DNA from: Robertmurraya sp. FSL R5-0851 | GTDB lineage: Bacteria > Bacillota > Bacilli > Bacillales > Cytobacillaceae | Assembly: GCF_038002965.1 (NCBI RefSeq) | Contig: NZ_JBBOOE010000002.1 | Span: forward strand, 310,001-374,000 | DNA length: 64,000 bases | Reading direction: 5' to 3' | Shown: piece after piece, positions 1-64,000 of the stretch | Numbering within the stretch: the first letter of the stretch is position 1 | Layout: each line of letters opens with the position of its first letter | Notes under the pieces: generated by a model | Databases searched by the model: none | Told to the model about the DNA's origin: nothing | Seen by the model: only the letters and a program-made list of their open reading frames with translations | Made by a program: the position numbers and the translations under genes

Positions 1-93
1 CATTTCAAATAAAGGGGAAATCTTACATTCCACCGTACAATTGCTATTAATAGTTGCTATGGTAAAAACAGCCATAAAATCACTAACTTTCAT
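1..93 (-). CDS. Unidentified gene start, runs off left edge
   Basis: Thirty-one open codons with a start but no stop, leaving the window at base 1. The ATG shares one base with the stop of the ATP-grasp gene upstream (TAATG), a typical sign of translational coupling, so it is probably the next gene of the same operon. The peptide begins MKVSDFMAVFTIATI and contains two cysteines three residues apart from a valine-glutamate pair. It is too short to assign to a family. It shows that the biosynthetic-looking operon continues beyond the window. Confidence 0.5.
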   Translation of the reverse strand, partial: MKVSDFMAVFTIATINSNCTVECKISPLFEM

Positions 94-1292
94 TAATATA
101 TTTTAATAAGTAAATTTTTTATAAAGGAATTAAATGATTGTTTATTTGATTCTCTTGAATTTGAACTTACAATGATATGTCCTGCACGACTATAAGAATC
201 AGCCGTCTCCTTTACTTTTTCACCAATATTATAATATATATCCCATTCTTTGATATTTTCATCACTGATTTTATCTGAAAATCCTTTACTTAATAATATT
301 CCTTCTGCAAATGTTAAAAACTTGATTGAACTATGCTTGACGTGTTTAGTCATTACCAATTCTAAAACAGATGGATCATAATAAGATCTTATACCTATTT
401 CATACTGATCTATACCGGTTGAAAGGGTATGCAAATAGGGGATGTAATCACCACCTGGTCTAGTATGCATTTCAATAATAACTATTTTATTGTTCTTATT
501 ATCCCATTTAACTTCAATATGACTAGGGCCATATTCTACTCCTATTAATGTTAGAGATTCCTTTGTTAAGTGTATAATTTGATCATATAAGTCCTGATTT
601 AGGGATGCTGGAACAGAATGTCCAGTTTCAATAAAGTTCGGTTTTCCAGTTGTGTCTTTCTCAGTTATTCCTAATATAAAATGCTTCCCTTTTGAAGAAA
701 TTGCTTCAATACTATACTCAGGTCCTTCTATATATGGTTCAACTATCCACTTTGTATCATTGTCTTCCTTATTCTTCAGATGCCATTCTGTCCATTCCTC
801 ATGATTTTCAATAAAAGAGACATTTTTACTACCATAACCATCGAGGGGCTTGATAATAAAGGGAGTTTGAATCGGTAATTCCTGATGATGAAAATTACTA
901 ATAAGGCCTGCTTTATAGTTTAATTTTAGTATATCACTCTTTAAAAATATTTTTCTCATAAGTGATTTATTTCTAGTGGATTCTATAACTTCAAGGTGAT
1001 TAGTAGGTAAATTTAGTTTTTCGCTGATAATTGAAGCAGATTTTAACCCTAATTCTGTAAAACTTATTACTAAGTCAATCTTCTTATAAATTTTTAAAAT
1101 ATCATTAACCTTTTGATATATCTCTTCTTCATCCTCTAAACTATTTACAATAATAATACTCTCTGCTTGATCGGTAACTTTAGTAGAGATACCTGTAGAT
1201 CTAGGACTAATTACTATGACTTTAAAACCAAGATTTTTTCCTGCTAACACTCCAAATTCGCTAGCACCTAATATAATTAAAACTTTATCCAT
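93..1292 (-). CDS. ATP-grasp carboxylate-amine ligase A
   Basis: An ATP-grasp enzyme of about 399 residues. The family activates a carboxylate as acyl phosphate and joins it to an amine; relatives include BacD-type dipeptide ligases and carnosine synthases. An N-terminal nucleotide-fold-like segment (IILGASEFGVLAG) precedes the ATP-grasp core, with FIIKPLDGYGSKNV (lysine and glycine loop), WIVEPYIEGPEYSIEA, and the Mg-binding IIEMHTRPGGDYIP near residue 275. A GGAG eight bases upstream selects the ATG at 1292 over an in-frame GTG at 1301. It overlaps the end of the second ATP-grasp gene by eight bases, so the two are co-translated. Two different ligases in one operon suggest two amide or ester bonds, or a ligase plus a tailoring ligase. 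Substrates cannot be read from sequence. Confidence 0.85.
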   Translation of the reverse strand: MDKVLIILGASEFGVLAGKNLGFKVIVISPRSTGISTKVTDQAESIIIVNSLEDEEEIYQKVNDILKIYKKIDLVISFTELGLKSASIISEKLNLPTNHLEVIESTRNKSLMRKIFLKSDILKLNYKAGLISNFHHQELPIQTPFIIKPLDGYGSKNVSFIENHEEWTEWHLKNKEDNDTKWIVEPYIEGPEYSIEAISSKGKHFILGITEKDTTGKPNFIETGHSVPASLNQDLYDQIIHLTKESLTLIGVEYGPSHIEVKWDNKNNKIVIIEMHTRPGGDYIPYLHTLSTGIDQYEIGIRSYYDPSVLELVMTKHVKHSSIKFLTFAEGILLSKGFSDKISDENIKEWDIYYNIGEKVKETADSYSRAGHIIVSSNSRESNKQSFNSFIKNLLIKIY

Positions 1293-2514
1293 TAGTAACA
1301 CTCCATTCTAAGCTATTTATAGCCTCTTTAGCAGCTTCTTGGGCCTCTTCTTTTGTATCACCCTTTGTAATAATATAACCTAACCGGTTGTAGCTGCTTT
1401 TTATGCCTGTTGAGCTATAAGGTAATTTATTAATACTCATTCTTACATAACCTTTTGTATCTTTAACCTTATCAACTCCATTCACTTCTGTATATTCCCC
1501 TAAAGATGTCGGCAGAGCGAACTGAATGGATGCATATTTCTCTTTCTTATCACCAATATTCGGTTTAGTACCTATAGCTTGGAGTACAACATGCTCTACC
1601 ATGTTTATACCTGTAGCTATCTCTACTAATTTTGGTATACAATCCCCGGCCAATCTGGGGTTTATTTCCACTAAATATAAATTGTTTTCGTTAATAAAAA
1701 ACTCAATGTGGGAGGCTCCAAAGTTAAGTCCAAATAATTCGAGTAATTTTGATAGATTTTCTTCTAGGTTAGTAAAAGGAAAATCTAAGGGGCCAGTTAC
1801 ATGACCACATTCAACTGAATGCTCACCAAAGGTTTCTTTCTCGGTAATGGAAACAAGCTTCCATTGTAAATCGGTATATATCATTTCAGCAGAATACTCT
1901 TTTCCGATTATTAACTCTTCAATAAGCCATTCTTCTGCTAATTGATACCCACGTTCATTTGTTTTTCTTTTAATCTCAGTTGTTAATGAGTTTCTTAATT
2001 GTTCTTCATTTTTACAGACCGTTACTCCGTTGCTTCCACTATCATCTACTGGTTTAATTACACATGGGAAATTCAATTTTAATTGGTCAAGGTTTTCTAT
2101 AGAAGAAACAGCATTGTACTCTGGTTGAGAAATTAAATTAAATTCATTTTTTATAATGTGATCACGCATTTTTCTTTTGTTTCTAACTTTTTCTAAAGAA
2201 CATGTTTTATGACCAGGCAAATTAAGTTCATTCGCCAATGATGCTGCTGGCAAGAGGTGATAATCATCAAATGCTAAAACTCCTGAAAAACTCAATTGCT
2301 TCTCATTAATTACATACTTCATTTGATCAATATCATAAGTATCAATAACTAGAAATTCGTCTGCAATTTTACTCGGATGATCCTCTTGCATAGAATTATA
2401 CTGACCAAAATCAGATGTCCAAAAATGAACTTTATAACCCTTCTCCTTTGCTATTTTCATAGCTTTTGATCCGGTTCCTGTAGTATTGGTCTCAAGAAAT
2501 AAAATGTTTTTCAT
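1285..2514 (-). CDS. ATP-grasp carboxylate-amine ligase B
   Basis: A second ATP-grasp protein, 409 residues, clearly related to but distinct from its downstream neighbour. The core motifs are CVIKPVDDSGSNGV, WLIEELIIGKEYSAEM and LVEINPRLAGDCIPKL, the last holding the metal-binding Glu and Asn. The N-terminal part (LETNTTGTGSKAMKIA) looks like the pre-ATP-grasp domain. Its ATG overlaps the MFS stop as ATGA and follows a GAGGAG. The pairing of an ATP-grasp ligase with an MFS exporter recalls bacD-bacE of bacilysin synthesis; this is a family analogy, not proof of a dipeptide product. Confidence 0.85.
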   Translation of the reverse strand: MKNILFLETNTTGTGSKAMKIAKEKGYKVHFWTSDFGQYNSMQEDHPSKIADEFLVIDTYDIDQMKYVINEKQLSFSGVLAFDDYHLLPAASLANELNLPGHKTCSLEKVRNKRKMRDHIIKNEFNLISQPEYNAVSSIENLDQLKLNFPCVIKPVDDSGSNGVTVCKNEEQLRNSLTTEIKRKTNERGYQLAEEWLIEELIIGKEYSAEMIYTDLQWKLVSITEKETFGEHSVECGHVTGPLDFPFTNLEENLSKLLELFGLNFGASHIEFFINENNLYLVEINPRLAGDCIPKLVEIATGINMVEHVVLQAIGTKPNIGDKKEKYASIQFALPTSLGEYTEVNGVDKVKDTKGYVRMSINKLPYSSTGIKSSYNRLGYIITKGDTKEEAQEAAKEAINSLEWSVTNG

Positions 2515-3707
2515 ATTTTCTTCTCCTCTAAATATTCTCTAGTCTGTATGAATTTATTATTAGATTTTAAGCTTAAAATATGGATTGTTAATATAAAGGC
2601 AGAAAGTACAAATAAAATTAAGAAAGTAAAATCATTAAAATACTGATAAAGATTTAAACCTACAAAACTTCCTAGGGACTCTCCCAATCCCCATACAACT
2701 CCAGCAACTCCAAATGCCCATGATGAGCTTAGTTCACCTCTATTAGCTACTAGTTCACTATCAATTGATGGGACCCATATAATTTCACTTATACTAAATA
2801 TAATTATAGCTATTACGACAAATGGAATTGTTGGGTTAAGCCACAAAACCATAAAAGAAATACCAATTAACACAAATGCAATTGAATACCATAATTCTTT
2901 ACGAATAAGAGGTTGAAATTTTGGAAAAACACCTTGAATCAGTATTACAGTTATCGCATTTATTGTAAAAAGTAGACCTATTGTTTTCCCAGTAAATTCT
3001 TGCGAAAATACAACTGGAAAAGTAGTAAATATTTGTGTATAAAGAAACCAGAAAATAGAAGAAAACAGTGTAAATCTTAAAAAAGTTTTAAATCCTTTAT
3101 TTTCTTTTCTGTATTTAATAAACTCAAAAATATTTAAACTTTCCTCTGATTTTTTTAATTGTATGTTAGGGAGAAGCAGAGCTATAAATCCAGCAAACAC
3201 ATAATTAAACATACTGATAATTAGTAGATTATTTGGATTCCAATCTAATACTAATCCCCCTAAAAGAGGACCAAGGGATGCTCCAACATTTACAGCAATA
3301 TTAAGTAACGCATAAGCATTTAGCCTTTTGGATTCTTCAAGCATTGAAATATGCGTTTTTAAGGCAATATTATATAAAGATATAAATATACCTAAAGTAA
3401 TAACAAATAATAGAAGTATAAAATAGTTAGTGGAATAGGTAATCACTAGAAGTGTTAAGGAAGAACCAAATAAGCCAATAAGTAAACTTTGTTTTAGTCC
3501 AAGCTTATTGATAATTCCTCCAACAAAAGCACTTCCTGCCTTGGACATAAAAGTAAATGCTGCAACTATAAAACTAGCCTTACTAATCTCTATATCTTTC
3601 ACCTCTACCAACCAAAGTGAAAGGAGAGGAATTATTGAAAAAAAACCAATCGAATTAAAAACCCTGATAAAAAAGCTTAATACTCCTTCATTTTTTATTT
3701 TATACAT
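2511..3707 (-). CDS. MFS transporter, probable exporter
   Basis: A major facilitator of about 398 residues with twelve hydrophobic segments and an MFS-type loop after the second helix (KLGLKQSLLIGLFGSS). It sits between a PLP enzyme and two ATP-grasp ligases, with overlaps on both sides, so it most likely moves the substrate or exports the product of the cassette and may give self-protection. AGGAG eight bases upstream picks the ATG at 3707 (MYKIKNEG) over the upstream GTG at 3716. Direction of transport is inferred from context only. Confidence 0.85.
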   Translation of the reverse strand: MYKIKNEGVLSFFIRVFNSIGFFSIIPLLSLWLVEVKDIEISKASFIVAAFTFMSKAGSAFVGGIINKLGLKQSLLIGLFGSSLTLLVITYSTNYFILLLFVITLGIFISLYNIALKTHISMLEESKRLNAYALLNIAVNVGASLGPLLGGLVLDWNPNNLLIISMFNYVFAGFIALLLPNIQLKKSEESLNIFEFIKYRKENKGFKTFLRFTLFSSIFWFLYTQIFTTFPVVFSQEFTGKTIGLLFTINAITVILIQGVFPKFQPLIRKELWYSIAFVLIGISFMVLWLNPTIPFVVIAIIIFSISEIIWVPSIDSELVANRGELSSSWAFGVAGVVWGLGESLGSFVGLNLYQYFNDFTFLILFVLSAFILTIHILSLKSNNKFIQTREYLEEKKI

Positions 3708-4758
3708 AAACAACACTCCTAGAGAGTTTTTTTACAACCGTCTTTATTATTTCTGAAGCTTTATAAATATCCTCCCTAGATATATGCCGATTAATCACTA
3801 TCCTTACCAAACCAGGTAACCAAGGAAAAAGTAATAATCCGTACTCTTCACATAATCTTAAAAATTCATTTGTGTTGTTAGTTAAGCTATTTATGTTTAT
3901 AAAGATCATGTTGGTTTCTATGCTTTCAACATTTATTGAAATCTCTGGAATTTCATTTAGTAAAACAGCCATCTCTTTTGTAAGTTGATGATCTTTTTTT
4001 ATTTTTATAAGGTGATAATCCAATGCGTATTGAGCTGCAGCAGCATACATTCCAATTTGGTGTAATCCCCCTCCAAACTGCTTTCTTAATGCTCTAGCAG
4101 ACTGTATAAAATCTTCACTCCCCATAAGCATTGAGCCATAAGGTGCACCCAGTCCTTTTGCGAAACAAACACTTAAGGAATCAACATTTCTTGCATATTC
4201 CTTTAAAGGAACTCCAGTAGCAATATGGGCATTAAATAACCTTGCTCCATCCATATGGAGTGAGATACCTATTTCTCTTGTGTAGTTGTACAAACTTTTA
4301 ATGGTTTCAATTGGGAAAGTCTTACCTTGATAATAATTTATTGTATTCTCAATAGTGACTAACTGTGGTTTCGAATATAGAGGCCCTCTCGGCTTTGAAT
4401 TTATTAATTCCTCGACATCGCCCTTATTAATAATCCCGTCTTTTTTTCTTACACAATTCAATACTGCTCTGCTAAGTATTGCAGTCGAAGCACTTTCATA
4501 AAAATTAATATGGTAATTTGCTTCGGTGATAATTTCATTTCCTTCTTCAACCTGGGCTTTTATTGCTATTTGATTAGCCATTGTTCCGCTAGGAACAAAC
4601 AGTGCCCCTTCTACTTCAAAAAGTTCTTTACAATAGTCTTCTAAATTATTTACACTTTCATCTTCACCGTAGCAATCATCACCTACAATAGCAGTCCTCA
4701 TTACTTCCCGCATTTCTTCAGATGGTTTTGTTAAAGTATCGCTTCTCATATCAATCAT
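3700..4758 (-). CDS. Threonine-aldolase-family PLP enzyme
   Basis: A fold-type I PLP enzyme of about 352 residues in the low-specificity threonine aldolase / beta-eliminating lyase family. The family cleaves beta-hydroxy amino acids or, in reverse, condenses glycine with an aldehyde. Visible features are the N-terminal MIDMRSDTLTKP, PSGTMANQIA (phosphate cup), HMDGARLFNA (cofactor Asp and Arg, about residue 168) and the Schiff-base lysine in CFAKGLGAPYGS (about residue 201). A TGAGGTG seven bases upstream fixes the ATG at 4758. As first gene of the cassette it could supply a beta-hydroxy amino acid to the two downstream ATP-grasp ligases; a purely catabolic aldolase would not be expected in that company. 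Confidence 0.85.
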   Translation of the reverse strand: MIDMRSDTLTKPSEEMREVMRTAIVGDDCYGEDESVNNLEDYCKELFEVEGALFVPSGTMANQIAIKAQVEEGNEIITEANYHINFYESASTAILSRAVLNCVRKKDGIINKGDVEELINSKPRGPLYSKPQLVTIENTINYYQGKTFPIETIKSLYNYTREIGISLHMDGARLFNAHIATGVPLKEYARNVDSLSVCFAKGLGAPYGSMLMGSEDFIQSARALRKQFGGGLHQIGMYAAAAQYALDYHLIKIKKDHQLTKEMAVLLNEIPEISINVESIETNMIFININSLTNNTNEFLRLCEEYGLLLFPWLPGLVRIVINRHISREDIYKASEIIKTVVKKLSRSVVYV

Positions 4759-4773
4759 TGTTTTGCACCTCAC

Positions 4774-4850
4774 AGAAGTATAGTTAATATGTAATTACAC
4801 ATTTACACAATTACGCAATTATATTATCATGTAATTAAGAGATAATCAAT
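4774..4850 (-). promoter_or_regulatory. AT-rich leader with repeated TAATTA motifs
   Basis: The sequence upstream of the aldolase-like gene carries the palindrome GTAATTAC (4791-4798), then CAATTACGCAATTA and a second GTAATTA (4831-4837). Repeats of this kind suggest a regulator-binding region for the cassette. No convincing sigma-A promoter could be assigned, and no regulator gene is visible nearby. Confidence 0.3.
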
Positions 4851-4910
4851 TCCCTTTTGGAAAATAATTGTTATTAGTGGAAATTACCAATAACTACCAA
4901 TTAATATTAC

Positions 4911-5060
4911 TGTTCAGATACTCATCAATTAATGAACATGGCATTATAAAATTAGTTTTCTACCTTTCTGTATTCAATAATTGTTCATAAACCCTGTAAA
5001 TAAATCTATGTTCAGATATTGCCATCCAATTAAGTTATGTTACGATAAAAAGCAGAATAA
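4911..5060 (+). other. Probable Tn3 res recombination site
   Basis: Upstream of the resolvase lies the 28-bp dyad TGTTCA...TGAACA (4911-4938), the size of a resolvase crossover subsite I. Two further TGTTCA half-sites follow at about 4982 and 5009. Three subsites directly before tnpR is the usual Tn3 res layout. Confidence 0.6.
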
Positions 5061-5079
5061 TCAAAAAAGGATGAAATAA

Positions 5080-5634
5080 ATGAAGGTAGGATATGCGCGC
5101 GTTTCCACAGGCATTCAAAATTTAGATTTACAACTAGATGCGCTTAAAGAACATGGCTGTGAAGAGATATTTACTGATAAGATCAGTGGTGCTAAAGATA
5201 AACGACAGGGATTAGAAGATGCTCTCCGTTTTGTTCGAACTGGTGATACTTTAGTGGTCTGGCGCTTGGATCGATTGGGAAGGAATATGCAACATCTTAT
5301 TAAGATTGTCAATGATCTCAATGATCAAGGCGTTAGTTTTCATAGCCTGCAAGAAAACATTACGATGGACAAGGCTAGCGCTACGGGACAGCTTATGTTT
5401 CATCTCTTTGCGGCTTTTGCCGAATTTGAGCGCAATCTTATTCACGAACGTTCGGCAGCTGGTCGTGCTGCAGCAAGAGCCAGAGGACGATTAGGAGGAA
5501 GACCGGAAAAGTTAGATAAGAAAGAATTAGAAATGTTAAAGACACTAGTGGCAAGTGGAACACCTATTACAGATATTGCTCAAATGTGGGGAGTTTCACG
5601 AACAACCGTTTATCGATACCTAGAAAAGAAATAA
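5080..5634 (+). CDS. tnpR: Tn3-family resolvase (serine recombinase)
   Basis: A 184-residue small serine recombinase that resolves transposition cointegrates at res. The catalytic domain begins MKVGYARVSTG with the nucleophilic serine at residue 9 and the arginine cluster VWRLDRLGRN; the long E-helix region and a C-terminal helix-turn-helix (TDIAQMWGVSRTTVYRYL) are complete. It is codirectional with the transposase ten bases downstream, the Tn21/Tn501-type order, which places any cargo on the far side of res, i.e. to the left. Confidence 0.93.
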   Translation: MKVGYARVSTGIQNLDLQLDALKEHGCEEIFTDKISGAKDKRQGLEDALRFVRTGDTLVVWRLDRLGRNMQHLIKIVNDLNDQGVSFHSLQENITMDKASATGQLMFHLFAAFAEFERNLIHERSAAGRAAARARGRLGGRPEKLDKKELEMLKTLVASGTPITDIAQMWGVSRTTVYRYLEKK

Positions 5635-5643
5635 ACTAAACTT

Positions 5644-8619
5644 ATGAAGGGACGGGAGGAAATGGCATCAAGGGGAAAGGAACTGCTTACAGCTGATCAA
5701 AGAGCAGAATTTGTAAGAATTCCGGCTGATATGACCGAACGGGAACTAGAAACCTACTATACTTTTTCTCAATATGACATGGAGATTATTAAAAGGCATA
5801 GAAGAGATCATAATCGTTTGGGATTTGCTGTCCAATTATGTGTACTGCGCTATCCCGGATGGTCTCTCACAGATGTTGAACCTATACCAGATTATGTAAT
5901 CCAATATATTGCTAAACAAATCAATGCTAATCCTGATTCTTTTTCTTTATATGCCCAACGTGACCCAACCAAGCATGAACATATGGAAGAGATTCGACAG
6001 GTATACGGATATCAGAATTTTTCTGTAAGTACATATCGGGAATTAGCTCAGTATCTTTTGAAGCATGCTCTTCAAAATGGTAATTCCATGTATCTGCTTC
6101 GAACTGTTCAAGAGGAACTTAGGAATCGAAAAATAATTCTTCCTGGAATGACTACAATAGAGAGGCTCGTGTGGGAAACCCGTCGTAGGGCAGAGGAAAA
6201 GATTTTTAAATCCTTAACCACCACTCTTTCATTGTGGCAAAAACATAAATTGGATCAACTTATAGATCCCTTTGTGGAAAGCAGGAAAACCCCATTAGCA
6301 TGGTTGAGAGAACTTCCCGGCCAATCATCACCTGATGCCTTTCTAAAAGTAATAGAGCGTTTAGAATATATTCGAGAGTTGAAACTGCCATTAAACATAA
6401 ATGAAGTTCATCCTAATCGATTACTTCAATTATCTCGCATTGGGGCTCGTTATGAACCCCATTCATTTCGTAGATTTAAAGACAATAAGAAATACGCCAT
6501 TCTTATAGCATATCTAGTAACATTAAGTCAGGATTTAATTGACCAAGCAATTGAAATTCATGATCGGCAAATGATGATTTTACAATCGAAAGGCCGTAAA
6601 ACCCAAGAGGAAATGCAAAGGGAAAATGGAAAAGCAGTTAATGAAAAAGTTGTTCATTTTGCAGATATTGGGGCTGCACTTATTCAAGCACGAGATGAAG
6701 GACTTGATCCATTTAGCACCATTGAAAAGGTAATGCCTTGGGATAAAATCGTTACTTCTGTTGAAGAGGCAAAAAAATTAGCTCGACCAATGGATTATGA
6801 TTACCTTGATTTGCTAGAGAATCGATTTACTTATCTGAGAAAGTATACCCCTACTCTTCTGAAATCATTAGAGTTTCGTTCTACAAAAGCAGCAGAACCA
6901 TTATTACGTGCATTAAAAACATTGAACGAAATGAATGAATCTGGAAAAAGAAAAGTACCAGATGAAGCTCCGTTAGATTTCGTTCCAAAACGATGGGAAA
7001 AGCATGTATACGATGAAGAAGGAACCATTAATCGGCATTATTATGAAATGGCTGCCCTTACAGAATTAAAAAATCATATTCGTTCAGGAGACGTATCTGT
7101 TGTCGGTAGTAGGCTCCATAAAGACTTTGAGGAGTACCTTGTTCCCAAAGATGAATGGACAACAACCAATCTAAAGGAAACTAGACTGGCGGTTCGTTCA
7201 TCAGCAGAGGAATATCTTGAAGAAAGAAGGAAGGCTCTAGCTGAACGCTTTACATGGATTTCAAATAATCTTGATAGTCTTGAAGGAGTAAATATAAAAA
7301 AAGCAAAACTTAGAGTGGATCGTTTGGAAAAGAATACCCCAGAAGATGCACGAACCTTCAGTTTATCCTTATATAATATGCTCCCAAGAATTAAGCTCAC
7401 TGATCTATTAATGGAGGTAGCGCACTGGACAGGATTTGACGAAATGTTAATACACGCTTCCACCAATCGCCCTCCGAAGGGAGAAGAAAAGGTCATTTTG
7501 ATGGCTGCACTTATGGCAATGGGAACAAATATTGGGTTGACTAAAATGGCAGATGCTACACCTGGAATTACTTATCACCAGATGGCCAATGCCGCACAAT
7601 GGCGATTGTATGATGATGCTATAAATCGAGCACAGGCAACTTTGGTAAATTTTCAACACAAACTTGCTCTAGCTTCTTATTGGGGAGATGGCTCTACATC
7701 TTCATCTGACGGAATGCGAGTACAAGTTGGTGTTTCATCGTTGCATGCGGAAGCAAATCCTCATTACGGTACCGGAAAGGGTGCAACTATTTATCGGTTT
7801 ACAAGTGATCAATTTTCTTCGTTTTATACGAAAGTCATTAATACCAATGCAAGAGATGCTGTCCATGTAATCGATGGGTTACTTCATCATGAAACAGAAT
7901 TAAATATTGAAGAGCATTTCACAGACACAGCTGGCTATACAGATTCAGTATTCGGATTAAGTCATTTGTTAGGTTTTCGTTTTGCGCCAAGGCTTCGTGA
8001 CTTAGCTGATTCCAAACTATACACAATTCAAAAGCCAAGTGATTTTCCTGACCTAGAAAAATTACTTCGTGGACGGATTAACACAAAGATTATTCAGGAA
8101 AACTTTGATGACGTACTCCGTTTAGCCCATTCGATTCGAGAAGGAAAAGTGTCTGGTTCGCTGATTATGGGGAAATTGGGGTCATATGCAAGACAAAACA
8201 AGTTAGCTACTGCCTTACGAGAAATGGGAAGAATCGAAAAGACTATTTTTATTTTAGATTACATATCTAATGAAGCTCTACGTAGGCGTATTCAACGAGG
8301 CTTAAATAAAGGAGAAGCTATGAATGGCTTGGCAAGAGCATTATTCTTTGGAAAACGAGGTGAATTACGAGAACGAGGACTGCAAGATCAACTTCAACGC
8401 GCAAGTGCTTTAAACATTATAATTAATGCCATTAGCGTATGGAATACCGTATACCTTACCGAAGCAACAAATTTGTTGAAGGAAAAAGGGGATTTGCGAG
8501 AATACTTGCTAAAACATATTTCACCCTTGGGATGGGAGCATATCAATTTTCTTGGTGAATACACCTTTGATATGAGGAAAATAGCTAGTTTAAATTCACT
8601 GCGTCCTCTTATTCAATAA
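5644..8619 (+). CDS. tnpA: Tn3-family transposase
   Basis: A full-length 991-residue Tn3 DDE transposase. The N-terminal DUF4158-like region (ADMTERELETYYTFSQYD, RHRRDHNRLGFAVQL) is followed by the long central DDE domain with SYWGDGSTSSSDGMRV, DGLLHHETELNIEEHFTDTAGYTD and RGLNKGEAMNGLARALFFGKRGE, and it ends LNSLRPLIQ. The start at 5644 has only a weak ribosome binding site; an in-frame ATG at 5662 lies close behind GGGAGGAA. The gene looks intact, so together with tnpR it could be active if the left terminal repeat exists outside the window. Confidence 0.95.
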   Translation: MKGREEMASRGKELLTADQRAEFVRIPADMTERELETYYTFSQYDMEIIKRHRRDHNRLGFAVQLCVLRYPGWSLTDVEPIPDYVIQYIAKQINANPDSFSLYAQRDPTKHEHMEEIRQVYGYQNFSVSTYRELAQYLLKHALQNGNSMYLLRTVQEELRNRKIILPGMTTIERLVWETRRRAEEKIFKSLTTTLSLWQKHKLDQLIDPFVESRKTPLAWLRELPGQSSPDAFLKVIERLEYIRELKLPLNINEVHPNRLLQLSRIGARYEPHSFRRFKDNKKYAILIAYLVTLSQDLIDQAIEIHDRQMMILQSKGRKTQEEMQRENGKAVNEKVVHFADIGAALIQARDEGLDPFSTIEKVMPWDKIVTSVEEAKKLARPMDYDYLDLLENRFTYLRKYTPTLLKSLEFRSTKAAEPLLRALKTLNEMNESGKRKVPDEAPLDFVPKRWEKHVYDEEGTINRHYYEMAALTELKNHIRSGDVSVVGSRLHKDFEEYLVPKDEWTTTNLKETRLAVRSSAEEYLEERRKALAERFTWISNNLDSLEGVNIKKAKLRVDRLEKNTPEDARTFSLSLYNMLPRIKLTDLLMEVAHWTGFDEMLIHASTNRPPKGEEKVILMAALMAMGTNIGLTKMADATPGITYHQMANAAQWRLYDDAINRAQATLVNFQHKLALASYWGDGSTSSSDGMRVQVGVSSLHAEANPHYGTGKGATIYRFTSDQFSSFYTKVINTNARDAVHVIDGLLHHETELNIEEHFTDTAGYTDSVFGLSHLLGFRFAPRLRDLADSKLYTIQKPSDFPDLEKLLRGRINTKIIQENFDDVLRLAHSIREGKVSGSLIMGKLGSYARQNKLATALREMGRIEKTIFILDYISNEALRRRIQRGLNKGEAMNGLARALFFGKRGELRERGLQDQLQRASALNIIINAISVWNTVYLTEATNLLKEKGDLREYLLKHISPLGWEHINFLGEYTFDMRKIASLNSLRPLIQ

Positions 8620-8624
8620 AATTA

Positions 8625-8664
8625 AAGCCGATATTTCTTTAGCGTAGGAAAAATCGGCTTTTTT
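8625..8664 (+). terminator. Terminator behind tnpA
   Basis: Stem AAGCCGAT / ATCGGCTT with a 20-base loop followed by a T run, just after the tnpA stop and inside the transposon. The same structure recurs at the relic Tn3 end near 30240. Confidence 0.75.
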
Positions 8665-8995
8665 CATGTCGAAATTTGCTTAGCGTATGTTTTGCGCTTT
8701 TTGTTGGTAGGACCCCTTCTTGTAGTTTTACAATTTGCTTTTTAAGATCCGAAATTTCTTCTAGTAATCTCTCAATCTTAGTTTGATCATCAATGCCTTC
8801 CTCAAAGGCTGTACCTTCCCATCTGTATGCTTCTATAAATCTATAAACCTCTTCCTCCAAAACTTCGTATACTCCACCGTTTTCAATGCTTTTAATATTC
8901 CCCTCACTTATCCAATGACTTACCAATTCTGTGTCACATTTGAAACCATACGAGTGTAACACGGCTGTTGTTTCTTTTAGGTTGAACGTATTCAT
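8639..8995 (-). pseudogene. Small HTH protein, 3' end replaced by Tn3 end
   Basis: The first 92 residues (8717-8995) look native: a helix-turn-helix-like N-terminus (LKETTAVLHSYGFKCDTELVSHW) followed by a short acidic coiled coil (KIERLLEEISDLKKQIVKLQE). From base 8716 the frame runs into the Tn3 terminal repeat, which encodes the remaining 26 residues (VLPTKSAKHTLSKFRHEK...). The natural C-terminus is therefore lost and a transposon-encoded tail added. AGGAGG lies 11 bases before the ATG. The precise family is not recognised; similar small HTH proteins are common on Bacillus mobile DNA. Confidence 0.55.
8679..8716 (+). repeat. Tn3 38-bp terminal inverted repeat (right)
   Basis: Read inward from 8716 it begins GGGGTCCTACCAACAAAAAG and ends ACGCTAAG, the size and GGGG start expected of a Tn3-family end. 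An identical 38-bp copy in the same orientation lies at 30294-30331. Confidence 0.85.
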
Positions 8996-9155
8996 GATTG
9001 TTGAATCCTCCTGATTTAATGATGTTTTTTCAAGCCTTTGCTGCTTATTAAGGGGACCATCAAATCCTTAAGTCAGCCCCTTAAACATAAGCCTTCTTAA
9101 TTTACTATAAATACTATAAAACTGAATACAGTTATCTAGGATTTAAAGAAACAAA

Positions 9156-9199
9156 AAAACGGATGACTTTACATTGAATACTGTAAAGTCATCCGTTTT
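9156..9199. terminator. Perfect 17-bp hairpin
   Basis: AAAACGGATGACTTTAC pairs with its exact complement across a ten-base loop, with A and T runs on both sides. It could be a bidirectional terminator or a remnant of an element end. Confidence 0.55.
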
Positions 9200-9246
9200 G
9201 GCTGGTTAAGATAATTCCGTTTTGCTGTCTGTACCCCTTATATGAA

Positions 9247-9411
9247 ATGTTGCCAAGAATAAAGCTTACAGACTTATTATTAGAAGTGGCCAGTTGGACA
9301 GGATTTCATGAACAATTTATACATGCTTCTAGCAATAAATTGCCTAACACCGAGGAGAAAAACATTTTGCTATCGGCACTTATACTCAATATGAACACAT
9401 TACAAAAATAA
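9247..9411 (+). pseudogene. Relic fragment of a second Tn3 transposase
   Basis: Fifty-four codons beginning MLPRIKLTDLLLEVASWTG match an internal segment of the intact TnpA in this window (MLPRIKLTDLLMEVAHWTG, followed by HAS-N--P--EEK-IL-AAL). The match stops in LSALILNMNTLQK and a stop codon. It is a stranded internal piece of a related but different transposase, so an older Tn3 element once occupied this spot. Confidence 0.8.
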
Positions 9412-9438
9412 AAAGGCCCTAATTAAAATTAGGACCTT
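9405..9438 (-). terminator. Terminator of the toxin transcript
   Basis: Read on the minus strand: stem AAGGTCCTAATT / AATTAGGGCCTT, then TTTATTTTT. It lies downstream of the PemK gene and its two structured repeats, so these would share one transcript. Confidence 0.6.
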
Positions 9439-9450
9439 CTGTGCGTATAG

Positions 9451-9498
9451 CTTGAAAAAGCTTCCGTAGGAAGCCGGTGCCGTAAAGGCTTGATAAAC
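9451..9498 (-). repeat. Structured repeat, copy 1
   Basis: On the minus strand this reads ATCAAGCC, a short loop, GGCACCGGCTTCC, TAC, GGAAGCTTTTTCAAG. It contains two potential small hairpins, GCC/GGC and GGCTTCC/GGAAGC. Copy 2 at 9585-9628 has the same frame with compensated stems. Confidence 0.5.
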
Positions 9499-9584
9499 TA
9501 TACATTCTAATATATGCAAAAGTTAAAATTAGATACATAAATGGTGAAAGAGCCACCAGATCACAAAGATGCTAATGACTCTTT

Positions 9585-9628
9585 CTTGAAAAGCTTATTT
9601 AAGCCGGTGCCCATCGGGCTTGATAACG
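9585..9628 (-). repeat. Structured repeat, copy 2
   Basis: On the minus strand this reads ATCAAGCCC, GAT, GGGCACCGGCTT, AAAT, AAGCTTTTCAAG. The stems are changed relative to copy 1 but still pair (GCCC/GGGC and GCTT/AAGC), which suggests a conserved RNA fold rather than a plain DNA repeat. It lies between the toxin stop and copy 1. Confidence 0.5.
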
Positions 9629-9677
9629 TTCATTTCTTACCTTGATAATACACTAATACCAAGAAAAAATCAAGCTT

Positions 9678-10139
9678 TTAGTTGGTAATACCTAATTGTG
9701 CTTTAACCATTTCAATTACTTCATCTAGTTTGTCATCTTTTAATTTGCCTATCCTTCGTTCCAACCTGGCCTTGTCTAACGTCATAATATCAGCTCCGAT
9801 GATTTTCGATGGGTCTTTATCTAAATTTCCATCTTCAAGGTCAGCGTTTGTTAACTGGATATTGTTTTTGGGATCGATTTTTTTACCATCACCCTCAATG
9901 GGTACCACATTCACTTTCTCAGAATATAGGTTTTTCTTTTTATTCGAGATAATAACACACAAGTGATTCCCGTTTAATTCAGTCCCGACGTTATCTTCAG
10001 AGATGAGAACATTATAAATCTCCCCTCTTACAGGGCGCGTTGGATGCAGTTTTTTCTTATCTGCCTTTTTTAAAACAGCATGGTCGTATGATTTTTGATC
10101 CAAACGGCACTTTTCGGGAATGGAATTGATGATAATCAA
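9678..10139 (-). CDS. PemK/MazF-family toxin
   Basis: A 153-residue protein with the PemK/MazF core: a 38-residue extension, then TRPVRGEIYNVLISED, NHLCVIISNKKKNLYSEKVNVVPIEG and IIGADIMTLDKARLERRIGKL. The family consists of sequence-specific endoribonucleases that arrest growth when free of antitoxin. The TTG start at 10139 overlaps the stop of a 34-codon ORF (TTGA), which implies coupling. No classic MazE/PemI-like antitoxin is adjacent; the short ORF upstream is the only protein candidate. Confidence 0.75.
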   Translation of the reverse strand: MIIINSIPEKCRLDQKSYDHAVLKKADKKKLHPTRPVRGEIYNVLISEDNVGTELNGNHLCVIISNKKKNLYSEKVNVVPIEGDGKKIDPKNNIQLTNADLEDGNLDKDPSKIIGADIMTLDKARLERRIGKLKDDKLDEVIEMVKAQLGITN

Positions 10140-10240
10140 AGCTTTTCTGAAGTTTTTTTATGAAGTGTTGAAAGCTTGTCTAATAATATGTCTTTCAACC
10201 GGTTCTTCTGAGAATCATTTAATTTATCTGTAGTGGTCAT
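10136..10240 (-). CDS. 34-residue ORF coupled to the PemK toxin
   Basis: A short ORF, MTTTDKLNDSQKNRLKDILL followed by a lysine-rich tail ending TSEKL. It is preceded by GGGGGAAACTATTC and overlaps the toxin start by two bases. It is mostly helical in character and highly charged, as expected for an antitoxin tail that wraps a MazF dimer, but it is shorter than known antitoxins and lacks a visible DNA-binding domain. It could be a minimal or truncated antitoxin. Function is inferred from position only. Confidence 0.5.
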   Translation of the reverse strand: MTTTDKLNDSQKNRLKDILLDKLSTLHKKTSEKL

Positions 10241-10329
10241 GAATAGTTTCCCCCTTAATTAACGATTATAAACCATATATCATTTTTTATGATAAGGTTT
10301 TTTAATCAATTCGAAATTGATTCGAAATT

Positions 10330-10493
10330 GAGGGAGAAATATGGTTATCAAAGGCATCTAAGGCACTGCCTACAGGTTTACGTCCTACCAGCAAAAAGAC
10401 GAAAAAATCTGCTAAGGTTGGAAATCCTGAGTTATTCCCTTTAAAGCTTTTAGTATTTCTAGAACATATTGTACAACTCAATAGCTATGTATA
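10330..10493 (+). other. Possible protein-coding remnant
   Basis: An open frame without a clear start runs through IWLSKASKALPTGLRPTSKK, continues KTKKSAKVGNPELFPLKL and overlaps the 3' end of the LysE-type gene on the other strand. Its composition looks protein-like, but no family is recognised. It is probably a remnant. Confidence 0.2.
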
Positions 10494-11076
10494 AAGCTAC
10501 TCCCCATATAATTATTGCAGATACTTTGTTTAGCAGTTTTAATAGCTTTCCTTCTGTATCAAAGTTACCTACTACTTTTCCGGCTATTGCAAGACCTAGA
10601 AACCAAAGCCAAGAGACGACAATACATGCGACAGTAAATCCTACTTTTTCTGTACCCGTATAGCTAAGTGAACTAGTTCCAATCACACCAATCGTATCAA
10701 GAATTGCATGGGGATTAAGAAGGGACACTGACATAGCAAACAAAATCTGTTTCTTAGGCGACATGGCTACTTCTTGTTGATTCAGGTTTGCAGGATCACT
10801 ATTCCAAATAGACCACCCCATATAAAGAAGAAATAATAGCCCTATAGAAAAGATGACTGTTTGCAGAACAGGAACAGATAATACGATAACAGATACCCCT
10901 AATACTGCTAATAAAATGAGTAAAGTATCACAAAGTGAAGCTGTAATTACAACTGGGATGGCTCCTCTAAATTTTGGTTGAGAAGCCCCCTGATTGAATA
11001 CAAATACATTCTGTGCCCCAAGGGGAAGTATTAGCCCAAAGGCTAATACTATTCCGTGAATTAGTGCTGCTAACAT
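10459..11076 (-). CDS. LysE/ArgO-family amino acid exporter
   Basis: A 205-residue LysE-type membrane protein with six hydrophobic segments and the family signature LILPLGAQNVFVFNQGA near residue 20, plus NPHAILDTIGVIG in the middle. Members export basic or other amino acids. It is the last gene of the BacA-like operon, 26 bases after the desaturase, with GGGGGAAAAC before its ATG. In this setting an exporter for the unusual amino acid product is a reasonable inference. The IS4 element inserted upstream may reduce its expression. Confidence 0.85.
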   Translation of the reverse strand: MLAALIHGIVLAFGLILPLGAQNVFVFNQGASQPKFRGAIPVVITASLCDTLLILLAVLGVSVIVLSVPVLQTVIFSIGLLFLLYMGWSIWNSDPANLNQQEVAMSPKKQILFAMSVSLLNPHAILDTIGVIGTSSLSYTGTEKVGFTVACIVVSWLWFLGLAIAGKVVGNFDTEGKLLKLLNKVSAIIIWGVALYIAIELYNMF

Positions 11077-11102
11077 AATGTTTTCCCCCTTCGCTTAAAC
11101 AA

Positions 11103-11345
11103 TTAGCTTATTTTCTTTTTATGTCTATCTAGGTAACGGCCACATATATCTTCTACCACGCTATAAAAGCCAGGTAGGAATGATCTAAAGAAGCCTGTAC
11201 AATGGTGTGCTTCCTTATATGCTGGGTCCTCCATTAAAATTAAATGAGCCTTTTTCAAATTATAATGGGGGATCGCTGGAAACAAATGATGTACTAAGTG
11301 ATAGTTGTCATGATGTGGATGTAAAAAGAATTTTTCTACTGGATT
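11103..11345 (-). pseudogene. Desaturase/hydroxylase, C-terminal fragment
   Basis: The C-terminal piece of a membrane di-iron desaturase-family protein. It begins at the target duplication (NPVEKFFLHPHH) and carries the third histidine box HHDNYHLVHHLFP. It joins in frame to the N-terminal piece at 12749 once the IS4 element and one copy of the 9-bp duplication are removed. The gene is split and presumably inactive. Confidence 0.85.
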
Positions 11346-12748
11346 CACAAGTGTTGCATAAATAATTTCGTAATTTTCAGTTTAATTATATTCTCTATTT
11401 AGAGCCAAAAAAGTAAATACCCAACAAAGGTGGCTCCATCCATTTGGAAATTTATTTACAATTAGACCTGTGTGACGACGACAACTTTCTTATCAAGGAA
11501 TGGCTTTTCCTTCAATTTTTCGGAGCCAAATATGGGCTGGTTTCCAAAGGGCAGCCCGTAGATAACGGCTAATTTTTAAGGTTTTTCGCTTACTATTTGT
11601 CTCAAGTTGAACAAGAACATGTAGGCAAAAAACGATAAGTGCGATAAACACTTGATTTTGAATGGCCCATTCGCTTTGTCCGTAGAACTTTTTGATGCTA
11701 AGGTGCTGTTTGATCCATTTAAAAAACAACTCAATGGCCCACCTTGATTTATACATCTCTGAAATTTCTTCAGCGTTCAAATCAAAGCGATTGGTGATTA
11801 AATGGAGTTCATTTCCTTTGGAATCAAGCACTTTTAGAAGGCGAAAGTAATTTTCAGCACGGTTTTGGGTTGTACCAATCAGGACCATTTGATCTGATAA
11901 AACAGCGGAATCCTCGGGTAGTTTAAAATCATAAACCTCCCGTATAACGGCGTTTTTTCTTAGCCTTGATAGAAAAAAGTAACCATCATCTGTCATGCGA
12001 TCAAAGCGCTCGTAGTCTAGATAGCCACGGTCAAACACATACATGCATTCCTTGTCATCGACCATGATTTCAAGTTGACCACGATCATGTTCGTTTGCCG
12101 TTGTTATGACTGCTTTTTCGGGATAGGACGCACCTTTTTCCATAAACACAAGGCGTAGATGCAACTTCACACCGGCTTTTGTCTTACGGAACTTTGCCCA
12201 TTTATGATTGGTCAAATTAAGTGGCAATGTGCTTGAATCAATGATTTTTAACGGCATGACCAGTTTCGTATAGTGTGTCTTGGCATGAATTTGTACGACC
12301 AAATCAAGGAAAAGCCTTTGAAATAGATCTGGGTTCATGCCATTTAATCGCCGTGACAGCTGAGAAATACTGATCGAATCAAGGTCAATCCCTTTTTGAA
12401 GTTGGTCATCGAATAGACAATCACCTAGCGCATGCAGGCTTTCGATTTCTTCTAGCTGGGCAAAAAGTAGTAATTTTAGGAAAGACTCTGTCGTTAATTT
12501 TTTCGTATAGTAATCTAATTTCATCGTTTTCACCTGTTCTTCAAATAATTGAATATTAATTGGTGAAAACCATTGTCCAAATGAAGTTTTTCGTGTAATC
12601 TTGTCCATGAGATGTGTCCTTTTTAGTGGATTTGGACGGGTTACCACCTGACTTATCCATTATAAAGGACTTTTTCTTTGCACAATATAATAAAGTTGAA
12701 CATTTTGAGTATTTTTAATAGTGAAATTAAATTAATGCAACACTAGTG
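11346..12748 (-). mobile_element. IS4-family element 1, with 9-bp target duplication
   Basis: The ends CACAAGTGTTGCATAAAT and (reverse) CACTAGTGTTGCATTAAT form the terminal inverted repeats. TACTGGATT is duplicated at 11337-11345 and 12749-12757. The element is 1403 bp, encodes one transposase, and interrupts the desaturase gene. Its termini resemble those of the second IS4-family copy at 59660. Confidence 0.92.
11493..12608 (-). CDS. IS4-family transposase
   Basis: A DDE transposase of about 371 residues. The Y-(2)-R-(3)-E-(6)-K signature of the IS4 family is in MYKSRWAIELFFKWIKQHLS; catalytic aspartates are in KIIDSSTLPL and YVFDRGYLDYERF. An AAGGA eight bases upstream selects the ATG at 12608 (MDKITRKT). 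The reading frame is intact and the ends and duplication are clean, so the insertion is probably recent. Confidence 0.9.
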   Translation of the reverse strand: MDKITRKTSFGQWFSPINIQLFEEQVKTMKLDYYTKKLTTESFLKLLLFAQLEEIESLHALGDCLFDDQLQKGIDLDSISISQLSRRLNGMNPDLFQRLFLDLVVQIHAKTHYTKLVMPLKIIDSSTLPLNLTNHKWAKFRKTKAGVKLHLRLVFMEKGASYPEKAVITTANEHDRGQLEIMVDDKECMYVFDRGYLDYERFDRMTDDGYFFLSRLRKNAVIREVYDFKLPEDSAVLSDQMVLIGTTQNRAENYFRLLKVLDSKGNELHLITNRFDLNAEEISEMYKSRWAIELFFKWIKQHLSIKKFYGQSEWAIQNQVFIALIVFCLHVLVQLETNSKRKTLKISRYLRAALWKPAHIWLRKIEGKAIP

Positions 12749-13510
12749 TACTGGATTACCAAAAGTATTTCTACTTGCGAATAGTTCATTTTCATTTTTT
12801 AAACCTGAATGCTCCGCCATTTCTGCCCAATATCTTATAATTTGAAATGTGGATAGAAGAGGAACAAACCAGAAAAGAATTAATTCCTGCCAAAAGTTGA
12901 AAGTAACACTAATTGTAATAATTGACAACCAATATAAAACTTTAGCAACTCTTTCTGACCAAGGCTCTTCTTTTGAAAAGATATTTACTTTAATTGTGCC
13001 ATAAATATATTTTGGAACATGTGTTAATGTAAGTGGTTTTATAATATGTTTCATTATAAATCTGTTTATATTATTTTGTGGTTTGTCCAATCCAATTAGG
13101 GCATATCTTTTAGTATCAGGATCATTTTCTATATCCCATAGGTGCCTATGGTGTAAATAGTGCGAATTGCAGTAAGTAGTATAGGATGTAAATACAGGAA
13201 ATGCAGCAAACAGGCAAGCTATCCATTTATTCAAAATACGATTTTTAAATAACAACAAATGGCTTGCTTCATGCATTAAGTTGTCGAAAGCTCTCATTCT
13301 ACTCCCTATAATAGCTATGCTAATGATATAGGTCCACCAGTCAGGAAATGTTTTAGCAAAGACAATTGCACATGTAATAATAGCCCAATCATAGCCAATA
13401 GAAAAGAAATTATACCAATTATTCCTCTTATGTAGCTCCTTAGTTCTTGAACGTATTTCTGCAGAGAACTTTGCCTTTTTAATCTTATGTTTATCCGTGT
13501 TTGTTTGCAT
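12749..13510 (-). pseudogene. Desaturase/hydroxylase, N-terminal fragment
   Basis: The N-terminal 250 or so residues of an integral-membrane di-iron desaturase/hydroxylase, with histidine boxes HEASH (in DNLMHEASHLLLF) and HYLHHRH, and several hydrophobic segments. The family inserts double bonds or hydroxyl groups using O2. AGGAGG eight bases upstream fixes the ATG at 13510. The frame ends in the IS4 end (FGNPVH, stop). The restored protein would be about 330 residues. In an amino acid operon it could hydroxylate or desaturate an intermediate rather than a fatty acid. Confidence 0.85.
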
Positions 13511-13540
13511 ACTTCTATCCTCCTGCCGCAATATAAAACT

Positions 13541-14644
13541 CTATTTTTCAATCATTTCCGACATCTGAAGTAATTGTGACAAATGTGCAATTAGATCATC
13601 GTTTTGTGCTGAGCTACCTATCGTAATTCTTACACTAGTTGGGCATGCAAACTCACTACCTGGACGAATAATAAATCCTTTAGATAATAAACGATTTGCT
13701 AAACTATCTGTGTCTCTTTTCATATCAATAAATATAAAATTAGTCTGGGTTGGAAAATAAGAGAGTCCAAATCTCCAACAAAATGAATAGAATTGTTGCA
13801 GTTCCCTTCGATTTTTCTCGTGACACTCTTTAATAAAGGATTGATCTTCAAAAGCTGCGACAGCAGCCACTTGGGCTAAACGAGAAGTATTAAATGTTTC
13901 CCTCACTGTTTCTAAAACATTAATTACTTCCGTTTTACAAATACCATAACCAATACGAAGTGCTGCTAGACCATAAGCTTTCGAAAAAGTTCGCAAAATC
14001 ATTAAATTAGGATACTTATTCATTATAGATACTGTATCCGGGAAATCGTCTGCATCTACGTATTCGTAATACGCTTCATCACAGACTACAAGGATGTCTT
14101 TGTTGAGCTCATCTAAAAGTGTTATGAGCTCATTTTTACGAACATACTCACCTGTAGGATTATTAGGATTACAAATCCAAACGACCGTTGTCTTTTTATC
14201 AGTCGCATCGATCATTCCCATAATATTGTGACGACCATTTACATGGGGAACCTCTCGGACCTCTGCCCCCTCTATAATCGCATTTCGTTTATATTGAGAA
14301 AAAGTCAAATCTGACATCACTGTGTTTGTATCCGATCCTAAGTAAGCTCTACATATCATCCGAATCAATTCATCAGTTCCATTTCCAAATATAAACTGAT
14401 CTTCATTCACTCCAATAGAATCAGCAAGTTTTTCTCTTAATCTATCTGCCCGACTGTCTGGATAAAAGGATAGTTTGTTGAGCTCAGACATAATTGACTT
14501 TTGAACGTAATGAGAACAACCATATGGATTTTCATTGGAAGCAAGTTTCACTACATGATTAAGACCATAAGTACGTTTAACTTCTTCAATTGTTTTTCCT
14601 GGATGATAGGGTGTTATTGTCGAAAGTTGTTTTTTAGGTTTCAT
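13541..14644 (-). CDS. HisC-type aminotransferase
   Basis: A class I/II PLP aminotransferase of 367 residues, of the histidinol-phosphate aminotransferase type: KLASNENPYG, WICNPNNPTGEY, CDEAYYEY and the PLP lysine in RTFSKAYGLAALRIGYG (about residue 222). AGGAGG eight bases upstream sets the ATG at 14644. No other histidine gene is nearby. Because HisC enzymes of Bacillus also act on aromatic keto acids, and the operon starts with a prephenate decarboxylase, its likely role is to aminate the resulting cyclohexadienyl-pyruvate-type keto acid, comparable to BacF in bacilysin synthesis. Substrate is inferred. Confidence 0.85.
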   Translation of the reverse strand: MKPKKQLSTITPYHPGKTIEEVKRTYGLNHVVKLASNENPYGCSHYVQKSIMSELNKLSFYPDSRADRLREKLADSIGVNEDQFIFGNGTDELIRMICRAYLGSDTNTVMSDLTFSQYKRNAIIEGAEVREVPHVNGRHNIMGMIDATDKKTTVVWICNPNNPTGEYVRKNELITLLDELNKDILVVCDEAYYEYVDADDFPDTVSIMNKYPNLMILRTFSKAYGLAALRIGYGICKTEVINVLETVRETFNTSRLAQVAAVAAFEDQSFIKECHEKNRRELQQFYSFCWRFGLSYFPTQTNFIFIDMKRDTDSLANRLLSKGFIIRPGSEFACPTSVRITIGSSAQNDDLIAHLSQLLQMSEMIEK

Positions 14645-14687
14645 ATTAAACACCTCCTATAGAATTATAATAATGTTTTATCCAATA

Positions 14688-16007
14688 TCATTTCGCAGAA
14701 GAGAATTTAGCCTCATTCTCTTTTATTCTTATCCTATCAGTTTCTTTAATTGACTTAGTACGAATTAAATAGATAGCAAATCCGATTGACAACCATATCA
14801 ATCCTGAAAAGAAACCGGACCCTCCAACTGGAACGAGTAAACAAATGCTAATAATTAAGGCAAGGGCTGGTAAAAAAGGATACATAGGGACTGAAAACTG
14901 ATTTGCTCTTTCTTCAACAGATACTTTTCTCCTCGAAATAAAAAAGGCAATCATCGTAAAAATAAACGTAAGGAGATACAAAAAGCCAGTTGCATTAACG
15001 GCAATATTGATTGAACTTACAAGGGTAAACATAATTTGTATGCTAACCCCTAACAATATTGCCAAAACTGGAGTCTGAAATCGAGGATGGATAAATCCAA
15101 ATTTTTTCGGTAATAATCCATTACGACCCATCGCAAAGGCAGTTCTCGAAATCGATATGATAAAAGCATTGGCTGTTGCTGGTAAAGCTATAACAATCAC
15201 TATACTGACTAAGGTCGGTCCAAAATCCCCTAAAAATTGTTGGCTAGCTAAAGCGACTGGTACTTTTGATAAACCAAGTTCCTGCCAAGGAACAACTCCT
15301 GTTGAAACAAATAATAGTCCCGAGTACAGAACAAGTACAATGATAATGGATGATAAAATGGCTTTTGGAATGGTTTTACTCGGATTTTTCATTTCCTCTC
15401 CAGCATCCACAATTACATCCCAGCCAACCATGGAAAGAAAACCAACCAATGCGGCAGCAAGTATTCCTTCATAGCCATTAGGGGCAAACGGTGTATATAA
15501 TGAATAATTCACATGACCAAAACCTAGAGCAAAAAATAAAATAAGTACGATAATTTCAACAACTACAATTCCCACTTGAACGACACCACTAAACTTTATT
15601 CCAAGCATATTTAGAAATCCTAAAACAAGAAGAAGAATGATCGCACTCAGTAACGGAGGGGCACCCGTTAAAGAATGAAGATAATTCCCAAATCCTTGGG
15701 AAACGAAACTACTTGCTGCAAGCCATGCCCCCCAGTATGACCATCCAATTAGAGTTCCAACAAATGATCCCATTGTTTGACTAACATATTCATAGGCACC
15801 ACCTGCCCTAGGGTATCTTGATGCTAGTTCTGCATAACATAATCCAAGTAAAATCTCTAAGATTGCTGCAATGACAAAAGCAAGCATCACAGCTGGGCCT
15901 GCTTTTCCAGTTGCTACACCACTTAGAATAAAAATACCAGCACCTACCATAGCTCCAGTTCCTAGAGAAGTAGCTTCTTTCCACCCTAAATCTCTTTTTA
16001 GGCTCAT
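14688..16007 (-). CDS. APC-family amino acid permease
   Basis: An amino acid/polyamine/organocation permease of about 440 residues with twelve membrane segments and the family start LGTGAMVGAGIFILSG. AAAAGGGGT places the ATG at 16007 (MSLKRDLGWKEATSL), not the upstream 16028. It lies within the BacA-like operon, so it probably takes up a precursor or exchanges product. Substrate is unknown. Confidence 0.88.
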   Translation of the reverse strand: MSLKRDLGWKEATSLGTGAMVGAGIFILSGVATGKAGPAVMLAFVIAAILEILLGLCYAELASRYPRAGGAYEYVSQTMGSFVGTLIGWSYWGAWLAASSFVSQGFGNYLHSLTGAPPLLSAIILLLVLGFLNMLGIKFSGVVQVGIVVVEIIVLILFFALGFGHVNYSLYTPFAPNGYEGILAAALVGFLSMVGWDVIVDAGEEMKNPSKTIPKAILSSIIIVLVLYSGLLFVSTGVVPWQELGLSKVPVALASQQFLGDFGPTLVSIVIVIALPATANAFIISISRTAFAMGRNGLLPKKFGFIHPRFQTPVLAILLGVSIQIMFTLVSSINIAVNATGFLYLLTFIFTMIAFFISRRKVSVEERANQFSVPMYPFLPALALIISICLLVPVGGSGFFSGLIWLSIGFAIYLIRTKSIKETDRIRIKENEAKFSSAK

Positions 16008-16033
16008 AAAAATACCCCTTTTCATCAATTAAA

Positions 16034-16672
16034 CTAAAATTCCGTGACTTCACCTGGTTTTTCTATAAAACCCCATTTTTTCAAATCTGCAATCCAGTAT
16101 TTTTTAGGCCTAACTATACCATTGATATCGTATCCCGCACGTCGTTCCCATTCCCCAATTTGATATTCTTCTGTTACTTCCAATTTTGCTAAACCTTTTA
16201 CATTTTTGTATCCGTACAGCCCAAAATCGAATAATCTTAATGGATATCCTTGTTCCATTGGTAAAGGTTCCCCATCAACCGTATGAACAATCAATGCTCG
16301 TCTGGAAAGAGCATCACCTAAAGGAATAGTTGATTCATATACACCTTTTTCCTTAGTTCCTATACTAGTTTGCTTTAAATAGTATTTTTCAGGATTAGTT
16401 ACTCCAGCCATTTCTATAACGCTGGATAACAAAATTCCCTTCCATGGACGGCGAATACTCCAATTACAGACACAAACCATTCTTCTACTTTCCTCTACTT
16501 GTTGCATTTCTAATAAATCTTGATAGGTAAAAGTTAATTCTTTTTCTACCAATCCAGTAACAGATAGATGCCAAGTATCTAAATCAATAGATTTAGGTGG
16601 ACCTTCTTGATAATACCGAAGCGAAGATGGCTTTCGGTCTAAATTTGGAGTCTTAAGCATTGGGTAATTCAC
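16034..16672 (-). CDS. Molybdopterin-dependent oxidoreductase (sulfite-oxidase fold)
   Basis: A 212-residue stand-alone oxidoreductase molybdopterin-binding domain, the sulfite-oxidase/YedY superfamily core. The cysteine expected to ligate molybdenum is in RRMVCVCNWS; ALIVHTVDGEPLPMEQGYPLRL and GYKNVKGLAKLEV are typical later motifs. There is no signal peptide, no heme domain and no dimerization domain, so it is a compact cytosolic form. The start is GTG at 16672 behind AAGGAGA. Co-occurrence with a BacA-like enzyme and a formylglycine-enzyme-like protein suggests a redox tailoring step; electron partner and substrate are unknown. Confidence 0.85.
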   Translation of the reverse strand: MNYPMLKTPNLDRKPSSLRYYQEGPPKSIDLDTWHLSVTGLVEKELTFTYQDLLEMQQVEESRRMVCVCNWSIRRPWKGILLSSVIEMAGVTNPEKYYLKQTSIGTKEKGVYESTIPLGDALSRRALIVHTVDGEPLPMEQGYPLRLFDFGLYGYKNVKGLAKLEVTEEYQIGEWERRAGYDINGIVRPKKYWIADLKKWGFIEKPGEVTEF

Positions 16673-16684
16673 ATTTCTCTCTCC

Positions 16685-17470
16685 TTAAATAGTATTGATA
16701 ACACAACGAAAACCAATTAAATTATCTCTAACTGAAACAGGATAGTTGTCTCTTGCTGTACATCTCATAAAATCTTCATTATGTAATCCGCATCCACCTC
16801 TAACAATGTGATAATCTTCTTGTGATGAAAGATATAATGGATTCATTCCTGTTTCATCCCATTTGTAATTAAGAGAAGCGTTATCTAAACACCATTCTGC
16901 TAAATTCCCTGCCATATCTAAACATCCGAAAAAAGATTTATTCTTAGGGAATGCAAAAACAGATGTCGAGCTACGATTTAATTCTTCAGGATTGCAATCA
17001 ACGGCATAGTTTGCATACTCAAAAGTAGGTTCGTCGTTTCCCCATGGATATTTTCTTTGATCTTTACCCTTACAAGCGTATTCCCATTGTGCTTCAGTCG
17101 GTAAGGTCTTTCCTGCAAACTCAGCAAAGGCCATTGCCTCCCACCAACTGACTCCTGTTACCGGATGATCATCTTGATTAAAGTGATCGTCATACCAATA
17201 ATTTGGGTATTTTATATTGTTATCATTGATATAATCCCACCCTTTTGGTGCCCAAAAGACCGGATTTCCATATCCTCCTTCTTCTACGAACACTCGAAAT
17301 TGTTGGTTTGTTACTGGTGTTTTATCAATAGCAAAATCATTTAAAGTAACCAACTTAACTGGCTGTTCATCTGGTGAATCGTTACTCCCTCGGAGAAACG
17401 TCCCACCTGGGATCACTATCATATTTTCTAACTGATTTTTCACTTGATTACTCACCATAGATTCCCCCAT
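16685..17470 (-). CDS. SUMF1/EgtB/PvdO-fold protein
   Basis: A 261-residue protein that is almost entirely the formylglycine-generating-enzyme fold: MIVIPGGTFLRGS, KTPVTNQQFRVFV, HPVTGVSWWEAMAFAEFAG, LPTEAQWEYACKG, DMAGNLAEWCLDN and IGFRCV. The two copper-binding cysteines of true formylglycine enzymes, normally in the segment after RGGS, are not at the usual places: RGGCGLHNEDFMRC has cysteines at about 227 and 237 instead. The DinB-like iron-binding N-terminus of EgtB is absent. It is therefore a variant, perhaps an oxygenase like PvdO. The ATG at 17470 overlaps the DUF2000 stop (TAATG); ATG 17458 behind GGGGGA is an alternative. Confidence 0.82.
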   Translation of the reverse strand: MGESMVSNQVKNQLENMIVIPGGTFLRGSNDSPDEQPVKLVTLNDFAIDKTPVTNQQFRVFVEEGGYGNPVFWAPKGWDYINDNNIKYPNYWYDDHFNQDDHPVTGVSWWEAMAFAEFAGKTLPTEAQWEYACKGKDQRKYPWGNDEPTFEYANYAVDCNPEELNRSSTSVFAFPKNKSFFGCLDMAGNLAEWCLDNASLNYKWDETGMNPLYLSSQEDYHIVRGGCGLHNEDFMRCTARDNYPVSVRDNLIGFRCVINTI

Positions 17471-17883
17471 TATCTTAGAAGTCCCATACTTCCAGTTAGT
17501 TTATTAACCTTTTTCTTGTCTCCACATAAAGCTAATCCTAAATACTCTAGATCATTTGCTGAGAATGTCGCTATTTTTTGGGTATATTCCTCATAATTTT
17601 TTGTTGTTTGTGCAGCATTACTAAAGTCAACAACAAGTAAATCGGAAAATTCTTCAGCATATACCTTATCTCTTAAATCCTTAATCTTTAGAGAATCACC
17701 CTTCAGAATAGGAATCGGAGTGGTAGTTATCCCTACATGAGAATGACCACTTCCATCTATTACAGTTGGCCCAATAATTCCATCTATTTTCTTTCCTAAA
17801 GTAAGGGCTAACACCGCAGCAGTATTTGCAATTAATCCTGTTGGTAAATCCGCATCAATAACCATTACACATTTCATTTCCAC
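17470..17883 (-). CDS. DUF2000 family protein
   Basis: A 137-residue DUF2000 protein: CVMVIDADLPTGLIANTAAV, IIGPTVIDGSGHSHVGITTTPI and the C-terminal LGLALCGDKKKVNKLTGSMG. DUF2000 shares the peptidyl-tRNA-hydrolase-2 fold, and its chemistry is unknown. The GTG at 17883 is seven bases after GGAGG and is preferred over a longer reading that overlaps the BacA-like gene. Its place directly after a BacA-like enzyme is unusual and suggests a pathway-specific role. Confidence 0.85.
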   Translation of the reverse strand: MEMKCVMVIDADLPTGLIANTAAVLALTLGKKIDGIIGPTVIDGSGHSHVGITTTPIPILKGDSLKIKDLRDKVYAEEFSDLLVVDFSNAAQTTKNYEEYTQKIATFSANDLEYLGLALCGDKKKVNKLTGSMGLLR

Positions 17884-17917
17884 GATTATTCCTCCATTTG
17901 TTAAGTTTGAATTAATA

Positions 17918-18544
17918 CTATCGTTGATTTCGGCCAAAAACGGACCATAACATTAAAATAGTTCGGGTAGGCGAAATGAATTCGATATTATATTTTTTGA
18001 CGGCATTTTCAGTCGTTAAACAAAGATCAACATCACCATTCTGCAATTTAACCGCAGCTTCACTTGTTGAATTAACAAGCAGCACTTCATAGTTCATGTC
18101 AAAATCAGCTAAGAACCAAGGAAGAAGACTTGAAGGTGCATGATGAGTTGCAATAATCAAAGGACGCCCCGTATCCAATTCTTCACATGGTCTTTTTGCA
18201 ACTCCATATAAAGGTGTTTCAAAGACAAATGGGAACAAAAATTTGATATCCTTTGACATGTAAAACTTATCTATTCCCTTGTAAGCATTCGCTACAAGAA
18301 GAACATTAGATACTCCCGAAACCAAGCTTTCATAAGCTTCTTCATAAGAAGGGAAAAGCGAATATTTTCCATGTTCTGCTTTTAGTGATGATAGCAAATA
18401 TTCAGCTGATGCTTCACTGCTGGTTCCAGAAGGACCTAGAGTAGCAATTTCAAGTTGATCTAAGAAAAATAAAGAAGAAAAAAGCCTATCATTCCAATTT
18501 GATAAACGATGATTTTGCTCTCTTACCTGAGATTTTACGGCCAT
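17918..18544 (-). CDS. BacA-like prephenate decarboxylase
   Basis: A 208-residue protein resembling BacA of bacilysin synthesis, which decarboxylates prephenate without aromatization to dihydro-4-hydroxyphenylpyruvate. From memory of BacA, shared features are LGPSGTSSE (residues 36-44), NAYKGIDKFYM, ETPLYGVAKRP, VNSTSEAAVKLQNGDVDL, the segment KYNIEFI, and a C-terminal WSVFGRN. The fold is that of prephenate dehydratase, but the catalytic threonine-type C-terminal ACT domain is absent and the length fits BacA (about 204) rather than PheA (about 285). The ATG follows AGGTGG by six bases. As first gene of the operon it probably commits prephenate to a non-aromatic amino acid pathway. Confidence 0.8.
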   Translation of the reverse strand: MAVKSQVREQNHRLSNWNDRLFSSLFFLDQLEIATLGPSGTSSEASAEYLLSSLKAEHGKYSLFPSYEEAYESLVSGVSNVLLVANAYKGIDKFYMSKDIKFLFPFVFETPLYGVAKRPCEELDTGRPLIIATHHAPSSLLPWFLADFDMNYEVLLVNSTSEAAVKLQNGDVDLCLTTENAVKKYNIEFISPTRTILMLWSVFGRNQR

Positions 18545-18637
18545 TTCACACCACCTGTATCGATTTGATTATTTACGTTGTATATTTCCAATATGTGTAA
18601 CTTCTTTCCCCTTTTATAATTTAGCATGGTAAAATGG

Positions 18638-18680
18638 TTGGTATAAGGACCAATTATTATAAAATTTTATAGGACCAATT
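18638..18680. promoter_or_regulatory. Direct repeats, probable MocR operator
   Basis: GGACCAATT occurs twice (18647-18655 and 18672-18680), 25 bases apart, and an inverted TTGGT (18638-18642) makes a dyad with the first copy. Direct repeats of this spacing between a MocR gene and its divergent target operon are typical operators for GabR-like regulators. Confidence 0.55.
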
Positions 18681-18706
18681 TGAAAACGAAAGCAAGGGTG
18701 AAGAGT

Positions 18707-20107
18707 ATGCTGTGGATATCAATTGATCGAACAATGGATATGCCTTTAATTAGACAAGTTTACGAACAAATTCGTATGCGTATATTACATGGGGAACTTT
18801 CAGCCGGGGAATGTCTTCCACCTTCCCGTGAATTAGCCTCAAGTCTAGGTATTTCACGAAATGTTGTAGTAGAAGCTTATGACCAATTATTAGCAGAAGG
18901 ATATATAGAAGGACGGCAAGGGTCAGGAACATATGTTGCTGAAGGAGCATACTTGGATCAACAGGAGAAAAAAGATTTTTTATCTTTTTTTGACATGCAT
19001 CAATTAAAAGAGGAAACAAACGACATTATTGATTTTCGTTCAGGTCTTCCTGCTTTAGATATGTTTCCAAGGAATACATGGGGACAAATCTCTAAACAAG
19101 TTTGTGCAGATACTTCTCATTCCATTTTTGGTTATGGCTATCCTGAAGGGAGAATTGAACTACGTCATATCCTTTCTCGCTACCTTAAAAGAACAAGGGG
19201 GGTTCATTGCCATCCAGACCAATTAGTTATTACCTCCGGAGCAACACAAGCTTTATCTCTTATAGCTAATCTATTTCTTTCCCCTGGGGATGAAGTAATG
19301 ATTGAAGATCCTATTACTCATGAAATTCAAACAATTTTTACTTCTCCAGGCTCAACACTCTATCCTATACCTGTGGATGAACAAGGAATGAGAACAGATT
19401 TAATTCCACTAGATAAAAAACCTAGTTTTATTTTTGTCACACCGTCACATCAGTTTCCACTTGGAGGGACTTTGCCTATTCAACGCCGGATTCAACTTAT
19501 TCAATTTGCTCGAAAAGCTAATTGCTATATTGTAGAAGATGATTATGACAGCGAATTTCGTTATCAAGGTGCTCCCATTAATTCACTTCAAGGGCTTGAT
19601 CCAGATAGAGTGGTTTACATAGGAACTTTTAGCAAGATATTGTCACCAGCGCTTAGATTAGGTTACTTAATTCTTCCGCCTTCTTTAACAAAACGATGTA
19701 AAGATTTAAAATGGTTCACAGATCTTCACACCCCCTCATTAGAACAACTTACTATTGCACGCTTTATAGATGAAAGACATTTGGAGCGCCATATTAGAAA
19801 AATGAAAAAAATTTATAAAGCACGACGGGATCAGGTGAAAAAATGTTTAACAGAAGAGTTTGGTAATAAGGTGAAAATTTTAGGGGATTCAACAGGCCTG
19901 CATTTGATTGCTGAATTTAAAAACATAGAGTTTACAGATCAAAAAGTAAAAAGCATAATGGAACGACATAAAATTAATATTTATCCAGTCGAACTTCATA
20001 CCATTAAAAAGGAAATGCATCAAAATAAAATAATTTTAGGTTATGGAAATTTAACAATAGAGGAAATAAAAGAAGGTATCAATAGACTAAAACAAGCTCT
20101 AATTTAA
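18707..20107 (+). CDS. MocR/GabR-type regulator (GntR HTH plus aminotransferase domain)
   Basis: A regulator of 466 residues from the ATG at 18707, preceded by AAGGGTG. The N-terminal GntR winged helix (LPPSRELASSLGISRNVVVEAYDQLLAEGYIEGRQGSGTYV region) is joined to a fold-type I aminotransferase-like domain with VITSGATQAL, VEDDYDSEFRY and the PLP lysine in GTFSKILSP. MocR proteins bind PLP and an amino compound to switch divergent operons. It faces the BacA-like operon across 162 bases containing direct repeats, so it is the obvious regulator, probably sensing a pathway amino acid. Confidence 0.9.
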   Translation: MLWISIDRTMDMPLIRQVYEQIRMRILHGELSAGECLPPSRELASSLGISRNVVVEAYDQLLAEGYIEGRQGSGTYVAEGAYLDQQEKKDFLSFFDMHQLKEETNDIIDFRSGLPALDMFPRNTWGQISKQVCADTSHSIFGYGYPEGRIELRHILSRYLKRTRGVHCHPDQLVITSGATQALSLIANLFLSPGDEVMIEDPITHEIQTIFTSPGSTLYPIPVDEQGMRTDLIPLDKKPSFIFVTPSHQFPLGGTLPIQRRIQLIQFARKANCYIVEDDYDSEFRYQGAPINSLQGLDPDRVVYIGTFSKILSPALRLGYLILPPSLTKRCKDLKWFTDLHTPSLEQLTIARFIDERHLERHIRKMKKIYKARRDQVKKCLTEEFGNKVKILGDSTGLHLIAEFKNIEFTDQKVKSIMERHKINIYPVELHTIKKEMHQNKIILGYGNLTIEEIKEGINRLKQALI

Positions 20108-20227
20108 AAGTTTATATCCATATGAATGTGGTTATTGGACTTTAATACCGGTCAATAAAATATGTCCATAATGTTCACTTATAAAAGTTTGAAATAAAAA
20201 GAAATTTAGATAGAAAGATTGAATCTA

Positions 20228-20426
20228 ATGCGTAAAGTATATTCGAACATCCTATTATAGGATGGCTTTTCTTAGTCTTTAGCATTTATTTATTCTTATG
20301 GACTTTTATTGAAGCAAACTCTTTTTTATCGGTATTTGTGTTCTAATTGTAGGATTGCTTTCACTATTTTTCTCGAAAAAAACTGTTAATCAGTCAGGAA
20401 ATTTCCTTTCCCTTTATGATCAGTAA
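20228..20426 (+). pseudogene. Frameshifted small membrane protein
   Basis: Two protein-like segments in different frames, EHPIIGWLFLVFSIYLFLWT and FIGICVLIVGLLSLFFSKK, follow a start MRKVY. Together they would make a two-helix membrane protein of about 65 residues. At least two one-base shifts break it. Family not recognised. Confidence 0.45.
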
Positions 20427-20435
20427 ACAAATAAA

Positions 20436-20454
20436 AAACGCCCCAATGGCGTTT
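20436..20454. terminator. Short hairpin terminator
   Basis: AAACGCC, five-base loop, GGCGTTT, preceded by an A run; it could terminate minus-strand transcription entering from ecsB. Confidence 0.4.
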
Positions 20455-20534
20455 CAGTTTGTAGACAAAAGGGTGTCACTTTTGGAGTTATTTCGCACTC
20501 ATTTTAAGTGCTATTTTGCACTATATATAAATAT

Positions 20535-20584
20535 AAAAAGGTCCGATTTCCCAGCATTAAAATTGGGAAATCAGACCTTTTTTG
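20535..20584. terminator. Strong bidirectional terminator
   Basis: AAAAAGGTC-GATTTCCCA pairs with TGGGAAATC-GACCTTTTT across a nine-base loop, with U/A runs on both strands. It separates the MocR region from the converging ecsB gene. Confidence 0.75.
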
Positions 20585-20686
20585 TTACTTTACAAACGCA
20601 CCCGATTACGGAAAATTGAAGAACTTCAAAGTTGCAAAATAGTTCCTCAGTTATTTTGCTAAAGCCCTTGTTAGTTGAACACCACG

Positions 20687-21880
20687 CTATTCTTTTAAGG
20701 CACTTCCTGAGACATTGACTCTCTTTGATACAAAGAAATACACGAATACATAAACAAATAAACTTCCAATTACAAGATAGTATATTTTAGCAGTAGAAGT
20801 ATAAATGAACATAGCGAAATATAGAATAAATAATTGTGCATATAATACAACCAAGACAAACTTTAAGAAAGAATCATTTATCTGGGTTTTAGAAATAGGG
20901 TAAAGTAATACACTTTGTTTAATTTCATGTTGTAAAGGAATTACTTGATATCCAGTCATAAATAAAATTAGGAGATTAAAAATCCAACCACTTGTTGGTA
21001 TAGCATAATTAACAAATATGCCAATTAAAGTTAGTCTTAAATAAAGGTAAAAGTAATCATTATATCTTACAAACAAGTGTGAGTATAAATATACGAATGT
21101 GCTACTTTGACTATATGGGATACACCTTTTCAGAATCATAGTGAGCAAACGTCTATTCCGAAAAGAACGTTTAAGATTAGGAACATCCATGAAAATATTA
21201 ATAAATTTAAAGTTTCTTAATAAGGCACTTTCTTCTTCAACTATTAGCCACTGCCAATTCAGATTTCTTTTTTTTCCTATAAAATAAATTAAATAGACGA
21301 AATTTATACTCATTAAAACAAGCTCAAAAACCCAGTCATTTTTAAACAAAAAGTAACACATTAAATATATTGAAAAAAACCTATTTAACCTATGTAACAC
21401 AAATTGTACATGGTTCTTTAACCATTGTTCAGTCCACTTCATTAAAATGTTATAAGAAACAATCCCCACTATTAAAAAGAAGACTGGAAGACTTATATTA
21501 GTTTTGTGTAAAAATAGGGATAATAAAATGGTAATCAAACTAAGCGATTTAATAAAATCAATAACAAAACTATATACAAGTGATTTAATAAAATACGACT
21601 TTAATTTCCATTCTAATGGCAACAAAAAGACTATATCTGCCCTTTTAATAAATGTACGAACTTTTGTCTGCATTAAAATGAAGGTTACAAATAGTGATAA
21701 GATTACTTCAACAGATATTTGAGGAGGTATCCACTGAAGAAATAAATTAAAATAATAAATAAAGATACTACTAATAATCAGAAAAAAATAAACAACATTC
21801 GCACCAATTATTGAATAGTATCTGAACATCTTTCTATAAAATTCCTGAACCCTTAACCCCCATAATGTTTTTATATCCAT
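20687..21880 (-). CDS. ecsB: ABC transporter permease, EcsB family
   Basis: An EcsB-type membrane protein of about 397 residues with at least eight hydrophobic segments. The start MDIKTLWGLRVQEFYRKMFRY resembles EcsB N-termini, so the ATG at 21880 is preferred over the longer frame from 21937. EcsB normally pairs with the ATPase EcsA and affects competence, protein secretion and proteolysis. No EcsA gene is next to it here, so it is an orphan permease, either displaced from its partner or working with an ATPase encoded elsewhere. Confidence 0.7.
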   Translation of the reverse strand: MDIKTLWGLRVQEFYRKMFRYYSIIGANVVYFFLIISSIFIYYFNLFLQWIPPQISVEVILSLFVTFILMQTKVRTFIKRADIVFLLPLEWKLKSYFIKSLVYSFVIDFIKSLSLITILLSLFLHKTNISLPVFFLIVGIVSYNILMKWTEQWLKNHVQFVLHRLNRFFSIYLMCYFLFKNDWVFELVLMSINFVYLIYFIGKKRNLNWQWLIVEEESALLRNFKFINIFMDVPNLKRSFRNRRLLTMILKRCIPYSQSSTFVYLYSHLFVRYNDYFYLYLRLTLIGIFVNYAIPTSGWIFNLLILFMTGYQVIPLQHEIKQSVLLYPISKTQINDSFLKFVLVVLYAQLFILYFAMFIYTSTAKIYYLVIGSLFVYVFVYFFVSKRVNVSGSALKE

Positions 21881-22254
21881 TAATACACCCATACTTTCAT
21901 TGAATAATATCCTAATGGCACTATATGTATAATTCAATTAGCTAATTTTTCTTGTTGTACAATTGCACCGGTAAGTTTGAGTACATTGTTTCACAACTTA
22001 CACAAAAATTAACATAAATATCCATTTTAATTTAGAAATGTTATTCCTTTAAGGCCCAGATTGCAGAACAAAATTAAAAAGCGCCCTTTAATCAAAATGA
22101 TAACATGTTAATATTTTACAAGCTAGATACATGTTACAAAACTCGTGATTTTCTGGACAATAATATTTTAAAAATTCAAATGTAAATAATTTTAAAGCAT
22201 GCTACATTCAAAATGTACCAAACAAATATAAATGAAGAAGGGAAGAGAGAATCT
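21881..22254. other. Intergenic region, no gene seen
   Basis: AT-rich stretch between ecsB and the GyrI-like gene. It must hold the two divergent promoters, but none is clear enough to mark, and no coding potential is seen. Confidence 0.5.
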
Positions 22255-22704
22255 ATGAAATTTAAAGTCGAAACACTTCCAAACTATCGCATCGCTTATG
22301 TACGACGAGTTGGCTCATATGGTTCTGCAAATATTGAAGTAATGGAGAAGTTAAAAAAATGGGCTAAAGAAAAAAATCTTTTTGAATCGTCAATCATTTT
22401 TGCAGTCCCGCAAGATAACCCTGAGACAACACTACCTGAAAACTGTCGATATGATGCTTGTATTGTGCTTTCAAATGATTATCAAATGGATGATTCAATT
22501 TATGAAGGTGAAATTTCTGGTGGTAAATACCTTGTTTACGAAATCAAACATACTGCGGAAGATATCCAAAAAGCATATGCAGAAATTTTTACAGCTGTAC
22601 AAAGTACTGGATATCAAATTGATAACAAGCCTATTTTGGAAAGATACACTTATGATATGGTAAATAACCATTATTGCGAAATTTGTGTCCCAATAAAACC
22701 ATGA
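22255..22704 (+). CDS. GyrI-like effector-binding domain protein
   Basis: A 149-residue GyrI/SbmC-like small-molecule-binding domain: KFKVETLPNYRIAYVRRVGSYG at the start, then PENCRYDACIVLSNDY, EISGGKYLVYEIKHTAEDIQKAYAEIF (read in parts) and RPILE-type ERYTYDM near the end. The fold is found as the effector domain of AraC and MerR regulators and in stand-alone gyrase-protecting proteins. It lacks a DNA-binding domain. The ATG at 22255 is favoured because the family begins just there. Likely a ligand-binding or drug-sequestering protein; ligand unknown. Confidence 0.75.
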   Translation: MKFKVETLPNYRIAYVRRVGSYGSANIEVMEKLKKWAKEKNLFESSIIFAVPQDNPETTLPENCRYDACIVLSNDYQMDDSIYEGEISGGKYLVYEIKHTAEDIQKAYAEIFTAVQSTGYQIDNKPILERYTYDMVNNHYCEICVPIKP

Positions 22705-22788
22705 CTTTCCGGGTGTCTAAAATTACTGAATTTTACAAACGAAAATATAAATCTATTTAATAACATCAGTTGTTGCTAAGAAGATCAA

Positions 22789-22829
22789 AAGAGCATGTTT
22801 TAAAAAAATTTACATTAAGGCATGCTCTT
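22789..22829 (+). terminator. Terminator after the GyrI-like gene
   Basis: AAGAGCATG pairs with CATGCTCTT across a 23-base AT-rich loop, followed by ATTGTATT. Confidence 0.5.
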
Positions 22830-22892
22830 ATTGTATTAAATGGATAAATGACTAGTGTATTTTTACTTCTTATTAACTAAATATTCGCCCCG

Positions 22893-23801
22893 TCAGGAAG
22901 AAAATAAGCCAGATCCATTAATGATCTCTTCGCTAGACATTAACGTTGTTTCATATATCGTTTTATTTTGCTTTTTCATAAAGGACTGGACAACCTCATA
23001 ACCTACTGCGTAACCAGAACAAAAAGAAAGGCCTACAGGTTGATATCCTTCTTGTTTGGCAATTTCATCACCAAACATATAGCTACTTACCTCGGCAAAT
23101 CCTTTTATGTTTAAAGCCTCTCCAATAACATAAGTTGAGTACTCTAAATCGTCTTTGTCCATACTAGTCACCCAAGGTCCTAGCTGTTCTGTTCCATACA
23201 GTTCTTTTGCAAACGAATCCGCCAAACCTTCTATGACAAGATAATCTCCCACTGTTACATTTCCATGATCCCAATCAAAATAAGAAAAACGAATATTGTG
23301 ATGGAACTCATGGGCAATAACAGCAGGAAGTTTAGGCAAATTGTAATCATTTGGATAAATATTCACAGTAATAAACCCGGGAATACCTCCAAACCCCGTA
23401 TATCCCTTCTGAAGCTTCAATTTGTCGGGGTCTGCAACATACAATCCAAATTTTATTTCATCGGCATTCACTTTCAATCCTTCCTTATTAGCTTTTTCTA
23501 TACAGTTTTTGATAGTATTCTCTGCTACCACAAAGGCATTATTATCATTTAAGATAGATAGTCCTTGTTGAATTTGTTTATCGTTAGAAATGTCTGCGTA
23601 ACCTAGCATTTTCGTAGCCATTAAAACATCATAACCATTTTCTTGTTTTGCTTTTATAGGAACGTTTATTAAATTCCACATTTCCTTAAATGGCGTCATC
23701 ATTGTATAACGAAAATAATTTCTTCTTTCTTCCAAATCCGTAATTGCAAGTAATTCTTCGTATTGTTCTATTGTGTTAACTAATTTATAGTTCATGCTCA
23801 T
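22893..23801 (-). CDS. DUF2268 putative Zn-dependent protease (YjaZ-like)
   Basis: About 302 residues with the gluzincin motif HEFHHNIRF and a downstream glutamate in VIEGLADSFAKEL, typical of DUF2268 proteins such as YjaZ. There is no signal peptide. It overlaps the end of the MerR gene (stop at 23807), so the pair forms an operon; the start could be GTG 23810 or ATG 23801. Because IS21 has cut the regulator gene upstream, normal transcription from the MerR promoter no longer reaches it directly. Substrate is unknown. Confidence 0.8.
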   Translation of the reverse strand: MSMNYKLVNTIEQYEELLAITDLEERRNYFRYTMMTPFKEMWNLINVPIKAKQENGYDVLMATKMLGYADISNDKQIQQGLSILNDNNAFVVAENTIKNCIEKANKEGLKVNADEIKFGLYVADPDKLKLQKGYTGFGGIPGFITVNIYPNDYNLPKLPAVIAHEFHHNIRFSYFDWDHGNVTVGDYLVIEGLADSFAKELYGTEQLGPWVTSMDKDDLEYSTYVIGEALNIKGFAEVSSYMFGDEIAKQEGYQPVGLSFCSGYAVGYEVVQSFMKKQNKTIYETTLMSSEEIINGSGLFSS

Positions 23802-23806
23802 TTCAA

Positions 23807-24119
23807 TCACTTCTTTCGTAAATATCTAGTATTGTAATTTTGAAGCAACTTTATATTCTTCATAAGATTTTCTTCGGAGTCAGTTAAGTCCAAATGAAAT
23901 AATATATTTTCTAGATCTGTAATCATTTGAGTCATGTCATTTTTAATACAACTTAATGAAGGTTGTCGGTCTATTAAATCTTTAAGTTTATAACCTGTTA
24001 TCTTTGCAGCGAGAATTTGCACAATTTTTTCGAAGTCTGACTTGAATAAAACCAATTGACCGTTGTCATTCTTATTTGCTTTCAATAAATTTAAATTAGA
24101 ATAGTATCGTATAGAGCGT
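23807..24119 (-). pseudogene. MerR-family regulator, C-terminal fragment
   Basis: The larger part of a MerR regulator cut by IS21. It starts in the recognition region (ERSIRYYSNLNLLKANKNDNG) and ends YNTRYLRKK. The missing N-terminus lies at 30101-30152, beyond the insertion. Joining the two at the 5-bp duplication AGCGT gives an uninterrupted frame with the canonical TTGEVYKITGLTERSIRYY helix-turn-helix. Confidence 0.88.
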
Positions 24120-24155
24120 TGTGACCGTCAAGTAGAATGAAACAATTTTTGCTCG

Positions 24156-24597
24156 TTATTTTGAAACACTTTGTTCCCCAAATATGGTAGAACGATGCTT
24201 CATACGATAACTATCTTCATTTAAATGAATGATTTCTACTCGGTGAAGAATCCTATCTAGAATTGCTGTTGTTATAGCTTGATCACCCAATAATTCTCCC
24301 CATTCTTTTGGTGCCTTATTAGAGGTCAAGATAATGGAAGACTGATTATACAAGTCATTAATTAAATGAAAGAACATATTAGCTTCTTGTTGATCCATTG
24401 CCATAAACATTAAGTCATCTATTATGACTAAATCAGCCTCTCTAATTCTTTTCATTCTTGCTTTTGACTTTCGTGTGATTTCTTCTGTTTTCAGGTTATG
24501 AATTAAATCTCCCATTGATGTGAATATCGCTTTATACCCTTGGTTAATAGCCTCTATTCCTAGGCCTACGGCCAGGTGAGTTTTGCCCTTATGCAAA
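24156..24597 (-). pseudogene. istB: IstB ATPase, C-terminal part
   Basis: The C-terminal two thirds of the IS21 helper ATPase, resuming at GKTHLAVGLGIEAI, i.e. the second half of the Walker A motif. Walker B (ADLVIIDDLMFM) and sensor regions (SIILTSNKAPKEWGELL, RILHRVEII) are intact. The first half of Walker A is 3.5 kb away at 28061, so the protein is inactive in this copy. Confidence 0.9.
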
Positions 24598-24611
24598 GCT
24601 TTTCATAAGGG

Positions 24612-24648
24612 GAATTATGGAAAGTTTTTGTTTATGGTAAGAAATAAG
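24612..24648 (+). repeat. RIT left inverted repeat
   Basis: Contains GAAAGTTTTTGTTTATGG followed by TAAGAAATAAG. A second inverted partner TTATTTCTTTCCATAA lies further in at about 24680, so the end holds paired core sites as expected for tyrosine recombinase binding. Confidence 0.7.
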
Positions 24649-24735
24649 TGTATATGCCCTATTTGAATTGAAATATACGTTTATTTCTTTCCATAACACC
24701 TCACAATAGATTTATTAAAATCTAGGAGGTGCCAT

Positions 24736-25977
24736 ATGGAAAATCGAATAATCATTGAAGAATTAGTTGCAAATGTTTTATCTGAATTAGAAAGGCTAAA
24801 TTATGCATATAACACTATTTGTGGATATCGTGCTTTTTACAAAAGAGTAATTTCATTTGCAAATGCAAGAGATGAGTTCTATTTTTCAGAAGCGTTAGGA
24901 AGGGCTTTTTTGAAGGAAACATACAATTGTACAGTTAACTATTATCAAGAAGCTATACCTAAAGAACTCAAAGGTCCTATTAGAAGAATTAGAGTTCTAG
25001 GCGATTATCAGCTTCATGGTGTGATTATCCGAAGGATTGTAAAAAAGCCAGGATATGTTAAACCACCACAGTTTGAATCAGAACTTACTGGCTATGAAAA
25101 GGAATGCGAAAATAACGAGTACTCCAAAAGAGGTCTACGAACACGGATGCAACGTTTGTTCTTTTTCATAGATTATCTTGACAGTAGAGATGTTCAAAAA
25201 TCGAATGATATTACTGCAAATATAATTTCTGATTATGTAAAAACAATTTATAAGTATCATGAAAAAAGTATTGCATCTATCTTAACAGCCCTTAGGGTTT
25301 ATTTAAGATTTCTCTATTTTAACCAATATACGGATGAAGATTTGTCTTTAAAAGTTCCTAAACAGAGTAAATATTATTATCCACCTGTTCCTTCTGTCTG
25401 GAATAAAGATGATGTTATTCGTATGTTGAATAGTATTGATAGAGGGAACCCAACCGGAAAGAGAGATTATGCGATTCTGCTTCTGGTTGCCAAACTTGGT
25501 ATTAGGGTTGGTGACATCAAATCCTTGAAGTTATCAGATTTAAACTGGCAATCAAAAAATATAGAAATAAGACAAAATAAAACAAAGAATATCGTGTCAT
25601 ATCCAATATTAAATGATATAGGTTGGGCATTAATTGATTACCTAAAAAATGGGCGTCCTATTAGTAACTCTCCATTCGTTTTTATTCGGATGAATGCACC
25701 CTTTGAGGCATTTGGAAGAGACGCTAATCTTCATAATATCATTACAAAATATACCAGACTTTCTGGAATTACTGTTCCTGATGGTAAACGGCAAGGGTTA
25801 CATTCGCTTCGTCATACTCTTGCGAGTACTTTGCTTGAGCAGGGAACCCCATTACCAGTAATCTCTGAGATCCTAGGACATTTTAATTCTAAATCTACCA
25901 ATGTCTATCTGCATACAGGAATGGATGGGTTAAGGAAATGTGCCATTGATCCAGAGGAGGTGCTTAAGAATGTCTAA
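24736..25977 (+). CDS. Tyrosine recombinase, first of trio (RitA-like)
   Basis: A 413-residue tyrosine recombinase. After a 200-residue core-binding part, the catalytic domain shows ARG-type GIRVGDIKSLKLSDL, LHSLRHTLASTLL (HxxR), LGHFNSKSTNVYLH (second His and nucleophilic Tyr). It starts behind TAGGAGGTGCCAT. The 3' end overlaps the second recombinase by eight bases. All three genes of the trio keep their catalytic residues, so the element may still move. Confidence 0.9.
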   Translation: MENRIIIEELVANVLSELERLNYAYNTICGYRAFYKRVISFANARDEFYFSEALGRAFLKETYNCTVNYYQEAIPKELKGPIRRIRVLGDYQLHGVIIRRIVKKPGYVKPPQFESELTGYEKECENNEYSKRGLRTRMQRLFFFIDYLDSRDVQKSNDITANIISDYVKTIYKYHEKSIASILTALRVYLRFLYFNQYTDEDLSLKVPKQSKYYYPPVPSVWNKDDVIRMLNSIDRGNPTGKRDYAILLLVAKLGIRVGDIKSLKLSDLNWQSKNIEIRQNKTKNIVSYPILNDIGWALIDYLKNGRPISNSPFVFIRMNAPFEAFGRDANLHNIITKYTRLSGITVPDGKRQGLHSLRHTLASTLLEQGTPLPVISEILGHFNSKSTNVYLHTGMDGLRKCAIDPEEVLKNV

Positions 25978-26953
25978 GAAATCTGTAGTGTTTCAAAGTA
26001 TTCTTGGTCCATTGATTGATGGATACATTGAGGAAAAGAGATCTGTTGGCTATAAGTACAAAAAAGGATCTTCTCTTTTGAAACAATTTGACACATTGGC
26101 TGCCAATGAAAACTTAATAGATATAAAACTTTCGAAAGAATTAGTATTTCTTTGGACAGAAAAAAGGCCAAATGAGACTGTCAGTACTAGAAATGGAAGA
26201 ATCTCTATCATACGAGGGCTCGCTAAATATATGGTTCGTCTTGGGTATCAGGCATACATTTTTCCAGCTGCAACTATTTCGATTGATAGATATTCTTATG
26301 TTCCTTACATTTTTTCTGAAATAGAGTTGAAGAACATTTTTACCACATGCGACATTTATCCTTTTTCAGATGTTTCTCCCAACAGACATCTGACCTTACC
26401 TTTTCTGTTCCGTATGTTATATGGTTGTGGCCTCCGGATTTCAGAAGCATTGAATTTAAAACTAAAAGATGTTGATTTGGGTAATGGGACTTTATTCATT
26501 CGGGATACGAAATTTGGAAAAGAACGAAATGTTCCAATGACAGATTCATTGACGAAGCGTTGTCGTTTGTATGTAAAAGAAACTCATAACCTAAAGTCCA
26601 GTGATACTTATTTATTCCAATCCCCTTACGGAGGACATTATAAGGAAAGTACTATATATAACCTATTTAGAGAGATATTGTGGAAGGCTGGAATATCCCA
26701 TAGTGGAAAGGGACCAAGACTTCATGATTTTAGGCACACTTTTGCGGTCCATTGTTTGAAAAAATGGGTCTTAGATGAAGAAGATATTACGAATCTCCTT
26801 CCCTATCTTTCTGCATTTTTAGGACACGTTGATTTAAGAGGTACACAACATTACTTAAGACTGACTGCTGATTTATATCCAAAAATTATTGCATCAGTTG
26901 AACAGAATTTTTCAACTTTAATACCGGAGGTATCGTTCAGTGAAACAGACTGA
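25970..26953 (+). CDS. Tyrosine recombinase, second of trio (RitB-like)
   Basis: About 327 residues from ATG 25970, which follows GAGGAGGTG and overlaps the first gene. Catalytic motifs: GCGLRISEALNLKLKDV (Arg), HDFRHTFAVHCL (HxxR), LGHVDLRGTQHYLR (His and Tyr). An unusually long spacer (KKWVLDEEDITNLLPYLSAF) lies between the second and third boxes, a feature that sets the middle recombinase apart from the other two. Confidence 0.9.
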   Translation: MSKKSVVFQSILGPLIDGYIEEKRSVGYKYKKGSSLLKQFDTLAANENLIDIKLSKELVFLWTEKRPNETVSTRNGRISIIRGLAKYMVRLGYQAYIFPAATISIDRYSYVPYIFSEIELKNIFTTCDIYPFSDVSPNRHLTLPFLFRMLYGCGLRISEALNLKLKDVDLGNGTLFIRDTKFGKERNVPMTDSLTKRCRLYVKETHNLKSSDTYLFQSPYGGHYKESTIYNLFREILWKAGISHSGKGPRLHDFRHTFAVHCLKKWVLDEEDITNLLPYLSAFLGHVDLRGTQHYLRLTADLYPKIIASVEQNFSTLIPEVSFSETD

Positions 26954-27962
26954 TTTTGCCAGAACACTAACACGATTCCTTTCCGATTACCTTCCTAGCC
27001 ATCGTAATGTTAGTACTAATACGATAAAGTCCTATCGGGATACCTTTAAACAAGTGCTAATTTATTTTAATTTAGAATTGAAAATCAGGCCAGAGTACCT
27101 TACCTTTGAAAAAATTAAAGCAGAAAAAATTAGAGACTTTCTCCTTTGGCTTGAAAAGTCGCGTAACGTCGGAATTAACACCCGTAATCAAAGACTAGCA
27201 GCAATCCATAGTTTCTACCGTTATGCACAGTCAGAACACCCTGAAAATATATTTGAATGTCAAAAAATATTAGGAATTCCCTTTAAAAAAAGGGAGATAA
27301 AGACGGTTGAATTCCTCTCACAGGAATCTTTAAGGTATATATTAGAACAACCTGATACTACCAAGAAAAAAGGGCGTCGAGATTTAACGTTAATGGCTAC
27401 TCTATATGATACAGGGGCACGAGTACAAGAATTAATTGATTTAAAAACAAGAGATGTCAGACTTACGAAACCAGCCACAATTACTTTAACCGGCAAAGGA
27501 AATAAACGAAGAAGTGTACCTATTATGGATAAAACAAGAGTTCTGTTGGAGAATTACATGAAAGAAAACAAACTATTGGAAAATGGAAAACAAGATTATC
27601 CACTTTTCTTTAATAGCAATAGACGCGCATTTACAAGGCCTGGAATCACATACATTTTAGAAAAGTATTTAAAACAGGCTAAGGAAAATCATTCAGATGT
27701 TCTGTTCTCTGACAGACTTCATCCTCACATGATCAGGCATACAAAAGCTATGCATTTATTGGAGGCTGGTGTAAATCTAATTTATATAAGGGATTTACTA
27801 GGACACGTAAATGTTACTACAACTGATATATATTTAAGAGCAAATACGGAAATAAAAAGAAATGCATTAGAAGCCGCATATATGGAGGTTGTGAAGCAAG
27901 ATACCCCTGTTTGGGATGAGGATACAGATTTATTAAAGTGGCTGGAGGAATTTTGTCGATAG
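26940..27962 (+). CDS. Tyrosine recombinase, third of trio (RitC-like)
   Basis: A 340-residue tyrosine recombinase starting with GTG behind CCGGAGG and overlapping the second gene by 14 bases. It has a SAM-like core-binding domain (NTIKSYRDTFKQVLIYF) and catalytic motifs DTGARVQELIDLKTRDV, HPHMIRHTKAMHLL and LGHVNVTTTDIYLR. The tight overlaps imply that the three proteins are made in fixed ratio and probably act as one complex. Confidence 0.9.
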   Translation: MKQTDFARTLTRFLSDYLPSHRNVSTNTIKSYRDTFKQVLIYFNLELKIRPEYLTFEKIKAEKIRDFLLWLEKSRNVGINTRNQRLAAIHSFYRYAQSEHPENIFECQKILGIPFKKREIKTVEFLSQESLRYILEQPDTTKKKGRRDLTLMATLYDTGARVQELIDLKTRDVRLTKPATITLTGKGNKRRSVPIMDKTRVLLENYMKENKLLENGKQDYPLFFNSNRRAFTRPGITYILEKYLKQAKENHSDVLFSDRLHPHMIRHTKAMHLLEAGVNLIYIRDLLGHVNVTTTDIYLRANTEIKRNALEAAYMEVVKQDTPVWDEDTDLLKWLEEFCR

Positions 27963-28020
27963 GAATTTTGGAGTATTATGGAAAGATATTTGTTATGCCA
28001 GCTACGAATGTTACGCCTAA

Positions 28021-28058
28021 TTACTAATATCTTTCCATAAACAAAAACTTTCGATAAT
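28021..28058 (-). repeat. RIT right inverted repeat
   Basis: Reverse complement of the left end core (CCATAAACAAAAACTTTC). An inner inverted partner TATGGAAAGATATT lies at about 27975, mirroring the left end. Confidence 0.7.
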
Positions 28059-28060
28059 TA

Positions 28061-28395
28061 CCTACACCTGGTGGCCCTAATAAAATCAAATTGTACAGCT
28101 GTTCTATCCAAGTTAAATCTTTTAATCTATTTAGTTGTTTGTTGCTTAAAGACTTTTGTTCTTTTAAATTAAACTCCTCAAGTGTTTTGCTGAAAGGAAA
28201 AGTTGCCCACTTTAATCGGTTGTTTAGTTGCTTTTCTTCTCTTCGAGTTTGCTCATAAGAAGTGACATCTAACAGGAATTGAGTAAATGAAAGGTCTTTT
28301 TGCTCAGCTTCTCTGATCAAATGGGGGAGATGCTTGGCAGTTTCAACGAGTCTTAACCCTTTCATTATGTCTTGTAATTGTTGGATTTGGCTCAT
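28061..28395 (-). pseudogene. istB: IstB ATPase, N-terminal part
   Basis: The N-terminal 111 residues of IstB, up to LILLGPPGVG in the Walker A motif, where the RIT element begins. It starts two bases after the istA stop. The downstream reading continues a few codons into the RIT end before stopping. Confidence 0.9.
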
Positions 28396-28397
28396 CG

Positions 28398-29960
28398 CTA
28401 TTCAACCTCCATTAAAACCGTGTAAGTATCTACTTTTCTTTTGTATGCTTCTGTTTCTAAAACCCATTCTGATAGCCTGTTCAAAGTCTTAACTTCTTTC
28501 TTTTTATCAATAACTGTTTCATGTACCTGGCGCTGACGTTTCACATATGCAATGATATCGCCAAAATCAGTTGCACTGTATAATTTCCTTTTTAAACACT
28601 CTGCTAACGCTTTAGTGCGTACTTCGTTATCGATACCTTTTGTTTCGCGCAAGATGATTTGCAACTGGTCTTTAATGTAACGAGGATTTTTTTCCCTAAC
28701 CTTCTCTAAATATTTAAAGGCTAGTTCTTTATCTTCAAATCTCTCAGCCACTGTATTAATGAATGCTCCAACACCTTTTGTACGATCCCTACTATGTTTT
28801 TTATCTTTTATTAACATCCCTTTCCCTTCGGGAATTGAATGTTTTGCAATAATTTCGCCAGTATCAGGTATATAAATAACTAATTCTTTAGTCTCCGTTT
28901 CCTTGATACATACTTTTTCATATTTGTTATAAGTTCCAAGTGGAAGAGAGTACCGATTAGATTGGTAACGAATAGTATTGTCCTTATGAACACATCTTGC
29001 TATACTTATCTCATAGTTATTTTGAATATCTATATTTTGGGAGACTGGTTTTAAGTGTTGCTTTTCCAGGAGGAACACTTCGAATGGTCTCTTTTTTGTT
29101 GTATTGTGTATTTTATAGTTACCCGTTCTGTTCAGCCATTCCCATCCTTGCTCATTCCAAGAGTCGATGTTATGAAACACTCTATGTTTGGCATAGTTTT
29201 GTTTGATAAATCCAACTACATTTTCTATTCTTCCCTTACTCTCAGGGTCAGCTTTTCTACAAACCCGAAGGTTTATTCCTCTGGATTCTCTATACTGCTG
29301 AAATTCTTTAGTTAAAATTAGATCTCCACCATTTTCGCTAACAACAATTAAACTATCTTGGTCATAAACGATCTCATTGGTCATTCCTCCATACCATTTA
29401 AACGCGTTCTCATGGGCTTGTATAACATCCCGTGTTGTAAATGGTCTATCCAACCACTCTTTATACTTTTGTCTAGAATGTGATAAGACAAAAGCTATAA
29501 AGTTGAGTTTGGCTTCCTTATTATCAACAGTTTTTTGTCTCGTATGACCAAAATCTACTTGCATTTGTTCTCCCATTGGGGGATCAGGAATTGCCTCATA
29601 CATTCGAGGAGATGTTTCCTTATTTATTTTGTATTCTTCTCTTAATGCTTTTACATATGTTCTTACTGTACTTTCTCCAACAGTTAGATCTTTATATTTC
29701 TCTAAAAGCCAATCATAAACTTGTGCTGCTGACATATCCGGATGCATTCTCAACCAAGATAAAATCAGTTCTTTATATGGATCTAATTTTTTCTTTTTAT
29801 ACTGAAGAGAATCAACCCATTCCGCCATCTCCGAAGGAGATCTCTTTAAGTGCCTGTAAACAGTTGTTCGAGAAACCCCTAACTTTTCAGCTATCTTTGT
29901 CTGACTAAATCCTTGCTTTAATAATTGCTTTATCTCCATGTACATTTCCCACTTATCCAC
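28398..29960 (-). CDS. istA: IS21-family transposase IstA
   Basis: A 520-residue DDE transposase. The N-terminal HTH (FSQTKIAEKLGVSRTTVYRHL) is followed by the catalytic residues in MQVDFGHTR, EIVYDQDSL and ESKGRIENVVGFIK, then a C-terminal DNA-binding region. The start is either GTG 29960 or ATG 29945. The gene is intact, but its partner istB is interrupted, so this copy cannot transpose by itself. Confidence 0.93.
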   Translation of the reverse strand: MDKWEMYMEIKQLLKQGFSQTKIAEKLGVSRTTVYRHLKRSPSEMAEWVDSLQYKKKKLDPYKELILSWLRMHPDMSAAQVYDWLLEKYKDLTVGESTVRTYVKALREEYKINKETSPRMYEAIPDPPMGEQMQVDFGHTRQKTVDNKEAKLNFIAFVLSHSRQKYKEWLDRPFTTRDVIQAHENAFKWYGGMTNEIVYDQDSLIVVSENGGDLILTKEFQQYRESRGINLRVCRKADPESKGRIENVVGFIKQNYAKHRVFHNIDSWNEQGWEWLNRTGNYKIHNTTKKRPFEVFLLEKQHLKPVSQNIDIQNNYEISIARCVHKDNTIRYQSNRYSLPLGTYNKYEKVCIKETETKELVIYIPDTGEIIAKHSIPEGKGMLIKDKKHSRDRTKGVGAFINTVAERFEDKELAFKYLEKVREKNPRYIKDQLQIILRETKGIDNEVRTKALAECLKRKLYSATDFGDIIAYVKRQRQVHETVIDKKKEVKTLNRLSEWVLETEAYKRKVDTYTVLMEVE

Positions 29961-30100
29961 CTTCGCTAGCTAACCTCCACTGCAAGTATGAACTATGATC
30001 ATTTTACAGTGATAGGTTGATATTTTTTGCTGGTATATTTGGGTAAATAAGCGTTTCATCTTATCAAGCAAAAACTGTACACTTTATTCTAGCAGTCACA

Positions 30101-30152
30101 AGCGTTCAGTAAGTCCAGTTATTTTATAAACTTCTCCAGTTGTAAGCAGCGT
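30101..30152 (-). pseudogene. MerR-family regulator, N-terminal fragment
   Basis: Encodes LLTTGEVYKITGLTER, the MerR recognition region, and continues in frame at 24119. A GGAGG lies six bases before the first codon, which reads ACG where ATG is expected, so the start codon also appears lost (or CTG at the next codon is used). Confidence 0.82.
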
Positions 30153-30171
30153 AATTCACCTCCACATTACA

Positions 30172-30202
30172 AGGTTAAGGTATTACGCAACGTTAATGTC
30201 AA
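30172..30202 (-). promoter_or_regulatory. MerR-type promoter
   Basis: Reading on the minus strand, TTGACA (30202-30197), a 19-base spacer with the partial dyad ATTAACGTTGCGTAAT, then TAACCT. The long spacer is typical of promoters that MerR proteins untwist. It would drive merR and the DUF2268 gene before the IS21 insertion. Confidence 0.5.
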
Positions 30203-30227
30203 ATAAAAAATGGGCTTTTACTTTAGT

Positions 30228-30331
30228 GTACAATAAGAAAAGCCGATACTTCCTTAACGTAGGAAAAATCGGCTTTCTTTATGGCGAAATTTGCTTAGCG
30301 TATGTTTTGCGCTTTTTGTTGGTAGGACCCC
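30228..30331 (+). mobile_element. Solo Tn3 right end (relic)
   Basis: A near copy of 8615-8716: the terminator-like AAGCCGAT/ATCGGCTT, the spacer GCGAAATTTG and an identical 38-bp terminal repeat (30294-30331). No transposase remains. It directly abuts the IS3 fragment, so a Tn3 element once inserted there and was largely deleted. Confidence 0.8.
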
Positions 30332-30955
30332 TATTAGAAGAGCCAACCCTTATAAAAAGATGTTAAAAGCTACCCAAGAACATTCGGTACAACCAAATTT
30401 ACTTAACCGTGAATTTAAACAAGAGATCCCAGGTAAGGTATTACTTACTGACATTACTTATTTATATTACGGTAAGGGACAAAAAGCTTATTTGTCCACT
30501 ATTAAGGATAGTTCAACGAATGAAATATTGGCCTATAATGTTTCTAATCGACTTACATTGGATTTAGCTACGGATACATTAGTAAAGTTAAAGAATAATA
30601 GACGAGTAGAGTTGGCAGAAGGAGCCTTTATTCACTCAGATCAAGGAGTACACTACACTAGTCCCAATTTTCAGAAGCACGTAAAAAAACTAGGTCTAGG
30701 ACAATCAATGTCAAGAAGGGGAAACTGTTGGGATAACGCTCCACAAGAGTCTTTTTTCGGACATTTTAAGGATGAAGCATTTATAAAACCGTGTAATTCT
30801 TTAGAAGAACTTAAAAGGGAAATAAGAAGTTATATGACTTACTATAACAATTTCAGATATCAATGGAATTTAAAGAAGATGACCCCTGTTGAATACAGAA
30901 ATCATCTACTTGATGTGGCATAACCTTTTTTTAAATGTCCTTTACAACGGGTACA
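30332..30955 (+). pseudogene. IS3-family transposase OrfB, 5'-truncated
   Basis: The C-terminal 197 codons of an IS150-group OrfB: LLTDITYLYYGKGQKAYLST, FIHSDQGVHYTSPNF and SRRGNCWDNAPQESFFGHFK contain the DDE residues, ending YRNHLLDVA at 30923. The right terminal repeat (reverse TGTACCCGTTGTAAAGGACA) ends at 30955. The 5' part is replaced by the Tn3 relic. It cannot be functional. Confidence 0.88.
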
Positions 30956-31198
30956 CTTTACTGCTCTTGTATGACCATATTTATGATTTTCATCAGCAGG
31001 TTTTTGGGCAAATCTCAACCCAATTAAAACAGTCACCGATGCAATAACATCCGTTAGATTGTTTATCCCATCGGCTTTTAAGGCTTCCGAATTACCTATA
31101 TTACCAGAAATCAACTTAATAACTGAAAGAAAAATATATGCTAAAATACTAATCCAAACTCCTCTTTCAGCTTTCTTTAAATTTGTATTAATCATCAT
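30956..31198 (-). pseudogene. CDF cation exporter, 3'-truncated (MneP/MneS-like)
   Basis: The first 80 or so residues of a cation diffusion facilitator: KKAERGVWISILAYIFLSVI, LKADGINNLTDVIASVTV (metal-site DxxxD region) and HKYGHTRA. The IS3 end then replaces the rest. It lies divergent from mntR, and MntR-controlled CDF exporters (MneP, MneS) are known in Bacillus, so this was probably the manganese exporter of the pair. Start codon behind GAGGAGG. Confidence 0.75.
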
Positions 31199-31265
31199 AT
31201 CCTCCTCTAAAAGTACCTTCGAAAATTCACAAGTTATATATAGTATTTAACTTCATTGAATTTTT

Positions 31266-31287
31266 ATTTAAAGTAGATACTTTAAAT
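31266..31287. promoter_or_regulatory. Perfect dyad between CDF gene and mntR
   Basis: ATTTAAAGT-AGAT-ACTTTAAAT is a perfect inverted repeat in the divergent intergenic region. It could be an MntR operator, although it does not match the MntR box I know from B. subtilis. Confidence 0.4.
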
Positions 31288-31386
31288 AATAAATGTGGGA
31301 ACCAGTACTAAAGATTATTAAGAAATTACAGAAAAAAACAAAATAATTCATTAACTGATGATGTGCAACTTTTATTCTAATTTCGT

Positions 31387-31392
31387 TATAAT
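31387..31392 (+). promoter_or_regulatory. mntR -10 element
   Basis: TATAAT 33 bases before the ATG of mntR, with GTGCAA about 18 bases upstream as a weak -35. Confidence 0.45.
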
Positions 31393-31424
31393 GTATAAAG
31401 GTATTGAATATATAGGAGGATTAT

Positions 31425-31844
31425 ATGCCTACACCTAGTATGGAAGATTATATTGAAAAAATTTATTTACTTATTCAAAATAAGGGGTATGCACGTGTGT
31501 CTGATATAGCTAATGTTCTTGGTGTCAACCCTTCTTCGGTTACGAAAATGGTTCAAAAATTAGATCAAAATAAATATTTAATCTATGAAAAGTACCGTGG
31601 AATAATTCTTACTCCATATGGTCAAAACATGGGAAAACAACTTGTTTATAGACATGAATTATTGGAATCTCTCTTTCGCATCATTGGGGTTGATGAAGAT
31701 TTAATCTATGAGGAAGTTGAAAGGATTGAACACCATCTTAGTCTGAAAACGTTGGATTGTATAAATGGCCTGGTACAATTTTTCGAAGAGGATGAACAAC
31801 GGATAAAGGCATTAAAAGAAATTCATCGAAAGGATAAAAGGTAA
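31425..31844 (+). CDS. mntR: MntR-type manganese-responsive regulator
   Basis: A 139-residue DtxR/MntR-family regulator. The winged helix ([23 protein letters not shown]) and the manganese ligands are conserved: Asp8 and Glu11 in [14 protein letters not shown], His near 77 in YRHELLE, and the Glu/Glu/His set in [10 protein letters not shown]. There is no SH3-like third domain, as in MntR. It represses Mn uptake and, in Bacillus, activates CDF exporters; its divergent neighbour here is a truncated CDF gene. AGGAGG precedes the ATG. Confidence 0.9.
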
Positions 31845-32050
31845 CAGTGATTTGTTTGGTCAAATGGTATGTATTTAAAGCATTAGTATAAAATTTTATA
31901 AAATAAATAAAGGATGCATTCTTATTTTCCGATTCTCACCCGTTTTGACACGATAAACTGTACGTTCTAGTAGTTTACTTAATGGGCACCGGTCTGTTAA
32001 CCTAATAAAATAGATATTTCTTTAAAAAAATCCATATGCTTATATAAATA

Positions 32051-32092
32051 AAAGAACAACCTAATGAGATGCTCTAGGTTGTTCTTTTATTT
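32051..32092. terminator. Terminator of the M23 peptidase gene
   Basis: AAAGAACAACCT pairs with AGGTTGTTCTTT across a 13-base loop, flanked by A and T runs; works on either strand between mntR and the converging peptidase gene. Confidence 0.7.
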
Positions 32093-32115
32093 AGTTCTTA
32101 TAATCTAATAATTAT

Positions 32116-33366
32116 TTACAATGGGACAATGCCAATAGGGCTTATTGCATTAGTTTTTCCAGAATTCCAAGCACCTCTATGAAGCTCGAAATGTAAATGT
32201 TGTCCAAATGACTGACCTGTATTACCTTGGTAACCAATCATTTGACCTTTAGAAACAACTTCACCAGAACCAACTAAACGACTGCTCATATGAGCATATA
32301 CTGTTGTATAGGTCACACCTTCAATAGAATGGGATATAAAGACCACATTACCGTAACTAGATGAATAGTATGAATTTATAACAACCCCGTCAGCAGCTGC
32401 AACAACAGGTACTGTACCTGTTTGAGCAATGTCTGTCCCAAAATGATTTGCACCCCATCTTGAACCAAAACTTGATGATACAACTCCGCTCGTTGGTCTT
32501 GTAAAATAACCACTAGAAACAGGTGGAGCCGAAACAGAAGCACCACTTCCGGAATTTTGGGCTTCTTTAGCTTTATTTGCTTGGCGTTCTTGTTCTAATT
32601 CAATTGCCCTTTTTATAGCTGATTCTTGAGAGGATAATAGCTGTCCTTCTTCCTCAAGATCCATCTTATAGTTTTCTAACTGTTTTTCCTCTAGTTCCAA
32701 AGATGCCATTAACTTATCTTTTTCATCTTTCTGTGTATTTAAGTTTTGCTTTAACACTTCAATTTCTTTAAGTTTTATTTGAAGGCTTTCCGCCTCTTTC
32801 TCTAAGTTTTTCTTCGATTCCTCCAGCAATTCTTTATCTGCTTTATGTTCTCGTAGAATAGCTCTATCTGCTTCTAATAGGGTGGTAACTAATTCTACCC
32901 GATCTATAAATTCACTAAAGTCATTTGCTCCTGTCAAAACATCGATATAACTAATCATACTACCATTCTCTTGGAAGGAACGAGCGCGATTTTTTAGGAG
33001 TTCATTACGCTTTGCCATTCGTTCTTCGACTATCTTTATTTCCTCTTTTAATTTAGAAATCTGATTTTCGGTTTCCCTAATTTCATTCTGTTTTGACAGC
33101 ATTTGTTCTTCTGCTTCGGTAATTGATAAATCTAACTGTTTAATCTCAGCATCTAATTTTGCTTGTTCATTTTTAATTTTGTTTACTTCTTTTTCCGTAT
33201 CACCAATTTCAGATTCAATGGATGACTGTTTACTATCAATCTCATTTTTTTGCTCCTTCAAGTCTTCTAAATTAGCTTCAGCTAATACTTTTGTCGGCAC
33301 TTCTGATAAAGTTACACCGAACCCTAACAAAGTAAGAACTGAAACTGAAATTATTGTACTCTTCAC
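32116..33366 (-). CDS. Secreted M23 peptidase with coiled coil (EnvC/CwlO-like)
   Basis: A 416-residue exported protein. A signal peptide (ends near VLAEA) is followed by a long coiled coil (residues 30-250), a short linker and a C-terminal M23 domain with HFGTDI (first Zn ligands), HLHFELH (second) and PTSGVVSSSFGSRWG. Such proteins cleave peptidoglycan cross-links or activate amidases during division. GTG start behind GGTGAGG. Only the M23 residues, not the substrate, can be judged from sequence. Confidence 0.88.
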   Translation of the reverse strand: MKSTIISVSVLTLLGFGVTLSEVPTKVLAEANLEDLKEQKNEIDSKQSSIESEIGDTEKEVNKIKNEQAKLDAEIKQLDLSITEAEEQMLSKQNEIRETENQISKLKEEIKIVEERMAKRNELLKNRARSFQENGSMISYIDVLTGANDFSEFIDRVELVTTLLEADRAILREHKADKELLEESKKNLEKEAESLQIKLKEIEVLKQNLNTQKDEKDKLMASLELEEKQLENYKMDLEEEGQLLSSQESAIKRAIELEQERQANKAKEAQNSGSGASVSAPPVSSGYFTRPTSGVVSSSFGSRWGANHFGTDIAQTGTVPVVAAADGVVINSYYSSSYGNVVFISHSIEGVTYTTVYAHMSSRLVGSGEVVSKGQMIGYQGNTGQSFGQHLHFELHRGAWNSGKTNAISPIGIVPL

Positions 33367-33889
33367 TTTTTACCTCACCTTTAACTATATTTAGAATCTG
33401 AAAAATATAGGTATTCTTCAGTTATTTTGTCGTTTTAATTCCTCTTATCTAAATAATAACAACTGTTTTTGTCGAATACTAAAACAATTTTATTACAGTT
33501 TCTTTTCAAATAAAACTATCTATCCTGTTAGTAGGTTATTAAAGTTATCATTTCCCTATCGGAATGAACTAAAATTACTTCCATATAAAAAATAAAAAAA
33601 TCATTCAAAGATATTTTGATATTTTCTACCTATTAAAAGAGTTAGACTAATCAACAAGATTTTTCGATTGCCTAAGGGCTTATCTTCTTTTTTAGTCCTA
33701 CTGATTTTATGCAGAACAAGGCATTTTATTTGCACATTAGCGAAATAGAATATTTGAGGTATACCTATTGGACAGATTCAATCCGTATACTTGTTCTCTA
33801 TTTATCAGAACCAAAGTCAATTAATTTATTCATCCAAGGCTTCGGTAAACTGTCTTCTTTTTTCCTCCGTTTGAATCGTTCGAATTATC
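33367..33889. other. AT-rich gap, no gene seen
   Basis: About 520 bases between the peptidase gene and ctaG. An open frame at 33709-33921 overlaps the ctaG 3' end, has no ribosome binding site and is not protein-like. No terminator or RNA is evident. Confidence 0.5.
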
Positions 33890-34747
33890 TTAGCTTAATG
33901 AATCCGTATCTATATTTCTAAATTTTTGTAGATACTCTTCTTCCTTTCTATCAATCTCACTTTCTAAATCTAAGTTTCTTTGTTCTTTTGCCCATTTAAA
34001 AAATATGACAGCCAATACAGATCCATATATCGCCTCTTGAATAATTTTCATAAGTGCACCACCAGCCTGTTGATCATCCAGTGTACCAATCCCGAATAGT
34101 CTAGGCATATGCATGTAAGAAGAATATAAAATATCCTTTGAAAAAATAATCAGGGCACAAGCAGGAGTAAGAAGAATGCCCATACCACAAATATAAGCTA
34201 TTTTATAAAGTGGTTTCATACCTTCTATACTATCAACGGGTGGAAGAATAGGCCACCACATAATGAAAGACAGAAAGAAAAGAAAAAGAATGGATAGATT
34301 AATATAAAGTTGATTTCCCATTATAAAATCAAAAATGAAAGGCACATGATAAAACGAAAAAACAACATTAAACAAAAGAATAGCTAGTACAGGTTTTGTA
34401 ACGATATGTATTGTTTTCCTTACGATTTTATATTTGTTAATTAGTTTCCCCACTTCTTTTTTTGGCAATCCGAAAAGAATTAAAGGTGGGACCGCAAGGT
34501 AAATTATTGATTGGATGAACATATGAACAGAAAAAAGATAATGCCCAACACTATTTAGTGGTGAACCCAATGATACTGCTAAAAGCGATACTCCAAGATG
34601 AAAGCTGATTTTTTGATTTTTTGTTAGATGGAACTCCATAGTTTTTCGTTTATGTTCATATAAAAAAGCAATTGCCAAGCAAACAATAATTAACGGTATG
34701 TTCCATTCAAAATAAAGTTCACTAAGTGCTTTATGTTGCATATTCAT
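33890..34747 (-). CDS. ctaG: CtaG-type cytochrome oxidase assembly protein
   Basis: A 285-residue membrane protein of the caa3_CtaG family with seven hydrophobic segments and the conserved HMFIQSIIYLAVPPLILFGLP, MWWPILPP, and DQQAGGALMKI. In Bacillus, CtaG is needed for an active caa3 oxidase, probably by helping copper insertion into subunit I. Here it stands near CopC/CopD and about 15 kb from the qox operon rather than beside ctaBCDEF. It is preceded by a 32-residue membrane ORF. Confidence 0.88.
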   Translation of the reverse strand: MNMQHKALSELYFEWNIPLIIVCLAIAFLYEHKRKTMEFHLTKNQKISFHLGVSLLAVSLGSPLNSVGHYLFSVHMFIQSIIYLAVPPLILFGLPKKEVGKLINKYKIVRKTIHIVTKPVLAILLFNVVFSFYHVPFIFDFIMGNQLYINLSILFLFFLSFIMWWPILPPVDSIEGMKPLYKIAYICGMGILLTPACALIIFSKDILYSSYMHMPRLFGIGTLDDQQAGGALMKIIQEAIYGSVLAVIFFKWAKEQRNLDLESEIDRKEEEYLQKFRNIDTDSLS

Positions 34748-34778
34748 ATAATTTTATATTCTCCCTTTTTAATATTAA

Positions 34779-34877
34779 TTACCTTCTTCTCCGCTTATAA
34801 ACTTTGTATAAAAATAAACCATATACCAAACAAATTACTATTAACAAAAAGATTACGTAAAAGAATGATTCAAGCAA
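34779..34877 (-). CDS. 32-residue single-helix membrane protein
   Basis: A short ORF directly upstream of ctaG on the same strand. It starts TTG six bases after AAGGAGAGG and encodes MLESFFYVIFLLIVICLVYG followed by a short helix end and KRRRR. The good ribosome binding site, single hydrophobic helix and positive C-terminus suggest a real small membrane protein, perhaps a helper of oxidase assembly. No family is recognised. Confidence 0.55.
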   Translation of the reverse strand: MLESFFYVIFLLIVICLVYGLFLYKVYKRRRR

Positions 34878-35439
34878 ATAAAACCTCTCCTTATTTCGTG
34901 AGTATATGTTCATATAAATTATAATCAATTGTTTTTAAACATTTCCATAAATAATTGTTTACTAGGGGCTATCCCTTGAAACTTCATAGAATATGAATCT
35001 CAAAAACTCAGGAATATCAAGGGTTTTATATAATCTCGTCCGTTCTAAATCCATGAAAAGTAATGTGAAATGGTTTCTACTAATATATCTAATTTCTATT
35101 TTCTCTGTTTTTGTATTGATTAAATTTGTGATTACCCTTAAAATTACCCAACATCAAAATTTTATGGTAATTGTGTTATATCATTATAGCTGTTGTTGAA
35201 GACTCCCCAACCATATTAAAACAAATACACCCATTTAGATGGATAAGCAAAGCTAATGTATTTAAGGTGAATCCTGAAGAAATATTATAAATTAATGCCT
35301 TGAAAACTATAAGAACAGAAAAGAATTATAAGAGCGTATAAGCCCCTTTTCATTTTTCTTAATTTCTTTTTTATATTTTAAACATATGTTAATAATAAAT
35401 TAAACACGTTTTTTTGATATAAAAGGGGATTTATTTAAC
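34878..35439. other. Gap with possible gene remnant
   Basis: About 560 bases without a convincing gene. A short open stretch near 35200-35291 reads PTILKQIHPFRWISKANVF and ends VNPEEIL, which looks protein-like but has no start. An open frame at 34993-35199 has no ribosome binding site. Confidence 0.3.
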
Positions 35440-36276
35440 ATGGATCGAGTAATAAAAAATGAACAGAAACCTTATAAAGAAACAAATCTTATAAGAATCG
35501 AATCGAAAAGTAGGAAGGATATTTGTTCGGAATATCTTCACTACATTGAGAATGGATATCGTCTTACGATAGATGATGCTGCTACCTATCTAAATTGTAC
35601 AGGTCCGTATGTTATTAATACGATTGTCCCTGAGGTGAAACATATTCGAATTACCCGTCTTAGTAAAATGATTTTAATGAAATACGCAAAAGACAATGGG
35701 ATTGAAGAAAGAAGAGCTAGATTGTTCACTAAGAGAATACTTCTCTCTGAGGATAATTTTAAAGAACACATCCGCAATTCAATAGAGCTGGTTATCTCAT
35801 ACAAGAAATTCTCAGAAAATGATTTTGAACCTGGATTTATTGATGAAATTAAAAAGAGGATTGCTAGAGGTAACGAAAAAGGCAAAAAGCTAACTCTACA
35901 ATCTCATATGACAAGAATTACGGATATTTTGAAGAAAAAATATTTCACCGACGAAAATGGAGTTGTTAGATTTGAAAATCAACAAGAGAATTTACATATA
36001 AATTCTTTTCCAGTTAAGTTATATACTCAAAAAGAAATAATGAAAGAGTATGGAATAAAATATAAGGTTGATTTTTACAAACAAGTCGAACTAAAACTTG
36101 GCTTTAGAAGACTCAAATATGGAAATCTCGTTCGGTTTGAGAAGGTAAAAGAAGATGAAAAATACATTTTCCAAATGTATTTGAGTATTTATAGAAGGCT
36201 TCAAGAATTGTATGGAGAAGATTTAATAAATATAATCCAAAATGAGGCCTTAATTAAGTTAGACAAATATAAATAG
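35440..36276 (+). CDS. Hypothetical protein with excisionase-like segment
   Basis: A basic 278-residue protein of unrecognised family. Residues 30-75 (YRLTIDDAATYLNCTGPYVI) look like a helix-turn-helix of the MerR/excisionase type, and a second similar unit may lie near residue 200 (YTQKEIMKEYGIKYKVDFYKQ). No membrane segment or signal peptide. It stands alone with its own terminator at 36363. It could be a DNA-binding or replication-related protein of a mobile element; this is only inference from the charge and HTH-like segments. Confidence 0.55.
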   Translation: MDRVIKNEQKPYKETNLIRIESKSRKDICSEYLHYIENGYRLTIDDAATYLNCTGPYVINTIVPEVKHIRITRLSKMILMKYAKDNGIEERRARLFTKRILLSEDNFKEHIRNSIELVISYKKFSENDFEPGFIDEIKKRIARGNEKGKKLTLQSHMTRITDILKKKYFTDENGVVRFENQQENLHINSFPVKLYTQKEIMKEYGIKYKVDFYKQVELKLGFRRLKYGNLVRFEKVKEDEKYIFQMYLSIYRRLQELYGEDLINIIQNEALIKLDKYK

Positions 36277-36362
36277 TAACCTTCAAAAAACACTGCAAAA
36301 GTGTTAAAAGAAAACGAAGTACCCCCAAAATAGTGAAGAGATGGATAAAAAACTAATATAAA

Positions 36363-36398
36363 AAAAGAATGATTGCCCAACGGGTAATCATTCTTTTA
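36363..36398. terminator. Terminator
   Basis: AAAAGAATGATT-CCC, two-base loop, GGG-AATCATTCTTTT; a long stem able to end transcripts from both converging genes. Confidence 0.75.
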
Positions 36399-36486
36399 TA
36401 CTGTAAAAAAAATCCTTCTTAAATTAAATTTTATTGTGAACTGATCATTATTTAATTTTACTACAGGGATTGAAATTCTAAAAGAA

Positions 36487-37353
36487 TTATTGTTGGGTGC
36501 TAGCAGTTTCAAGTAACCCTTTTAAATCTTCATCTTTTATTTTAACATTTGCGTCTTTCAGTTCTTTTTGTAAAACTTCTTGAATTTTACTGTCGTCGAT
36601 TTTTGATACCTTAATATTGTATTCGAGTTCATTTTTCATTTTTTCAAACGATTCTTTTTCCTTTTTCTCTAAAACTTGAATAATATGAAATCCATTTTGA
36701 GTTTTTACTGGTTCGCTAATTTGATTGATTTCAAGTGAATAGGCAGCATTTTCGAACTCAGGAACCATTTTACCTGAACCAAACCACCCTAAATCTCCTC
36801 CTGCTTCAACAGAACCAGGATCCTTTGAATATTCCTTTGCTAGCTTTTCAAATTCGGCCCCTTCATCCAACTTTTTCTTTACTTCCTTAGCTGTTTCCTC
36901 ATCCTCTAAGAGAATATGTCTTGCTTTTATTTCTGGTTTATAGTTTTCATAACTTTCTTTCAACTCTTTTTCAGTAACTTTTATGTCTTTTATTGCAGCT
37001 TTTTCTACTAGGAGTTGAAACTTAAGTATTTTTTTAAATTCACTTTCATCTTTTATATTATTTTGTGCAAGTATCATTTCAAAATTAGAACCATATTGTG
37101 CTTTAAATTCCTCAAATTTTTTATTTAATTCTTCACTTTCTACTTTGTATTTATTACCTAACACTTTTTCATAGAGAAGTTGCTGAAGTTCTTGTTCACC
37201 ATATTTATCTTTCATGGCAGTATAAAGTTCTTCTTTTGAAATATTACCTACTTTTGTCTGGACTATTGCTTCTGAATTAGTAGTTTGAGAACTGCAAGCA
37301 CTTAAAGCAATAAGACCACCAGTCATAGAAACTGCTAAAATCAATTTTTTCAT
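36487..37353 (-). CDS. prsA: PrsA-type foldase lipoprotein
   Basis: A 288-residue lipoprotein with lipobox LSAC at the end of its signal peptide and a parvulin (PpiC) domain at about 138-228: ARHILLEDEETAKEVKKKL, GGDLGWFGSGKMVPEFE and NGFHIIQVLE. PrsA helps secreted proteins fold on the outer face of the membrane. The flanking SurA-like N-terminal region is complete. It is probably one of several PrsA paralogues. Monocistronic, with a terminator-like hairpin upstream on neither side close by. Confidence 0.9.
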   Translation of the reverse strand: MKKLILAVSMTGGLIALSACSSQTTNSEAIVQTKVGNISKEELYTAMKDKYGEQELQQLLYEKVLGNKYKVESEELNKKFEEFKAQYGSNFEMILAQNNIKDESEFKKILKFQLLVEKAAIKDIKVTEKELKESYENYKPEIKARHILLEDEETAKEVKKKLDEGAEFEKLAKEYSKDPGSVEAGGDLGWFGSGKMVPEFENAAYSLEINQISEPVKTQNGFHIIQVLEKKEKESFEKMKNELEYNIKVSKIDDSKIQEVLQKELKDANVKIKDEDLKGLLETASTQQ

Positions 37354-37594
37354 ACGAACACTCCTCTTGTTTTAGTATTAAATAATTCTCCAAATATCTA
37401 TCTATGAATAGATGCTCATATATATTATGATATTTAACCAAAAAAAGTCAATCTATTCTTTTATCTAAAATAACACATATTTGCTTTTTTGAGATTACCT
37501 TTAACTTTTCACCAGTTTTTCTGAAAAATGCACAGTTTCTGCAAACTTTTGATATAGTATAGAGGCCTAGGACGTTTTACCCTTCTATTTAAAA

Positions 37595-37619
37595 AGAAGC
37601 ACTCTATTTGAGTGCTTCT
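37595..37619. terminator. Hairpin terminator, orphan
   Basis: AGAAGCACTC, loop, GAGTGCTTCT, flanked by A and T runs. No gene ends here now; it may remain from a deleted gene. Confidence 0.5.
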
Positions 37620-37957
37620 AAATTTATTTATACATTAAACGAATAGTCTTTCTAATTTTTATTAATAGAATTATATCAAGCACCTGATTTTTATGCTAAC
37701 ATGAAGTTGGAAGGTTCCTTTTATTTTAAAGGACTAAAAAGGTATTGAATATTTAAAAACAACTGTAACTAATTCCTTCGAAAAAAGGTATTAGTTACAA
37801 CTACAAACAATTCGAATTTCCACCTTTTATTTTATTCAAAATGAGCAAAATCCTGGCTTATATGTTAATTGAATCTTTTATAGTACAAGGTATTTTTTCT
37901 ATTCCCAAAATACTTTCCATTACTAACCAATCTATATATAAATAGGAAGTGATTCAA

Positions 37958-38083
37958 ATGTTGTATACTGTTATATTTTATTTAGTTCTATCTCTTTTCT
38001 CTCTAGGAGTTATATATATTTTCAAGAAAAAATCTGACAAAGAGTTAAGGGAACTCGGTCAAGAAGAGAAACAAATTGATTAA
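37958..38083 (+). CDS. 41-residue single-helix membrane protein
   Basis: A small ORF with a good ribosome binding site (AGGAAGTGATTCAA before ATG) in an otherwise empty 1.1-kb region. It encodes MLYTVIFYLVLSLFSLGVIY followed by a charged tail (KKKSDKELRELGQEEKQID). One N-terminal membrane helix and a cytoplasmic charged tail are clear. A terminator follows at 38162, so it has the layout of a complete gene. Family not recognised. Confidence 0.6.
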   Translation: MLYTVIFYLVLSLFSLGVIYIFKKKSDKELRELGQEEKQID

Positions 38084-38161
38084 AGGATCTACAAAAATTC
38101 AATATTAGGAAAAATCACCCTACATACAAAAAATTGAAATCCAATTATTAACAAATAATCC

Positions 38162-38190
38162 AACCGTTCGAATTCCGAACGGTTTTTAAA
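38162..38190 (+). terminator. Terminator of the 41-residue ORF
   Basis: AACCGTTCG, five-base loop, CGAACGGTT, then TTTAAATT. Confidence 0.7.
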
Positions 38191-38329
38191 TTACTTAATA
38201 TCTTCTATAAAATTTCATTTAGTAATACTATTTATTGAACTCCCTCAGTTTATTACGATTATCTCACGAATACTCGCTTATTCGCAGGATTTCATCCGCC
38301 TAGAATCTATATTTCTTAAAAGAAAGGAG

Positions 38330-38510
38330 TTGTTTTAGGACAAGTGGCCACGCGATGGCATAGTTGAATAGAGGAGTAGCATTCCACTCCATATTATACC
38401 ATATAATGTACTTCTCCACGCCGCCCCTGGAGGCTTTCCCTCCCATGTCTCAACGGGTCAATTGCCCTATCATTCCTTCGTCATGCCCGTCCAAGGGGTG
38501 GAGGCCAGTT
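38330..38510 (-). other. GC-rich non-coding flank of IS110 element
   Basis: About 180 bases, much richer in GC than the surroundings, with CCTCCAGGGGCGGCG and GGACGGGCATGACGAAGG on the minus strand and a TATAAT-containing near-palindrome around 38395. It directly follows the IS110 transposase stop. Non-coding ends of IS110/IS1111 elements encode the guide (bridge) RNA, so this is a candidate for such an RNA or for the insertion target. Confidence 0.35.
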
Positions 38511-39960
38511 ATGCTAACCTGATGGGTCAGTGCCCTTTTGTTTAATAAATCTGGTACTCCGTACATATTTGAAATCCTGCGAATAAGCCAACACTCGATC
38601 CGCTGCCAACTCGGATAATGGTTGGACTTTCTTGGCGGAATACGATTCGTTTTTGCGTGCTATTCCTACAAAGATCCTGACCAACTTACCTACCAGTTTC
38701 ATGATAGATTTCATCTTTTTCATTTTCTTGACTTTAACATTATTTGAGTGGATGGCCTTGAATTCCGGATTGTTCATCACTAGACTCATAGTGGCTAGAT
38801 AAAGGAACCGTCTAAGCCTTGATCTTCCACGCTTTGAAATGACTATTTGCCCTTTCCACTTCCCTGAGCTTGCGGAGTCCTGCATGGCGGAGTAAAGAAT
38901 TACCGTGTGAAAACCCACTTAAATCGCCTGCCTCACCTAAAATACCCGCTAAAGAAATATCACTAATTCCCTTAATCATAAGTAACTTATTTGCAAAAGG
39001 AATTTTAGGTAATTCATCCTTTATTGCACGCTCAACCCTTTCAAGTTGTTGAACCGCAAGATCATACTCTTCGAGTAATTGTTCTAAATGAAATTTGTAA
39101 GCCTCAATAGCTTGTCTTGTACCTACAGATTTCCTGGCTACATTGAGAAGTAAATAGGCTTTCTTTAATCCAGGCTGCCTTTTCATGAGTGACTTCCAAC
39201 CGGTCACTATCTCTTCAGGCTTCATGGAACCCAGTTCCATTGGGGATGGGAAGAGCCTTAATGTGGCGATTGCCCCTTTAGCAGTGATATCTTTAAATAC
39301 CTGTCTAAGTTCAGGAAAAACAATATCCACCCAGCGATTCAATTGATTAATAGAGATAACAAGTCTTTTAACAATCACATCCCGATTAGACATGAGGACC
39401 CTAAGTTTTTCAAACGACTCGGAAGTATTCCTCACAAAGGCATAGTAACCATTCTTCACCATGTCGGCTATTACCAGGGCATCTTTCTTATCGCTTTTTG
39501 ATTGGCTATTATCGCGGTTCTCTTTATTTCTTTTTACTAAATGTGGATTGACTGTCACGACCTCAATATCTTGTTTCATTAGCCATTTAGAAAGGTTGAT
39601 CCAGTAATGGCCAGTAGGTTCCATACCGACTATCACTACCTCAAGTTTATGTAATCTCTTAAGCTTATCAATCCAGTTTAAAAGGGTTGAAAATCCCTCT
39701 TCATTGTTTTGAAACGTAATTGGATCTCCTACTACAATCCCTCGGAAATTGACAGCTCTGGCTACGTGAAATTGTTGTGCAATATCCACACCAACAACGA
39801 TATGTTTATCAGTAATTCTCTCTATTAGTTGATTTTGTTTGTCCTGCATTTTAAACTTCATAGTAAGGGTTCCTCCTAGGTTGAGTTAGAGTCGTGTCTT
39901 ATTCATATCTTACTGAGGAGCCCTATTTTTATCAAAGCTCAAAAATAACAATCTACAGGA
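38511..39960 (-). mobile_element. IS110-family element
   Basis: The unit lies between two direct copies of ATGCTAACCTG (38511-38521 and 39961-39971), with no terminal inverted repeats, as usual for IS110 elements. The transposase stop lies inside the left copy. About 100 bases of non-coding sequence precede the transposase. Confidence 0.65.
38514..39861 (-). pseudogene. IS110-family transposase with frameshift
   Basis: The N-terminal RuvC-like DEDD domain (VVGVDIAQQFHVAR, GMEPTGHYW, SDKKDALVIADMVKNGY) and the middle coiled region run in one frame to LLRHAGL near 38880. The C-terminal Tnp_20 domain (SASSGKWKGQIVISKRGRSR, LRRFLYLATMSLVMNN) continues in another frame to 38514. A single frameshift near 38875 therefore breaks an otherwise full-length transposase, unless it is a sequence error. 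Confidence 0.85.
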
Positions 39961-40100
39961 ATGCTAACCTGTCAAGCAATAATTATCAAGTTGAAAGTTT
40001 GCAAATTTGTCACATTTTATTCAAATGGTTTTTTGAATTAGATATAACACTTTGCTAAAATTAAGTTCGTAAATAAGTTAATACTATTTGGAGGTTACTA

Positions 40101-40664
40101 ATGTTAAAAAAATTATCTCTGTTAACAATTATTTTTTTCATCGGCTTTGTTAACAACACTTTTGCTCACACAGGATTAGAAAGTTCCATTCCTCAAAATG
40201 GACAAGTAATTAAAGAGGAATTAAAACAAATCACCCTAAATTTTGAAACAAAAGTCGAACAGAACAGTACATTTGAACTTAAATATTCTAATGGAGATAC
40301 TATCCCCGTTGAAAATATAACATTATCCGAATTCCAGATGGTAGGAAGTTTAATAAACCCATTAGAAAATGGGACGTACCAAATAAATTGGAAGATTATC
40401 GGTGCAGATGGTCACCCAATAGAAGGCGAGTTGTCATTTTCGGTAGATGTACCTGTTTCTGAAACCGCTCCCGAAAATACTGAGGAACCACAATCTCAAC
40501 CAGATGATGCGGCGAATACAGAGAATACAGAAACAAGAATAGAAACAGAACAAGAAGATGTTCAACAAAACAAATTACCATCGTATGTTATACCCTCTAT
40601 TATTGGAATTCTGATAGTTATCGTTATTGGAAGTTTCTTATTAATTTTGAAAAGGAAGAAATAG
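40101..40664 (+). CDS. CopC-domain copper-binding protein (YobA-like)
   Basis: A 187-residue exported protein: signal peptide ending NTFA, then mature N-terminal His-Thr (HTGLESSIPQNGQ), the CopC beta-barrel with the second copper histidine in GADGHPIEGELSFSV, an acidic linker and a C-terminal membrane helix (YVIPSIIGILIVIVIGSFLL). It would bind Cu(II) at the outer face of the membrane. It is followed four bases later by a CopD gene, with which it probably passes copper inward, perhaps for the nearby oxidase genes. Confidence 0.87.
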   Translation: MLKKLSLLTIIFFIGFVNNTFAHTGLESSIPQNGQVIKEELKQITLNFETKVEQNSTFELKYSNGDTIPVENITLSEFQMVGSLINPLENGTYQINWKIIGADGHPIEGELSFSVDVPVSETAPENTEEPQSQPDDAANTENTETRIETEQEDVQQNKLPSYVIPSIIGILIVIVIGSFLLILKRKK

Positions 40665-40667
40665 AAA

Positions 40668-41759
40668 ATGCTTACTATTGGAATTATTAGTCAGACATTG
40701 TTATACCTTTGCTTTTCATTAACGATAGGAAGTTTTGTACTTTATCTAATACCAAGTACACACCGTCCGGATATTATGGTACCAAAGGGAATTTTAATGA
40801 TTGCAACAGGTGGAATCGCCATCTTTTCATTTTTTCCCGTTTTACAATTGATTTTATTCTTATCTCCTGATATTGGTTTTGCTCAAACTTTCCTGTCTGT
40901 ACTTTTTACGTTTGAAGTGGGACAATCATGGGTATTCACTTTTATTGTGGCAAATTTATTATACATATTTGTCATATGGTTTGATTACCAAAATAAAGCT
41001 AAATATAGCTGGATCGGTCTTATCTTTACCTTTTTCTTAATTCTAGCTCTAGGCTGGTCCAGTCATGCTAGCTCATATGATCAAGTAAAAGGGTTTTTAA
41101 CTCATACATCCCATTTTACTGCCGTAACTATTTGGGTTGGGATTTTAATTGTTGTTAGTTGGTTTTCCAAAAGTAATTCAAATTGGTTAAAGTTTTTAAA
41201 ATGGTTTACTCCTATTGCTCTATTTTGTTTCATCATTACTATTTTAACAGGGCTTATTCTAATGACCTTTGTTGTAGAATTTAAGGATTATTCAAATTCG
41301 TGGATGATCCCTTATGGGCAATCCTTATTAATAAAGCATATCCTTATTATTCCATTAATGGTATACATAGTGATAAACAGTATACTTGTTAAAAAAAAAA
41401 TAAAAAAAGATATTACCTTTAATCCTACACCCTGGGTACGAGTAGAAAGTATTGTGCTTTTACTTATTTTCTCTGCAACAGCAGCATTAGGACAACAATC
41501 TCCTCCTCATGAAACGACGATTGTAGAAGGTGTTCTTTCAAAATTATTTACAATATTATATCAGGGAGAGTTTCAACCTGATATGAATGTTCAGCTAGTA
41601 CTAAACTTAACAAGTTTTTCGTTTTTCTTATTAGCAATCCTTTTCCTGGTTTTATCAATTTTCTCATTTATAAAAAGAGTTCCTACTATTTTATCGTTCC
41701 TAATGAATATGCTATCTGTTATTTGTTTTTACCTAGCATTAATACTAAGCATTAAATAG
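40668..41759 (+). CDS. CopD-domain copper transport protein
   Basis: A 363-residue membrane protein with about nine hydrophobic segments and the CopD features GWSSHASS, FLTHTSHFTAVTIWVGIL and LLIKHILIIPLM, whose histidines are candidate copper ligands. Together with the CopC-like protein upstream, it is expected to import copper. The four-base gap to copC implies one transcript. The next genes are a broken bdbD and bdbC, so copper and disulfide functions are clustered. Confidence 0.85.
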   Translation: MLTIGIISQTLLYLCFSLTIGSFVLYLIPSTHRPDIMVPKGILMIATGGIAIFSFFPVLQLILFLSPDIGFAQTFLSVLFTFEVGQSWVFTFIVANLLYIFVIWFDYQNKAKYSWIGLIFTFFLILALGWSSHASSYDQVKGFLTHTSHFTAVTIWVGILIVVSWFSKSNSNWLKFLKWFTPIALFCFIITILTGLILMTFVVEFKDYSNSWMIPYGQSLLIKHILIIPLMVYIVINSILVKKKIKKDITFNPTPWVRVESIVLLLIFSATAALGQQSPPHETTIVEGVLSKLFTILYQGEFQPDMNVQLVLNLTSFSFFLLAILFLVLSIFSFIKRVPTILSFLMNMLSVICFYLALILSIK

Positions 41760-41825
41760 TCATTCGATAGGTTTATTACCTATCATTTTAATTAGTTACA
41801 AACTTAAAATAAAGGAGTTATCAAG

Positions 41826-42504
41826 ATGACAAAAAGAAAGACTTCACCTTTTAAAGTTGCAGTAATTATCACCATATTATTATTTTCATATTAAGTGCCT
41901 TAATTGTAATAAATAAGAAAACTTCTGAGTCGAGCATAGGGACTAGTTATGAACACAGCCATCGATTGAAGGTCAACCAACATTAGGAGAATCGGAAGCA
42001 CCTGTAACTGTAGTTGAATTCGGTGATTTTAAGTGTCCTGCATGTAAAACTTGGGGGGAAACCATCTTTCCACAGTTAGTAAAAGATTATGTTGATACTG
42101 GGAAAGTTAAAGTCTCATACATTAACGTCTTATTTCATGGAGACGAGTCGAAACTGGGTTCTGTAGCTTCTGAAGCTATCTATAAACAAAATCCCGAGCG
42201 ATATTGGGATTTCCACAAAAAACTTTTTAGTGAACAACCAGATGAAGACCACGATTCATTATGGATCACAATGGAGAAAATTAAGGAAACTGCTAGCTTA
42301 ATACCTGATATTGATGTGACACAGTTGGAGGAAGATATGAAGAGTCAGTCAGTAATAGACGAAGTAAACAAAGATTCAGTACTAGTAGAAGATTTCAAGG
42401 TCCAACAGACACCAAGCATCATGGTTAACGGCACAATGCTTGATGATCCTTTTGACTATGAAAAAATTAAAAGTCTTATAAATAAAGAATTAGAGGATAA
42501 ATAA
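41826..42504 (+). pseudogene. bdbD: BdbD-like thiol-disulfide oxidoreductase, frameshifted
   Basis: A DsbA-family protein. The N-terminal anchor starts MTKRKTSPFKVAVIITILLF, shifts frame near 41880, shifts again near 41957, and then gives PSIEGQPTLGESEAPVTVVE with the active site CPAC in DFKCPACKTW and the cis-proline region QQTPSIMVNG. Two one-base changes interrupt it upstream of the catalytic domain. An internal start at 42271 would miss the active site. With bdbC next door it would form the extracytoplasmic disulfide-forming pair. Confidence 0.83.
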
Positions 42505-42506
42505 AA

Positions 42507-42938
42507 ATGAAAGAAATTAATTCTAATCAAGTCTATTTGTATATGGCATGGATTGTTTCTATCACCGCGATGCTTGGAAGTCTTTATTTTAGTGAAATAC
42601 GGGGTTTTATTCCATGTGAACTTTGTTGGTATCAACGTATTCTGATGTATCCTCTAACGTTAATACTAGGAATTGGAACTTTTCAAAATGATTTATCAGT
42701 TAAAAAAATCGCTTTACCTATGGCTATTATAGGATGGTGCATATCCTTTTATCATTATATGTTGCAAAAAGTACCAGGACTTGCAGAATTAAAACCTTGT
42801 GTTAATGGTGTTCCTTGTACTACTGAATATATAAATTGGTTTGGATTTGTTACAATACCATTTCTTGCACTAACTGCCTTTACTATAATCATATACTTGA
42901 TGATTTATATAAAGCCTGTAAAACAAACACAAAATTAA
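42507..42938 (+). CDS. bdbC: BdbC-type disulfide oxidoreductase (DsbB family)
   Basis: A 143-residue four-helix membrane protein of the DsbB/BdbC family with both cysteine pairs: CELCWYQR after the first helix and CVNGVPC before the third/fourth. It reoxidizes BdbD and passes electrons to quinone. It starts two bases after the bdbD stop. Since the adjacent bdbD is frameshifted, it may have lost its partner in this locus. Confidence 0.92.
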   Translation: MKEINSNQVYLYMAWIVSITAMLGSLYFSEIRGFIPCELCWYQRILMYPLTLILGIGTFQNDLSVKKIALPMAIIGWCISFYHYMLQKVPGLAELKPCVNGVPCTTEYINWFGFVTIPFLALTAFTIIIYLMIYIKPVKQTQN

Positions 42939-42946
42939 ACTATTGA

Positions 42947-42995
42947 TAAGAGCAGAAGTAAAGTTGATAACATCTCCCATACTGCTCTTATTTTT
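42947..42995 (+). terminator. Terminator after bdbC
   Basis: TAAGAGCAG pairs with CTGCTCTTA across 26 bases, followed by TTTTTA. Confidence 0.6.
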
Positions 42996-43073
42996 ACTTT
43001 TTACCCGAAGATTTTTGGAGTTAGTTAAACCAATCTTAACTTTTTGTCCTACATAAATAGACCTTCCGCTTGT

Positions 43074-43279
43074 TTATACACGCAAGACAAGATAATCTCC
43101 TGATTTCATTTGTACTACATCAGCTTTCATTGCCTTGGCAATATCTACCGTTAAAGCCTCAGCTTCATTTTCATCCTTTGCCCATAATGAAAGTTGCTTT
43201 CCACCTAATAACTTCTCCTTATCTGTAGTTATAAATGCTAAATCTCATAATTAGGTCTTGCTGTAACTTCACGTCCCAA
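43074..43279 (-). pseudogene. YIEGIA capping-complex-type small protein, frameshifted
   Basis: Starts with TTG seven bases after GGAGG and reads MGREVTARPNYEI, then a stop; one base later the frame continues LAFITTDKEKLLGGKQLSLW to SGDYLVLRV and a stop. The pieces resemble the small capping subunit that accompanies YIEGIA proteins. A single frameshift near 43241 separates them. It lies two genes after the YIEGIA gene. Confidence 0.65.
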
Positions 43280-43280
43280 A

Positions 43281-43577
43281 CTACTCCCTCCCTAATAAAT
43301 TTGTTTTCATAACCAAGTGACTTTTCTTTGAACTTTCCAATAATGGCGTATTCTTAATAGTTTCTATAAGTTTGTTTATGTCATTCACGATTGGTACTAG
43401 TACAATCACTACACGTCCATCTTCATAGTCTTTTCTTGTGAAATGATATCTTTTCACCCCTAATGATCTTGTAGCCTCAAACAAGATTGCCTGTCTTTGT
43501 CCATAGTTATCAAGGGTTATTCGGAAATGATTTTCACGAGGATACACTATAACAGCAAGTCCACCCTTCTCGACCAA
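43281..43577 (-). CDS. Small protein of the YIEGIA locus
   Basis: About 98 residues (GGLAVIVYPRENHFRITLDN, then RSLGVKRYHFTRKDYEDG) of a predicted alpha/beta fold. It sits between the YIEGIA gene and the frameshifted capping-type gene, so the three form an operon. The TTG start given has no good ribosome binding site. The open frame reaches further upstream towards the YIEGIA stop (VTNQLGTKNAQN), where only a non-standard start is available. The family function is not known to me. Confidence 0.6.
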   Translation of the reverse strand: MVEKGGLAVIVYPRENHFRITLDNYGQRQAILFEATRSLGVKRYHFTRKDYEDGRVVIVLVPIVNDINKLIETIKNTPLLESSKKSHLVMKTNLLGRE

Positions 43578-43609
43578 ATTTTGAGCATTTTTAGTTCCTA
43601 GTTGATTAG

Positions 43610-44191
43610 TTACATAAATTCATCCACAAAGAGCTCTGAACCCTTAACTTGTATCTTTCCTTCCTTCACATCTGCAATATCACCAACACTTTTTCCTTTT
43701 GAAAATCGTTTTACAATTAAAAACACAATCAAGCCGACTACCACGCCACAGACAATATTTATCCATGTTGATTTGCTATCGACTATTTGGATTGTAAGTC
43801 CCGTCGCGAAAGATACGATTAATGCAAAATAATTACGTGCTTCAAATGTTTTGGCAATGCCATCGATATAAGCATCTCCTCTATACGCATACTCCGTGGT
43901 TTCAAGATCTTTTAAACTATCCCTTTCTGTCTTTCGAACATCTCTAAACTGTTGTATTGCAAGGGTTAAAAAAGTTACTGCTACAAAGTTCTTAGTCGTC
44001 AGAGCAGGAATGGCAACAGCCCCTAATGCTGCTGCTACAAATCCCGTTATTAAATGAATGAGATAACCATTAGGAAAACTAGGATATTGAAAATAATCTT
44101 CTTTTATTGTTAAGATTCTTGCAAGAGTGCCGACTACAATCGCCGTAACGATTAATACAATTTGCTCTGTTGAAATCATTCCACCATTCAT
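43610..44191 (-). CDS. YIEGIA-family membrane protein (YphB-like)
   Basis: A 193-residue membrane protein with the name-giving motif as YIDGIAKTFEARNYFALIVS and a conserved N-terminus (STEQIVLIVTAIVVGTLARI, YPSFPNGYLIHLITGFVAA). It has about four hydrophobic segments. The family is typical of spore formers and, as I recall, the B. subtilis member is yphB/seaA, linked to spore envelope assembly. GGAG seven bases before the ATG. Two accessory genes follow, one of them frameshifted. Confidence 0.78.
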   Translation of the reverse strand: MNGGMISTEQIVLIVTAIVVGTLARILTIKEDYFQYPSFPNGYLIHLITGFVAAALGAVAIPALTTKNFVAVTFLTLAIQQFRDVRKTERDSLKDLETTEYAYRGDAYIDGIAKTFEARNYFALIVSFATGLTIQIVDSKSTWINIVCGVVVGLIVFLIVKRFSKGKSVGDIADVKEGKIQVKGSELFVDEFM

Positions 44192-44448
44192 TTTCTCACT
44201 CCTCTAACACACATTCTCTCCTTTCTTTTTAAAAAATAACCTAATGACAAATACCCTTTTCATTTAAGTAAGAAAAAAATCCACTTTCCACTAAACAGAC
44301 AATTATACTCCCTTGGAAATACCTAATTCCTGACTAATAATATAGCCTGAATAAGAATTTTAACCGTGAGATTCAATTCGTAAATATTCATTTTCTATTT
44401 TGACATTACGTGATACGATTAAATAAAAGGTTCGAAACGAGGAAGTTT

Positions 44449-45138
44449 ATGCTGGGGATCTTATCTGCTGGGACTGCACCTGGATTAGCCTTATTATGTT
44501 ATTTCTACCTAAAAGATAAATATGAGCCTGAGCCACTTTCATTAGTATTTAAAATGTTTATCCTAGGGGCCCTGCTTGTGTTTCCAATCATGTTTATTGA
44601 GTATGTTATAGATGTAGAAAACCTAATAAACTCTAATTTTATTAAGTCGTTTATTACTGTTGGTCTCCTTGAGGAGTTTTTCAAATGGTTTATTTTAATT
44701 TACACTGTTTATCACCATGTTGAATTTGATGAGCCTTATGATGGAATTGTATATGGGGTATCAGCTTCTGTAGGGTTTGCAACTGCCGAAAATATCATGT
44801 ATTTAGTTACTAATGGTATAGAAGTTGCCATAGGGAGAGCACTTTTACCAGTATCAATTCACGCCTTACTTGGAGTTATCATGGGGTATTACTTAGGAAA
44901 AGGGAAATTTAGCGCATCTATAAGGAGAAGATGTTTAACATTCTCCATCCTAATTCCATTTATCCTACACGGAACATATGATTTTATAATAAATTCTTTT
45001 GTAAACTGGTTATTAATTATTGTACCATTTATGGCTTTTCTATGGTGGTTAGCTTTAATAAAGGTCAAATCTGCTAGTTCTATAGTTCCTAGAGAAGGGA
45101 TTGATGACAAAACAATAAGGTATAAACATATAAATTAA
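44449..45138 (+). CDS. PrsW-type intramembrane protease
   Basis: About 229 residues from the ATG at 44449, which follows GAGGAAG and fits the family N-terminus (MLGILSAGTAPGLALLCYF). PrsW-family features: YEPEPLSLVFK, the EExxK motif in LLEEFFKWF, GFATAENIMYLV, SIHALLG and LHGTYDFII, giving conserved Glu and His in the membrane. PrsW cleaves anti-sigma factors such as RsiW. No sigma/anti-sigma pair is in the window, so its substrate would be elsewhere. Confidence 0.87.
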   Translation: MLGILSAGTAPGLALLCYFYLKDKYEPEPLSLVFKMFILGALLVFPIMFIEYVIDVENLINSNFIKSFITVGLLEEFFKWFILIYTVYHHVEFDEPYDGIVYGVSASVGFATAENIMYLVTNGIEVAIGRALLPVSIHALLGVIMGYYLGKGKFSASIRRRCLTFSILIPFILHGTYDFIINSFVNWLLIIVPFMAFLWWLALIKVKSASSIVPREGIDDKTIRYKHIN

Positions 45139-45239
45139 ATTAACTAATTACTCCATTAACAAAATATGTAACTCCTGTTATCCACTGCTTATAAAGTTCT
45201 AAGTAATAGACATAATAATGAATAATGGAATAAAACTTA

Positions 45240-45265
45240 AGCTATCGAGATAGTTCTCGATAGCT
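45240..45265. terminator. Terminator between prsW-like and arsR-like genes
   Basis: AGCTATCGAG, six-base loop, CTCGATAGCT in the convergent intergenic space. Confidence 0.55.
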
Positions 45266-45316
45266 ACAGATGAAGAAATATATATTTCACTTTGATGTTG
45301 AACTATAAAAAGAATA

Positions 45317-45655
45317 TCAATGATGTCTCGCATGTTCTATTGTTTGTTGTAGTATATCCATAACATGTTTATCATCACAAGTGTAATAAATGGACGTACC
45401 TTCCCGTCTGTATTTCACCAACCTCAAGTTTTTTAAAAATCTTAATTGATGTGATACCGTAGATTGCAGCATTGTAAGTTTATCTGCCATCTCATTTACA
45501 GAATACTCCTTCTGTGATAGAAGATGTAGAATTCTTATCCTTGTAGGATCCGAAATAGCCTTAAAGGTCTGGGAAACGATAAATAAGGTTTCTTCATCAA
45601 GGTCATCATTTTCATTACTTTTTTCTATAAAATCATCATATTCAAATTTGGACAT
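45317..45655 (-). CDS. czrA: ArsR/SmtB-family zinc sensor (CzrA-like)
   Basis: A 112-residue ArsR/SmtB repressor. The winged helix reads [20 protein letters not shown], then [15 protein letters not shown]. The last helix has Asp-x-His-x10-His-x2-His ([17 protein letters not shown]), the alpha-5 metal site of Zn/Co sensors such as CzrA and SmtB; the alpha-3 cysteine motif of ArsR is absent. ATG 45655 is preferred, after AGAGGTG. It follows the ZIP transporter gene on the same strand, and matching dyads occur before the CtaA-like gene and czcO. Confidence 0.87.
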
Positions 45656-45712
45656 TTTGCTGTACACCTCTACCAAGTATTATAAGTTATTATAACATTT
45701 ATTTTTTCTTTC

Positions 45713-46420
45713 CTAAAATACGAGATAGATTAACAAAAACCCCAATAATAATGTTATATACGATAAAATACTACTTCTTCCCTCTTTTATGTAAGGAATT
45801 ATCATTTCTTTTAAAGCAACTGATAATAACATCCCAATACTTATTCCCAGGAAGACCACTTGTAAGACTGTTTCCACACCTATAATATCTTTCACACTTG
45901 AAAAAGCACCAATAGTTGTTGGAATTGTTAAACACACAATTAAAGCAATAACTTTTATGAGCGGCAAACCTGCTGTTAGTAATGGACTAACTAGTATAAC
46001 TCCTTCTGGTATGTTATGAATCAAAACTGCAGCAAGGAATGTACTGTTCCCTTCTAATAATTGATTACTTGTAGTTACACCTAGAGGAAAGTTATGTATT
46101 AATAAAGATGCAACAATAATCAATCCAGCCTTTAAAGGTTTGCTCTTATTAGGATCTTTCTTAATAAATTTTGACCTATCTAGTAAATCATGTACTAAAA
46201 TATAAAATGCAAAAGAAATAATTATCCCAATTAACAAAAGAATATGATTTTCTTCAAGGGCCTCTGGTATTATCTCTAATATAAGTATACCCAAAATCAT
46301 TCCACCACTAAAAAGTATAACAGTACTTTGATTGTTCCTTAATCCAACTAACAATACTGCAAGAAATCCCCCTAATGATAAACCAATAAGGGATGCGGAA
46401 AAAATCCATATAGGTACCAT
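45713..46420 (-). CDS. ZIP-family metal transporter
   Basis: A 235-residue ZIP protein with eight hydrophobic segments and both metal-binding helices: HNFPLGVTTSNQ and HNIPEGVILVSP. A short cytoplasmic loop separates helices III and IV. ZIP proteins carry Zn(II) or other divalent metals, usually inward. AAGGGA six bases before the ATG at 46420. It is cotranscribed with the CzrA-like repressor; import controlled by a zinc-relieved repressor would be odd, so it might work outward or with another metal. Confidence 0.85.
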   Translation of the reverse strand: MVPIWIFSASLIGLSLGGFLAVLLVGLRNNQSTVILFSGGMILGILILEIIPEALEENHILLLIGIIISFAFYILVHDLLDRSKFIKKDPNKSKPLKAGLIIVASLLIHNFPLGVTTSNQLLEGNSTFLAAVLIHNIPEGVILVSPLLTAGLPLIKVIALIVCLTIPTTIGAFSSVKDIIGVETVLQVVFLGISIGMLLSVALKEMIIPYIKEGRSSILSYITLLLGFLLIYLVF

Positions 46421-46602
46421 GTACAATCCCTTTCAAAATTATTGAGAACACGTCCATAGTAAAATGTATGCTTATAATTAAGAATCATTCATCTACATAC
46501 TTGATAATTAACGAATTTAATGATTTATTAAATACAGTGAGAGAATTGATCTGTCAACTTATTATTGAGGCTAAGACTCTTACATGATATTCTAATAAGA
46601 GT

Positions 46603-46624
46603 ATATGCAAATATATTCATATAT
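46603..46624. promoter_or_regulatory. CzrA-type operator upstream of CtaA-like gene
   Basis: Imperfect inverted repeat TATATGCAAAT / ATATTCATATA, 22 bases, 21 bases before the CtaA-like ATG and in the divergent region with the zip-arsR operon. It has the same size and arms as the operator at 61324. Confidence 0.55.
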
Positions 46625-46644
46625 GTAGATAGGAATGATTTATT

Positions 46645-47406
46645 ATGATAAATAGGATTACAAAACTTACTATTTTTATAACAATACTTGGACTTGTTAT
46701 AGGAAATTTAGTCATAGCTACTGATTCAGGGGAAATTTGGATTGAATATTCCCATCGAACAATTAATATTGTATTAGGATTTTTTTTGCTTCTGATTTCT
46801 ATTAACGCATTGAAAAATCAAAAAAGGAAGAATTCAAGGTTCTTTGCAATACTTTCTAGTCTTCTTTATCTACTTCAATTGGTAAACGAGAGGCTGGAAT
46901 TTTCAACATTAGAAGTAACACTAAATCTTCTATTACTCACTTCCGTGATTTATTTGCATTACTCAACACAAGAACCAAAAGAAGTTGTCAATTTAAATAT
47001 AATTAAGAAACCATCTAAAATTTTATTGATAGTTATCTTTGTCGAAACTCTTATTGGCGCATTTTTTAAACACTCTAATATTAGTGAGTTATTTTATTCA
47101 ACTACAAACAATCTTGGCTTGGTCAGCAATACACTATTTTCAAGTACCGTAAACTCTTTACATGGGATACTAGCGATTACAATATTATTAATTGCTGCAT
47201 ATATCCTATCCTTATCCATCTCTTATAATGTATATAAAACAAGATCGATATATTTAATAGTAACATTACTATTAACTATCTTATTTGGGGTCTTACCAAG
47301 ATTACACGAGCAAAATGTATTTACCTCTTTCATGCATTTGACTCTTACTACCTTTACAATTACCATATGTGCTACAATTACAGCAAAAAGAGAAGGGAGA
47401 GACTAA
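46645..47406 (+). CDS. Divergent CtaA/COX15-like membrane protein
   Basis: A 253-residue protein with about eight membrane helices that resembles heme A synthase CtaA. It keeps IEYSHRTI (first heme histidine), SLHGILA and MHLTL, but the second histidine region reads TLEVTLNLLLL (Asn where CtaA has His) and the CxxC-type loop is missing. It is also shorter than CtaA (about 306). It may be a heme-binding paralogue rather than an active synthase. AGGAATGATTTATT precedes the ATG, and a zinc-type operator precedes that. Assignment is moderate. Confidence 0.55.
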   Translation: MINRITKLTIFITILGLVIGNLVIATDSGEIWIEYSHRTINIVLGFFLLLISINALKNQKRKNSRFFAILSSLLYLLQLVNERLEFSTLEVTLNLLLLTSVIYLHYSTQEPKEVVNLNIIKKPSKILLIVIFVETLIGAFFKHSNISELFYSTTNNLGLVSNTLFSSTVNSLHGILAITILLIAAYILSLSISYNVYKTRSIYLIVTLLLTILFGVLPRLHEQNVFTSFMHLTLTTFTITICATITAKREGRD

Positions 47407-47433
47407 ATTATTTAGTCTCTCCCTTCTCTTTTT
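47386..47433. terminator. Bidirectional terminator
   Basis: A 22-bp stem beginning AAAAGAGAAGGGAGAGACTA with a three-base loop; its left arm includes the last codons of the CtaA-like gene. It serves both converging genes. Confidence 0.8.
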
Positions 47434-47437
47434 ATAA

Positions 47438-48778
47438 TTAATTTACATAATCTAAGAAATTTTTCAACTGCCCATTTTTATACAACTCAATATGAAGATG
47501 AACACCTGTAGAATCACCTGTTGTCCCCATAATTCCGATTTTACTTCCCTCTTCCACGGTTTGACCAACATTTACACTAATTGAGCTTAAATGCGCATAG
47601 ATAGTTTTATAGCCGTTGTTGTGGGATATTTCAATCTTATTCCCATAACCTCCGTCCCAACCCGCAAATGTCACCGTACCGTTATCAGCTGAGAGTATAG
47701 AAAGTTCACTTGGCCTAGCTATGTCAGTACCTTTATGAATAGTACCCCATCTTGCCCCTGTTTTACTAGATACATAGCCACCAACTGTTGGCCAAGTGAA
47801 AGTACCGGTTCCTCTTGATGGAATAACTTTGGTCCCTTTAACCACGATTTGTTTTACAGGTTGTTTAATAATATCCTCTTTTACAACTTCCTTATTTTCT
47901 AACTGACCATTTTTACTAATGTACTTGTATTGAATTACTTTTTCACCATTTGAACCTGTTTGTTTAACCTTTTGATCTCCCTTGTAAAGAGACTCGTCCT
48001 CTACAACTTCAGTTTCAAAAGGAATTGGCTCATTTTCAGTAACAAGTTTCTCTTCCATTACATCAGCGATAGGTTTGTAGGATTTCACCAATAGTTTTTG
48101 ACCGATTTTTAATACGGAGTTTTCGCTGATAGAGTTTAGTTCAAAAAACTCCTCTTTAGATATGTCATAACTATTAATAATTTCCCCAAGAACTTCACCC
48201 TCTTCTACTATATGGTAAGCGTTTTCGCGAGTTCCTTTTAAGATTGAGTTAACAGCATCTGAAACACCTAATACATTTTGAGGAATTACCTTTACTTCTT
48301 CAACAAGTGGTTCTGGTGAAATGTATGTTGTAAGCGTACCATCGCTAGTAAACTTTGACTTTAGTGTTTTTATTACTTCATCCGCATCTGATTTACTTGC
48401 TACAAAAACCGCCCGATCACCGAATCTAATTTCTTGCCCAACAGCATTGATTTCAATATTATTATTAATCCATTCAATTGTTTGTTGATCATGCTCTTTA
48501 GGTTGAAAAGTATTTTCAGGGACAAATTCAACCTCTTTTGACGTGTCCATTTCTAAGTTAGGATAATTATTTTTTGATTCCTGTATCTTTTGCTTAATAG
48601 CTGATTGAGCTTCATCAATATCGTGGACAATGCCAATATATTGATTACCTACATAAACATGATAAATTTTTTGCAACTCAACTTTGGCTGAAGCTTCTCC
48701 TGAACTAATAGAGCTTGATACTATTAATAAAGTGGATGTTATGTATAATATTTTTTTTATAACATTATTTGAGGCCAA
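47438..48778 (-). CDS. Secreted LysM-G5-M23 peptidase
   Basis: A 446-residue exported peptidoglycan hydrolase. Signal peptide (ends EASA), an N-terminal region, a LysM module (YHIVEEGEVLGEIINSYDIS, IGQKLLV, about 190-240), a G5 domain (ENEPIPFETEVVEDESLYKG, about 250-330) and a C-terminal M23 domain with HKGTDIARP and HLHIELYK. This architecture is common in spore formers. TTG start at 48778. It shares a terminator with the converging CtaA-like gene. Confidence 0.88.
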   Translation of the reverse strand: MASNNVIKKILYITSTLLIVSSSISSGEASAKVELQKIYHVYVGNQYIGIVHDIDEAQSAIKQKIQESKNNYPNLEMDTSKEVEFVPENTFQPKEHDQQTIEWINNNIEINAVGQEIRFGDRAVFVASKSDADEVIKTLKSKFTSDGTLTTYISPEPLVEEVKVIPQNVLGVSDAVNSILKGTRENAYHIVEEGEVLGEIINSYDISKEEFFELNSISENSVLKIGQKLLVKSYKPIADVMEEKLVTENEPIPFETEVVEDESLYKGDQKVKQTGSNGEKVIQYKYISKNGQLENKEVVKEDIIKQPVKQIVVKGTKVIPSRGTGTFTWPTVGGYVSSKTGARWGTIHKGTDIARPSELSILSADNGTVTFAGWDGGYGNKIEISHNNGYKTIYAHLSSISVNVGQTVEEGSKIGIMGTTGDSTGVHLHIELYKNGQLKNFLDYVN

Positions 48779-49039
48779 AAGTTACCACTTCCCTATAAAC
48801 TTGATGTCCATTCTTTCAATCCCTTTCTATAATAACATACGAAATTATCAATCGACAAAATGTTACAAAATTGTAATCTACTTTTAAATGGATTTTATTG
48901 AAATTAAAACACATATTCCACTTACACCAAAATTTATTTTAAAGTCAAGCGTAATTTTGCGTATTTTTGTAAAAATGTTTGACAACTTTGTGAACTTAGT
49001 GAATAATTTATATATAAAGAAATGAAGGAGATGAATGTG

Positions 49040-49294
49040 ATGAAATCTAAAGTTAAAATACTTAATGTAGTGAAGTACGTTAGTTTAACGAGTCTTACAT
49101 TTGGAATCATTTCTTTCTTTATCGGACTGTTTGTAAACGGTTACAGCGTTTTGACACCAATTGGTGTTGGGATAGTAATCGGTTCTGTTTTTATCTTTCT
49201 TATGGGTGTATTTTTTGTAGTAACAGAAGAAATTCTTAATAAAATGCACCTTCCAAATAGAATCGTTTCTATAACAAAAAAGGAGCGCCCATAA
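49040..49294 (+). CDS. Two-helix membrane protein
   Basis: About 84 residues with two hydrophobic helices (LTFGIISFFIGLFVNGY, GVGIVIGSVFIFLMGVFFVV) and a basic C-terminus. AAGGAG nine bases upstream supports ATG 49040 (or GTG 49037). It converges on the qox operon and the two share a hairpin region. Unknown family. Confidence 0.65.
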   Translation: MKSKVKILNVVKYVSLTSLTFGIISFFIGLFVNGYSVLTPIGVGIVIGSVFIFLMGVFFVVTEEILNKMHLPNRIVSITKKERP

Positions 49295-49306
49295 AGACGC
49301 CCCTCG
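49276..49306 (-). terminator. Terminator of the qox operon
   Basis: On the minus strand GGGGCG pairs with CGCTCC and is followed by TTTTTT, six bases after qoxD. Confidence 0.55.
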
Positions 49307-49314
49307 GTAAACAT

Positions 49315-49599
49315 TTAATAATAACCCCATATAAGAGTTAGTAACGTACCAAATACGGTAACTAAAGCTATGAAGAAACCATAATAAACTGCCGTGTAAA
49401 TCGACTTCTTATCCTTTGATTCACCAGCGTGCATAAACACAACTAACTGTAAGGCTGCCTGTATGAATGCTGTCACTAGAAGAATCGACGCACCTACAGT
49501 AAATGATAAATCAAAGAAGTAAACCGTTAGTGCAACAGCAGTTAAAATTAACGAAAATACAAAACCTAAAACTTGGTTTAGTGGGAACAATTCTTTCAA
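49315..49599 (-). CDS. qoxD: aa3 menaquinol oxidase subunit IV
   Basis: A 94-residue three-helix subunit (VLGFVFSLILTAVALTVYFF, AALQLVVFMHAGESKDKK) matching QoxD/CyoD-type subunit IV. It starts two bases after the qoxC stop. The subunit stabilizes the oxidase complex. Last gene of the operon. Confidence 0.92.
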   Translation of the reverse strand: MKELFPLNQVLGFVFSLILTAVALTVYFFDLSFTVGASILLVTAFIQAALQLVVFMHAGESKDKKSIYTAVYYGFFIALVTVFGTLLTLIWGYY

Positions 49600-49600
49600 G

Positions 49601-50197
49601 TTACATCATTCCTTTCAAGAAGACGAAGCTAAAGATGAAGATCCACACCACGTCTAAGAAATGCCAGTAAAGAGAGAAAATGAACGCTTTATTAGTTGTT
49701 TCAGGGGTTAATCCACGTTTCTTAATTTGTATTAGGATGAATAGACCCCAGAATAGACCAAACGCAACGTGAGCTCCGTGAGTTCCTAACGTAAGGAAAA
49801 GGATTGATGTAAAGCCACTAGTTTGTAGCGTAGCGCCTTCGTGAATATATACTACAAAATCGTATATTTCTACTCCTAAGAATCCTAGGCCAAGAATTAG
49901 TGTTATGACAAAGAATGTCATCATTGCTTTTAGTCTTCCAATACGCATAGCATGGATCGCAAGGCCAATAGTAAAACTACTTGTTAATAACAAGATGGTT
50001 TCAATTAGTACTGGAGTAATCTCAAAAATTTCTGCTCCTGTCGGTCCGTTGCCAGTTCCATTTACTAATGTAAAATATGATGCGAAAAGCGTTCCAAAAA
50101 GTGCAATTTCGGCTCCAAGGAAAATCCAGAACCCTAAGATATTTAAACGATTTTGTTCTGTACTATATTCGAGAGGGAGCGAGTGATCTATCTTCAT
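49601..50197 (-). CDS. qoxC: aa3 menaquinol oxidase subunit III
   Basis: A 198-residue five-helix subunit III of the heme-copper quinol oxidase: RLNILGFWIFLGAEIALFGTL, LLLTSSFTIGLAIHAMRIG, GTHGAHVAFGLFW and the C-terminal YWHFLDVVWIFIFSFVFL. The ATG overlaps the qoxB stop by four bases. It has no catalytic metal. Confidence 0.95.
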   Translation of the reverse strand: MKIDHSLPLEYSTEQNRLNILGFWIFLGAEIALFGTLFASYFTLVNGTGNGPTGAEIFEITPVLIETILLLTSSFTIGLAIHAMRIGRLKAMMTFFVITLILGLGFLGVEIYDFVVYIHEGATLQTSGFTSILFLTLGTHGAHVAFGLFWGLFILIQIKKRGLTPETTNKAFIFSLYWHFLDVVWIFIFSFVFLKGMM

Positions 50198-52143
50198 ATT
50201 CTAGTACCTCCCAATTTTTCTTCTGTTTCTTTTACTTCTTCAACAGAGATGTAGCGACCATGATCTTTCTCAAATGAACGGAATGCTAAACAAGCAAAAA
50301 GTCCGATTGTTGAAAGGATTAGAAGAATCCAAATACCGAATACAAACGCAAAGCCCCATACGAAGAAGATTGCTCCTAAGATAAACGGCATTCCACTGTT
50401 ATTTGGCATATGAATTTTCTTGATATCACCCTTAAACAATTTATATCCCTTTTTCTTTGAATCCCAAAATGCTTCTGTTGAATCAACTTCAGGCACAATT
50501 GCAAAATTGTATTCTGGAACCGGACTATGAGTAGCCCATTCAAGAGAACGTGCATCCCATGGATCTGCAGGTATATCTCTTGGTGCGTAGCGAATGCTGT
50601 AATATATATTGTACACAATTAAAGCAAACCCTACGGCTAATCCCAATGCACCGATAAACGAAATCATATTCCAAATTCCAAATCCAGTTGATTCTGAGTA
50701 GGTATACATACGACGAGCTTGCCCGTCTAAACCAGAAATAAACATTGGGAAGAATGTTACACAAACGCTGATAGAGATGAACCAGAATGACCATTTTCCT
50801 AATCGTTCATTCAAAATAAAGCCGAACATTTTTGGCCACCAATAAAAGAGTCCTGCAATCATCGCAAAAACCACACCTGGAATTATAACTAAATGGAAGT
50901 GAGCAACTAAGAACATAGTATTATGATATTGGTAGTCAGCACTAGCCATCCCAAGCATAACACCTGTTACACCACCGATAGTAAAAATCGGAATAAAGCC
51001 TAATGTGTATAGCATTGGTGTTGTAAAAACAATCTTTCCTTTTCTAAGGGTAAATAACCAGTTGAAAATCTTAACACCAGTCGGTACCGCAATAGCCATG
51101 GTTGTAATAGAAAAAATACTATTAACAAAAGCTCCTTGACCCATTGTGAAGAAATGGTGAACCCAAACTAAGAATGATAGTGCAGAAATAGCTACCATAG
51201 AGATAACCATTGATTTATACCCATAAAGATTACGTCTTGCAAAAGTTGAAATGATTTCACTATATATCCCAAAAGCCGGTAGGATTAATATATAAACTTC
51301 CGGATGTCCCCAAACCCAGAACAGGTTCGCCCAAAGCATATCCATACCACCATTGGACATTGAAAAGAAGTTAGCACCAAACAGACGATCAAACGTTCCC
51401 ATTGCAAGAGCAACAGTCAAAACTGGAAAGGCAAAAACGATGATTAGATTTGTAATCAAAGCAGACCATGTGAACATTGGCATTTTCATCAATGTCATTC
51501 CAGGCGCTCTCATTTTAAGAATGGTCGTAATAAAGTTAATACCTGTTATTAACGTTCCTAGACCAGAAATTTGAAGAGCAATCATATAATAGTTCGTTCC
51601 TACAGATTTACTAAATTCATTACCTGCTAAAGGGAAAATAGATGTCCAGGTTGAATCTGGTGAACCACCGATAACAAACGAAATGTTAAATAACATTGCT
51701 CCGAAAAAATATAACCAAAAACTTACTGCATTTAATCTAGGGAAGGCCACGTCACGAGCACCAATTTGTAATGGTACTACGAAGTTCATAAAAAACATAA
51801 TGAAAGCCATAGCCATAAATATAATCATCACAACTCCGTGAGTGGTGAATATTTCATTATACTCTTGTGCACCTAACAATTTGTTATCAGGTACAGCAGT
51901 TTGAGCACGCATCATAATCGCATCTACTCCGCCTCGGAATAACATCAATAAGGCAGAAACTAAATACATTATACCGATTCGTTTATGGTCAACAGTTGTT
52001 AACCAGTTTTGCCATAGATACCCCCATTTTTTAAAATAGGTTAACCCAACAACAATGGCAATCATAGTAAGTACAATGGCTGCCATCGATGCATATATTG
52101 TTGGACCTGGATTAGGTACGGCAAATCGATCAAAGAAATCCAT
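50194..52143 (-). CDS. qoxB: aa3 menaquinol oxidase subunit I
   Basis: The 649-residue catalytic subunit. Heme a ligands are in FTTHGVVMIIFMAM and VAHFHLVIIP; Cu-B histidines are in WGHPEVYILILP (with the cross-linked tyrosine) and VWVHHFFTMG; the K-channel region MGQGAFVNSIFS is present. The extra N- and C-terminal helices are those of QoxB. GGGG precedes the ATG. The enzyme reduces O2 with menaquinol and pumps protons. Confidence 0.97.
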   Translation of the reverse strand: MDFFDRFAVPNPGPTIYASMAAIVLTMIAIVVGLTYFKKWGYLWQNWLTTVDHKRIGIMYLVSALLMLFRGGVDAIMMRAQTAVPDNKLLGAQEYNEIFTTHGVVMIIFMAMAFIMFFMNFVVPLQIGARDVAFPRLNAVSFWLYFFGAMLFNISFVIGGSPDSTWTSIFPLAGNEFSKSVGTNYYMIALQISGLGTLITGINFITTILKMRAPGMTLMKMPMFTWSALITNLIIVFAFPVLTVALAMGTFDRLFGANFFSMSNGGMDMLWANLFWVWGHPEVYILILPAFGIYSEIISTFARRNLYGYKSMVISMVAISALSFLVWVHHFFTMGQGAFVNSIFSITTMAIAVPTGVKIFNWLFTLRKGKIVFTTPMLYTLGFIPIFTIGGVTGVMLGMASADYQYHNTMFLVAHFHLVIIPGVVFAMIAGLFYWWPKMFGFILNERLGKWSFWFISISVCVTFFPMFISGLDGQARRMYTYSESTGFGIWNMISFIGALGLAVGFALIVYNIYYSIRYAPRDIPADPWDARSLEWATHSPVPEYNFAIVPEVDSTEAFWDSKKKGYKLFKGDIKKIHMPNNSGMPFILGAIFFVWGFAFVFGIWILLILSTIGLFACLAFRSFEKDHGRYISVEEVKETEEKLGGTRI

Positions 52144-52223
52144 ACTTTTTTTGACCCCTTTCAGGAATAATATTGCTTATTGCTCTTCATAAAAACTAAC
52201 GTTGAGCTAGTGAGAGTTAATTA

Positions 52224-53153
52224 TTAATGATTCATGTTGCTATGATCAGAATTCCCTTCAGATGAATCTGAGTCAGATTGATCTGCTTTTTCTGGGTCTG
52301 TTTCGTTATTTTCAGTAGAACCACCATTATGATGAGCTGCCGGAGGTGGCGAAAACTCTAAATGTGTTCCAGTGTAGGTCGACTGTCCAAGGTGGCCTGG
52401 TTTTAATAATTCGTTAAACTTTTCTTCTGTAAGAGGTTCAGCAGTTTCTTTAACTTCCTTTACCCACTCATCATATTCCTCAGAAGTCATTGCCTGAACG
52501 TTGAACGTTTGTTCAGCAAATCCTTCTCCAGTAAACGAAGCGTTTCGACCCATATATTCACCAGGAACATCAGCTGCTAAATTCAAGGTATTTACCATTC
52601 CAGACATTGCGTATTTCTGACCTCCAAGCTGTGGTATCCAGAAACTCGCAATTGGCCCATAAGAATATAGTTTAAACTGAACCGGACGATCCGTCGGAAT
52701 AAAGAGATAGTTAACCGTTTCAATATTTTCCTCTGGGTAACTAAAATGCCATTTCCAATTAGATGCAGAAGCATAAATAACTAATGGCTCTTCTTCATAT
52801 CCCTTTGGGACATCCTCCACTTCATAGGTTGACTTAACCGTAATAAACGAAAGGAAAGCAACGATTAAGATTGGAATAGATGTCCAAAGAATTTCTAATT
52901 TAATACTTCCTTCAATATGAGGTGGTTCATAATCTTCCCTTTGTTTAGAAGCACGATATTTCCTAACTATATACACAAAGAGTGTGAAGACTACAATTAC
53001 GACAATAGCCATTGTCCAAATCGAAATCATTATAACATCGGATGTTGTACGACCTTGAGGTCCTTTCGGGTCTAAAACGAGAAGCGGTTCACATCCCGTT
53101 AACACAGTGGCAATAGTGAAAATTAACGAAAATAATGCCAATTTCATTTTCAT
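52224..53153 (-). CDS. qoxA: aa3 menaquinol oxidase subunit II
   Basis: A lipoprotein of about 309 residues with lipobox LTGC, two membrane helices and the cupredoxin domain. The CuA cysteines of cytochrome c oxidases are absent (the region reads GRNASFTGEGFAEQTFNVQ), so this is the quinol-oxidizing type. The C-terminus is extended and rich in His, Asp and Ser (AAHHNGGSTENNETDPEK, ending SNMNH). AAGGGG fixes the ATG at 53153 rather than the upstream 53210. First gene of qoxABCD. Confidence 0.95.
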   Translation of the reverse strand: MKMKLALFSLIFTIATVLTGCEPLLVLDPKGPQGRTTSDVIMISIWTMAIVVIVVFTLFVYIVRKYRASKQREDYEPPHIEGSIKLEILWTSIPILIVAFLSFITVKSTYEVEDVPKGYEEEPLVIYASASNWKWHFSYPEENIETVNYLFIPTDRPVQFKLYSYGPIASFWIPQLGGQKYAMSGMVNTLNLAADVPGEYMGRNASFTGEGFAEQTFNVQAMTSEEYDEWVKEVKETAEPLTEEKFNELLKPGHLGQSTYTGTHLEFSPPPAAHHNGGSTENNETDPEKADQSDSDSSEGNSDHSNMNH

Positions 53154-53485
53154 AGAGGTACCCCTTTCTTTAAATATTTTCATCATTTTAATAAGTGCAC
53201 ATATATTCATAGATATCTCTGCTTACATGCGCATTTCTTCACAAAGAAATAGTTAGATATACAAATAAGAATTTATGCATTTATAATAATATCATTAGTT
53301 TAGTAGAATAAATGTGACAATATTAAAAAGGATTTTTTTTCAAGTTTTTTGTATTTTTTTCCAAACAATCCGTTGATTCTTATAGGATCCCATGATAATT
53401 CACCTCAATTTGATTCGAATTTTTGGCAATTGTATTACAAAACAACCAATGATATTATTTTAATATCAAAATTGTAAAAACTGAG
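53154..53485. promoter_or_regulatory. Divergent promoter region of qox and PCYCGC genes
   Basis: AT-rich region between two divergent genes. It contains the dyad GATATTA-TTT-TAATATC (53451-53467) close to the PCYCGC gene, and a TTGTCA-(17)-TAATGA pair on the minus strand near 53290-53320 that could serve qox. Assignments are tentative. Confidence 0.35.
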
Positions 53486-53986
53486 GTGAGTTATCTGAAT
53501 AAAATAATTACCACTCTAGTATTTAGTACAATAGTTATTACGGGTTGTTCATCCTTAGAGAGTCAAGAAAATGAACAAGAGCAACCACCTAGCAAATCTG
53601 AACAAGTTCAACCAAAGTTAGAGTATACAATGGGAAGTAATGATTGGTCTGTAGTTACTAATTTAACAGACAATCCCAAAATTTTAGAAGCCTATCAATT
53701 TGCAGTTGAACATCCAGAAGTTTTGGATTACATGCCATGTTATTGTGGTTGTTATGAAGAAGACGGACATACAAGCAATACAAACTGCTTTGTGGATTCA
53801 GTACAAGGTGATGTAGCCCTTTTAGATACCATGGGCTTTGGCTGAGGTGTCTGTGTGGATATCGCCCGTGAGGCGAAACTAGAATATGAAAAAGGAACAG
53901 ATTTAAAAACCATTCGTGAAAACATTGACAAAAAATATGAAGGTTTAGGTACACCAGCTACACCTACTCCAATGCCTAAAGGTTAA
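53486..53986 (+). CDS. PCYCGC lipoprotein with in-frame UGA
   Basis: A lipoprotein (lipobox VITGC, residues 17-21) whose conserved domain begins MPCYCGCYEEDGHTSNTNCF. Codon 120 is TGA, in MGFG-stop-GVCVDIAREAK, where relatives as I recall them carry cysteine. The frame continues 46 codons to a proper stop, through NIDKKYEGLGTPATPTPMPKG. Either the gene is broken by one substitution, the base is wrong, or UGA is read as selenocysteine. The start is GTG 53486, or an unusual CTG six bases after GAGGTG. Such proteins often lie near oxidase genes and may handle copper. Confidence 0.72.
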
Positions 53987-53987
53987 T

Positions 53988-54025
53988 GAATAAGACCGGC
54001 AGCTTCAAAGCTGCCGGTCTTATTC
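53988..54025. terminator. Bidirectional terminator
   Basis: A perfect 17-bp stem GAATAAGACCGGCAGCT with a short loop, immediately after the PCYCGC gene and before the converging YtkA-like gene. Confidence 0.82.
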
Positions 54026-54056
54026 ATTATCAACCTTGTATATTCCTTTTCATCTA

Positions 54057-54455
54057 TTATTTAACTTGGAACTCGACTTTTGGCATATTATGCATCCCTC
54101 TTGCCGTAACATGTGCAATTACAAAATAAAGACCAGGTTCGGTAAAAGTCTTCTTGATGTAATATTCACCTTCTTTTTTATCTAACTCTCCTTCTACTTT
54201 TACATGTTCCTGATCAGATTGACCTTCTTTCCAAATTTCAAACTGCATCTCGTCAGCATCTTTTACTATATCTTCTCCTTGTGTAATTTTAGCTTGAATA
54301 ATTACTTCCTCATTGACTTTTAGTTCATCAGGGATAGTTTCAACCGTAACCTCAATTATTTCAGGGACCTCATCATTAATTTGAGTTTCAACGTTGTTAT
54401 TACAACCAACCAGAAAAAATAATATGGCCAATAAATAGGTTCCGAATTTCGCCAT
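54057..54455 (-). CDS. YtkA/FixH-like lipoprotein
   Basis: A lipoprotein of about 132 residues: lipobox FLVGC, then an Ig-like YtkA domain (IIQAKITQGEDIVKDADEMQ, EYYIKKTFTEPGLYFVIAHV, ARGMHNMPKVEF). YtkA-like proteins are associated with copper and cytochrome oxidase assembly; the HMxP-like HNMP at the end is a possible metal site. AGAGGTGAG before ATG 54455 fixes the start. It converges on the PCYCGC gene next to qoxA. Confidence 0.75.
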   Translation of the reverse strand: MAKFGTYLLAILFFLVGCNNNVETQINDEVPEIIEVTVETIPDELKVNEEVIIQAKITQGEDIVKDADEMQFEIWKEGQSDQEHVKVEGELDKKEGEYYIKKTFTEPGLYFVIAHVTARGMHNMPKVEFQVK

Positions 54456-54640
54456 AAAAAAGCTCACCTCTACACTTTTTACTTTAATAAATTTACTTAA
54501 ATTAATTTTATCATATATAGAAGTTGTCATTGTGACAAATATACGTCATTATTTCCAATAGTTAGATCTATATTGGGTATTTTGAGGATCGCTCTTTTTA
54601 CAAATGAATTTGTATAAACTAATAACTGATTAATGAAAAC

Positions 54641-54698
54641 AAAACACAAAAAGGCTGATTGAGATATTCTCAATTCAGCCTTTTTGTGTTTTATTTTT
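54641..54698 (-). terminator. Terminator of the LTA synthase gene
   Basis: A long stem AAAACACAAAAAGGCTGA paired with its complement and followed (minus strand orientation mirrored by plus T run) by A/T runs; it includes the last codons of the gene. Confidence 0.7.
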
Positions 54699-56670
54699 GA
54701 TTATTAACTTCCTGGGTATCCTCTTTATTATAATCATAATTAGATCTATCCACAGGAGTAAAGTTTTCTGGAGTATAGAACCTTAACAAATCTCCGTTTA
54801 CTACTCTATCGGATTCCTCTAATTTAAGTTCTACATTTTTTTTATATTCCTTTGCAAGCACTAACTTATCTTCAAGAAGCAACTCAAGGCCAGTCTTCGA
54901 GTCATAATATTTACCCTCTATGGATGAAACTTCTGGACTTACAAAGTCACCATTTCGAAACGGAATAACTTCATTATGAGTTTCTGATAATAGGTCTGTT
55001 CCAAATTGTATATAATTTTTTGTATCAATTCCAAGTAAATGAAGTAGTGTTGGTAAAATATCTATTTGACCACTATATTCTTGGTTCACTCCACCTTCTA
55101 TCCCAGGTACACGAATAAATAATGGTACTCTTTGTAAACCCGCACTCTCAAAAGGTGTAATTTCTTTACCTAATACTTTCTCCATTGCTTTATTACGATT
55201 GACCGAATTTCCATAATGATCACCATACATGATGATGATAGAGTTGTCGTATAAACCAGACTTCTTTAGATAGTCAAAAAACTGCCTTAATGATTCATCA
55301 GCATAACGTGCTGTTTGAAAATATCCATCAACAGTTTTATCCCCTGTAGTATGAGGTTGAATTAAAGCGTACTCTTCCCCAATTTCATATGGAAAATGGT
55401 GCGTTACTGGTATAAATTTTGCATAAAAGGGTTGAGGCAAAGATTCCAATAAAGGAATGGATTGTTCATAAAATGGCTTATCCATTAACCCGTAATCTGC
55501 AATGTTTTCCGAATCCATCGTGTAGTAATTAGAATCAAAGAATTTGTTATATCCAAAAGATTTATAAATCTCATTTCGATTCCAAAAACTCCCCGTATTT
55601 GAGTGGAAAACCGCTGACGTGTAACCCTGTTGTCCCAATATAGCAGGGGCAGCCTGGTAAGTATTTAAGCCTTTTGTTGTAAATGCTGACCCTTGTGGAA
55701 GTCCATACAAGGAATTCTCTAAAATAAACTCTGCATCTGCTGTTTTCCCTTGTGCTGTCTGATGGAAGAAATTATTAAAATAAAGTGTATTTTCTTCCTT
55801 TGTCATGGAGTTTAGGAACGGTGTTACTTCCTCTCCATTCAATTTGTAATCAATTAAAAAGTTTTGCATGGATTCAAGGTGAAGATAAATAACATTCATT
55901 CCTTTTCCAGCCCCAAAGTATTTTGGGTTAGGTTCCGAATGATTTGATTTTGTATAATTGATTACCTCTGTGATATCGTTACTATCTGCCAAAACTCTTT
56001 GAGTAGAGGCCTTTGTACTTTGAACTGCATCATACAAAGTGTAATTATATAGACCCAAATACTTAACTATATAGTTTCTATCAAATCCCCTAGTTAACAG
56101 CTGTGGACGATCCCCTTCAGCCAAAGCTAGGTTAAAGAAAGAAAAACCTAAAGCCAAAGAAAACATAGCTGCTACATATCGCCGTCCAGGATTTTTATCT
56201 TGAATTTTTTTATTTCTAACAAAATACAATCCTACTAAAATAAGAAAATCTAAGAAAAACAAGATGTCATACGGTTTTAAAAGAGAGGTAACACTGCTAC
56301 TAACATCCCCAAAATTTTGTGTCTGTGTTAAAGTCGGTAAGGTGATGTAATCATTAAAAAACCGATAATACATAGTATTTGCATATACTAGGAACGTTAA
56401 TAAAAAATAAGTAGTTAATAAAATTAAATACTTCTTTCTTCCTTTAAACAAAGTCGCAAAACTTAGTAAGAGTAAAGATGACCCAAGTGGATTTAAAAGT
56501 AATAAAAAATCTTGTAGTGAACTTTCCGTATTTAAGTCAAACTGTGTTAACTGAACTATATATGTTTTTAACCAAAGTAAGATTACCGCTACAGAGAAAA
56601 AAATGATGTAATGGTTGTGCTCAAACGCTAGATTGATTCTTCTTTGAGCCAATTGAAAAAAGTTTTTCAT
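54691..56670 (-). CDS. Lipoteichoic acid synthase family protein
   Basis: A 659-residue LtaS-type enzyme with five N-terminal membrane helices and an extracellular alkaline-phosphatase-fold domain. The catalytic threonine is in FHQTAQGKTADAEFILENSLYG (the GKT-x-DxEF motif), with metal ligands in YLHLES, MYGDHYGNS and THHFPYEIG. It polymerizes or primes glycerol phosphate on the cell surface. B. subtilis has four paralogues (LtaS, YfnI, YqgS, YvgJ); I cannot tell which this matches. Confidence 0.9.
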   Translation of the reverse strand: MKNFFQLAQRRINLAFEHNHYIIFFSVAVILLWLKTYIVQLTQFDLNTESSLQDFLLLLNPLGSSLLLLSFATLFKGRKKYLILLTTYFLLTFLVYANTMYYRFFNDYITLPTLTQTQNFGDVSSSVTSLLKPYDILFFLDFLILVGLYFVRNKKIQDKNPGRRYVAAMFSLALGFSFFNLALAEGDRPQLLTRGFDRNYIVKYLGLYNYTLYDAVQSTKASTQRVLADSNDITEVINYTKSNHSEPNPKYFGAGKGMNVIYLHLESMQNFLIDYKLNGEEVTPFLNSMTKEENTLYFNNFFHQTAQGKTADAEFILENSLYGLPQGSAFTTKGLNTYQAAPAILGQQGYTSAVFHSNTGSFWNRNEIYKSFGYNKFFDSNYYTMDSENIADYGLMDKPFYEQSIPLLESLPQPFYAKFIPVTHHFPYEIGEEYALIQPHTTGDKTVDGYFQTARYADESLRQFFDYLKKSGLYDNSIIIMYGDHYGNSVNRNKAMEKVLGKEITPFESAGLQRVPLFIRVPGIEGGVNQEYSGQIDILPTLLHLLGIDTKNYIQFGTDLLSETHNEVIPFRNGDFVSPEVSSIEGKYYDSKTGLELLLEDKLVLAKEYKKNVELKLEESDRVVNGDLLRFYTPENFTPVDRSNYDYNKEDTQEVNNQK

Positions 56671-56915
56671 TTTAACACCTTCTTTCTAACATAGTATTAA
56701 AACATAAATTATATAAAAAAAAAATAGGAAAATCCATCTAAATAATTATTAACTATCCATTTTTCTATTATAAATATGCGTTTCATAGCTTACTACATTA
56801 ATTTTTTTTGCAAACAATAAAATTTTATTTGTTATTTAGAGGCATATATATTTCCCTATTTATTATTAAAAGAATGCATACAAAGCGCTTTATTCCTTCT
56901 TCTATTTAATAAGTA

Positions 56916-56943
56916 AAACGGTAGCTTTATAAAGCTACCGTTT
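56916..56943. terminator. Perfect palindromic terminator
   Basis: A 28-base perfect palindrome centred on TTTATAAA with arms AAACGGTAGC / GCTACCGTTT, at the end of the feo transcript. Confidence 0.75.
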
Positions 56944-57106
56944 AAAAGAATCTAATAATAAATGTTACTATTAGTATAATAAAGATTAACAAACAAATCT
57001 TACCTGTAAATTCCCACCCGTGGTTTTTGTTTTTTAGCATTAGGTAAGAAACCATTATACAAAATAAGAAAAAAATAATTAGAATGTTCTCGAAAAGGTG
57101 ATTCAC
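56942..57106 (-). CDS. 54-residue two-helix membrane protein downstream of feoB
   Basis: A small ORF from GTG 57106: MNHLFENILIIFFLFCIMVS, a short cytoplasmic loop with KNKNHGWEFTGK, then a second hydrophobic helix to IIRFF. It starts 48 bases after the feoB permease stop and ends in the operon terminator, so it is probably the fourth gene of the feo operon. It does not look like FeoC. Function unknown. Confidence 0.55.
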   Translation of the reverse strand: MNHLFENILIIFFLFCIMVSYLMLKNKNHGWEFTGKICLLIFIILIVTFIIRFF

Positions 57107-57153
57107 ATAAATCCAAACTCCCTAGTTATTCGTTAATTAGCAAAGACTCAAGT

Positions 57154-58554
57154 TTATACCCATCCCATAATACGCACAGTTTGAGCGACTAAGAAAGTAA
57201 TTAAAAAAGCGATTCCTGTGGGTATTATAAAGGACCAAAAAGTCCATTTAATACTTTTTGTTTCCTTATAGATATTTACTAGTGTTGTTCCACATGGATA
57301 ATGTAACAAGGAAAATAGCATCATATTTATTGCGGTTAACCAAGTCCACCCATTGTCTAAAAATATTTGTTTAAGCCCCTCTATTCCATCCACATCAATT
57401 AATGCTCCTGTAGAAAGATATCCCATCAGTAGTATAGGGAGTACAATTTCATTTGCTGGCAAACCTATTATAAATGCCATAAGAATATACCCATCTAACC
57501 CTATTAACTTTCCTAGTGGATCTAGAAAGTTTACAATATGCAATAGGATGCTAACATCACCTATCGAGATATTAGCTAAGATCCACGTTAACACCCCAGC
57601 TGGAGCAGCTACTTTAATTGCACGGTTTAGAACGGATGCAGACTTATTTAGTGAAGAACGGATGACAGTATCAACAAACTTTGGTTTTCTATATGGGGGC
57701 AATTCTAGAGTATAATGGGTCGGTACACCTTTAAGAGCAGTTTTAGATAATACCCATGAGACAAGGAAGGTTATTATTATTCCAAACAATACGATTCCTA
57801 CAATCACAGATGTTGTTACTAATGACTTCATCCCTCCTGTAAAACCGGCTGCCATAAATAGTGATGACAATACAATGAGTGTTCCCCAACGACCATTGCA
57901 AGGGACGAAGTTATTTGTCAGAATTGCCAGCATTCTCTCACGTGGAGATTCGATTATTCTTGAAGACATAACGGCGGCTGCATTACAGCCAAAACCCATA
58001 GCCATGGTTAAGGATTGTTTGCCGTGAGCCCCTACAGTTTTAAATAAACGATCCATATTAAACGCAACTCTTGGTAAATACCCATAGTTTTCTAATAGTG
58101 CAAAGGTAGGAAAAAAAATAGCCATCGGAGGCAGCATCACACTAATTACCCAGCTTGTTCCTCTAAATAAACCTAAAACCAATACACCATGGAGCCATTC
58201 TGGTGCATTAACAGCATTGAAAAATAGACTCAAATATCCCTCGACCCAGCTAAAGAAACTTGCCAACATACTTGATGGGATGTTTGCTCCAGCAATGGTT
58301 AGATAAAAAACGATTCCTAACATAGTAAGCATTATTGGATATCCCCAAATAGGAGATGTAAATATTGCATCTAACTTTTCAGTTCTTTGATCATACCTTG
58401 TTTTAGTGAAACTTACCCCCTCTTTTATTACCTCCTGACTATTGTTATAAATTTGTTCCACAATCCGATCACGAATAGTAAAAGAGGAGAGTCGTTCAGC
58501 CTGTTGAATTAGATCTTTAATCTTCATGTTAATATTTATTTGTTGTGACTCCAT
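57154..58554 (-). CDS. feoB: FeoB permease part (split FeoB)
   Basis: A 466-residue membrane protein equal to the C-terminal membrane part of FeoB: two Gate/nucleoside-recognition domains (GVLVLGLFRGTSWVISVMLP, FALLENYGYLPRVAFNMDRL, GFGCNAAAVMSSRII, NNFVPCNGRWGTL) and the second set KVAAPAGVLTWILANI, GLPANEIVLPILLMGY. The GTPase domain is a separate gene directly upstream, two bases away, whose last codons contain the ribosome binding site (GAGGTGATATAAG). Ferrous iron uptake would need both chains. Confidence 0.88.
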   Translation of the reverse strand: MESQQININMKIKDLIQQAERLSSFTIRDRIVEQIYNNSQEVIKEGVSFTKTRYDQRTEKLDAIFTSPIWGYPIMLTMLGIVFYLTIAGANIPSSMLASFFSWVEGYLSLFFNAVNAPEWLHGVLVLGLFRGTSWVISVMLPPMAIFFPTFALLENYGYLPRVAFNMDRLFKTVGAHGKQSLTMAMGFGCNAAAVMSSRIIESPRERMLAILTNNFVPCNGRWGTLIVLSSLFMAAGFTGGMKSLVTTSVIVGIVLFGIIITFLVSWVLSKTALKGVPTHYTLELPPYRKPKFVDTVIRSSLNKSASVLNRAIKVAAPAGVLTWILANISIGDVSILLHIVNFLDPLGKLIGLDGYILMAFIIGLPANEIVLPILLMGYLSTGALIDVDGIEGLKQIFLDNGWTWLTAINMMLFSLLHYPCGTTLVNIYKETKSIKWTFWSFIIPTGIAFLITFLVAQTVRIMGWV

Positions 58555-58555
58555 C

Positions 58556-59248
58556 TTATATCACCTCAGAATTCGAAAGTTCTTTTTCTATTTTTTCTAA
58601 AAGTGATTTATCTCCATCAAGTAGCCGTAAAGCCAACCATCTTTCTGGAAATTTTCCACCTGATATAATACGAACTTCTGGTAGTAGGAGGTTGATTTTT
58701 TGCTCTGTTTCCTCATCGTATTTCAACTGATATGGTTTACATCGAATTACTCCAGATGCCAAACGATCAATTGTATCCAGTAACATTGGAATACCCGTTT
58801 TGTTTCTAGCTGATATCTTAATCACCGGTACTCCTAATCGTTTCATTAACACTTTTTCATTTATCTTAATCCCTAATTTTTCTGCTTCGTCTATTAGATT
58901 TATACAAACAATTACATTGTCAGTTATCTCCATTACTTGCAAAGCTAGGTTCATGTTTCTCTCAAGTGCAGTCCCATCTAAAACAACCAGTGTAACATGA
59001 GGTTTGTTAAACACAATGTAGTCACGTGCGATCTCTTCATCTTTAGAATTTGAAAACAAAGAATATGTTCCAGGTAAATCAATCATTTCAAACATTTTAT
59101 CTTTAATGTAAAAATTTCCTACTTTTAAGTCCACCGTTTTTCCTGCCCAGTTTCCAGTATGTTGCTTTAATCCTGTAAGAAGATTAAATAATGTACTTTT
59201 CCCCGTATTAGGATTACCGGCAAGGGCGATTTGGAACGATTTACTCAT
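58556..59248 (-). CDS. feoB: FeoB GTPase domain protein (split FeoB)
   Basis: A 230-residue stand-alone G domain with G1 GNPNTGKSTLFN, G3 DLPGTYSLFS and G4 NLID, plus the C-terminal helical part that acts as GDI domain in FeoB. It overlaps feoA by four bases (GTGA/ATGA type). In most bacteria this domain is fused to the permease; here a stop at 58556 and a new ATG at 58554 separate them, with a proper ribosome binding site, so the split looks natural rather than a frameshift. Confidence 0.9.
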   Translation of the reverse strand: MSKSFQIALAGNPNTGKSTLFNLLTGLKQHTGNWAGKTVDLKVGNFYIKDKMFEMIDLPGTYSLFSNSKDEEIARDYIVFNKPHVTLVVLDGTALERNMNLALQVMEITDNVIVCINLIDEAEKLGIKINEKVLMKRLGVPVIKISARNKTGIPMLLDTIDRLASGVIRCKPYQLKYDEETEQKINLLLPEVRIISGGKFPERWLALRLLDGDKSLLEKIEKELSNSEVI

Positions 59249-59493
59249 GTCACAATCAACTCCCCTTCGATTCTATTACTCTCTTCTTTTCTTAAAGCAA
59301 TTATTGTTTGACTAACTCGGTATGCAATTGGATCACCCATAGGACTCTTTCTTAGAACTTCAACGATAGAACCAGGAACGAATCCTAAATCCAGTAATCT
59401 TCTTCTCATAACTCCACTTATCTCCAACTTGGTAATGCGTATAGAATCACCCTTCTTGGCTTCAGATAACTTCACTACTTTTGACTGGCTCAT
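59245..59493 (-). CDS. feoA: FeoA ferrous iron transport protein
   Basis: An 82-residue FeoA with the SH3-like fold: LSEAKKGDSIRITKLEISG, RRRLLDLGFVPGSIVEVLRK, SPMGDPIAYRVSQTIIALRK. It is required for FeoB activity. GGAGGG precedes the ATG. Upstream (about 59540-59560) an AT-rich dyad TATAAT-A-TGATTATA resembles an iron-regulator site but is not conclusive. Confidence 0.92.
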   Translation of the reverse strand: MSQSKVVKLSEAKKGDSIRITKLEISGVMRRRLLDLGFVPGSIVEVLRKSPMGDPIAYRVSQTIIALRKEESNRIEGELIVT

Positions 59494-59659
59494 TTTTATT
59501 TACCCTCCGCTCTTTTTTTGCCTCAATCCAACTTTGTGGTTATAATATGATTATATTTTGAAATTGTCAAACTTATTTTTAAAAAGCCAAAAAAATTAGT
59601 GAAATTATATCCTTTCCTTATAAATCGGATCATAATTACTTTATTTTTACTTTAGGTAT

Positions 59660-61242
59660 CATTAGCGTTGCATAAAGATTTTTGAAACTTGTCAAATTGG
59701 ATTTTTATGGGTGAAACTACAAATAATTGAATATTCAGATATATTGTTTTATCCGGAATTTAAAAAGATTGATAAGGATATAAGAAGTAGTCCTTATCCA
59801 CAATTGGTAAATTATTTCCTTTTAGTATTGGTAAAGTGGGTCAAATGTTAAATCGTCTAGGTGATCCACCTCACCTTCGTCAAATTGGCGTACAATCAAT
59901 GCGAAATCTTTTTCCCAATCATATTTTCTTCGTCCTTTTGAGTGTCGGGATGGTTTCTGGAAAAGAGCACGAATAAATGCATCAAGCCCTTCATAAAGAC
60001 AAGTTTCTAAAGTCCTTTTCAGCCCTAACAGGCTGCCATCGTGGCTGACTCTAAATTGAAGTAATACTTCAAGACAATATGTGATCAAGGCAATCCAGAT
60101 TTGATTATAGACAGCATTTTCACTTTTTCCAAAGAAGGATTTGATCTTCAGATGTTGTTTCATCCATTTAAAAAAAGTTTCTATTTTCCAACGATATCGA
60201 TATAAATCTCCGATTTCTTTGGCAGTAAGGTCAAAACAACTAGTAACGATAATAACAAGATTTCCTTCTTGATCTTTAGTTTTGATTAGGCGTAGGGTGT
60301 GCTGCATCTTCGTACCATTTTGTGCATTTCCAAGATATACCTCAGCATCTTGATAGATCAAATTTTCGGGATCGGGTGATTGTTCGCTTAGTACTTCAAT
60401 TTCGGCGTTTTTCTTAAGTCTAGTAATAAATCGAACGCCTTCCAGGCAGTACTTATCGAATTGCTTGTAATCCACATATCCTCGGTCAAAAAGGTAAAGA
60501 GCATCAGGATCAATCTCGATTAGTTCATTCATTTGGGTCCGGTCAGCATGTTTTGCCGGCAATAGAACGGCTTTATCAGGGATTGTTAAATCTTTGGTCA
60601 CAACGACCCGTAAATGCAGTCTAACGCCGGCCTTTGTTTTGCGAAACTTTGCCCATGGATACTGCGATATGGACATACTCATTGTCGATGAGTCAATCAC
60701 ATGAAGACGTCCAATATCTCGAACAATCGGAGATTGTTTCATTTGGGACTGAATCATAAAAACAAGATGGTGTAAGATCTTCTCAAACAACTTCGGAGAT
60801 AGATCACACTGTTTTCTGGAAAGCTGAGATGTACTAATGCCATCCATATTCAGGTGAACCTGAAGTTCTTTCTTATCTTTCGAATGCTTGGATAGATGGG
60901 TTAAACTGTCTAATTCATTGATTTGTGCCAAGATGAGTAGCTGCAAAAATTTATATGCCGTCAGTTTCTTAACATACTTGTCGATGTCCACTACATTGAT
61001 TAATTTAGTAAAAGTTTGTTCATCTAATACTTTTAGTAGTTCATTAATTGTGGTTTTTGTGTTATCCTTGTCCATGGGATTCTCCTTATATTTAGGGATT
61101 TGGACAGGACTACCAAACCTAATTATAAGGGGTTTTTTTATACCCAAGAAGACTTGTATTTACCATATTTTCAATAAAATTACAGATACCTTTCCGTAAA
61201 AATGTCTTGACAAATTTAATTTAAATAAATGCAAAGCTAATG
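59660..61242 (-). mobile_element. IS4-family element 2, with 9-bp target duplication
   Basis: The ends CATTAGCGTTGCAT and (reverse) CATTAGCTTTGCAT are terminal inverted repeats; TTTAGGTAT is duplicated at 59651-59659 and 61243-61251. The element is 1583 bp with one transposase. The ends are related to those of element 1 but not identical. It lies between feoA and czcO without breaking a gene. Confidence 0.92.
59822..61075 (-). CDS. IS4-family transposase
   Basis: A DDE transposase of about 417 residues: HVIDSSTMSMS and LYLFDRGYVDYKQFD hold the aspartates, and LYRYRWKIETFFKWMKQHL the Y-(2)-R-(3)-E-(6)-K signature. AAGGAGAATCCC before ATG 61075 (MDKDNTKT) fixes the start. It is similar in layout to the first IS4-family transposase but diverged along its length, and it carries a longer basic C-terminus. 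Confidence 0.9.
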   Translation of the reverse strand: MDKDNTKTTINELLKVLDEQTFTKLINVVDIDKYVKKLTAYKFLQLLILAQINELDSLTHLSKHSKDKKELQVHLNMDGISTSQLSRKQCDLSPKLFEKILHHLVFMIQSQMKQSPIVRDIGRLHVIDSSTMSMSISQYPWAKFRKTKAGVRLHLRVVVTKDLTIPDKAVLLPAKHADRTQMNELIEIDPDALYLFDRGYVDYKQFDKYCLEGVRFITRLKKNAEIEVLSEQSPDPENLIYQDAEVYLGNAQNGTKMQHTLRLIKTKDQEGNLVIIVTSCFDLTAKEIGDLYRYRWKIETFFKWMKQHLKIKSFFGKSENAVYNQIWIALITYCLEVLLQFRVSHDGSLLGLKRTLETCLYEGLDAFIRALFQKPSRHSKGRRKYDWEKDFALIVRQFDEGEVDHLDDLTFDPLYQY

Positions 61243-61292
61243 TTTAGGTATAAATATAAACGAGAAAAAACCATAAATTTCTTGAAGTAGAA

Positions 61293-61322
61293 TTGACAAA
61301 AACAAGGATGACACTATATATT
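61293..61322 (+). promoter_or_regulatory. czcO promoter
   Basis: TTGACA (61293-61298), 18-base spacer, TATATT (61317-61322). The -35 begins 42 bases after the IS4 target duplication. Confidence 0.6.
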
Positions 61323-61323
61323 A

Positions 61324-61345
61324 TATATGAGCATATGTTCATATA
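61324..61345 (+). promoter_or_regulatory. CzrA-type operator of czcO
   Basis: A 22-base inverted repeat TATATGAGCAT / ATGTTCATATA directly after the -10 element, a position suited to repression. Its arms match the dyad at 46603-46624 and the CzrA-box style. Confidence 0.65.
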
Positions 61346-61370
61346 TAATATATATGAGGAGTATATATTT

Positions 61371-62426
61371 ATGTTTTATGATGTAATTATAGTTGGCGCT
61401 GGTCAATCTGCTTTATCTATGGGGTATTTTTTAAAAAAGACGAAATTATCTTTTTTAATCCTTGACAAAGGCTCAAGGATTGGTAATACGTGGAGAAATA
61501 GGTACGATTCCTTAGTTTTATTTACACCACGTTCTTACAGTTCTTTACCTGGCCTATCACTGGAAGGTAATCCTAATGGGTTTCCAACAAAAGATGAAGT
61601 AGCAGATTATCTAGAGTATTATGTACAGTTTTTTAAATTACCTTTTAGAATGAACACCAATATTACAAGAATCATTAAAGAGGGATCCCTATTTAGGCTT
61701 TTTTCGGAGCATGAATCATTTACAGCAAGGAATATTATAATTGCGACTGGTTCATATCAATACCCTAATATTCCTTCATTTTCTAAGGAAATCGATAAAG
61801 ACATTATGCAGGTACATTCTTCCCAATATAAAAATCAATCTCAGTTAAACAGTGGATCTGTATTAGTAGTCGGTGGTCGTAATTCCGGTTCTCAAATTGC
61901 ACTTGAATTATCGGATACCCGAGAAACATACCTATCGATTAGTCACGATATTCAATATCTACCTCTCACTATAGCGAGGCGAAGTATTTTTTGGTGGTTA
62001 GACAAGTTGGGGATATTAAAAGCTGACAATAAATCCTTTATTGGTAGAAAACTTCAAAGTAAAGGTGACATTCTCTTTGGAGATGAATTGAAAAAAAATA
62101 TTAAAACAAACAAAGTCAAAATAAAACCGAGAGCTATTGATGTCAGGGAAAAAAATGAGATCCTCTTTCAGGACAAGACGAATTTAAAAATTAATAATAT
62201 CATCTGGGCTACTGGTTTTATACAAGACTTTAATTGGATTGATATCCCAGGCTTACTTAACTCATATGGGACTATAAATCACATTAGAGGTATTACTAAT
62301 ATTAAGGGTCTATATTTTCTCGGACTCCCCTGGCAACATCGGAGAGGATCTTCTCTGTTATTAGGGGTTGGGGATGATGCAGAGTATTTGTATCAAAATA
62401 TTCTAGCAACAAATTTCAAAGCATAA
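61371..62426 (+). CDS. czcO: Flavin monooxygenase-like oxidoreductase (CzcO-like)
   Basis: About 351 residues from ATG 61371, which follows GAGGAG. Rossmann motifs IVGAGQSALSMGYF (FAD) and VVGGRNSGSQIALEL (NADPH) and IIWATGFIQDF are those of the FMO/CzcO family. In Bacillus a homologue (CzcO/TrkA) accompanies CzcD and its expression responds to zinc. The same order is kept here, with czcD 240 bases downstream. Its chemical role is not settled. Confidence 0.83.
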   Translation: MFYDVIIVGAGQSALSMGYFLKKTKLSFLILDKGSRIGNTWRNRYDSLVLFTPRSYSSLPGLSLEGNPNGFPTKDEVADYLEYYVQFFKLPFRMNTNITRIIKEGSLFRLFSEHESFTARNIIIATGSYQYPNIPSFSKEIDKDIMQVHSSQYKNQSQLNSGSVLVVGGRNSGSQIALELSDTRETYLSISHDIQYLPLTIARRSIFWWLDKLGILKADNKSFIGRKLQSKGDILFGDELKKNIKTNKVKIKPRAIDVREKNEILFQDKTNLKINNIIWATGFIQDFNWIDIPGLLNSYGTINHIRGITNIKGLYFLGLPWQHRRGSSLLLGVGDDAEYLYQNILATNFKA

Positions 62427-62545
62427 GCAGTTCAATACGTATCCAACTAAGATCATTATTGTCAGTACTCACTGGACTAATTATAAAGAGTTTTCATATT
62501 TATTTGGCATAATTGCAAAATCCTCTGTATTTTATATTGACCATA

Positions 62546-62571
62546 CCTCCCCTAGTTATAACATGGGGAGG
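62546..62571 (+). other. Hairpin between czcO and czcD
   Basis: CCTCCCC, 12-base loop, GGGGAGG. It has no following T run, so it may be an RNA processing or attenuation structure rather than a terminator. Confidence 0.4.
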
Positions 62572-62666
62572 CAGCAAGAAATTAAGCTGAATTACAATAT
62601 TTAACACCTTAATCAATCCATTAAGTAAATCAACAACGTTAAAAATGAACCAAAGGAGGCATTATT

Positions 62667-63629
62667 ATGGGGCATCATCACCACCATGGTCATAGTCACC
62701 ATCATCATGGCCACGATCATCATGGTCATTCACACGGCCATAATCACTTTGAGGAAGCCAGGGAAGGCAATAAAAAAGGGTTAATAATCGCACTATTGGT
62801 TACCACAATTATTATGTTTTTAGAGTTTTTCGGTGGTTTAATAACAAACAGTTTAGCTCTATTATCAGATTCAGGACATATGCTGAGTGACGCCAGCTCT
62901 TTATTATTAAGTTTAGTCGCTATCTGGTTTGCTTCTAAACCAGCCTCAGCAAACAAAAGCTATGGTTTTTATCGTTTTGAAATCTTAGCTGCATTGTTCA
63001 ATGGTGTTACTTTATTTGTTATTGCCGGGTTTATTGTGTGGGAAGCTTATGGCCGCTTTTTCCAACCACCCACTGTTGCAAGTGGTTCAATGATGTTAAT
63101 TGCATCTGTAGGCTTATTTGCAAATTTGTTTAGCGCTTGGTCTCTAATGAGAAAAGGTGATGTAAAAAACAATGTAAATTTACGTAGTGCCTACTTACAT
63201 GTTCTTGGTGATGCATTAGGCTCGGTTGGAGCTATAATTGCTGGAATTTTAATGCTTTTATTCGATTGGTATGTTGCCGACCCAATTATTTCAGTTTTGG
63301 TCGCTTTACTGATTTTAAAAAGTGCTTGGGGAGTTATAAAACATTCCACTCATATTTTAATGGAGGGTACTCCCCCTAGTATTAACCAAGATGAAGTAAA
63401 GTCTGTTTTATTAGAAATAAAAGGGGTAATTGATGTCCATGACCTCCATATTTGGACAATCACTTCTGGATTAGACTCATTTAGCTGTCATATTTTAGTT
63501 GAGGATAACATTAACAGTCAAGAGGTTCTACAAGAAGCCATTAATAAAATGCATGATATTTTTCTTATTGAACACACCACTATTCAAATTGAAAAATCTC
63601 AGATTGCTCATAATGAATTAAAAGTTTAA
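62667..63629 (+). CDS. czcD: CDF-family zinc/cadmium/cobalt exporter CzcD
   Basis: A 320-residue cation diffusion facilitator with six membrane helices. The N-terminus is extremely His-rich (20 or so His in the first 28 residues). Metal-site residues: SDSGHMLSD and HVLGDALGS; the cytoplasmic C-terminal domain (VIDVHDLHIWTITSGLDSFS) is complete. AAAGGAGG before the ATG. It exports Zn(II), Co(II) or Cd(II) against protons. Confidence 0.93.
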   Translation: MGHHHHHGHSHHHHGHDHHGHSHGHNHFEEAREGNKKGLIIALLVTTIIMFLEFFGGLITNSLALLSDSGHMLSDASSLLLSLVAIWFASKPASANKSYGFYRFEILAALFNGVTLFVIAGFIVWEAYGRFFQPPTVASGSMMLIASVGLFANLFSAWSLMRKGDVKNNVNLRSAYLHVLGDALGSVGAIIAGILMLLFDWYVADPIISVLVALLILKSAWGVIKHSTHILMEGTPPSINQDEVKSVLLEIKGVIDVHDLHIWTITSGLDSFSCHILVEDNINSQEVLQEAINKMHDIFLIEHTTIQIEKSQIAHNELKV

Positions 63630-63680
63630 ACCTACCTAATGATACATCCAGACTGTAGACAAACCCAATGTATTTCGAGT

Positions 63681-64000
63681 TGAACTGCCCCTAAATTGTT
63701 AGACATTAAATCTAACGATTTAGGGGTGTTTTTTATGGCTAATTTTACAGCCCAAGAGAAAATATTTATTGCTCGTCTTTACCTTGAGGGGAAACATAGT
63801 TTTTTGGAACTTCAAGATTTATATAACGTTTCTTATCAAATGATTCAAGGATGGGTCCGGTTATATCAAATACAGGGAGAAGAGGGATTTAAGAAATCCT
63901 ATACAAGTTATTCCGCGGAGTTTAAAATGGATGTACTTAATTATATGAAGGATACGGGTACATCCTCCTACGATGCAGCTGCTATTTTTAATATTTCTTC
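63681..64000 (+). mobile_element. IS3-family element, left end
   Basis: The left terminal sequence starts TGAACTGCCCCTAAATTGTT. It contains a 39-base hairpin (CCCCTAAAT...ATTTAGGGG, 63688-63726) that probably shields the element from outside transcription. The element runs off the right edge. Confidence 0.75.
63735..64000 (+). CDS. IS3-family OrfA, partial
   Basis: Eighty-eight codons of an IS150-group OrfA, open to the window edge: MANFTAQEKIFIARLYLEGK, LQDLYNVSYQMIQGWVRLYQ, then a second HTH unit beginning YSAEFKMDVLNYMKDTGTSS. Double helix-turn-helix proteins of this type are read by frameshift into OrfB. It differs from the truncated IS3 copy at 30332, whose terminal repeat is unlike this one. 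Confidence 0.85.
   Translation, partial: MANFTAQEKIFIARLYLEGKHSFLELQDLYNVSYQMIQGWVRLYQIQGEEGFKKSYTSYSAEFKMDVLNYMKDTGTSSYDAAAIFNIS

Follow-up and report, generated by a model that had tools for sequence, protein, structure and literature searches.

The locus raises the question of what is made by an operon headed by a BacA-like gene in which the partner genes of the bacilysin pathway are replaced by others. We examined it in a stretch of DNA of 64,000 nucleotides from Robertmurraya sp. FSL R5-0851, hereafter called the window, and compared it with related loci of other genomes. All coordinates are positions within the window.

Gene content of the locus

The following features were found in the operon and its control region:

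18680..20107, plus strand: MocR/PdxR-type regulator, divergent, start codon uncertain (profile matches)
18545..18707, no strand: divergent control region, with the direct repeat ACCAATT at 18649 and 18674, 25 bases apart
17918..18544, minus strand: BacA homologue, predicted prephenate decarboxylase, 208 aa (family motifs, tree, relatives)
17470..17937, minus strand: DUF2000 protein with a peptidyl-tRNA hydrolase 2 (Pth2) fold (PF09391, E 7e-46; predicted model, fold matches)
16685..17470, minus strand: FGE/SUMF-fold protein (SUMF), 261 aa (PF03781, E 8e-62)
16034..16672, minus strand: stand-alone sulfite-oxidase-type molybdopterin domain protein (Moco), 212 aa (Oxidored_molyb PF00174, E 2.5e-33)
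14688..16028, minus strand: APC-family amino acid permease (PF13520, E 2e-55)
13541..14653, minus strand: HisC-type aminotransferase (TIGR01141, 348.8 bits, cut-off 276.55)

The genes from BacA to HisC were present as a minus-strand run, those from DUF2000 to HisC identified by profile matches, and the MocR regulator lay opposite to them, as had been claimed in an earlier note on this DNA. The gaps between BacA, DUF2000, SUMF, Moco, APC and HisC were found to be -20, -1, 12, 5, and 34 bases, respectively, followed by 9 bases to a hydroxylase gene. The DUF2000 gene probably starts at the GTG codon at 17883 or the ATG codon at 17877 rather than at the TTG codon at 17937. A second HisC-type aminotransferase, 51% identical to the operon copy, was present elsewhere in the same genome (contig C1). 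The direct repeat of the control region was kept as ACCA[A/C]TT in six of the six aligned Bacillota loci, and it is likely the element through which the MocR regulator controls the operon.

Classes of BacA cluster and conservation of the core

Genome contigs were scanned for BacA, and the best 80 of 129 relatives were kept, giving 80 loci. Seventeen of them contained BacB (class I, the bacilysin and cyanobacterial type), 52 were of the Photorhabdus type with Dabb, ligase or class IV aminotransferase genes (class II), nine contained SUMF or Moco (class III; one of the nine, L009, is from the species of the window, on a short contig) and two were of other types. The class II clusters, found in Photorhabdus, Pantoea, Streptomyces, and Salinispora, contained Dabb, an acyl-CoA ligase-like protein, a class IV aminotransferase, OCD and CMD. 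They share BacA with class III, as well as DUF2000 (in 32 of the 52) and, in some cases, EamA/LysE exporters, whereas class III contains SUMF and Moco in place of Dabb, the ligase, the class IV aminotransferase and OCD, none of which gave a match in the class III loci or in the window.

Like the bacilysin/anticapsin pathway (BacA-BacB-BacC-BacD-BacE-BacF-BacG), the window contains a compact operon with a BacA homologue first and with transporters, and an aminotransferase is present in the window and some of its relatives. However, tblastn with BacB, BacC, and BacG at E 1e-6 found no match in the window or in any class III locus, and DUF2000, SUMF, and Moco stand in their place. No BacD-type ligase was found at the other class III loci; the sole BacD relative in the window is the ligase of a separate second operon, 24.6% identical to BacD. 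On gene content, the window operon represents a third class of BacA cluster, distinct from the one with BacB and from the one with Dabb, a ligase and a class IV aminotransferase.

The BacA homologue, DUF2000, SUMF, and Moco were taken as the core, and were counted in the scan loci, in L089, L090, and L095 (a Vibrio halioticoli plasmid) and in the window, with L009 and L091 (same genome as L012) excluded. All four genes were present in 12 loci, six from Bacillota, one each from Cyanobacteriota and Actinomycetota, and two each from Campylobacterota and Pseudomonadota. As it recurs in 12 loci of five phyla, the gene set is beyond chance, and the grouping of these neighbours proposed in the earlier note holds across genomes. 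In Scopulibacillus (L012), DUF2000 and Moco contained one frame change each.

Eleven of the 12 loci had an amino-acid-type transporter next to the core: APC in the six from Bacillota, EamA in Amycolatopsis, and LysE in Arcobacter, Sulfurovum, Solimicrobium, and Vibrio; none was recognised beside the core of the Baaleninema locus. Operons of four or five genes were found in Vibrio, Arcobacter, and Sulfurovum, and the smallest operons contained only BacA, DUF2000, SUMF, Moco, and LysE. DAHP synthase (DAHP synthase II, the shikimate-entry enzyme) was located within the Amycolatopsis cluster, in one of the 12 loci. A search of 72,556 plasmid records found SUMF in one record at 54.8% identity and in another at 31% (E 1e-30), and Moco in one (E 1e-20); the record with the 54.8% SUMF match and that with Moco are the same Vibrio plasmid, which also contained BacA.

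APC permeases usually import, and the presence of one in the six Bacillota loci, along with a MocR regulator, would fit an operon that takes up an unusual amino acid produced by other organisms and detoxifies or salvages it. The core gene set is patchy and is found twice on plasmids, by their given names, and DUF2000 adjoins LysE in places without BacA, both of which would agree with salvage. Even so, we consider salvage very unlikely, since prephenate, the substrate of BacA, is made inside the cell, a DAHP synthase is part of one cluster, and the only transporter of the smallest operons is of the LysE exporter type.

The BacA homologue

The BacA homologue of the window was 100% identical to a protein of C. 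firmus NBRC 15306. Its Pfam search gave no match at E <= 0.01, and the family was evident from relatives, some of which carry PF00800. Close relatives bear the source name 'bacilysin biosynthesis protein BacA', which is annotation and not proof. The TLGPxGTSSE motif was invariant in 24 aligned rows of the BacA family and the W[S/T]xF motif was present in 83 of 83 rows. In a tree of 92 rows, drawn with a midpoint root for display only and with long branches that meet, the protein was grouped with the BacA family, including the BacA of the B. subtilis group. The 18 class I rows formed one group (support 100/99), and 11 of the 12 class III rows were found in one fork of 21 rows (support 86/85), with L014 outside. 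The Amycolatopsis row stood among class II rows of actinobacteria, a placement that suggests movement of the SUMF-Moco pair between BacA types. By its motifs and its position on the tree, the protein is a member of the BacA family, in agreement with its first description as BacA-like. Its identification as BacA proper was rejected, as it shares only 36-40% identity with true BacA of the B. subtilis group and the operon contains no BacB, BacC or BacG.

The BacA of B. subtilis carries out a non-aromatising decarboxylation of prephenate (PMC9147277, in excerpt). By homology, the window protein is predicted to have prephenate decarboxylase activity. It might instead bind or convert another acid, such as arogenate, without decarboxylating prephenate; the limited identity to true BacA would agree with this, as would a sequence search that found no related protein of solved structure. 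The TRF motif, which is catalytic in prephenate dehydratase, is contained in the genome's own PheA and not in the window protein; an added alignment, unsure at this place, sets TRT of the window protein opposite TRF, and this uncertainty also leaves room for another acid. In the family, TRF was missing from 81 of 83 rows and contained in two (L064, L067). The loss of this dehydratase motif was considered as evidence for BacA function and was withdrawn because of the two rows and the unsure alignment. Conversion of another acid is nevertheless improbable, as both TLGPxGTSSE and W[S/T]xF are common to the window protein, BacA and the class II members, and class III lies with class II on the tree, with class I outside. 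Class II includes tested decarboxylases.

DUF2000

The predicted model of the DUF2000 protein showed the Pth2 fold in fold matches, with 18-23% sequence identity to Pth2/Bit1, whereas at E 0.01 in Pfam the protein matched DUF2000 only and no Pth2 family. Pth2 needs an invariant lysine; the 29 aligned DUF2000 rows contained no invariant lysine, K22 being nearly invariant. No open-access paper containing the word DUF2000 was found.

Among the 80 BacA loci (best 80 of 129), DUF2000 was present in 43, BacB in 17 and both in none. DUF2000 occurred in 32 of the 52 class II loci, counted with short motifs and with kinship among loci ignored; it was not found in the other 20, which include a Salinispora locus and some loci on short contigs, such as L034 and L037. 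The two groups of class II loci were poorly separated by a wider set of NRPS/PKS motifs (7/32 against 8/20). In class III, DUF2000 immediately followed BacA in all loci but one of the 12, that of Amycolatopsis, where it was found 3 kb upstream, adjoining EamA.

The position directly after BacA and the exclusion of BacB would fit a biosynthetic role, in which DUF2000 converts the BacA product in place of the BacB isomerase and SUMF-Moco acts later. We regard this as unlikely in view of the Pth2 fold, the 20 class II loci without DUF2000, and its presence near LysE/EamA in places without BacA. Moreover, in Salinispora tropica the route to the cyclohexenyl amino acid is inactivated when salX, which encodes a homologue of prephenate dehydratase, is disrupted (PMC2866466, in excerpt); the Salinispora locus without DUF2000, L064, may be this cluster or another one.

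Of the 17 DUF2000 loci read away from BacA, at least 6 had a LysE or EamA exporter close by, and this neighbourhood suggests a protective role. From the fold, the class II loci in which it was not found and the exporters beside it, an accessory function of DUF2000 is more likely than an oxidation step.

SUMF and Moco

In Sulfurovum and Arcobacter, SUMF and Moco were found as one ORF of 458-459 aa, and the two fused proteins were 70% identical to each other. As they are fused in these two Campylobacterota, SUMF and Moco likely act as one enzyme, in place of the several oxidations suggested earlier. A model of the fused protein (pTM 0.54, pLDDT 76.8) contained one part matching EgtB/FGE and another matching sulfite dehydrogenase, with the arrangement of the domains loosely constrained. 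Two further candidates for fusion were set aside. In Amycolatopsis, a 477-aa ORF appeared fused, but the frames differ (SUMF from 10673, Moco from 11446) and the genes are separate; two fused proteins from metagenomes, P0113 and P0144, were left uncounted as apparent products of assembly read-through.

SUMF has the common fold and profile of EgtB/OvoA and the formylglycine-generating enzyme (FGE), and its best profile match and first Foldseek rows were EgtB sulfoxide synthases. It differs from both, as Pfam found PF03781 only, at residues 14-257, and no DinB-like iron-binding domain of EgtB, and the copper cysteines of FGE are missing, GGSFLCHESYC of FGE 6s07 being aligned with GGxGLHxED. The two FGE cysteines bind copper. 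In 38 aligned rows of SUMF, GGxGLH, C194, and C256 were invariant. Moco matched MsrP and sulfite oxidase. Its C67 was invariant in 10 of 10 rows and was aligned with the RMRC cysteine of 1xdq (bacterial sulfite oxidase, YedY/MsrP), which presumably is the Mo-ligand position. Moco thus resembles the MsrP (YedY)/sulfite oxidase family in its domain with a conserved cysteine, whereas Pfam found no second domain in it and it is fused to SUMF in the two Campylobacterota.

These likenesses raise the possibility that SUMF-Moco, with an EgtB-like fold and an MsrP-like domain, adds sulfur to the prephenate-derived skeleton and gives a sulfur amino acid; sulfur insertion into trimethylhistidine is known from a metallopterin enzyme unrelated to these (PMC9516567, in excerpt). 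With the iron-binding domain of EgtB missing from SUMF and no cysteine desulfurase or C-S lyase among the core genes (flanking genes were covered in part), sulfur addition has little likelihood. As the smallest operons contain BacA, DUF2000, SUMF, Moco, and LysE only, SUMF-Moco is by elimination likely the ring-modifying step.

The hydroxylase-LysE pair and the insertion element

Beyond HisC, the following features were found:

12749..13531 (ORF 12743-13531), minus strand: interrupted GntB-like membrane hydroxylase, first part, own sequence including one copy of the 9-bp repeat (profile positions 2-193 of 253)
11346..12748, no strand: IS4-family element of ~1.4 kb with 18-bp inverted ends (16/18 match), located by its ends and direct repeat
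11493-12647, minus strand: IS4-family transposase gene (253.7 bits, cut-off 115)
11337..11345 and 12749-12757, no strand: 9-bp target-site duplication TACTGGATT, flanking the IS4-family element on both sides
about 11103-11345 (match to 11348), minus strand: interrupted hydroxylase, last part (profile positions 204-248)
10459..11076, minus strand: LysE/ArgO-type amino acid exporter (profile matches)

The run as far as LysE is not the single tightly spaced operon that had been described, because the IS4-family element splits the hydroxylase; the membrane di-iron desaturase/hydroxylase of that description is a gene in two parts. The top NCBIfam match of the first part was GntB, at 186.6 bits against a cut-off of 380; the NCBIfam name for GntB is L-arginine gamma-hydroxylase. 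In guanitoxin synthesis, GntB acts as a transmembrane enzyme (PMC10367076, in excerpt), whereas the window hydroxylase is a fragment that scores under the cut-off, with LysE adjoining.

The hydroxylase and LysE were adjacent on the S. epidermidis plasmid SAP105A (60.8% and 61.5% identity, respectively), with no BacA in the stretch read. In a genome of the same order, LysE (95%) and a shortened hydroxylase (90-96%) lay side by side, and BacA was likewise absent from the stretch read. No hydroxylase or LysE of the window kind was found at the other loci compared, the Bacillota relatives of the core included; the Metabacillus contig stops within HisC, before the place where the pair would lie. 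Since it occurs without BacA in these two stretches, the hydroxylase-LysE pair is, by its distribution, a cassette separate from the BacA core. The hydroxylase was therefore ruled out as a core pathway step, being missing from the other loci compared and paired with LysE where BacA is absent.

In another genome, a SUMF 99% identical to that of the window was shortened to 186 aa, the very point at which the contig of C. firmus NBRC 15306 stops. Together with the insertion in the hydroxylase, the shortened SUMF suggests that the pathway may be failing in the species of the window. No such damage was seen in the stretches read of the B. aquiflavi-like L090, Vibrio, and Arcobacter loci.

Proposed pathway

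Starting from the observed gene content, conservation, SUMF-Moco fusion, predicted folds, missing metal sites and insertion, we infer the activities, the step order, the product and the part played by DUF2000 as follows. The BacA homologue would, by homology alone, decarboxylate prephenate; SUMF-Moco, acting as one enzyme, would alter the product; the aminotransferase would complete the amino acid; and the transporters would move it out of the cell. DUF2000 would guard translation from the product, for example by hydrolysing mischarged tRNA, and the hydroxylase would be an add-on, broken by the insertion element in the window strain. That this third BacA class turns prephenate into a non-aromatic amino acid, likely exported, with SUMF-Moco altering it and DUF2000 protecting the cell, has in our judgement just short of an even chance. 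A more specific form, in which SUMF-Moco is a two-part molybdenum enzyme that rebuilds the BacA ring and DUF2000 is a Pth2-fold self-protection family that clears the exported analogue from tRNA and travels with LysE/EamA, is doubtful.

Some observations count against the model. The APC permease allows salvage, the fork of class III has a support of 86/85 only, the window operon is damaged and its 99%-identical SUMF elsewhere is shortened, and no lysine is invariant in the 29 DUF2000 rows.

Judged by titles and abstracts, searches of an open-access library found no paper on this gene set. If true, the model would bring to three the routes that lead from prephenate to unusual amino acids, the new one using an enzyme pair in which SUMF lacks the metal sites that define FGE and EgtB. 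DUF2000 would gain a first lead to its function, through its association with BacA pathways and amino-acid exporters. The operons of four or five genes in Vibrio, Arcobacter, and Sulfurovum are small enough for direct tests.

Genes flanking the BacA operon

A second operon was found in the window, with 5.7 kb between it and the BacA operon. The region contained the following features:

93-4773, minus strand: second operon, encoding a pair of ATP-grasp L-amino-acid ligases (LAL_C2) together with an MFS transporter and a PLP aldolase of the GntG family
5080-8619: Tn3-family resolvase and transposase, separating the second operon from the BacA operon
9678-10139: PemK/MazF-type toxin gene, adjoining the LysE gene

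The aldolase scored 311.6 bits against a cut-off of 230, and the second operon is possibly part of a dipeptide pathway. When the Bacillota relatives of the core (BacA, DUF2000, SUMF and Moco) were searched for the two ligases, no match was obtained at 1e-8. Nonomuraea and Sphaerisporangium each have a class II BacA cluster in which an ATP-grasp ligase related to the second ligase of the window (28-29%) was present.

Related loci in other genomes

In C. firmus NBRC 15306, the SUMF gene was found to reach the contig end (L009, nucleotide 3559) where P0076, a SUMF protein of 186 aa that is 99% identical to that of the window, switches to unrelated sequence; the break is probably a second, separate disruption. 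The other loci contained the following features:

9798-10631, Scopulibacillus locus (L091): PEP mutase-like gene that directly follows the class III operon
6963-10842, Vibrio halioticoli plasmid pIAM14596 (L095): a single run of genes for BacA, DUF2000, SUMF, Moco and LysE, which also includes an AraC regulator
3258-6088, S. epidermidis plasmid SAP105A (L132): hydroxylase-LysE pair with a MocR-like gene alongside

The BacA-to-AraC run carried no annotation in the plasmid record of Vibrio halioticoli. In the MocR-like gene of S. epidermidis, the similarity was found to carry on in two frames.
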